A stretch of DNA of 23,960 nucleotides. Origin: a virus. The notes beneath the pieces are model-generated. The model did not search any database and had not been told where the DNA came from. It saw only the letters and a list, made by a program, of their open reading frames with translations. Position 1 is the first letter of the stretch; each line of letters begins with the position of its first letter. The position numbers and the translations under genes are program-made. Location of the stretch: IMG/VR virus record IMGVR_UViG_3300017735_001075, positions 1 to 23,960 of that record. One strand, 5' to 3'. Shown here in pieces: positions 1 through 23,960 of this stretch.

Positions 1-28
1 AAAGTCTTTTTGCTTTTCTCCTATTTTT

Positions 29-493
29 TTATTTGGTATCGGCATAACGGTAATAAACTCCTTTTTTCTTTATAACTAAAACTTGCTTTCTGTTTTCCTT
101 TTTTGACTTATAAGAAATATGCAGCCATTTAGGTTCGTTTCCAAATTCCCAAATTAATTGGTCGAAGTCTAGATTGTCCTTTATGTAGTGGAACATTTCA
201 AGATTAGTCTTACCGCCCATTGAGGTAATATCTATTGCATTACCCGTCAAATGGCTTGATTTTCTACTACCACCCAAAGCGGTATTTAATTTTTCAGAAC
301 GGTAAAAGCTATTTACTTTTATAGGTCCTTTAACCCATTCTCTTAAAGGCTCAAATAATTCCTTAGACACTAGCTTCATATTCTTCTCAATATCCTCGCT
401 AGGAACGTTTTTAATACCAAATTGGCTAGCATACTTTGAGTAGGTTGCCTCCCTGTAGGTTATGTGGTCGCTTATATTATTTTTCTTTGCCAT
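29..493 (-). CDS. M15-family peptidase, probable endolysin
   Basis: Predicted zinc peptidase of the M15 (VanY/Ply-like) family that cuts peptide bonds in peptidoglycan, so probably the lysis enzyme. Seen in the 154-residue protein: the zinc-site motif SxHxxxxxxD at residues 79-88 (His81, Asp88) and the second ligand in WLHISY (His125), with the family's SFYRSEKLN segment at 62-70. The length fits a single catalytic domain with no cell-wall-binding domain. There is no signal peptide, so a holin would be needed, and none is recognisable in the window. ATG start at 493 in a purine-rich leader. It is the last gene of the head module seen here. A tail-associated role is possible but less likely because it lies after the connector. 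Confidence 0.85.
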   Translation of the reverse strand: MAKKNNISDHITYREATYSKYASQFGIKNVPSEDIEKNMKLVSKELFEPLREWVKGPIKVNSFYRSEKLNTALGGSRKSSHLTGNAIDITSMGGKTNLEMFHYIKDNLDFDQLIWEFGNEPKWLHISYKSKKENRKQVLVIKKKGVYYRYADTK

Positions 494-584
494 TGATCTT
501 GTTTTTTTTGTTTACACTTTTTTTTATTTTCTGTAAAAAAACCTCTAATTTTTTTATATTTTTTTCTTTTGGTTTATATATCAT
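477..584 (-). CDS. possible 35-residue lysine-rich peptide
   Basis: A small open frame whose ATG overlaps the stop codon of the connector gene in an ATGA arrangement and which ends 17 bases inside the peptidase gene. The product is very basic, with about 15 lysines in 35 residues. The coupling to the upstream gene is suggestive, but this stretch is an A-rich leader on the coding strand, and such sequence gives lysine codons by composition alone. No family recognised. It may only be the untranslated leader of the peptidase gene. Confidence 0.25.
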   Translation of the reverse strand: MIYKPKEKNIKKLEVFLQKIKKSVNKKNKINGKEK

Positions 585-1087
585 AGAACCCACCCATTAA
601 AAGTAGCATCATAACTAGGATAAATATCGTCGTTTGTATTGCTAGTATATTCCGGATAATTGGATTGATTAAAACTCATAAAGTCTATAAATCTTCTAGA
701 GTACCACTCCGCATTTGTTCTAGCTTTTTCCACCAAAAAGTCTATTTCGTTTTTATCAACAGAAACCGCATTTTCCGACGTGTGTTTAAATACTCCGCCC
801 TGCTTTACTTGGTACGCCGCAAATGGGTAGTAATTGGCCTGTGAGTACCATATTAGCATAGGCACAATATAGTCGTCTAGGATTGTCTTCCACCTTGCAT
901 TTGAAGGGTCGTCAATATTTGGTATTGCGGCCGATAAGCCATTGTATAGGTCCGTCCCCATTATTTGCTGAACGTCTATTTCCTGCGCTATCTTTACGAA
1001 CTGAATAAACTTGTCCGTAGAAATATTGCCGTCCATTATGGAGTTCCTTGCAAGGTCCGTTCTATTTATAAATAATTGTGTAGCCAT
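581..1087 (-). CDS. head-tail connector (adaptor) protein, DUF6712-like
   Basis: Probable head completion/connector protein that sits below the portal ring. The 168-residue protein is mostly helical. Its N-terminal pattern (residues 20-55: a segment beginning ISTDKF followed by AQEIDVQQIMGTDLYNGL) resembles the gp6/DUF6712 type of connector in Bacteroidota phages. The gene starts directly after the portal stop codon, the usual place for a connector. The C-terminus is rich in Asn, Tyr and Asp. The assignment rests on pattern recall plus position; catalytic motifs are neither seen nor expected. Confidence 0.65.
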   Translation of the reverse strand: MATQLFINRTDLARNSIMDGNISTDKFIQFVKIAQEIDVQQIMGTDLYNGLSAAIPNIDDPSNARWKTILDDYIVPMLIWYSQANYYPFAAYQVKQGGVFKHTSENAVSVDKNEIDFLVEKARTNAEWYSRRFIDFMSFNQSNYPEYTSNTNDDIYPSYDATFNGWVL

Positions 1088-3178
1088 TTATCTTCTTTTA
1101 TTTGTTGGTAAAAATCCCTCGTTTGGCATATCAACAGGAAGTTTGGAAACTAAAGGGTCGTTCTTTTCCGGCTTAAATCCTGCTTTTCTCGCTTGGTTTA
1201 CACTTATACTTGGAGCGTTTGGGCTTTTAATATCAATAGTTCCTTTCCCCTTTTTCATATACGTTTTACGCATCCAAAAATGATGGCAAGCGCCTCCGCC
1301 CTTGTAGAGCCAAACCGAATATGTTAAGGCTCCTCGCGGTCCCCAACCAACCTCCCGGCCGTCTTTATTAACGTAGGAAGAATTTACTTGAACGTTACCC
1401 ATTTTTAATATATCCTCTTTTCTGTAGATTTTTTTTGCGGCCACCATTTTTTTGCAAAAGCTTCTACTGTCGTCTGATTGTAGCGAGGCCTTTAGTGGTG
1501 CGTACTGATAGCGGACCTTAAATTGTGTACCGTCCACCGTTTCGTCTTGGCTGCTTTTTGCGTTTGGTCTTGCCGTTCCCGTAGATACAAATTCCCAAAG
1601 CTTTGAAAGTAAACTTTTTCCCTTTGTGTTTAATTGGCTTATTTGATAGTCTAGAGCCTCCTCGGTTTCATAGTCAACCTTTCGCTCGTCAATTAGCTCC
1701 CACTCGGATAGGTCCTCTTCCTCTCCAAAGGATTCTAAAGTAACCTCTTCTAGCTTAACGCAATTAGGTACTTTTTTACCGTTTTTGTCTTTCATTCCCC
1801 TTTGCTCGTAGCCGTCCCAACAGGGAGCCTTTAACTCCTCGTGGCTTACGCAGGGCATATAATAAGTAACTCCCTCAACCTCGTGTTCGTGTGAACCACC
1901 GCAGCCCATTTCTTCTGAAACCTTTTCAGCTTCCTCTTTTGTTTCATAGGCCTGCTTTCCGTCAATCATTTTAAGATTAAACTTTTGCATTTCCACTCCC
2001 GTTTCTTCTTCAATCGTTTCCTTATCTTGAATTGATTTGTCTACCTCAGTAAATTCTAGGGGCTGCAAGGTCGTAAAGTATAGATTTAAGCTTATATCAT
2101 TGTAAGCTAGTATTCTATCAAAGTTATCTATCAAAAGCTCTTGAAAAGGCCTTATAACGGTGTTATCCATTAGCAAGCTAGCGGTCTTTATTTCGTCCGC
2201 ATTATTTCCGAGTCCGGATTGGTCCTTTATTCCTAGAAGCATAGGGCTAACAATTCTGTGAGAAACCATTATTTTTTTGGTTGACTCCTCGCTTAAAAAT
2301 TGGTATTGGTTATGCGCGTCTGATAATTGAACCGGAGTAATTTCCGCTTGGCTTTCTTTGTTGTCATTAAATGCTAAAATGAATTTTCCTGCATTACTGC
2401 TACCGCTAAACTTTTGCGCTATCTTTTTCTCTATTAGCTGCCTTTCCTGTTGGTTCGGCGTGCCGTTATTAAAATTAATTAGCATACTAGGGCTTAGCCC
2501 GTTTAGTATATTATTCAAATGGTAATTTGAAACTTCCTCTTCTAGCTCCGCGTACTGCAGGCCTCCTTGATAGTCTACCGGAGAGTAATAATAAAACCCG
2601 GCCTTATACGGTTGTATGTATAAAATCTCAATGCTATCCTTTGACATTCCGAAAGCAGGGATTCTTAATGGCTCGTCATTCCTTTTTATATTGGCCCAAT
2701 CTTTGAAATAGTAATATGCGGGAACGTCCCCGTCCTCATTGCATTTTTCCGCCCTTAAAGTTTCAACCGGAATATGCTCAACCTGTGCTATAGTTTTTCT
2801 GTCCTTAGAATAAATAATCTGCACCGCACATTGGCCCATTAATTTTAGGTCATAGCAAAGTTTTCTAACGACGTCCTTTTTAAACAGAGAAACCATTTGA
2901 GCGTACTCGTTTGGCTTTTGGCTTGAGTTGGTAGCGTTTAGCCCCTTTCCATAAATGGCTTGGCTAATACCGTTTATTGCGGCGTTATTCGTAGGGCTTC
3001 CATTGTACCTATCAATTAAATACTGAAAGTAGTTATTATCCGCCCCGTACTCAATATATTCCTTTCCCGATACCTCCTTAATTTCCGGGCTTGTATAGGT
3101 GCTTAAATTTACAAAACCAAACTCCGAAGTTTTAGAGTTTTTAATAAATTGTCCCTTGTCGTTTCTTAATCGTTTCAT
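1088..3178 (-). CDS. portal protein with long C-terminal extension
   Basis: Portal proteins form the dodecameric ring through which DNA is packaged and to which the tail is attached. The first 390 or so residues of this 696-residue protein have portal character: an NNAAINGISQAIYGKGLN stretch near residue 65, and LLGIKDQSGLGNNADEI near 315-330, followed by helices that would form the stem and crown. The second half is unlike a plain portal. It has a GCGGSHEHE...YMPC segment near 426-445, a CWDGYEQRGMK...VPNCV segment near 453-473, a Glu/Asp-rich linker, then a Cys/His domain (SRSFCKKM near 574 and GGGACHHFW near 631) that recalls MuF-type minor head domains. The start overlaps the upstream gene by four bases (ATGA). 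Portal identity is good; the reading of the C-terminal half is inference. Confidence 0.8.
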   Translation of the reverse strand: MKRLRNDKGQFIKNSKTSEFGFVNLSTYTSPEIKEVSGKEYIEYGADNNYFQYLIDRYNGSPTNNAAINGISQAIYGKGLNATNSSQKPNEYAQMVSLFKKDVVRKLCYDLKLMGQCAVQIIYSKDRKTIAQVEHIPVETLRAEKCNEDGDVPAYYYFKDWANIKRNDEPLRIPAFGMSKDSIEILYIQPYKAGFYYYSPVDYQGGLQYAELEEEVSNYHLNNILNGLSPSMLINFNNGTPNQQERQLIEKKIAQKFSGSSNAGKFILAFNDNKESQAEITPVQLSDAHNQYQFLSEESTKKIMVSHRIVSPMLLGIKDQSGLGNNADEIKTASLLMDNTVIRPFQELLIDNFDRILAYNDISLNLYFTTLQPLEFTEVDKSIQDKETIEEETGVEMQKFNLKMIDGKQAYETKEEAEKVSEEMGCGGSHEHEVEGVTYYMPCVSHEELKAPCWDGYEQRGMKDKNGKKVPNCVKLEEVTLESFGEEEDLSEWELIDERKVDYETEEALDYQISQLNTKGKSLLSKLWEFVSTGTARPNAKSSQDETVDGTQFKVRYQYAPLKASLQSDDSRSFCKKMVAAKKIYRKEDILKMGNVQVNSSYVNKDGREVGWGPRGALTYSVWLYKGGGACHHFWMRKTYMKKGKGTIDIKSPNAPSISVNQARKAGFKPEKNDPLVSKLPVDMPNEGFLPTNKRR

Positions 3179-3531
3179 CTTACTTTATAAGTATTATCAT
3201 AACCATTATAGCTTAAATATTCATCTTCATTTAAGTCGTAATAGTCATTATTTAATTGGTCTATATTTTGGTCTGTACAGAAAATTCTATCTTTAAAAAT
3301 AACCTCGCCATTGCTAGTAAGTATTAAATCGTAAAAATGATTTTCTATTAATATAGGATTAAAGGTATTACTAAAATTTAAATAATTGCCGGAAATTACC
3401 GCATTTGTAATATTATAGGTTTCTTTTACGTTCGTACTATCGTCCCTTATTGATAAATCAAAGGTGGATAAGTAGCTTCTAGGGATAACCGAAAGTGATT
3501 GCGCGGTCGCTGATGTAGTTAGTATAATCAT
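3175..3531 (-). CDS. small virion-module protein of unknown function
   Basis: A 118-residue protein between the tail tube and portal genes. The sequence alternates polar and hydrophobic residues as in beta strands and has a distinctive KDRIFCTDQ segment near residues 80-88, which I recall from small proteins beside capsid genes in Flavobacteriia phages. The N-terminus (ILTTSATAQS) looks a little like a signal peptide, but the hydrophobic run is too short and lacks basic residues, so export is not supported. The leader contains CGTTATA, as do four other genes here. It is translationally coupled to the portal by an ATGA overlap. Probably a minor structural or assembly protein. Confidence 0.6.
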   Translation of the reverse strand: MIILTTSATAQSLSVIPRSYLSTFDLSIRDDSTNVKETYNITNAVISGNYLNFSNTFNPILIENHFYDLILTSNGEVIFKDRIFCTDQNIDQLNNDYYDLNEDEYLSYNGYDNTYKVR

Positions 3532-3578
3532 TGTTAGTATAACGATAAAAATACTTTAATTTGTAAAATGTATATAAC

Positions 3579-3607
3579 AAAAAAAAGCACCCTTAAAAAA
3601 GAGTGCC
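3579..3607 (-). terminator. Rho-independent terminator after the tail tube gene
   Basis: Read on the minus strand: a hairpin with stem GCACUC/GGGUGC (one G-U pair) and an AU-rich loop, followed by eight U. It lies about 30 bases beyond the stop codon of the tail tube gene and before the next gene's leader, as expected for an intrinsic terminator. Confidence 0.75.
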
Positions 3608-3638
3608 AATTTCAACTAAATAAAATAAACTTTTAGAC

Positions 3639-4169
3639 CTAACTCTGCGGGTCTATTTGTTCGGGTTGTGGGTTAAAAGAGCCCGTTAAGAAATAAGGTG
3701 CAACCTCTTCCATTCCCTCCATAGTAATAGTGAATCCCGAAAGGTCCCCTGCCGCTGCTCCCGTAACTACGGTTCCGCCGGTTAATTCCATTCCGTTCTC
3801 AAATCCACAAAGGAACATATTTCCGTAGTAATCCTCAACCACCACATAAGGTCTAGCTAAAGCGATAGTTTGTAACTCGGCCTGTGTTTTAGCGTCTAAA
3901 TAAGTAAGCGTTAAATTTAAAGTTTGTGTGTAAAAAGTGGTTCCATTTTCTCTACTACTTGTTACGGTAGTTTCTAAACTTGAATTTCCTTTTACGTCGA
4001 ATTGATACCATTTAGGTACAGGGCTATTTGGGTCAATAGTAGCCTCTTTTGTTATTGGGTCCACGATAATATCGTCAATAGAGCCATAGTTTGCAAAATA
4101 AGCTCTTTTAATTCCGCCAAAGGCAGCCTTACAAGGTATGATTCTCCCGGTTGTTAAAGTACAAGACAT
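3639..4169 (-). CDS. major tail tube protein
   Basis: Probable major tail protein forming the tube of a siphovirus tail. The 176-residue product starts MSCTLTTGR. It has the CKAAFGGIKRAYFANYG segment, then a beta-rich region with RENGTTFYTQTL (about residues 73-84), VVVEDYYGNMFLCGFENGM (about 107-125) and a Gly/Ala-rich stretch before the C-terminus, a pattern I know from Bacteroidota phage tail tube proteins. The frame is open to a TTG at 4199, but that start would lie inside the terminator hairpin, so ATG at 4169 with its A-rich leader is preferred. Flanked by terminators on both sides, which suits a gene expressed at its own level. It sits in the head module rather than beside the other tail genes. 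Confidence 0.75.
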   Translation of the reverse strand: MSCTLTTGRIIPCKAAFGGIKRAYFANYGSIDDIIVDPITKEATIDPNSPVPKWYQFDVKGNSSLETTVTSSRENGTTFYTQTLNLTLTYLDAKTQAELQTIALARPYVVVEDYYGNMFLCGFENGMELTGGTVVTGAAAGDLSGFTITMEGMEEVAPYFLTGSFNPQPEQIDPQS

Positions 4170-4184
4170 TTGTTTTATGTTTTT

Positions 4185-4221
4185 AAAAAAAAAGGGCAAG
4201 TAGATATATTTCTACCTACCC
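4185..4221 (-). terminator. strong intrinsic terminator or attenuator after the capsid gene
   Basis: Minus-strand RNA forms an 11-bp stem (GGGUAGGUAGA with UCUACUUGCCC, two G-U pairs), a six-base AAUAUA loop, then nine U. The next start codon lies only about 15 bases after the U tract, so no full promoter fits between. The hairpin therefore probably reduces, rather than ends, transcription into the tail tube gene, or protects the 3' end of the capsid mRNA. Confidence 0.85.
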
Positions 4222-4243
4222 TTATTTTATGGTTATTAATTAA

Positions 4244-5218
4244 TTATGCAAAAGAAACGATGTCCTCAGCAATTCCAAATTGAACTCCACTTGTAAAACG
4301 CATTACCATTCTTACATTGTTTGAAGCGTCCAAATCTGCCATATCCAAAACCTTAACTTCCTGTGTAGAATTTAGTAATCCTGTTCCGAAATAAAGGTTC
4401 CCTCTTTGAGCAGCATACATTTTGTCGTCAGACAATCCCGGAGAAACAAAAATCTTAACTCCGTTCACAGTTAGTGAGCCATTGTTCCACCATTGCGTCC
4501 CCATTCCGTTAACACCATTTGCTCCTAATCCATTTGCTCCAAATCCGCCCAATGCTTGAACGTAAAGTTTTGCGGCCTTAGAAGAAATGTATAAAAATAA
4601 ATCTTCTTTTCCGTAAACTTGGCTAGGAATAGCCGCTACAACGTCAGATAATTTCTCAATGATGTTACCCGCCGTTAAAGGTGCTGAAACTAAAGCTTGA
4701 GCCGCAGGAATGTCCCCTGCAGTTACCGCAGCAGCGATCAACTTTTCAAATCCGTCAAAAGAGGTATATCCTGCTCCTGCAGTATCTCCTTGCCAAATGT
4801 TAAACTCAGTATTTTGTGCAACTTCTGCTGCAACGTGAGCTATTAAAAAATCAGAAAATTTAGGAGGTAAAGATTGACCTAAACCGTAGCCCATTTGTTG
4901 GCTTTCCCAATCGTTAACAAAGTCGTACTTACATAACTGTAAGTTTACTTGTAATTCTTTTGGCTCAATAATTCTTTCAGTTAAAGTTACTGAACTGTTA
5001 GGCACAAAGTCGCACCCGGCAGCAGTTACTAAATCTCCTGTTGCTAATTTTTTAATTACTTCTTTGTAAGAAATATTAGATTTTACAGAAATACCTCCGT
5101 CGTCAATAGTAGACGCTTTCAAAAGTGCAGCCGCGATATACTCTCCTGCAAATTCTCCTGCATAAGTAGTAGTGATGTTAGTTGTAGTTGCTAAATCAAC
5201 TTTTTTTAAGTTACTCAT
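4244..5218 (-). CDS. major capsid protein
   Basis: Probable HK97-fold major capsid protein, 324 residues, a normal length. The order protease, scaffold, capsid supports this. Features seen: an N-terminal region with TTAGEFAGEYIAAAL-like spacing, a central FDGFEKLI segment typical of the A-domain region of Bacteroidota phage capsid proteins, the VYGKEDLFLYIS strand-helix pattern, and a C-terminal VRMVMRFTSGVQFG strand region. A Gly/Asn-rich insertion (GGFGANGLGANGVNGMG, about residues 224-240) looks like an exposed loop. ATG start at 5218, 11 bases after the scaffold gene. A terminator hairpin directly follows the stop codon. Confidence 0.8.
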   Translation of the reverse strand: MSNLKKVDLATTTNITTTYAGEFAGEYIAAALLKASTIDDGGISVKSNISYKEVIKKLATGDLVTAAGCDFVPNSSVTLTERIIEPKELQVNLQLCKYDFVNDWESQQMGYGLGQSLPPKFSDFLIAHVAAEVAQNTEFNIWQGDTAGAGYTSFDGFEKLIAAAVTAGDIPAAQALVSAPLTAGNIIEKLSDVVAAIPSQVYGKEDLFLYISSKAAKLYVQALGGFGANGLGANGVNGMGTQWWNNGSLTVNGVKIFVSPGLSDDKMYAAQRGNLYFGTGLLNSTQEVKVLDMADLDASNNVRMVMRFTSGVQFGIAEDIVSFA

Positions 5219-5229
5219 TTTTTTTTATT

Positions 5230-5880
5230 TTAATTTTTAATTTTACTTATTTGCTCCATAACCTTGTCAAAGGTTGTATTAAATTTTCCTTTTCCAAATT
5301 CAACCCTGTTTACCTTTTTTGATTCTCCCTCCGGGTTGTGCTTTATTGGTTTAGCTGCGGCCTCTGATAATTCGGCTTTTACCTTTTCAGTTATTTTTTC
5401 TGAAAATTCTTCTTTTACTGTTCTAGACTTTAAAGGCGCTTGCGCTTCCGTAGATAAATCTTCTTTAGGTTCTAGCATTGCTTTGATTTCCTCAATCATA
5501 TTTTTAACCTCTGCCAATTCCTCTTTGGTCGCGTAACCTAGCTCCTCTTTTTCTTCTTTTTCTTCTTCCTCTAGGTCCTCAGTAGTTTCCTCTTTTTCTT
5601 CTTCTTTTGTTTCCTCTTCCTTTGCCGGAGCCTCGTCTGATACCTCTCTAATATCTGCAATGGTTCCCTCTTCTTCAACTACTACTAGTCTGCCATCTTC
5701 AAGTAAATACTCTCCGACAGGCATTGCTACCTTTTCGTCGTCTGTTACTATAAAGACTTCCTTTCCTTTTTCAAATGACTCTGCGGTTATTACAGTCCCA
5801 TTTTCTAGCTTGGTTTCTTCAAGTTTTACTTCAATATTTAGAAGCGTTTTAATTTGGTTTAACATTTCGGTTGATTTCAT
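5230..5880 (-). CDS. capsid scaffold-like protein
   Basis: Likely scaffolding protein that guides capsid assembly and leaves or is digested during maturation. The 216-residue protein has a small folded N-terminal part (residues 1-80), then a very acidic Glu/Lys stretch (about 85-115), a helical coiled-coil segment (about 118-140) and a basic, helical C-terminus, the usual build of scaffolds, which bind capsid protein through a basic C-terminal helix. It lies immediately upstream of the capsid gene and downstream of the protease gene. ATG start at 5880; the leader contains CGTTATA. The call rests on composition and position, not on a family signature. Confidence 0.7.
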   Translation of the reverse strand: MKSTEMLNQIKTLLNIEVKLEETKLENGTVITAESFEKGKEVFIVTDDEKVAMPVGEYLLEDGRLVVVEEEGTIADIREVSDEAPAKEEETKEEEKEETTEDLEEEEKEEKEELGYATKEELAEVKNMIEEIKAMLEPKEDLSTEAQAPLKSRTVKEEFSEKITEKVKAELSEAAAKPIKHNPEGESKKVNRVEFGKGKFNTTFDKVMEQISKIKN

Positions 5881-5931
5881 AATTACTTATATAACGATTA
5901 TTAATTTAATTTTTGCATTTTGGTTATTATT

Positions 5932-6765
5932 TTAAGGCGTACAATTTGTAAAATTGGGCTTAGGTAAATTCCAAGCGGTCGCATTATCACTAAAGCCGGA
6001 GCAGGCAGTAACGTTTCCAACGCTCCAACTACCTAAGTCTTGATTGTAGGCCGCTGCGTCCTTAAACATTTGCACCATATCGGTAACATTGCCCACGTCC
6101 CAATTACTTAGGGGCTGATTAAATGCATTTGCTCCGCTAAACATAGAACCCATTGATGTCGCGGTAGAGGTATTCCAATCCTTTATTATTCCATTAAATG
6201 ACTGCGCACCGTTAAAGGCTTGAATCATAAGTTCAACATTGCCCACGTCCCAAGAATTTAAATCTTGATTAAAATTAAAGGCATTTTGAAACATTCTTGA
6301 CATAGCGTACAAGTTACTAACATTCCACCCGCCTATATTTTGGTTGAAACTCCAAGCCCCGCTAAACATATTTCCCATAACAGTAACATTGCCCACGTCC
6401 CAAGCAGAAATATCTCCGTTAAAGTTGGTCTTGTTAAAAAAAGCGTTGCTCATATTCGTTACTTGGCTTACGTCCCAATCTTGTATTTTTCCATAAGGAA
6501 TCAAGTCATAGTCCCCGTTGGGGTCTTGCGCCAATATATCTGTGATAGCCTGCTGAAAAGTTGCGTCTGTTAATGGCGGGTTTACAGGCGGAGTCGGTGC
6601 TATGCCTGTAATACTACCTATTCCCTGTGATTGAATAGAACCATCGCAGCAACTTATTGAGTATGTATTGGTGTCCCAACAAAGGCAGGCCCGAGAGCCA
6701 CCCTTGGGGCTTGTTCTACTCCCTATGTAAATTCCGTTACTTTTCCTCACTTGACAGTATTTCAA
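5932..6765 (-). CDS. DUF285 (BspA-like) repeat protein in the head module
   Basis: The 277-residue protein has a Cys-rich N-terminal module (CLCWDTNTYSISCCDG, about residues 27-42) and a Pro-rich linker (about 57-66). Seven repeats of about 24 residues follow, of the form WDVGNVTxM...FxGAxxFNQ (about 93-265), which match the DUF285/BspA-type surface repeat. The N-terminal module is one I recall from structural proteins of Flavobacteriia phages, so it probably anchors the protein to the particle while the repeats project and bind something outside. Starts at TTG 6765, overlapping the protease gene by 29 bases; GTG at codon 6 is an alternative. No lipobox or signal peptide, unlike cellular BspA proteins. 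Confidence 0.7.
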   Translation of the reverse strand: MKYCQVRKSNGIYIGSRTSPKGGSRACLCWDTNTYSISCCDGSIQSQGIGSITGIAPTPPVNPPLTDATFQQAITDILAQDPNGDYDLIPYGKIQDWDVSQVTNMSNAFFNKTNFNGDISAWDVGNVTVMGNMFSGAWSFNQNIGGWNVSNLYAMSRMFQNAFNFNQDLNSWDVGNVELMIQAFNGAQSFNGIIKDWNTSTATSMGSMFSGANAFNQPLSNWDVGNVTDMVQMFKDAAAYNQDLGSWSVGNVTACSGFSDNATAWNLPKPNFTNCTP

Positions 6766-7345
6766 TTATTTTTAGTAACGTCGCTTTATCATTTTGGGCT
6801 GACATATCCTCCTTAATTTCTTCTTTAGGTGCTTCCATTTTGTCTGCAAAGTAACCCTCAATAGAAAAACCCTTAACTTTATTTGTTCTAACGTATTCAT
6901 TCCAAATTTCCTCATTATTTACTTTAACCGAGCCCATCCAAGTTCCCACCGGGACGTTCAGTCCGTATTTCCTAGACTTATCCTGCACCTCATCTTCAAC
7001 AATCCAAGATTCAACCAATGTAAGGCCTTTTAATTCCTTTGAGTGTTCTAGCGTTGAGTTATTTTGGTAGCCATTTCTTAAGTACATTTGCGAGGCCTTA
7101 GAAATAGTTTCTTTAGAGAAAAAAATATAATAATCTCCCTCTTCGTTTTTTCTGTAAATTGGCTTGTTAGGTATTAATAAAGCACCTAGCAAAATCCTTT
7201 TTTCTTTGTCAACTTCTGCTAGCTTAATTTCTTCCCCTTTTAAGGCAACAAAGTCTGATTCTATGGCCGGGCTTTCAACTATTGAAATGGCCTCGATTCC
7301 GCTTTCTTCTTGTTCCTCGTCTAATATTAGTTCTACTATTCTCAT
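6737..7345 (-). CDS. prohead protease, XkdF-like
   Basis: Probable serine protease that matures the prohead by cutting scaffold and capsid subunits. The 202-residue protein matches the XkdF-like family layout: VESPAIESDF near residues 23-32, a core with STLEHS (His101 as likely catalytic histidine), VESWIVED near 111-118, PVGTWMGSV near 132-140, and KGFSIEGYF with the likely nucleophile Ser161. It lies upstream of the scaffold and capsid genes, as proteases of this class do, with the DUF285-repeat gene inserted between. ATG start at 7345; the leader has CGTTATAATAGT directly before the ATG. Confidence 0.8.
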   Translation of the reverse strand: MRIVELILDEEQEESGIEAISIVESPAIESDFVALKGEEIKLAEVDKEKRILLGALLIPNKPIYRKNEEGDYYIFFSKETISKASQMYLRNGYQNNSTLEHSKELKGLTLVESWIVEDEVQDKSRKYGLNVPVGTWMGSVKVNNEEIWNEYVRTNKVKGFSIEGYFADKMEAPKEEIKEDMSAQNDKATLLKIIEILSSEEK

Positions 7346-7379
7346 ACTATTATAACGTTTATTTTATTAATTTTTGTAT

Positions 7380-9539
7380 TTATCCAATCGTTGCACCTTG
7401 CACAATATTTCTATCTAGCTCCTGCGCGGTTGATATATCATTTGAAACCACATAGGCTTGAACGGGTTGTTGAGATTGGCCGCCTATTGCGTCCGCTAAT
7501 TGGTTGGTAGATGAAGCACCTACTGTATTAAACTCCGGCGGTATTGATTGTACCTCGGGAGCTGATGGTGGCGCACTTGCGCTAACTGTTGGTGGCGCAT
7601 CGATGCTAGGACTAGGTGCTGAAACTCCAATCTTTGAGGTGGCCTGCTTAGATGTTTTCATTGCGCCTCTTATAGCTGATACAATACCTATAGCCTGCGC
7701 AGCATAACCCAAAATTAATGGTACGTTAAGAGGAAATGGGGCAGCACTCGCTGCTTTTGCAGCACCCGTTGAAACGTCCACCCCTGCCTCAGACGCTTTT
7801 ACAACCGACTTGGTTGCAGACTGTTTAGCAGTAAATAAAGTCCCTTTTAGCTCCATTATCATTTCCTTAGCCTGTAGTAATTGTTTAGCTATTAAAATAG
7901 CCTTTCCTAGCTTAGAATCTGCGCCTGCTATCGTAACCGCGTCTGCAAATGCTTTTTCCTTTGCCGCCGTTTTTTCTTGCTCTAATCTTATCTCTTCCTT
8001 AACCCTATCTTCATCTTCCTTGAGCTGCTTATCTTTTCTATCCTTTTCCTTTTGGGCAAGGCCGTCTTTTCTTTCTTGGTCTGTTAAGTCAAATGCGTCT
8101 TGCTTTTCCTTAAGCATTACATCTCTAGCTTCTTTTAGCGCGTCTGTATTTATGTTATTTTCTTCGGCCTGTAATATTAAAGCGTCGTAATGCTCCTGTA
8201 TTTTTAATAGCTCCAAGGCTCTTTTCTCTTCCTCTGTAACGGCCTCTGCGTCTCTTAATGATTTTTTAAAGTCCGCTAGTGCCTGCTCAGCAGCCTTTTC
8301 CTCGGCCTTCAATCCAATTATCTGCGACGTAACCTCTTTGGCCTTTGATAATTTTGCCGTTTCTAAATTCATAAGATTTGCTCGTAGGCTTGCCTCTTCC
8401 TGTAGGTCCTCTTTTGTTGACTTTCCTAAAGCGTTTTCACTAATTTTTGCGTCTAGTCTTAGCTTGGCTGCTGCTATTTCTTTAGCCGTTATTTCGTCCT
8501 CCTTTTGTCCCGCTAGGGTTAAAAAGTTTATTCTTTCTTGAAGAGAAAATTTTTCTTTATCAACGGCCTTGTTTAGTAAGTCTGCCCTTTCCTTATTTGC
8601 GATAGCTCGGTCAACAATTAGCTGCCTGTCTAATTTGTCGGCTGCCGCTCTTTGGTCTGCAATTTTTGAAGCTGCCTTTCCCTCTTCTAGTATTTCCTTT
8701 GTAAGCTCCTTTGTGCTATCAATTAAAGCATTTGTAATTATAACCGCAGGGTTTAAGGCTTTATTTAGTCCAACAATACCTTTCCCGGCGTCCTCCAATG
8801 CTCCGGAAAAGTCCCCACTAAAAAGTTTGCTAATTGCCGAGCCCATAAATCCTAAGCTTTCAACCGCAGCGTCTATTTTATCCATTACGAACTCCTTAAC
8901 GCTCTTCCCAAAGTTTTTAAGTGTTTCTACCGGGCTTGTGAATAGGTTTATTAAACCCTCCCCCAATGAAGCCAAACGGTCTGTAAATACGGAAACGGTC
9001 GCGCCAAGAATACCCATTATTTTATTCCACTTGTTCTGCCCCTCCTCGGACGACGTAAATGCGGCCTGTAATGATGTCAATGCAATTATTAACGCTCCAA
9101 TTCCTGTACCAATAATGGCGACTTTCATAAGGTTAAAACCTTTTGTTGCCCCGCCTATGGATTTAGTCATTCCGGAAAACCCCGAAATAAGGCCGCCCGT
9201 CTTAGAGTCTATTACTCCCAAAACTCCGCTATAGTCTGCGGCATTTTCTTCTGCTTCCTTTAGTGATTCATTTGCTTTTTTGCGTTCCTTAGTAACGTCC
9301 TTTAACCCCTTTTTTTCGTCCTTTAAGGCGTCCTTTGTTTTTTGTATTTTTTTATTTAGACTTTCCCTAGCAGCCAAGTTGGTTTTTGATGTATTCCTTA
9401 GGGCCTTTTCATAGTCAAATAAATCATTTTCAAGCTCATCAATTAGCTCCGTTTGTGCCTCAAAGGAACTGTTTAATTCTTCTACGTTTTTTTGAGCCGT
9501 TGCAGTATCTACCTTTAAGCTATATTCTTTTACTACCAT
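7380..9539 (-). CDS. tail tape measure protein
   Basis: Sets tail length and fills the tail tube before DNA release. The 719-residue protein has long heptad-like helical segments (residues 12-100 and about 290-530, very rich in Glu, Lys and Ala), a hydrophobic Gly-rich segment near 140-165 (MKVAIIGTGIGALIIALTSL) typical of tape measures, a second small hydrophobic segment near 605-630, and a Pro/Ser/Ala-rich C-terminus. At about 1.5 angstrom per residue it predicts a tail near 110 nm, by the usual rule for siphoviruses. ATG start at 9539, overlapping a 50-residue ORF by 20 bases. Unlike the usual order, the chaperone gene is not its direct neighbour. Confidence 0.9.
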   Translation of the reverse strand: MVVKEYSLKVDTATAQKNVEELNSSFEAQTELIDELENDLFDYEKALRNTSKTNLAARESLNKKIQKTKDALKDEKKGLKDVTKERKKANESLKEAEENAADYSGVLGVIDSKTGGLISGFSGMTKSIGGATKGFNLMKVAIIGTGIGALIIALTSLQAAFTSSEEGQNKWNKIMGILGATVSVFTDRLASLGEGLINLFTSPVETLKNFGKSVKEFVMDKIDAAVESLGFMGSAISKLFSGDFSGALEDAGKGIVGLNKALNPAVIITNALIDSTKELTKEILEEGKAASKIADQRAAADKLDRQLIVDRAIANKERADLLNKAVDKEKFSLQERINFLTLAGQKEDEITAKEIAAAKLRLDAKISENALGKSTKEDLQEEASLRANLMNLETAKLSKAKEVTSQIIGLKAEEKAAEQALADFKKSLRDAEAVTEEEKRALELLKIQEHYDALILQAEENNINTDALKEARDVMLKEKQDAFDLTDQERKDGLAQKEKDRKDKQLKEDEDRVKEEIRLEQEKTAAKEKAFADAVTIAGADSKLGKAILIAKQLLQAKEMIMELKGTLFTAKQSATKSVVKASEAGVDVSTGAAKAASAAPFPLNVPLILGYAAQAIGIVSAIRGAMKTSKQATSKIGVSAPSPSIDAPPTVSASAPPSAPEVQSIPPEFNTVGASSTNQLADAIGGQSQQPVQAYVVSNDISTAQELDRNIVQGATIG

Positions 9540-9672
9540 TTGTAACCGTTTTTTTTATTAATTTTATGGCCCCTTTTAAATCTTTAGGTAAAGCATTTTT
9601 TCCCTGTGCAATTCTTATATTTTCAGTTTCTCCATTTACTACTTGAAGCAAGTCTATTATATTTTTTATCAT
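9520..9672 (-). CDS. small tail-module protein, 50 residues, unknown
   Basis: Fills the gap between the large distal tail gene and the tape measure and overlaps the tape measure start by 20 bases, which suggests translational coupling. The product begins MIKNIIDLLQVVNGE and ends in a basic helix; it looks like a small helical protein. No family recognised. Support is positional: without it there would be a 143-base gap in an otherwise tightly packed operon. Confidence 0.55.
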   Translation of the reverse strand: MIKNIIDLLQVVNGETENIRIAQGKNALPKDLKGAIKLIKKTVTNGSKRI

Positions 9673-9682
9673 AATTATTTTT

Positions 9683-12148
9683 TTATAATGGTACGTCTAT
9701 AAAATTAACTGAGGAGTTCTGACCTTGTAAAATTGAATAAACTCCTATCCTGTAGGTTTGTTGCCCCTGCAAATTACTAAACGTATAAGTTGTGGTGGTA
9801 CTGCTAACCGTCGCGTATTGACTTTGATTTAAGTCTATTCCAATATTGTCAATTTGTCCTAAAGGTAAATCCCAAGCAACTGAAATTGAATCCTGCGTGG
9901 TTCCTGTTACCCTTAAATTGCTAGGAGGTTGTAAGCCGGGACCGGGAGGGTTTCCACCTTGGCCGCCTTTATAAACCCTATTCAATAATTCCAACTTACT
10001 CTTACCACTTTGTAAATTTGTAGTAATTGAATTTATAATATAGTCCTTTTGATTTATTGAAAATATATCATTTAGCTTGAAATTATATAAAATTCTCAAG
10101 GGCAAATAAGCATCTACCTTTGTTATTCTTCTGCTCTCATTAAATACCGCAATTATGTACTCGCTATGAAAATTATTAAATAGAGTTTCGTCGAAACCGC
10201 TACCGCCTGTCCACTCGTTTAATTCAAGGTTGAAATTGATGTTTTCTGTTCCATTTCCTGTATTTAAATACAAACTATTTGAGGGCACGTAATAAGAGTC
10301 TAAACGAAATTTTAAACTATCGCTTTCCATAAAGCTGATTCTAGTATTTGTGCCAATATCAACAGGTATAAATTCTGCGTAAAATATAAGAGGCAAACCA
10401 ATATAAGCCTGTTGACTTTCGTTCACAGAGTAGCCCCATTGCACCGTAGTAAGATTGCTATTTGCTGCATCTATTAAACGCTCAAATTTCATATGCTCAA
10501 AAGGTACTGAAACCTTATAAACTTTTGTTGAAGCATTATAATTTTGGCCTCCTGTTCCGTCCGAACTTGTACCGCCAATATACTTCAATGTCCCCCAACC
10601 GGAGCCGGATAACTGCTCGTGCTGCTTTGCAAGGTACGTGCCTAGACCGTCGTACTTGTAAATAATTTCTTTATATGGCAGGGCCGCGTTTACTTGACCC
10701 TTTGTGGAATCAACAAATTGTGATATATCATACTTAACCGGCGCGTCATTTCCGTCGATATCCGCTGAGGTATAATAGCTATAATCCGCCGTCCCGAATT
10801 TTGCGTCTAGAGGCCTTACAATGATTGTACCCGCATCATTTACATAGGCGACCAAATTAAAGGCCTTAAATAGCCCTGTTAGAAACGACATAACCGTAAC
10901 GTCCGGTATCTGCTCCGAAACCACAAACGTAAACTGTTTTTGAACTGTAAACCCTTGATTTAAAAATAGTGTATCAGTATAAGGTACATTACCTGTCCCA
11001 CTTGTTTGTGTAAATCCATAAACTCTTACTTCTATATTTGTAAAAGTAATAATCTCTGAATGCTGAACGCTTATAACATACTGACCGTCCCCAACTAAGG
11101 CAGGGTTTTGATTAAATGTAAAAGAGCCCGTTACGGTAAAAGGCGAGGTATAAATAACCGTACCATTTAATGAAATTACAAGCCTGTAGGGGTCTGTTGT
11201 ATTTGCGGTTGTAAACTCGACTTCCCATTGTGTTATTCCATTTGGCTGATTTACGTAAAAGCTAGGAATATAAAAGCCCTGCCCGGACGGAACAACTGCA
11301 ACAGGATTAACTATACTCCAACCCGTAATTGGCGAGGTATAGCTTGTTACCTGTGTAGCCGGCTCAACGCTTCCGCTCTTTCTGTGCAGCCACATATAAA
11401 GATTGTAAAACTCCGGATTGTTTACATTAAAAAAATCCCTAGAAAATTGTATAGGAAATTCATAACCATTTGCTGCGCTATACCTTTCCTCTATCTGCTC
11501 AATAATGGCATAAAGTCTTATTGCATATTTTAGCTCATTCCAATATACACCGTGCATATTTGTACCTCCGCCGGTATGATAAAAAAGATTACCGTCGCCG
11601 TTTTGGTGGGTAACGCTATCGTAAAAAAGTCTTTGCGAGTGTGTAATTAAAGGAACTATTATATTTTCATTGACTCCTGTTCCCGTTGAGGTTTTATTCT
11701 TAGATAAAAATTCTTTAATTTCATCGGGGCTATAAGTAAGCTCGTAGTCCGTTCCGGAAAATGGAAGCGCGCCCAACTTGTCCTCTCCTATAACGTCGGG
11801 TAGCTCGACCGTATTTCCGAAAAATGTAATTCTATAAATATAGGCCACATTATTCTTTAAGTCAACCCCTTCTAGCTTTACTCTTCCGGTTTTAAAAGGC
11901 ACAGAATTAAGCAATATTTCGGCGGGCTTTTTTAGTCTTGCGTCAAATCCGTCTACAATATCAAAGTTGTAAAAATGCTTAAAAATTTTATTATTAACCT
12001 TGCTAGCGGGTAGCGAAAATGTTTTAGTGAATGATGTAAAAATTTTACTAATATCTTTTACGTTTTGGATTGTCTGCGTAATAGAAACAGTTTCATCTTT
12101 GAATAAATCAATCCTGTTACCCTCAATATATAATTCTAGCTTCTGCAT
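9683..12148 (-). CDS. large distal tail / baseplate hub-like protein with C-terminal Fn3 domain
   Basis: An 821-residue virion protein. The N-terminal 130 residues carry a strongly patterned segment (LFKDETVSITQTIQNVKDISKIF, then TKTFSLPASKVNN and FKHFYNFDI) that I recall from large tail proteins in Bacteroidota phages, where the gene sits next to the tape measure. The middle is beta-rich with many Asn, Thr and Gly residues, as in adsorption proteins. The last 80 residues (PPSNLRVTG...SISVAWD...YRIGVYS) form a fibronectin type III domain. Probable role: baseplate hub and host contact at the tail tip. ATG at 12148 follows three copies of a 10-base repeat. Precise function is inferred. Confidence 0.65.
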   Translation of the reverse strand: MQKLELYIEGNRIDLFKDETVSITQTIQNVKDISKIFTSFTKTFSLPASKVNNKIFKHFYNFDIVDGFDARLKKPAEILLNSVPFKTGRVKLEGVDLKNNVAYIYRITFFGNTVELPDVIGEDKLGALPFSGTDYELTYSPDEIKEFLSKNKTSTGTGVNENIIVPLITHSQRLFYDSVTHQNGDGNLFYHTGGGTNMHGVYWNELKYAIRLYAIIEQIEERYSAANGYEFPIQFSRDFFNVNNPEFYNLYMWLHRKSGSVEPATQVTSYTSPITGWSIVNPVAVVPSGQGFYIPSFYVNQPNGITQWEVEFTTANTTDPYRLVISLNGTVIYTSPFTVTGSFTFNQNPALVGDGQYVISVQHSEIITFTNIEVRVYGFTQTSGTGNVPYTDTLFLNQGFTVQKQFTFVVSEQIPDVTVMSFLTGLFKAFNLVAYVNDAGTIIVRPLDAKFGTADYSYYTSADIDGNDAPVKYDISQFVDSTKGQVNAALPYKEIIYKYDGLGTYLAKQHEQLSGSGWGTLKYIGGTSSDGTGGQNYNASTKVYKVSVPFEHMKFERLIDAANSNLTTVQWGYSVNESQQAYIGLPLIFYAEFIPVDIGTNTRISFMESDSLKFRLDSYYVPSNSLYLNTGNGTENINFNLELNEWTGGSGFDETLFNNFHSEYIIAVFNESRRITKVDAYLPLRILYNFKLNDIFSINQKDYIINSITTNLQSGKSKLELLNRVYKGGQGGNPPGPGLQPPSNLRVTGTTQDSISVAWDLPLGQIDNIGIDLNQSQYATVSSTTTTYTFSNLQGQQTYRIGVYSILQGQNSSVNFIDVPL

Positions 12149-12150
12149 CT

Positions 12151-12180
12151 ATGTTATATTATGTTATCTTATGTTATTTA
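12151..12180 (-). repeat. three tandem 10-base repeats at a gene junction
   Basis: The plus strand reads ATGTTATATT, ATGTTATCTT, ATGTTATTTA: three copies with a 10-base period, seven bases invariant. The array spans the 3' end of the upstream distal tail gene and the short leader of the next gene. On the coding strand each unit contains AACATA. Confidence 0.7.
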
Positions 12181-13186
12181 TATAATCAAAGGCGTCCTCA
12201 AACTCTATTGTATAATCTATTAGTCTGTCATTTAAGCTTGTTTTTAGCCTCATAGACGAGGTTTTAACCCTTACCGGTATCGTTATCCCCGAGGCAGGAT
12301 TTTGTCGCCTGTAAACCTTCATCCATACGTATTCTGATAATAGTAGCTGCTCAAAATACTCGACCGCCCATTCGGGATAATAACCCGAGCTTAGCGTATA
12401 AGTTTTTTTAGCTTGTGTATTAAATGTTTTTACGGGCGCATCTGTTAGCTGATAATAAGGGTCTATATCGTCCTGCGTTATAATTGTGTTAGACTTATAA
12501 GATTCATTTTTTCTGCCAAGTTTTTGAACCTCTTTTAATGAAAACCAAAGTTCCTGCTGCGCACCGTATTTATTTATGAAAATAATTTTCCTACCATTTC
12601 CGTACTTACTGCAATTAATTCTAGTTACTTTTAATTCTTCGTCTATATCAAAAGCTTGATAACTTGTAGTAGTAGGAGAAATGTAATGAGTTACCGGTAA
12701 ACCAAATGCGTCCATTCCGGCTACGTAACCCCCAACATCATTCGGCAGAAATATCTCAAATTTATTATTTGAATAAGACGTTGAATCCGCAGCTAATAAC
12801 CAAGTTCCGTTAGAAATTGATCTATAAACAGGATTGACAGGATTAGCCCCGTCTTGATAAGTTCCATAAGCCTCAAAGCCTGCGTCAAAATAATTTGTGT
12901 TACCACCAAATTGGTTACCTGTTCCGTTATAATCGTCAAAGCTTGTTAATACACTAATTATGTTAATTAATTGTGGAAAGTTACCCGGAGAATAAGTAAT
13001 AGATAGATAGTCCCTCACTAATTCTGAAATATCAAAGGTTGTATAGCTTTGGCCGTCTGTCTTATTTTTTGCTATTGTATATCTTAGCGTATTATTTATA
13101 AGAAGATAAAGAACGGTTGATTTAACGCTCGCATTACTTACATTCTTGCTTTTAAGTTGCGGGTTTCTTAAACAAATATTTGCCAT
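12164..13186 (-). CDS. tail structural protein, probable distal tail component
   Basis: The 340-residue protein is beta-rich. It begins MANICLRNPQL and contains a conserved-looking segment with TRINCSKYGNGRKIIFINKYG near residues 190-210, followed by QQELWFSLKE. I recall this pattern from virion proteins next to the large baseplate protein in Bacteroidota phages. The order here (neck proteins, this gene, large distal gene, tape measure) supports a tail role. No enzymatic motif. ATG start at 13186 in an A-rich leader. Function beyond structural is not known to me. Confidence 0.55.
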   Translation of the reverse strand: MANICLRNPQLKSKNVSNASVKSTVLYLLINNTLRYTIAKNKTDGQSYTTFDISELVRDYLSITYSPGNFPQLINIISVLTSFDDYNGTGNQFGGNTNYFDAGFEAYGTYQDGANPVNPVYRSISNGTWLLAADSTSYSNNKFEIFLPNDVGGYVAGMDAFGLPVTHYISPTTTSYQAFDIDEELKVTRINCSKYGNGRKIIFINKYGAQQELWFSLKEVQKLGRKNESYKSNTIITQDDIDPYYQLTDAPVKTFNTQAKKTYTLSSGYYPEWAVEYFEQLLLSEYVWMKVYRRQNPASGITIPVRVKTSSMRLKTSLNDRLIDYTIEFEDAFDYINNIR

Positions 13187-13192
13187 TTTTTT

Positions 13193-13756
13193 TTATTTTT
13201 TTATTCCTAGTATTATTGTATTTTCAACATCTAAAGCGTAGGCGTTTATTATATCGTCCCCCAATCTTTTTAGTCCTCTTTCAAAAGGCTTAGAAAAAAA
13301 TTCATTTCCTTTTAGCCCCTGCGCGTAGATACTTTTCTGTAGCCAAAATCCCATTGACCTATAAGAGCCTGCCTTAAATTGTCCTCCGCCTTTTTTTCCT
13401 TTTTTTACTCTAAATCTTATATTTTTACTTTTAGCCCAACTAATAAGCATATCCAAAGGCGGCCTTTTAGATTTATATTTAAACCTGCTTAACGGTGCTT
13501 TTTGAACGCCCACTCTTCCGGTTATACTGCTATCAACTAGTCTAGGATTTGCCCCTTTTACTCCCTCGTCCACAAATGGGCCGTAGTCATTCATAAAAAA
13601 CTCAACAAATATAGCCCCGTTTTCAATTATAATTTCTGCGGACAAAGACTCATACAGGGAACCTTTTTTTCCGTCCTTTGTTAAATTCGTCCGGGCCTGT
13701 TGGATAACATACTTGTGGAACTTATTTAGCTCCTCTTCTAAATACTTATATTCCAT
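13193..13756 (-). CDS. HK97 gp10-like neck or tail completion protein
   Basis: A 187-residue protein with the pattern EFFMNDYGPFVDEGVKG (about residues 52-68), characteristic of gp10-like neck/tail completion proteins, followed by a basic region with KGKKGGGQFKAG and a helical C-terminus. Expected to take part in joining head and tail. The gene starts one base before the stop codon of the upstream tail-terminator-like gene, so the two are translationally coupled. A basic C-terminal half is unusual for a purely structural ring protein and may contact DNA. Confidence 0.65.
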   Translation of the reverse strand: MEYKYLEEELNKFHKYVIQQARTNLTKDGKKGSLYESLSAEIIIENGAIFVEFFMNDYGPFVDEGVKGANPRLVDSSITGRVGVQKAPLSRFKYKSKRPPLDMLISWAKSKNIRFRVKKGKKGGGQFKAGSYRSMGFWLQKSIYAQGLKGNEFFSKPFERGLKRLGDDIINAYALDVENTIILGIKK

Positions 13757-14227
13757 TTAGCAAATATAAATATCGTTATAAATTTGTATATCCATTGTGG
13801 CCGTCCACCCCGCGAGTTGGTTTTCAAATCGGTCATAAAAAGGGTTTAAACTAGGGCTTCCGGATAATTGGTACATATCCGTATGAAGCTGCCCCATTCT
13901 AAGTCTTTGTATAAGCCTATTTAAGACTGCTAGCTGAGTGTTTAAAATATTCTGAACGTCATTATTACCGACGAATATGTCCTCTGTTGGAAGCTTTGAT
14001 TCGTTCACTATATCGCAGGCTAATATACTTATATTGAAGTCTAGAGTTTGCTCGTTCACAACCACGCTATTAATTATAATATGGCCTAGAGGGAATATAT
14101 CCTGCTTGCTAAGATTTACGTCCGTTATATCGCCTGTGGTAACCGTATTTACATTTACGTCTTGCAGCAGTTCTTCTTTTATGGTTTCAGTTAATTGGTA
14201 AAACCCTCTTACTCCTTGATTGCTCAT
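13757..14227 (-). CDS. tail terminator-like protein
   Basis: A 156-residue protein placed between the tail chaperone and the gp10-like gene. The N-terminal helix (LTETIKEELLQDVNVNTVTTGD) and the ILACDIVNES strand, followed by a region ending WTATMDIQIYND, fit the small alpha/beta proteins that cap siphovirus tail tubes. The ATG overlaps the stop of the chaperone extension frame (ATGA). The C-terminal codons happen to contain CAAATATA on the plus strand, but this is coding sequence, not a promoter. Assignment by position and fold impression. Confidence 0.5.
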   Translation of the reverse strand: MSNQGVRGFYQLTETIKEELLQDVNVNTVTTGDITDVNLSKQDIFPLGHIIINSVVVNEQTLDFNISILACDIVNESKLPTEDIFVGNNDVQNILNTQLAVLNRLIQRLRMGQLHTDMYQLSGSPSLNPFYDRFENQLAGWTATMDIQIYNDIYIC

Positions 14228-14478
14228 TTAAAATTCTTTTTTATTTGTTTCGCTTCGACCTCGTTTTTATCCTTCATAAATGATAGCATAGTAAAGCATT
14301 TATGCATTTTTAATTTAGTGATATTTTCAAATCGTGTAACGTCTCCTTGAGCGAGTCCATAAATTGACTGATACCAACCCCACTTTGCTGAGAATTGAGA
14401 TACCGCGTCAAGACTTCGCTCCCCTCCTCCTCCAAAGAGTTCGTCATAACTTGCGACAATTCTAGTCCTAAATTCCAC
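14224..14478 (-). CDS. tail assembly chaperone, -1 frameshift extension (T-like part)
   Basis: A frame of 84 codons that overlaps the 3' part of the 216-residue chaperone gene in the -1 frame and ends at the ATGA overlap with the next gene. Its only possible start here is a GTG at 14478, directly after ten T, so separate initiation is unlikely. The sequence has a folded-protein look (SAKWGWYQSIYGLAQGD near the middle), a motif I recall from chaperone C-termini in Bacteroidota phages. A -1 slip on the T run joins it to codon 160 of the upstream frame and gives a product of about 245 residues, analogous to lambda gpGT. Confidence 0.7.
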   Translation of the reverse strand: MEFRTRIVASYDELFGGGGERSLDAVSQFSAKWGWYQSIYGLAQGDVTRFENITKLKMHKCFTMLSFMKDKNEVEAKQIKKNFK

Positions 14479-14960
14479 AAAAAAAAAATTGCGGACATAA
14501 CCGCGTCCATAGGCATAGCTAATAAATTATCCGCATTTTCGACTTGGTACTCCTCTATGCTATATTTGTTCTTCAAAGAAACTAAAATAGGTCTGTATAA
14601 GACATTCATTGCTTTTTCCATATTATCCCAATCCCCTATAAAATTGTCTAGGTCAATGTACTCTCCTAGCAGCAAGTCGTCCAATTCCGGGTGAAATCCG
14701 TATTCTGTGCCGTTTAGTTTAAACTTTGATACTAGACTAGGCTTTTCGCTAAATAAGTCGCTTAGAACGGTTATTATATCGTTTGTATCTCTTAGCCTTA
14801 GCCTAATAACGTCCTTTAGGTCTAGGCCGCAAAAAATCTCAATCATTTTCGCATTTATAAACCTATCCTCTGACTCATTCTTTTGAATCTTCAAGAACCT
14901 TTTATATTGGCCTAGAGTAATTTCACTTAATGAATTTGGTATTTTAACTTTTACTGACAT
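14310..14960 (-). CDS. tail assembly chaperone (G-like part)
   Basis: Probable tail assembly chaperone that binds the tape measure protein during tail building. The 216-residue zero-frame product begins MSVKVKIPNSLSEITLGQYKRFLKI, an opening I recall from these chaperones, and is helical and acidic. From codon 161 on, the zero frame overlaps a second open frame (see the -1 extension), and it is the other frame that looks conserved. The zero-frame tail of about 56 residues may therefore be a low-constraint ending. ATG start at 14960 with leader CGTTATAATAGT. The gene follows the intrinsic terminator at 15008-15035, so transcription must pass that terminator or begin in the 47-base gap. Confidence 0.7.
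   Translation of the reverse strand: MSVKVKIPNSLSEITLGQYKRFLKIQKNESEDRFINAKMIEIFCGLDLKDVIRLRLRDTNDIITVLSDLFSEKPSLVSKFKLNGTEYGFHPELDDLLLGEYIDLDNFIGDWDNMEKAMNVLYRPILVSLKNKYSIEEYQVENADNLLAMPMDAVMSAIFFLWNLGLELSQVMTNSLEEEGSEVLTRYLNSQQSGVGISQFMDSLKETLHDLKISLN
14479..14488 (-). other. T10 slippery run, candidate -1 frameshift site in chaperone gene
   Basis: Coding-strand sequence is ATT TTT TTT TTG TGG in the zero frame. A -1 slip on the T run reads ATT TTT TTT TTT GTG and continues in the T-like frame. Programmed frameshifting at this point of the tail chaperone gene is established for many siphoviruses, which supports the reading. A missing base in a homopolymer would look the same. Confidence 0.65.
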
Positions 14961-15007
14961 ACTATTATAACGGATTTTATTTTGTTTTTTATTTGAATAA
15001 AGATAAT

Positions 15008-15035
15008 AAAAAAAAGGCAGCCATTTCTGACCGCC
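15008..15035 (-). terminator. Rho-independent terminator
   Basis: Minus-strand RNA: 8-bp stem GGCGGUCA/UGGCUGCC (two G-U pairs) closed by a GAAA tetraloop and followed by eight U. It ends the short transcription unit of tiny ORFs between the terminase and the tail operon. Confidence 0.85.
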
Positions 15036-15085
15036 CCTTAATGACTATTACTACCCCCCGGAGTAACGCCATATAATTTTAAATT

Positions 15086-15211
15086 TTATCTCATACTCGC
15101 CTCAAAGCAAGACCCCGAGCAATAGCGATTATCCTCTGCCATTGGCGTTCCACATTCTGAACATTCAAATTCGTCTTGTTCGTGAGGATTTAAAAAGTCG
15201 TACCATTCCAT
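15086..15211 (-). CDS. 41-residue zinc-ribbon-like protein
   Basis: Starts at ATG 15211 and ends TAA. The product has an acidic N-terminus (MEWYDFLNPHEQDEFE) followed by CSECG at residues 17-21 and CSGSC at 31-35, spaced as a treble-clef or zinc-ribbon C2-C2 site. The motif resembles the short metal-binding tails of proteins that bind nucleic acid or protein partners. Third of three tiny genes between promoter and terminator. Too short for a function call; the four well-placed cysteines argue that it is real. Confidence 0.65.
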   Translation of the reverse strand: MEWYDFLNPHEQDEFECSECGTPMAEDNRYCSGSCFEASMR

Positions 15212-15215
15212 AATC

Positions 15216-15302
15216 TTAAATGTTAAAAATTAAACCAATTATTGCTCTACCCACAAAGTAGCCTGCGGCCAACATTAAAAATCTTTTATCAAATTTTTTC
15301 AT
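15216..15302 (-). CDS. 28-residue membrane peptide
   Basis: MKKFDKRF followed by a hydrophobic stretch (LMLAAGYFVGRAIIGLIF) and a short end: a positively charged N-terminus and one membrane-length helix, though interrupted by an Arg. It lies five bases from the zinc-ribbon gene and two bases after the upstream acidic peptide, so it is packed like a gene. It could be a small inner-membrane effector or a fortuitous frame. Confidence 0.5.
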   Translation of the reverse strand: MKKFDKRFLMLAAGYFVGRAIIGLIFNI

Positions 15303-15303
15303 T

Positions 15304-15417
15304 TTATATAAATTTAGCGTTTTCAATTTCGTCCATTACCCAATCTTTCTCATTTGAGCCAAGCTGCTCAAAGTCCATTCCAAATTCCTCGTTTGCTATT
15401 TCGTCGTAAATATCCAT
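15304..15417 (-). CDS. 37-residue acidic peptide
   Basis: First gene of the small unit. The product MDIYDEIANEEFGMDFEQLG... is strongly acidic and helical. It starts at an ATG preceded by AAAAACAGACAAA, the leader shared with four other genes, and lies about 24 bases downstream of the predicted transcription start. No family recognised. The conserved leader and promoter are the main support. Confidence 0.6.
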   Translation of the reverse strand: MDIYDEIANEEFGMDFEQLGSNEKDWVMDEIENAKFI

Positions 15418-15447
15418 TTTGTCTGTTTTTTTATGGTTAAACTTAGG

Positions 15448-15478
15448 CAAATATATATTAAATAAAGTTATCCACAAA
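15448..15478 (-). promoter_or_regulatory. Bacteroidota-type promoter overlapping a DnaA box
   Basis: On the minus strand TTTG (-33) and TATATTTG (-7, consensus TAnnTTTG) are separated by 19 bases, the layout of Bacteroidota housekeeping promoters. The plus strand across the -33 element contains the perfect DnaA box TTATCCACA at 15468-15476. Nineteen bases around it (15466-15484) are identical to the promoter at 22942-22972. It lies just after the large terminase stop codon and points at the three tiny ORFs. Confidence 0.75.
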
Positions 15479-15495
15479 AAATTTTATAACTTTTC

Positions 15496-16650
15496 TTAAT
15501 GTAAATTGTATTTTCCAAAGTTTGGCTTACTTAATACAGAGTAGGTCGCGTACCGGACCGCGTCAATCGTATGGTTATGCTTGTCTACGGGCTTGTTAAT
15601 CATTTTACCGCTTCGGTCCTCCTGCCACTTATAATTTCTAAACTCTTGAATGGCGTTATTACTATCCTTCAGAATATGAATTTTAAAGCGTTTTAATAAG
15701 TCAATTCCTGCATTTATACTATCGGCCCCTTTTAAACTTGGTCGCACATTCCAACCCATTCTGCGAAGTTCCTCAATCAATCTAGGCTCTGCTGAATCAA
15801 AATAAATTGTTTGTCTTTCAATTCCGACCTCTCGCCACTTTTTATGAATGTCGATTGTTGTCATTTGAGTTTGATATAAATGCTCTTGAATGTAAAGGTC
15901 GTAGTCCTTTCTATAAACAGAAACTAAGGTCGTTGGGTCATTCGTATAACCCGCGTCTGCCCCGTAGCTTATAAATTCTGCATCGGCCGGTATTTGATTA
16001 ACCTCAACGTAATTAAATATAGTTGATTTACTTACCCCCTTTATTCCAAGCCCGTAGATTTGCCAATACTGTTCATCGGTGTATTTTAGTCTTTCAATTT
16101 CCTCTTTAATGCTAGCGCTAAGGAAAGTATTATCCAAATAAGTAGTAATATTAAAATCGGCATCTTTTCTAGGTATTACCTTGTCATAAATCCAATGGTA
16201 CTCGTCCGACGGATTGAAGTCAAGTATTATTTTTTCATCTGTTCTAAATACCAACTGTTGCCAATCCTCGTAGTCTAGCTCATTGGCCTCATTTATAAAT
16301 AGCAGGTTTCTTTTTCGTCCTCTTACTTTTTGCGGTTGATCTAAAGAAATAAACTCTATTAAATTTCCGTTTAGTTTATATTCGTGGCTTGACTTATTAT
16401 GGTTGGCCTCAAAGTAGCTGCTATGAATTTTTAGTATATCAAAGAAGTCCCTCATTACGGAAGCGCGAACCGACGGGAACGTTTTCCTACAAATTGTTAT
16501 CGTCTTTCCGGTATTCTTTAGCGAGTAATGAAATATAATATATAACAGGATATTATAGGTCTTTCCGGACCTAGTACCTCCCTGCTCTATTGAGATTTTT
16601 TTATCTGATTCTAATAAATGCTCAAAAACTACGTTAGTCTTTATTCTCAC
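15496..16650 (-). CDS. terL: terminase large subunit (packaging ATPase/nuclease)
   Basis: Motor and nuclease that packages DNA into the prohead. The 384-residue protein has the Walker A motif GGTRSGKT (residues 24-31), a Walker B LLFINEAN with catalytic Glu121, and the C-terminal RNase H-like nuclease with acidic residues at Asp232 (YGADAGYT), Asp284 (IYFDSAEP) and Asp362 (HTIDAVRYA). Layout fits the Terminase_3/PBSX-like group, and the length is slightly short but complete. Starts with GTG at 16650, overlapping the small subunit by 17 bases. It is the last gene of the ParB-to-terminase operon; a new promoter begins within 30 bases of its stop. Confidence 0.95.
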   Translation of the reverse strand: MRIKTNVVFEHLLESDKKISIEQGGTRSGKTYNILLYIIFHYSLKNTGKTITICRKTFPSVRASVMRDFFDILKIHSSYFEANHNKSSHEYKLNGNLIEFISLDQPQKVRGRKRNLLFINEANELDYEDWQQLVFRTDEKIILDFNPSDEYHWIYDKVIPRKDADFNITTYLDNTFLSASIKEEIERLKYTDEQYWQIYGLGIKGVSKSTIFNYVEVNQIPADAEFISYGADAGYTNDPTTLVSVYRKDYDLYIQEHLYQTQMTTIDIHKKWREVGIERQTIYFDSAEPRLIEELRRMGWNVRPSLKGADSINAGIDLLKRFKIHILKDSNNAIQEFRNYKWQEDRSGKMINKPVDKHNHTIDAVRYATYSVLSKPNFGKYNLH

Positions 16651-16990
16651 TTTTTATTATTTCAATTTCAAAGCTAGTAGGCATTCCGTCTGCCCCTGTA
16701 ATTTCCTGCCTCTCTACATAGCCCCTTTTCTTACCTTTTGTCTTTAAGTAAAAAATTGTCGCCGCAGTTGAATTTTCAGAAATTTGTTTATGTAGCTGAC
16801 TTTCCGCAAAGTCTAGCGCAACGTTTTCTATTTCCCGAACCGCAGAAGAAAATTCTGTATCTTCATTTATCCACTTGTAATAAGTGCTTCTAGGTATTCC
16901 CGCTTTTTTGCAGGCCACCGTAACTACTCCCAAACTCTGCTCCAAGGCAGATAATAGTGATTCCTTTTTTATATGTCTACTTTCGTTCAT
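16634..16990 (-). CDS. terS: terminase small subunit
   Basis: Recognises phage DNA and recruits the large subunit. The 118-residue protein has an N-terminal helix-turn-helix (residues 9-45, VVTVACKKAGIPRSTYYKWI), a helical middle (about 50-80) and a C-terminal segment (TKGKKRGYVERQEITGADG) typical of small terminases of this type. It overlaps the formyltransferase-like gene by 14 bases at its start and the large subunit by 17 at its end, so all are made from one message. If the upstream cassette modifies DNA, the small terminase would meet modified sites, but this is speculation. Confidence 0.85.
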   Translation of the reverse strand: MNESRHIKKESLLSALEQSLGVVTVACKKAGIPRSTYYKWINEDTEFSSAVREIENVALDFAESQLHKQISENSTAATIFYLKTKGKKRGYVERQEITGADGMPTSFEIEIIKSENKD

Positions 16991-17672
16991 TTTTATTATT
17001 TTTTTTATGCCAACCGTCTGCTCTATTGTTTTGTTCTAGCATAAGACTATCGGGCCTATAAATATCTTTTACCTCTGTTGATGGCTCCCAAGTTGAAAAC
17101 CTTTTATCCTGTGGGCTTCTTATAATAACGCCATTCATAATATCGCTAATTGCTTTAGATAATAGCCTTACTCCCATTTCTTGAAGAGAATTTCTCCATA
17201 GGCTTGCTGCCGCTTTTTTAGAGTCCTCATTAAATAGCTTCGGGTCTATGAAACAAAAATCTTGGTAGGCAATGTCCCCTCTGTCAATTCCGGAGTTAAG
17301 CCAAAATACTGTGCCGCCGGTAACAGGCTCTCTCATTTTAACCGCCCATTCTATTGATGACCTACCTCTATGTCTAGGCAAAAGGCTCGGGTGGTACCCT
17401 ATCCAACCGTATAAGGGCTTAAATCGGGTTTTTCTGCCGATATAGTCAAAGCTATGCGCAGTTATACCCAAGTCCACATTATCGGGCATTGTATCGCCGG
17501 ACAATGTCCCGGAGGTTATAATTGGCACGCCCCAAGTTATTGCTGCCTTTCCAATATATCTGTCCCCAACGGGCGCAGCAACCCCGACAATCTCAACCCC
17601 CTCCATTTTTCTGCAAAGGTCAAAGACCTGCTCCCCAAAGTATTTTTGTCCGCTAATAAAAACTCTAAGCAT
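16977..17672 (-). CDS. formyltransferase-like enzyme with altered active site
   Basis: A 231-residue protein with the N-terminal domain of formyltransferases (methionyl-tRNA formyltransferase/GART fold). Seen: a Rossmann-like start (MLRVFISGQKYFGE), the loop HPSLLPRHRG at 94-103, and GIDRGDI at 128-134. Known catalytic residues of the family are Asn, His and Asp (Asn106, His108, Asp144 in E. coli). Here His94 and Asp130 are kept, but the Asn position is Gly92 in IGYHPSLLP. The C-terminal domain of Met-tRNA formyltransferase is absent, so initiator tRNA is not a likely substrate. It overlaps the GNAT gene by 8 bases and the small terminase by 14. Inferred role: one step in base modification, possibly one-carbon or related acyl transfer. 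Substrate unknown. Confidence 0.8.
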   Translation of the reverse strand: MLRVFISGQKYFGEQVFDLCRKMEGVEIVGVAAPVGDRYIGKAAITWGVPIITSGTLSGDTMPDNVDLGITAHSFDYIGRKTRFKPLYGWIGYHPSLLPRHRGRSSIEWAVKMREPVTGGTVFWLNSGIDRGDIAYQDFCFIDPKLFNEDSKKAAASLWRNSLQEMGVRLLSKAISDIMNGVIIRSPQDKRFSTWEPSTEVKDIYRPDSLMLEQNNRADGWHKKNNKNERK

Positions 17673-18186
17673 TTTTTAAACCAATATATTTAAATCCTTG
17701 TACCGCCCGAAAGTGCCCCCCGTACCCGCCGGTTTTAGATGCATTACTACCTATATTTTTTTTACTCTTATTTCTTTGTCCCTTAGCAATAGACGCACCG
17801 CTTCTTTTTTTATTTGCGCCATAAAGCATTTGGCTTTTTAAAACCCACTTTGGGCTTCTATTTAGGTAGCCAATTAACTGCGGGTGGCTTGTATGAAATA
17901 GTGTAGGTAATTTATGGCCCCTGCGCCCATTTCCCTGCTTATGGTATTCCATAATGTACTCTAGAAACTTTGTACCTACTCCCGCCCCCTGCCACTCGGG
18001 CATAACCACAAGCCTAGAAGCTCTGTAAGCGTGCGCCGTAAACATTGGCATAACCGCAACGTGGCAGACAAGCTCGCCCTCTATTGTGCCAATAAAATAC
18101 TGTGCAGCAGGAGGAAATTTTAAGTCTAAATAATAATGTTGCTTAAAATATTTCCAATAAGTTCTGTCGACCTGCCTAATTTCCAA
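17665..18186 (-). CDS. Mom-like GNAT acetyltransferase (C-terminal half of ABC-GNAT fusion)
   Basis: A GNAT-fold protein: motif A is RLVVMPEWQGAGVGTKF (residues 58-74) with the acyl-CoA-binding QGAGVG at 66-71. A TSHP segment at 99-102 and a basic, glycine-rich C-terminus ending HFRAVQGFKYIG resemble the phage Mom-related group, whose founder, Mu Mom, converts adenine to N6-carbamoylmethyladenine in DNA. The only start in this stretch is TTG at 18186 without a suitable ribosome site, and the frame is open back to about 18216, encoding RPKFDLEI, the linker that in fused relatives leads from the ATPase to this domain. I therefore read it as the second half of a 385-residue protein made by -1 slippage. 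It overlaps the formyltransferase-like gene by 8 bases. Confidence 0.75.
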   Translation of the reverse strand: MEIRQVDRTYWKYFKQHYYLDLKFPPAAQYFIGTIEGELVCHVAVMPMFTAHAYRASRLVVMPEWQGAGVGTKFLEYIMEYHKQGNGRRGHKLPTLFHTSHPQLIGYLNRSPKWVLKSQMLYGANKKRSGASIAKGQRNKSKKNIGSNASKTGGYGGHFRAVQGFKYIGLKNA

Positions 18187-18821
18187 GTCGAACTTTGGCC
18201 GTTCTCCAATGTCGTTTTTTTTTTAACCTCGCCCGTAGACGTATCAAGAACCCAATCCGGCTGAACCCATTCCAAAATATCGTAGTGGCAAGAGAGTAGT
18301 ACAACTTTTCTGCCCTTGGTTCTTTTAAATGATTTTGAAAATGCAAGCGCTCCAACCTTTGCTATTTGCCTATCGACTACGGACGTAAATTCGTCTATAA
18401 TTGATTCGCTGCCTCCGTCTGATAAAACCCGAGCGAGGCCTGCTCTAAATTGCTGCCCATTACTTAGCGCGTGGAACGGTCTTAACCAACTCGGGACGTC
18501 CCCAAGCCCAACGCTAGCAAGAAGCCCTGTAACCTTATTAAAGTCCCCCTCCGGAGCAATATCATCAACAATAGGTTTATCCTTACTCCAACCCGAGTAT
18601 AGGTCCTCTATCTTGCCACCGCCAAATAATTCTTTTCCAATGGAAGTCTTACCCGAGCCACTTGGCCCAACAATAACCCCTATTTGCCAATCTTCTGAGT
18701 CAACCGGTACATCAACGTCGAGGCTAAATGTATCGCCTCTCTCTGCATTAAATAGCGACTTAACCCTTGCAGCCCGGTAGCTATTAAAATTTTTTGTTTT
18801 ATTTCTTACTTCTATTTTCAT
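18126..18821 (-). CDS. ABC-type ATPase linked to Mom-like modification
   Basis: A soluble ABC ATPase, no membrane segments. Walker A GPSGSGKT at residues 52-59, signature LSNGQ at 119-123, Walker B SIIDEF at 140-145 with Glu144, D-loop near 148-151, and switch His179 in SCHYDILEW. The stretch WLRPFHALSNGQQFRAGLAR is one I recall from phage and bacterial ABC proteins fused to a GNAT domain. After Lys202 the zero frame adds a 29-residue tail with no look of conservation, while a -1 slip at A10 enters the GNAT frame. The ATG shares one base with the ParB-like stop codon. Inferred role: ATP-driven partner that positions or licenses the GNAT enzyme on DNA. Not a transporter. Confidence 0.85.
   Translation of the reverse strand: MKIEVRNKTKNFNSYRAARVKSLFNAERGDTFSLDVDVPVDSEDWQIGVIVGPSGSGKTSIGKELFGGGKIEDLYSGWSKDKPIVDDIAPEGDFNKVTGLLASVGLGDVPSWLRPFHALSNGQQFRAGLARVLSDGGSESIIDEFTSVVDRQIAKVGALAFSKSFKRTKGRKVVLLSCHYDILEWVQPDWVLDTSTGEVKKKTTLENGQSSTWKLGRSTELIGNILSNIII
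18215..18224 (-). other. A10 slippery run, candidate -1 frameshift or transcript slippage site
   Basis: Coding strand: GTT AAA AAA AAA ACG in the ATPase frame. One base back gives GTT AAA AAA AAA AAC GAC, entering the GNAT frame as N-D-I-G-E-R-P-K. In that frame a TAA sits just before the A run, so translation of the GNAT frame cannot come from further upstream except by slippage. Ten A is also long enough for RNA polymerase slippage. Confidence 0.7.
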
Positions 18822-19372
18822 TATGTTACGACTATTTTACATTTATAACCCTGCTTTGTTAATTGAGAAAATACTTTTTCCTGTTCCTCTTCGGTCGGGC
18901 AGTTTACAATTACTCCGTACTGCTCCTTATATCCTACGCCGTCGTCCTCAAAGTCGGGCTGCGGGGAGTACGGCTCGTCCTCCAACTCTTCCTTTTCGGG
19001 CTGCCAAACATCAAGGCCCCATTCTGCTAGCTCAACGTTTTCAAAGGCATTTGCCAAAATGTCCCAATCCCATTCTCCAAAGCCTACGTTATCTTTTATA
19101 ATAAATTCCTGCGCCTGCTTTTTAGTTAAGTCGTCCGCCTGTATAATATAGACCTCCTTTAACCCTATTTCCCTACAGGCTTTGTAGCGCATATTACCGC
19201 CTAGTATAATATTATCCTTGTCGACAACTATTGGCCTTAAAGCTAGCATTTCCGGAAATTCCTTAACGCTATTAACGAGCTTGTTAAATTTACTCTTATT
19301 TATAAATCTAGGGTTTGCGATATTTTCCTTTATAGTTGAAATACCGACCTTTTGTATTTTTAATTTAGCCAT
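18821..19372 (-). CDS. ParB-like protein of a modification cassette
   Basis: A 183-residue protein with a ParB/Srx-type N-terminal domain: NPR at residues 20-22, EFPEMLALRPIVV (38-50), nucleotide-binding GGNMRYKA (58-65), and IIKDNVGFGEWDWDIL (91-106), a segment common in ParB-like proteins next to DNA-modification genes. A C-terminal domain (YGVIVNCPTEEEQEKVF to the end) has an alpha/beta pattern. No ParB centromere-binding helix-turn-helix or dimer domain is seen, so chromosome partition is unlikely. Its ATG at 19372 opens the operon; its stop overlaps the ATPase start by one base. Inferred role: nucleotide-dependent DNA-binding partner of the ATPase and GNAT enzyme. Confidence 0.8.
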   Translation of the reverse strand: MAKLKIQKVGISTIKENIANPRFINKSKFNKLVNSVKEFPEMLALRPIVVDKDNIILGGNMRYKACREIGLKEVYIIQADDLTKKQAQEFIIKDNVGFGEWDWDILANAFENVELAEWGLDVWQPEKEELEDEPYSPQPDFEDDGVGYKEQYGVIVNCPTEEEQEKVFSQLTKQGYKCKIVVT

Positions 19373-19403
19373 AATAAATATTTTCCACTAAGGTACAAAA
19401 AAA

Positions 19404-19562
19404 TTATTTTTGATAAATTTTTGTAATTACTAGCTGAAAAATCCCAAAGTAAATAACAATGTCCTCTTCGTATAGCTCTAAATCGTCAAAGGGATAATGT
19501 CTGATACCAAACAAAACCCCTTTAAAAATTCCTAATCTAATTTCGTAACGCAATAATTTCAT
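19404..19562 (-). CDS. 52-residue conserved-looking small protein
   Basis: Starts at ATG 19562 and ends TAA. The product MKLLRYEIRLGIFKGVLFGIRHYPF... followed by an acidic turn and IVIYFGIFQLVITKIYQK is rich in aromatic and hydrophobic residues. It resembles small proteins of similar opening that I recall from phages, but no function is known to me. The leader contains CGTTATAATAGA, like four other genes. It fills most of the gap between the ParB-like gene and the next ORF. Confidence 0.6.
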   Translation of the reverse strand: MKLLRYEIRLGIFKGVLFGIRHYPFDDLELYEEDIVIYFGIFQLVITKIYQK

Positions 19563-19602
19563 AGTATATCATTTCTATTATAACGTAATATAATCAAAAT
19601 CT

Positions 19603-19698
19603 TTATTCCCAATCCTCCGGAAATAATTTTTTTGCTATTATCTTGCCTACATTCGCCACAATTATTGCTACAAAAATCCAACCTAGTGATTCAATCAT
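19603..19698 (-). CDS. 31-residue single-pass membrane peptide
   Basis: MIESLGWIFVAIIVANVGKIIAKKLFPEDWE: one hydrophobic helix of about 15 residues followed by a basic then acidic tail. It lies between the DnaA-like gene (19 bases away) and the 52-residue ORF, and would otherwise leave an unexplained gap. The hydrophobic pattern and flanking charges favour a real membrane peptide; function unknown. Confidence 0.5.
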   Translation of the reverse strand: MIESLGWIFVAIIVANVGKIIAKKLFPEDWE

Positions 19699-19717
19699 AA
19701 TTTATTTATTTTAGTTA

Positions 19718-20290
19718 TTACCAATGCATTCCCCCCATTGAGGTACTGCTTTCTATTACTTCACATTTATCTTTACTTTTCCAAGCCCAAGACTTTTTCA
19801 TAAGGGTTATTCGCTCCACAACCTCGTCCACCTTATCGGCCGGAATGTCGCTAAAAAGACTTAGCATTTTTATATCGCTAGAATCGTAAACGGGCCTCTT
19901 TTTAAGCTCCTTTACTTCTCCCTTTAATTTAAAAACAGTATCATTTAATTTTTCAATTTTATTTTTTAGGTAGTTTAGCCTATCAATCTCGTCGTAGTTT
20001 TCGTTATCGTCAAAGACAAAGCAGCTTTCTATTTCCCTAAGCTCCGGGCATTCCTTTGCATAAATAGGGTACATATTCACTAAGTGAATTGCTGATGAGT
20101 GGTCTAGCTCTTTTCCTTTTGAAACAAAAAAGTCGGAAATTTTGGCCCACCTCATATTCATTTTCTCTCTAAAGATATAGCAGGCTAACGCTCTTCCCCT
20201 AACATAATCTCGCTTCCTAGTATTTTTAAAAATGTCAATCCCGGACATTTCAATAATACGCTCTGATATTTCTAAACAATTCTTACTCAT
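19718..20290 (-). CDS. protein with DnaA domain-IV-like DNA-binding motif
   Basis: A 190-residue protein. Residues 22-72 match the DnaA domain IV pattern: RKRDYVRGRALACYIFREK, then a helix, and the signature-like DHSSAIHL at 63-70, equivalent to the DHTTV motif that reads the DnaA box. It lacks the AAA+ ATPase domain. A coiled coil follows (about 100-140), suggesting dimers. It may compete with or recruit host DnaA at replication origins or promoters, a role supported by two perfect DnaA boxes in this window's promoters. It overlaps the DUF3310 gene by 8 bases at its start. DNA binding is likely; the biological role is inferred. Confidence 0.75.
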   Translation of the reverse strand: MSKNCLEISERIIEMSGIDIFKNTRKRDYVRGRALACYIFREKMNMRWAKISDFFVSKGKELDHSSAIHLVNMYPIYAKECPELREIESCFVFDDNENYDEIDRLNYLKNKIEKLNDTVFKLKGEVKELKKRPVYDSSDIKMLSLFSDIPADKVDEVVERITLMKKSWAWKSKDKCEVIESSTSMGGMHW

Positions 20291-20483
20291 TTCTTAAAAA
20301 TTTTATTTCTCTTTCAATATAGTCTTTGGCCTTTAATAAGTCCCCTAGTTCGTCTTTTTTCTTACCGGCCCGAGCCACGTATTTAATAATATTACCCCTG
20401 TTGAAATTAAGAGAGTAATCGTTACACACGTCTATAATGTCGTAGTCCTTTCCGTTATCGTAATGCGTCTGTGTTGATTTCAT
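20283..20483 (-). CDS. DUF3310 protein
   Basis: A 66-residue protein with the DUF3310 pattern: HYDNGKDYDIIDVC at residues 7-20, NRGNIIKYVARAGKK at 28-42, then DLLKAKDYIEREI at 48-60. The family is widespread in phages and often annotated as a nucleotide-kinase-like or MazG-related helical protein, but its function is not settled. It overlaps the exonuclease stop by four bases (ATGA) and the DnaA-like gene by eight, so it belongs to a replication-type operon. Confidence 0.85.
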   Translation of the reverse strand: MKSTQTHYDNGKDYDIIDVCNDYSLNFNRGNIIKYVARAGKKKDELGDLLKAKDYIEREIKFLRNE

Positions 20484-21193
20484 TCGGTTAATAGTTTTAA
20501 AAGATTATAGCATTCAGTATATTTCTGCCTAGCTTTTCCTTTATATTCTTGTTTAAATAATTCGTATAGTTTTTTTGTGTATTGGTATTTTGTGTGGCAA
20601 TCTGAAAAATATTTTTCTGCAAACCTTTTGCCTTTTCCTTTGAAATAATTTACATTGTCTGCGGTATCTCCCATAATCATTTGCTCATAAAAATTATACA
20701 AGGCCTCGTCCTCTGATATATCAATAATTTCTTTGTGCTTGTAATGGTAGTTATAAATAAGGCAAGGAAATTGTTTGTAGTCCTTGTCGATTGATACAAT
20801 CATAACCTCGTCCCTACCTATATCGTCAGAAATTTGCCTCCAATACCGGGCAACCATATCGTCGGTTTCTATCCCGTAGCCAACCACACTATCGTAATGC
20901 TGCTTAACAAATTCGTGCATTTCATTTAGTAGAGGAGGTCGCTCCTGCTTTTTTCTGTTGGCCTTGTACTTCTTTGTAATTAGCTTCCTAAAGTTACCCT
21001 TAGAGCCACTAAACGTAATTACCTTGTCAATATTATAAAGTTCCTCTAAGTGATTAACAATAGCCATATATTGCTCGTCAAATTTTGACCTTGCGTCGGC
21101 TATATTTGTGTGGTACTTTTCGTCCTCCGGGTGTTCCCTTTTTTTGTAACAACTTGCAAAAATCAAACTGTCTGCATCTACCAATAAAATCAT
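20480..21193 (-). CDS. 5'-3' exonuclease / flap endonuclease family protein
   Basis: A FEN/PIN-fold nuclease of 237 residues, like T7 gp6 and T5 D15 in type. Metal-binding acids appear in order: LVDADSL (Asp6, Asp8), IETDDMVARY (Asp111, Asp112), VSIDKDYKQFP (Asp136, Asp138), and GDTADNV (Asp176, Asp179). The basic stretch FRKLITKKYKANRKK (68-82) is where such enzymes have the helical arch. Expected role: removing RNA primers or degrading host DNA from 5' ends. ATG at 21193. Operon with the DUF3310 and DnaA-like genes. Confidence 0.85.
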   Translation of the reverse strand: MILLVDADSLIFASCYKKREHPEDEKYHTNIADARSKFDEQYMAIVNHLEELYNIDKVITFSGSKGNFRKLITKKYKANRKKQERPPLLNEMHEFVKQHYDSVVGYGIETDDMVARYWRQISDDIGRDEVMIVSIDKDYKQFPCLIYNYHYKHKEIIDISEDEALYNFYEQMIMGDTADNVNYFKGKGKRFAEKYFSDCHTKYQYTKKLYELFKQEYKGKARQKYTECYNLLKLLTE

Positions 21194-21205
21194 AATTCTT
21201 GTATT

Positions 21206-21367
21206 TTAATGTTCATATTGTGATAAATTTACTTGTAAATAATTTCTCAAATCTGAGTGTTCCTTTATTCTAAATTTAACCGTTATATCAGTTATATTTT
21301 TATCCTTTTCCGTTCCGGATTCAATGGCCCGTTTAAGCTCGTTCCATAATGCGTCATTTATCTTCAT
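21206..21367 (-). CDS. 53-residue unknown protein
   Basis: Starts at ATG 21367, overlapping the stop codon of the upstream gene in an ATGA arrangement, and ends 12 bases before the exonuclease start. Product MKINDALWNELKRAIESGTEKDK... with a beta-strand-like ITDITVKFRIK middle. No family recognised. Coupled overlap and full use of the gap make it likely to be real. Confidence 0.6.
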   Translation of the reverse strand: MKINDALWNELKRAIESGTEKDKNITDITVKFRIKEHSDLRNYLQVNLSQYEH

Positions 21368-21558
21368 ATCGACCAACAATTACTAAGTCTATATAATTTT
21401 CTGAAATCCATTTCCTCTGCTGAGGTTGGCTTGGGCGAGTCTTTGTCCGGCGTAATAATTAAGCTTGAACTAGTGTAAGTTCTACTGACCTCATACGTCC
21501 TGCCATCATCGGTAACAATCAACAACGTGCCGCCCATTTCTTTTGTAAAATATGCCAT
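21364..21558 (-). CDS. 64-residue unknown protein
   Basis: A small protein with strand-like segments (GGTLLIVTDDGRTYEVSRTY, residues 9-28; SSLIITPDKD, 31-40) and a basic helical end. Starts at ATG 21558, one base from the upstream stop, and overlaps the next ORF by four bases. No family recognised; a compact beta fold is plausible. Confidence 0.6.
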   Translation of the reverse strand: MAYFTKEMGGTLLIVTDDGRTYEVSRTYTSSSLIITPDKDSPKPTSAEEMDFRKLYRLSNCWSI

Positions 21559-21559
21559 C

Positions 21560-21742
21560 TTATTTTATTAAGGTTAAATTTAATTCCCTAGCTACATAAT
21601 TTATATGCGTTTGGGTTGTTCTAGACCAATGCCCTAATTGAATTAATTTGTCCGAGTCTATGGTGGCCACGTGGGTAGTGTAACTCCAAACTTGGCTCCC
21701 AATAATACATAAATTATTCCCGTACTTTGCTAATTTTCTCAT
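21560..21742 (-). CDS. 60-residue small phage protein with HINYVARELNL motif
   Basis: The product has beta-like N-terminal segments and a C-terminal motif GHWSRTTQTHINYVARELNL (residues 37-56), which I recall from short proteins in other phages and bacteria but cannot tie to a function. The leader is AAAAACAGAACAAATG, one of five with this motif. Spacing to the next gene is one base. Confidence 0.65.
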   Translation of the reverse strand: MRKLAKYGNNLCIIGSQVWSYTTHVATIDSDKLIQLGHWSRTTQTHINYVARELNLTLIK

Positions 21743-21756
21743 TTGTTCTGTTTTTA

Positions 21757-21960
21757 TTAATTATACTTATTTGCTATTTCGTAGCCCTTATTTAAGCCCT
21801 TTAAAAATTCTTGATTTGCTAGGTCGCACATAATATCATTAAGAGCTAATAACTGATCTATGTTTAGGTCTAAATTCAACCCGCTCCTTTTGTCAAATGC
21901 TACTGATAAATTTGACTTTTCAAGTTCCTTCTTGATGTAATTTTCTGTTTTTTCTACCAT
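21757..21960 (-). CDS. 67-residue helical unknown protein
   Basis: Mainly helical, amphipathic: a charged N-terminal helix, LNLDLNIDQLLALNDIMCDL (residues 28-47), and a C-terminal helix ending GYEIANKYN. No catalytic motif. Starts at ATG 21960 in an A/T leader of a different type from its neighbours. Function unknown. Confidence 0.55.
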   Translation of the reverse strand: MVEKTENYIKKELEKSNLSVAFDKRSGLNLDLNIDQLLALNDIMCDLANQEFLKGLNKGYEIANKYN

Positions 21961-21994
21961 TTTAAAAAATTTATTAATTAATTATTCTACTTAT

Positions 21995-22270
21995 TTAATA
22001 TTGCCATTGGCCGCCGTTATACTCCACATTTAAGTCTAGCGAGCCGTCTTTATACATTGCAGGAACCGAATACCTAAAAGGTCCGTCAGCCCACTCAGAA
22101 GCGTCGTCAATGCTTTTATAAAGGCTTTCTAAATCATTGAACGTATATACACCGGAGGAGGTGCAGCCGTCGCAGTCTGTGGAGTCATAATTTATATGTA
22201 CAAATCCGTCTTTTAATAGTCTTTTTAATACTTCGTTTTCGGCCTTTAAATTGTTTCTTGAAATTCTCAT
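21995..22270 (-). CDS. 91-residue unknown protein
   Basis: A helical N-terminus (NNLKAENEVLKRLLKDG) precedes a mixed region with a CDGC pair (residues 33-36) and a C-terminal part rich in Tyr and Trp. The CDGC pair alone does not define a metal site. The leader holds the shared AAAACAGACAAAA motif and, upstream of it, a GC-rich hairpin (22288-22305). No family recognised. Confidence 0.6.
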   Translation of the reverse strand: MRISRNNLKAENEVLKRLLKDGFVHINYDSTDCDGCTSSGVYTFNDLESLYKSIDDASEWADGPFRYSVPAMYKDGSLDLNVEYNGGQWQY

Positions 22271-22287
22271 TTTTGTCTGTTTTTAGT

Positions 22288-22305
22288 GGGGCCTTTTACG
22301 GCCCC
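22288..22305. promoter_or_regulatory. GC-rich hairpin between two small genes
   Basis: GGGGCC and GGCCCC form a perfect six-pair stem with a six-base loop, in a stretch otherwise nearly all A/T. On the minus strand it is followed by ACUAAAAA, not U, and sits about 20 bases before the next ATG, so a leader or processing structure is more likely than a terminator. On the plus strand it is followed by GUUUAUUUUUU, so it could end antisense transcription. Confidence 0.6.
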
Positions 22306-22314
22306 GTTTATTTT

Positions 22315-22572
22315 TTATAGTCTTTGCATTGTTGCAGTTAATTCTCCTGTGGCGTCGTTTCTTAATTCGTAAACGGCCCTATTTTTAAAAAATTTTTTTA
22401 GCTTTCCGGTTTCATACGTCCCGATATAGGTAATTCCAACTTGGTAGAAAAGCGTGTAACTTGTTTCGTCCGCCGTTAGCCTTATGGACCGCATTGCATT
22501 GCTCCTGTTCGGCTTAAAGGTTGCCTTTGCTTTTTCTTTTGCCAATCTTAATAATTCTTTTGATGGTTTCAT
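22315..22572 (-). CDS. 85-residue basic unknown protein
   Basis: The N-terminal 25 residues are very basic (KPSKELLRLAKEKAKATFKPN), then a beta-like part with YTLFYQVGITYIGTYETGKL and a basic loop KKFFKNRAVYEL. This could bind nucleic acid, but no motif proves it. Starts at ATG 22572 after the leader AAAAACAGAGCAAA. Followed by a GC-rich hairpin. Confidence 0.6.
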   Translation of the reverse strand: MKPSKELLRLAKEKAKATFKPNRSNAMRSIRLTADETSYTLFYQVGITYIGTYETGKLKKFFKNRAVYELRNDATGELTATMQRL

Positions 22573-22603
22573 TTTGCTCTGTTTTTATTTTATTAAGTTA
22601 ATA

Positions 22604-22903
22604 TTAAATACAGTTTTTTAATGCTTCTGCTATTATATTACCAAAAGTTGCATTAATTTTTTGGTTTACTTTTGCCGAAGCAATTTTATTTTCTCTCCTT
22701 ACAATTTTATTTTGCTTTTTTACAAAATCATTCAAGGTTAAACATACAGAAGCTTTACTATCTCCAATAACGCCAACCCTCATAGGCTCGCCGTCAATAG
22801 TTAAAGTATCTCCTAATTCCCTTGAAAATTTTGACTCTAAATACTTTACTTTTGTAATTCTGTTATTAAAAATTTTTACTAAACCTACGTGTGTAATTTG
22901 CAT
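22604..22903 (-). CDS. 99-residue unknown protein, first gene after the early promoter
   Basis: Small protein with strand-rich N-terminal part (MQITHVGLVKIFNNRITKVKYLES), a segment GDTLTIDGEPMRVGVIGD (residues 31-48) and a lysine-rich helix near the C-terminus. The first gene downstream of the DnaA-box promoter at 22942-22972, with a roughly 35-base leader that contains a six-pair hairpin and ends AAAAAACAGAGCAAAATG. No family recognised. Confidence 0.6.
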   Translation of the reverse strand: MQITHVGLVKIFNNRITKVKYLESKFSRELGDTLTIDGEPMRVGVIGDSKASVCLTLNDFVKKQNKIVRRENKIASAKVNQKINATFGNIIAEALKNCI

Positions 22904-22941
22904 TTTGCTCTGTTTTTTGCGCAGGCCTAATTGCCTACACC

Positions 22942-22972
22942 CAAATATAAGCTTAATTTAGTTATCCACAAA
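22942..22972 (-). promoter_or_regulatory. Bacteroidota-type promoter overlapping a DnaA box (second copy)
   Basis: Minus strand: TTTG, 19 bases, TATATTTG. The perfect DnaA box TTATCCACA lies at 22962-22970 on the plus strand, over the -33 element. Nineteen bases, 22960-22978, equal those at 15466-15484. The predicted transcript starts near 22935; its leader can fold a GUAGGC/GCCUGC hairpin before the AAAAAACAGAGCAAA motif and ATG 22903. It sits between the nuclease gene and a run of small genes. Confidence 0.8.
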
Positions 22973-22989
22973 AAATTTAATAAGTTTTT

Positions 22990-23406
22990 TTAAGAAATAT
23001 TAATATTTATTATACTAGCATCGTTTTCTTCTAGCAAATAAACGTCTTTGAGCAGCCTTTTTTTAGTCCACATTGTAGTATCGGGACAGTATTTTTTGAC
23101 CGGTGTTGGCATTTGTATATTATTTAGCCAATATAAAAAGTTACCCTTTGGGTCATTAACAAAATATAATTTTATTATTTTTTTATCTAGGCTCATAAGA
23201 GCGTCGTACTTGTCCTTCTCTAGCATTTTCTGCTCATAGTAGGTCTTTCTGAATTTCATTTCAACCACACAGTCCAACCCTTTCGGGGTTTTTCCTTTTG
23301 CGTCATACTTTGAGAATCCGTCGCCGGTCCATTCTAAATCCCAACCGTCAAGATTAAGCAGGAAAACAACGGCTTTCTCCCACTTATGAATTTTTTTTAT
23401 CCCCAT
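22990..23406 (-). CDS. PD-(D/E)XK-like nuclease
   Basis: A 138-residue protein with a likely nuclease core: YDAKGKTPKGLDCVVEMKFRK (residues 34-54), where Asp44 and the EMK of Glu49-Lys51 would be the D...ExK metal site, followed by a helix with KYDAL and strands. The size suits a Holliday-junction resolvase or a small restriction-type endonuclease. I recall similar proteins in Bacteroidota phages but not a proven substrate. It overlaps the upstream gene by 23 bases. It is the last gene before the promoter at 22942-22972. Confidence 0.65.
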   Translation of the reverse strand: MGIKKIHKWEKAVVFLLNLDGWDLEWTGDGFSKYDAKGKTPKGLDCVVEMKFRKTYYEQKMLEKDKYDALMSLDKKIIKLYFVNDPKGNFLYWLNNIQMPTPVKKYCPDTTMWTKKRLLKDVYLLEENDASIININIS

Positions 23407-23605
23407 TATCCCATATTATGTTAAGGTCCTTTATCCACCGAACTATTGTCTTAGGGTTGCAGGTGCAGGGCTTGTAAAATTTATGATTAAAATATTTAGA
23501 GTGAAGCTGACAAATCAATTCGTACTCGGACGAGTCTAGGTGCTGCTTTTTATCAGACCGGAACTTCATCCAATCAATTCTGTCTTCGGTTTCAAATTTT
23601 ACCAT
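23384..23605 (-). CDS. 73-residue protein with CTC motif
   Basis: Small protein with helical N-terminus and the segment FYKPCTCNPKTIVRWIKDLN (residues 43-62): a CxC pair followed by a helix that looks like the second half of a helix-turn-helix. The next gene upstream has a similar CxC-basic-helix ending. Possibly a small DNA-binding or adaptor protein. Its ATG overlaps the stop of that upstream gene. No family name known. Confidence 0.6.
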   Translation of the reverse strand: MVKFETEDRIDWMKFRSDKKQHLDSSEYELICQLHSKYFNHKFYKPCTCNPKTIVRWIKDLNIIWDNGDKKNS

Positions 23606-23745
23606 CTTTGTATCTTAATTTCATTTAGCTTTTTTCTGCGCTCCGGACAGTTGCACTTTGTACCCCTATGCTCGTGCCACTTATCAACTAGGTACTTTAT
23701 GCCGGTGTATTTTGTAATATAATAAATAAGGTCGCCTAGCTTCAT
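23599..23745 (-). CDS. 48-residue protein with CNC motif
   Basis: Starts at ATG 23745 (overlapping the upstream stop as ATGA) and ends TAA inside the next start region. Product MKLGDLIYYITKYTGIKYLVD... with KCNCPERRKKLNEI at residues 30-43: helix, CxC pair, basic helix. I recall short phage proteins with the same GDLI...TGIK opening and a CxC end. Coupled on both sides, so probably real; function unknown, possibly metal-binding. Confidence 0.65.
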   Translation of the reverse strand: MKLGDLIYYITKYTGIKYLVDKWHEHRGTKCNCPERRKKLNEIKIQRW

Positions 23746-23960
23746 AGCTTGTATTTTAGTTCTTTGATATTATCCATTTTGTTAAAGTAGGCCATAAACT
23801 CAATATCATTTGCAGAGCCCTCTCTAGGCTTCCTACCGCCAACTCTTATACTACCATTTAATTTTTCTGTTCTCGAGAAAATGATTCCGTCATTACACGC
23901 CCATAATATAACGCTTTGTTCTTTGGTATCTTGCAATTTTAATAATTTTCTTACTGCAAC
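23742..23960 (-). CDS. partial small protein, unknown, cut by the window edge
   Basis: An open frame of at least 72 codons that runs to the right end of the window without a stop. A TTG at 23936 could start it, but codons before it (V-A-V-R-K-L-L-K) are open and look like protein, so the true start is probably outside. The visible part contains VILWACNDGIIFSRTEKLNG and a basic GGRKPREG loop. Stop codon overlaps the next ATG (ATGA). No family recognised. Confidence 0.5.
   Translation of the reverse strand, partial: VAVRKLLKLQDTKEQSVILWACNDGIIFSRTEKLNGSIRVGGRKPREGSANDIEFMAYFNKMDNIKELKYKL

What the first reader, a model, noticed from the sequence alone, without database searches (positions are those of the whole stretch)
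1088..3178. Portal protein with long Cys/His-rich C-terminal extension
The portal is about 300 residues longer than usual. The extension has the HEHE/YMPC and CWDGYEQRGMK/VPNCV segments and a final Cys/His domain that recalls MuF-type minor head proteins. A portal with a covalently linked MuF-like domain would place a second head protein or toxin-like domain at the vertex.
Basis: partly seen in the sequence, partly recalled or inferred. Interest (0 to 1): 0.5.

Follow-up and report, generated by a model that had tools for sequence, protein, structure and literature searches.

The report
Phage portal carrying a tethered MuF-like domain
The DNA-gate protein of a marine bacterial virus carries, as a built-in tail piece, what looks like a half-sized relative of a separate inner-head protein (MuF); related viruses carry the same piece on their head protease instead, which suggests it must be inside the assembling head whatever carries it.

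Summary
These are two small, dispensable Cys motifs also found in other marine phages (DUF3721, aa 411-446; CW.GY...VPNC, aa 456-477), a low-confidence linker, and a conserved Cys/His domain (aa ~553-645). Pfam does not name that domain, and direct comparison with MuF fails. An intermediate family of stand-alone proteins joins it to MuF by profile comparison; one member, in Pelagibacter phage HTVC111P, lies between portal and scaffold, the usual MuF place. In 101 distinct pairs of complete portal and XkdF-type protease the domain sits on exactly one of the two (87 portal, 14 protease, 0 both, 0 neither), though this may reflect only one or two ancestral relocations. Portal-MuF and protease-MuF fusions are in print for Microbacterium phages. 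Most likely it is a covalently tethered internal head protein that helps start infection, as SPP1 gp7 does; location and function are inferred, not shown.

The parts
1088..3178 (-). whole portal gene, 696 aa, including the fused extension
1967..3106 (-). portal core, aa 25-404 (portal fold)
   Evidence: PHROG 33693 2.3e-116; solved portals, best Z 16.4
1841..1948 (-). Cys/His module 1, aa 411-446, Pfam DUF3721 (GCGGSHEHEVEG..YYMPC); predicted helix plus beta hairpin
   Evidence: PF12518 2.1e-8, 34.2 bits against a cut-off of 27; secondary structure
1748..1813 (-). Cys module 2, aa 456-477, CWDGYEQRGMKDKNGKKVPNCV; predicted beta hairpin
   Evidence: absent from close relative L017 and from phage P12024S
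1556..1675 (-). low-confidence linker, aa 502-541
   Evidence: pLDDT below 50
1244..1522 (-). MuF-like Cys/His domain, aa ~553-645 (R.FC..M...YRKEDI...N...G...Y.....KGG..C.H.W)
   Evidence: link to stand-alone MuF-like proteins
1091..1243 (-). C-terminal tail, aa 646-696; no Pfam family
6737..7345 (-). XkdF-type head protease (Peptidase_S78_2), 202 aa, WITHOUT the MuF-like domain; its relatives carry the domain where the portal lacks it
4244..5218 (-). major capsid protein by position and by relatives (PHROG 11320 has no named function; a relative also matches a major head protein family weakly, 0.00076); seed of the sample not chosen by the domain
581..1087 (-). DUF6712 protein directly downstream of the portal

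Best explanation
The extension is a MuF-type internal head protein reduced to its C-terminal Cys/His half and fused to the portal, with two optional Cys modules in the linker. In stand-alone MuF systems such as SPP1 gp7, the portal recruits a few copies of a separate protein into the procapsid (paper passage). Here fusion does the recruiting: each portal subunit (12 in a ring, established knowledge of portals) brings its own copy, and the C-terminal side of the portal, which faces the head interior in known portals (established knowledge), places the domain among the packaged DNA. In a related lineage the same domain sits in the XkdF-type head protease, the other protein expected inside the procapsid. 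The likely job is gp7-like: contact DNA at the portal vertex and help start infection. SHOWN here: the portal fold, the extension, the domain family, its stand-alone relatives, one stand-alone gene between portal and scaffold, and one carrier per virus in the sample. INFERRED: MuF descent (through intermediates), interior location, copy number, DNA contact, metal binding, role in infection.
For: (a) Portal core then extension. (b) A profile of the domain (A4, 29 rows) finds stand-alone proteins of 249-572 aa in Bacteroidota genomes: 10 of 395 genomes have a match at E <= 0.001 per genome; one is the portal fusion of the seed genome, two are partial matches left aside, seven were kept. (c) Profile-profile, A4 against eight stand-alones (A5): probability 98.8, E 1.2e-16; without L297 and L285: 98.4, score 88.5 against at most 18.9 in 100 column shuffles. 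(d) A5 against 10 MuF sequences: 88.5, E 2.8e-6, score 39.7 against at most 17.1 in 60 shuffles and 10.8 reversed; without L297 and L285: 90.8, score 41.8 against at most 25.0 in 100 shuffles. (e) L285, found by A4, matches Pfam Phage_Mu_F over positions 2-108 of 112 at 0.0016, under the cut-off, and PHROG 595 'head maturation protease' at 2.8e-6 and two 'minor head protein' families at 0.0053 and 0.016. (f) In reverse, the A5 model finds the window portal at 6.9e-8 among the window's ORFs and, among 11,138 viral ORFs at E <= 0.01, 260 portals, 30 proteases and 8 contig-edge fragments, nothing else. (g) Pelagibacter phage HTVC111P gp33, annotated hypothetical, matches A5 (2.7e-13 in a small set) and lies between portal and scaffold. 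(h) Exactly one carrier per virus in 101 distinct pairs. (i) Independent structure search of predicted viral proteins: of seven hits with E <= 0.001, four are named, a 745-aa portal and three XkdF proteins.
Against: Direct comparison of the domain with MuF gives no signal: A4 probability 0.3, score 12.5, below the best shuffle (17.0 of 60); A2 probability 0.1. No Pfam MuF match is found for the window portal or for any of the 42 members of A1. The A4 hits are weak (4.8e-7 to 7.7e-4 per genome; at 0.001 about 0.4 false hits are expected in 395 genomes), and A4 did not reach 0.001 in G037, the genome of L297, although L297 scores 2.9e-5 in a small set. The helical half of the MuF domain is not detectable in the portal; the A5 match covers model positions 82-131 of 139, and that half of A5 alone barely matches MuF (6.6). 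No solved structure matches the domain model (best Foldseek E 1.9). HTVC111P gp33 has no MuF match in Pfam or PHROGs. The one-carrier pattern needs only one change on the portal tree. Pairwise hhalign E-values are rough. Nothing here shows location, copy number or role in the particle.
Confidence: 0.64

Rival explanations
1. The domain is an assembly device: it helps the portal or protease join the scaffold and capsid protein during procapsid nucleation and has no role in infection.
For: Its two carriers, portal and head protease, are both expected early procapsid components, and the capsid and scaffold-like genes lie between their genes in the window. The domain is kept although the linker modules come and go.
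Against: Per the paper passage seen, SPP1 gp7, the studied relative by analogy, is not needed for assembly but for efficient infection.
Confidence: 0.2
2. The domain is an unrelated Cys/His knuckle that resembles MuF by convergence.
For: No direct profile match to MuF; no structural match; the weakest link of the chain, A5 to MuF, is 88-91%.
Against: The A4-A5 link is very strong, and the A5-MuF link spans 104-110 columns with the R...C/H and C.C/H landmarks in register, well above shuffled controls; an A5-type gene occupies the MuF place in HTVC111P.
Confidence: 0.14
3. The extension is cut from the portal by the phage's own XkdF-type protease during maturation and becomes a free internal protein.
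For: A low-confidence linker precedes the domain and a head protease is encoded. The domain is separable: it occurs alone, on the portal or on the protease.
Against: No cleavage site was sought; nothing here tests processing.
Confidence: 0.15
4. The extension delivers a toxin or effector.
For: Some stand-alone relatives carry a CdiA_C toxin domain after the MuF-like domain (L280 at 3.1e-7, over the cut-off; L282 at 0.0013, under it); by reading, two others (in L325 and L326) hold an HEFGH stretch typical of zinc proteases (motif recalled).
Against: In the window only about 51 residues follow the domain and no Pfam family matches them.
Confidence: 0.03

Closest known systems
MuF-type minor head proteins (Mu gpF, SPP1 gp7; Pfam PF04233, superfamily MuF1-4 of PMC5576092)
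   Same: Remote similarity of the C-terminal Cys/His half through intermediates; link to the portal; stand-alone relative between portal and scaffold.
   Different: Fused to the portal instead of a separate gene; helical half not detectable; no direct match; fusion would force one copy per portal subunit, against the 1-2 copies per capsid told for gp7 (PMC5576092 passages).
Portal-MuF fusions (Microbacterium phage subclusters EA3, EA5, EA8 and cluster EB) and MuF-protease fusion (cluster EG), PMC7302621 (passages seen)
   Same: The same two partners for fusion: portal in some phages, head protease in others.
   Different: Actinobacterial phages; whether those MuF domains are related to this one was not tested.
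Nonlabens phage P12024S/L portal (YP_006560346)
   Same: Same portal with the same C-terminal domain; protease without it in P12024S.
   Different: 560 aa, lacks both Cys modules; annotated only as portal.
XkdF-like proteases of uncultured phages (A0A6J5N616, A0A6J5NSI2, A0A6J5PSY8)
   Same: Structure search matches the domain model (E 2.6e-6, 3.2e-4, 5.3e-4).
   Different: Carrier is the protease, not the portal.
Pfam DUF3721 (PF12518)
   Same: Module 1 is a member by score over cut-off.
   Different: No difference found; function unknown; no paper in the held library names it.
MuF polymorphic toxins (PMC5576092, passages)
   Same: Some stand-alone relatives of the domain carry a C-terminal CdiA_C domain.
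   Different: No toxin domain found in the window.

Membership tests
Phage portal protein | portal fold | tested here: met
   aa 25-404, best Z 16.4; PHROG 2.3e-116; Pfam hit under cut-off
MuF superfamily | match to PF04233 or PF06152 above cut-off | tested here: not met
   no MuF family at E up to 10 for the extension; none for the 42 members of A1, window included, at E up to 1
MuF superfamily | HMM-HMM similarity to PF04233-type sequences (criterion of PMC5576092, passage) | tested here: inconclusive
   direct: no signal; through the stand-alone intermediates: probability 98.8, then 88.5, above shuffles
MuF superfamily | gene immediately downstream of the portal gene (PMC5576092, passage) | tested here: inconclusive
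   here it is the C-terminal end of the portal itself; in HTVC111P the stand-alone gene follows the portal after one gene on the other strand; in L278 it is a separate ORF right after the portal, split off by one in-frame stop
MuF superfamily | N-terminal helical half of the MuF domain | tested here: not met
   A5 model matches the portal only at positions 82-131 of 139
MuF superfamily | located in the procapsid, bound to the portal | not testable with these tools
   fusion to the portal implies contact; location is inferred
MuF polymorphic toxin | toxin domain after the MuF domain | tested here: not met
   no Pfam family matches aa 504-696
DUF3721 | score above Pfam cut-off | tested here: met
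   34.2 bits against 27
beta-beta-alpha-metal nuclease (EndoG-like) | fold | tested here: inconclusive
   weak EndoG/EXOG rows, Z 2.5-3.0 over 67-75 residues; no Foldseek E below 1.9

The most novel reading that the evidence does not exclude
One MuF-derived domain is an obligatory item of the procapsid interior in a large group of marine phages, and its carrier is free to change: fused to the portal (one copy per subunit), inserted before the catalytic core of the head protease, placed after that core, or stand-alone, but never on both portal and protease of one virus. Selection would then act on the domain being inside the head, not on the protein it is attached to, and small Cys modules of one kind or another gather on whichever protein is the carrier.
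Probability: 0.43. Interest if true: 0.6.

Novelty: new variant of a known kind. Interest (0 to 1): 0.45.

Why it matters
MuF-type proteins are widespread yet poorly understood, and they are the vehicle of many phage-borne toxins (PMC5576092, passages). A lineage in which a minimal MuF half is welded to the portal or to the head protease would show which part is kept, gives a predictable copy number, and offers isolates (P12024S/L) in which a simple truncation could test what the domain does. It also lets many 'long portals' and 'long XkdF proteases' in marine data be annotated. Fusion of MuF to portal or protease as such is already in print.

Tried and rejected
Direct Pfam, PHROG and PDB sequence searches of the extension named only the portal family itself and DUF3721; scattered weak hits in single relatives, such as a 'hyaluronidase' family in 2 of 42 members at 0.0098, were not believed. 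NCBIfam and PADLOC were not searched. The PDB fold search of the domain model gave no match with E under 1.9; weak EndoG/EXOG rows were not believed. tblastn of two stand-alone relatives in phages: L297 found nothing; L282 found HTVC111P at 0.009, HTVC202P at 0.09, one Klebsiella phage tail fibre at 0.1 and the P12024 portals only at 0.9. The sample of the phylum of G002 with A4 found only the seed genome, 1 of 299.

Counts and what was left out. Of the nine non-seed matches, L284 and L287 were partial and left aside. Of 13 Phage_Mu_F matches, ten made the MuF set (one, L298, under the cut-off); L294 and L300 (very long frames) and L297 (used in A5) were left out. In one search a protease frame of any length counted, which made L476 look like 'neither'; its DNA shows a protease cut by the contig start and broken by a frame shift, and therefore asked for 120 aa or more. 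Portals L062, L063 and L072 lack the domain because the contig ends there. In one search the count of 'GG..C.H' by a simple pattern was spoiled by earlier GG pairs and is not used. The portal tree was the quick method with 43 rows; protease carriers need one change (support 79), so the 101 pairs are not independent. Two places in the protease (before the core; after it in L205 and L210) suggest more than one relocation, but this was not tested. Paper searches for MuF with portal or protease; for P12024S with portal; for DUF3721; for Cys motifs on head proteases. In their listings and the passages seen none described this portal extension; most subscription papers are not held.

Full report
OBSERVATION. 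The gene is window 1088-3178 on the minus strand, 696 aa. Residues 23-423 match PHROG 33693 'portal protein' at 2.3e-116; Pfam Phage_portal matches at 5.8e-8, under its cut-off. A full-length AlphaFold model from 49 sequences (pLDDT 66.8, pTM 0.45) aligns over about aa 25-404 with solved portals: best Z 16.4 (325 residues, rmsd 9.7); of the 50 rows listed, 49 are titled portal, neck or connector and one is a whole gene-transfer-agent particle (Foldseek best E 1.3e-6). So the portal ends near residue 404 and about 290 residues are extra. Portals of the lineage without the domain have a median of 389 aa, those with it 625.5.

ANATOMY. After the core come: module 1, aa 411-446, Pfam DUF3721 (2.1e-8), predicted helix and hairpin; module 2, aa 456-477, CW.GY..G.K...VPNC, predicted hairpin; a linker with pLDDT under 50 at aa 502-541; the Cys/His domain, aa ~553-645; and a tail to 696. 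Thirteen domain residues, C575, C631 and H633 among them, do not vary in 49 sequences. Close relative L017 lacks both modules cleanly, and P12024S lacks them too, yet both keep the domain. The modules occur elsewhere: the 82-aa linker query matched 108 of 50,697 phage records at E <= 0.01, 90 of them named Synechococcus, cyanophage or Prochlorococcus, and most of the 60 rows listed are 'hypothetical'; in P-SSM2 the match lies in a gene between gp15 and the small terminase gene. They are a loose, dispensable module type and not part of the MuF resemblance.

DISTRIBUTION. Isolates with the domain in the phage collection are Nonlabens phages P12024S and P12024L. Further searches showed that in some relatives the domain is not on the portal but in the XkdF-type head protease.

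ONE CARRIER PER VIRUS. Of 115 loci with a complete portal and a complete protease (120 aa or more), 101 pairs are distinct: 87 have the domain on the portal only, 14 on the protease only, none on both, none on neither. In the sample seeded with the major capsid protein, not chosen by the domain, 42 of 42 complete portals carry it and 0 of 61 complete proteases do; in the sample seeded with a domainless portal, 0 of 78 complete portals carry it, and 17 of 18 protease frames do, the last being a fragment of a broken, cut-off gene. These samples are close kin of their seeds (80% identity or more for the capsid protein, 69% or more for the portal), and viruses with neither would be missed by the other seeds. 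On a quick tree of 43 portal cores the protease state needs one change; the domain lies before the catalytic core in the proteases except in L205 and L210, where it follows it. So the rule is clean, but the number of independent events may be only one or two. Isolate P12024S fits (portal with, protease without). A structure search of the domain model against predicted viral proteins gave seven hits with E <= 0.001; the four with names are one 745-aa portal (3.0e-8) and three XkdF proteins (2.6e-6, 3.2e-4, 5.3e-4), which agrees independently. Cys modules gather on the carrier, but mostly of different kinds: DUF3721-like in 102 of 246 and CW.GY in 74 of 246 domain portals, 0 of 57 domainless portals; two other motifs in 13 of 17 and 8 of 17 domain proteases and 1 of 111 domainless ones each; DUF3721-like in 1 of 17 and 1 of 111, CW.GY in 2 of 17 and 2 of 111 (simple patterns, kinship not corrected). 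L191 has modules on a protease without the domain.

IS IT MuF? Directly, no: no Pfam match, and the profile comparison stays below its shuffled controls (score 12.5 against at most 17.0). But the domain profile finds stand-alone proteins in Bacteroidota genomes (10 of 395 genomes with a match, one being the portal fusion of the seed genome; E 4.8e-7 to 9.7e-4 for the rest), such as L279 with TRAFCRACLNKIYTRQQIDEMDN...YRGGWRCRHIWMPV. The weaker of these would not convince alone, since about 0.4 chance hits are expected. Their profile (A5: seven of them plus L297) and the domain profile (A4) agree at probability 98.8, E 1.2e-16. A5 and ten MuF sequences taken from Pfam Phage_Mu_F matches agree at 88.5, E 2.8e-6, over 110 columns. 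Leaving out L297 (first found by Phage_Mu_F, and not reached by A4 at 0.001 in its genome) and L285 (a weak Phage_Mu_F match), the two figures become 98.4 and 90.8, with scores 88.5 and 41.8 against best shuffles of 18.9 and 25.0 in 100. The Cys/His half of A5 alone gives 53.8 against MuF, the helical half alone 6.6. In the alignment the FC of the domain family faces the SH of MuF, and its C.H faces the CRC of MuF. In the reverse direction the A5 model, built from bacterial genomes alone, finds the window portal at 6.9e-8 and, of 11,138 viral ORFs, only portals (260), proteases (30) and 8 contig-edge fragments. No other MuF was found in the window. L280 and L282 have a CdiA_C domain behind the MuF-like domain (L282 under the cut-off), the layout of MuF toxins. 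In Pelagibacter phage HTVC111P the stand-alone gene (gp33, hypothetical) lies after the portal and before scaffold and capsid genes; it has no MuF match in Pfam or PHROGs itself. In a metagenome-assembled genome (L278, in G002) the domain ORF follows the portal, split from it by one in-frame stop, which may be real or an assembly error.

READING. The window's portal carries what is most likely the C-terminal half of a MuF-superfamily domain as a fused tail. From paper passages: SPP1 gp7 is brought into the procapsid by the portal in a few copies, is dispensable for assembly, and without it about 25% of virions are infectious (PMC6316719); gp7 is present in 1-2 copies per capsid and MuF genes lie right after portal genes (PMC5576092). 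Fusion would replace recruitment and fix the copy number at one per portal subunit. That the domain is inside the head, binds DNA or metal, and helps infection is inference. Because a direct match and the helical half fail, I do not file it as a MuF protein; I say that it probably derives from the MuF superfamily and works like a tethered MuF.

WHAT IS KNOWN. Fusions of MuF to the portal (Microbacterium EA3, EA5, EA8, EB) and to the capsid maturation protease (EG) are in print (PMC7302621, passages), and effector domains fused to MuF or portal are described (PMC5512222, passages). So the principle is known; this domain version, its wide marine distribution, and the swap of carrier between portal and XkdF protease were not found in the searches listed under Tried and rejected. 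Novelty: new variant of a known kind.

Noticed in passing
window 5932-6765 (-): A DUF285 repeat protein (PF03382, 2.3e-61) lies between the head protease and the scaffold-like gene, overlapping the protease end; its place in the head operon is unexplained, possibly a decoration or adhesion protein.
   Followed up: partly
window 16977-19372 (-): Four adjacent genes upstream of the terminase genes: formyltransferase, GNAT acetyltransferase, ABC-type ATPase and ParB-N proteins (PF00551, PF13508, PF00005, PF02195). Looks like a unit of unknown purpose.
   Followed up: partly
window 1088-16650 (-): Gene order is unusual: the portal comes after tail, protease and capsid genes, some 12 kb away from the large terminase gene.
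   Followed up: no
L188 6986-8734, L197 4902-6401, L199 6687-8810 (stop-to-stop frames): Head proteases with stacked modules (RCI..GY..DQA.AIC; in L197 and L199 YNDYP...C.T.VG..RA; in L199 C..G...VPNC) in front of the catalytic core.
   Followed up: partly
L325 (frame of 602 aa, minus strand) and L326 3938-5767: Proteins of ~600 aa with a MuF-like domain match (1.1e-6 and 3.0e-5 per genome) followed by an HEFGH stretch, possibly MuF with a zinc-protease effector (motif recalled).
   Followed up: no
L030 2705-4681 and 4563-4826: A relative whose linker holds a different insert in place of the Cys modules and whose domain is continued in another frame at its end.
   Followed up: no
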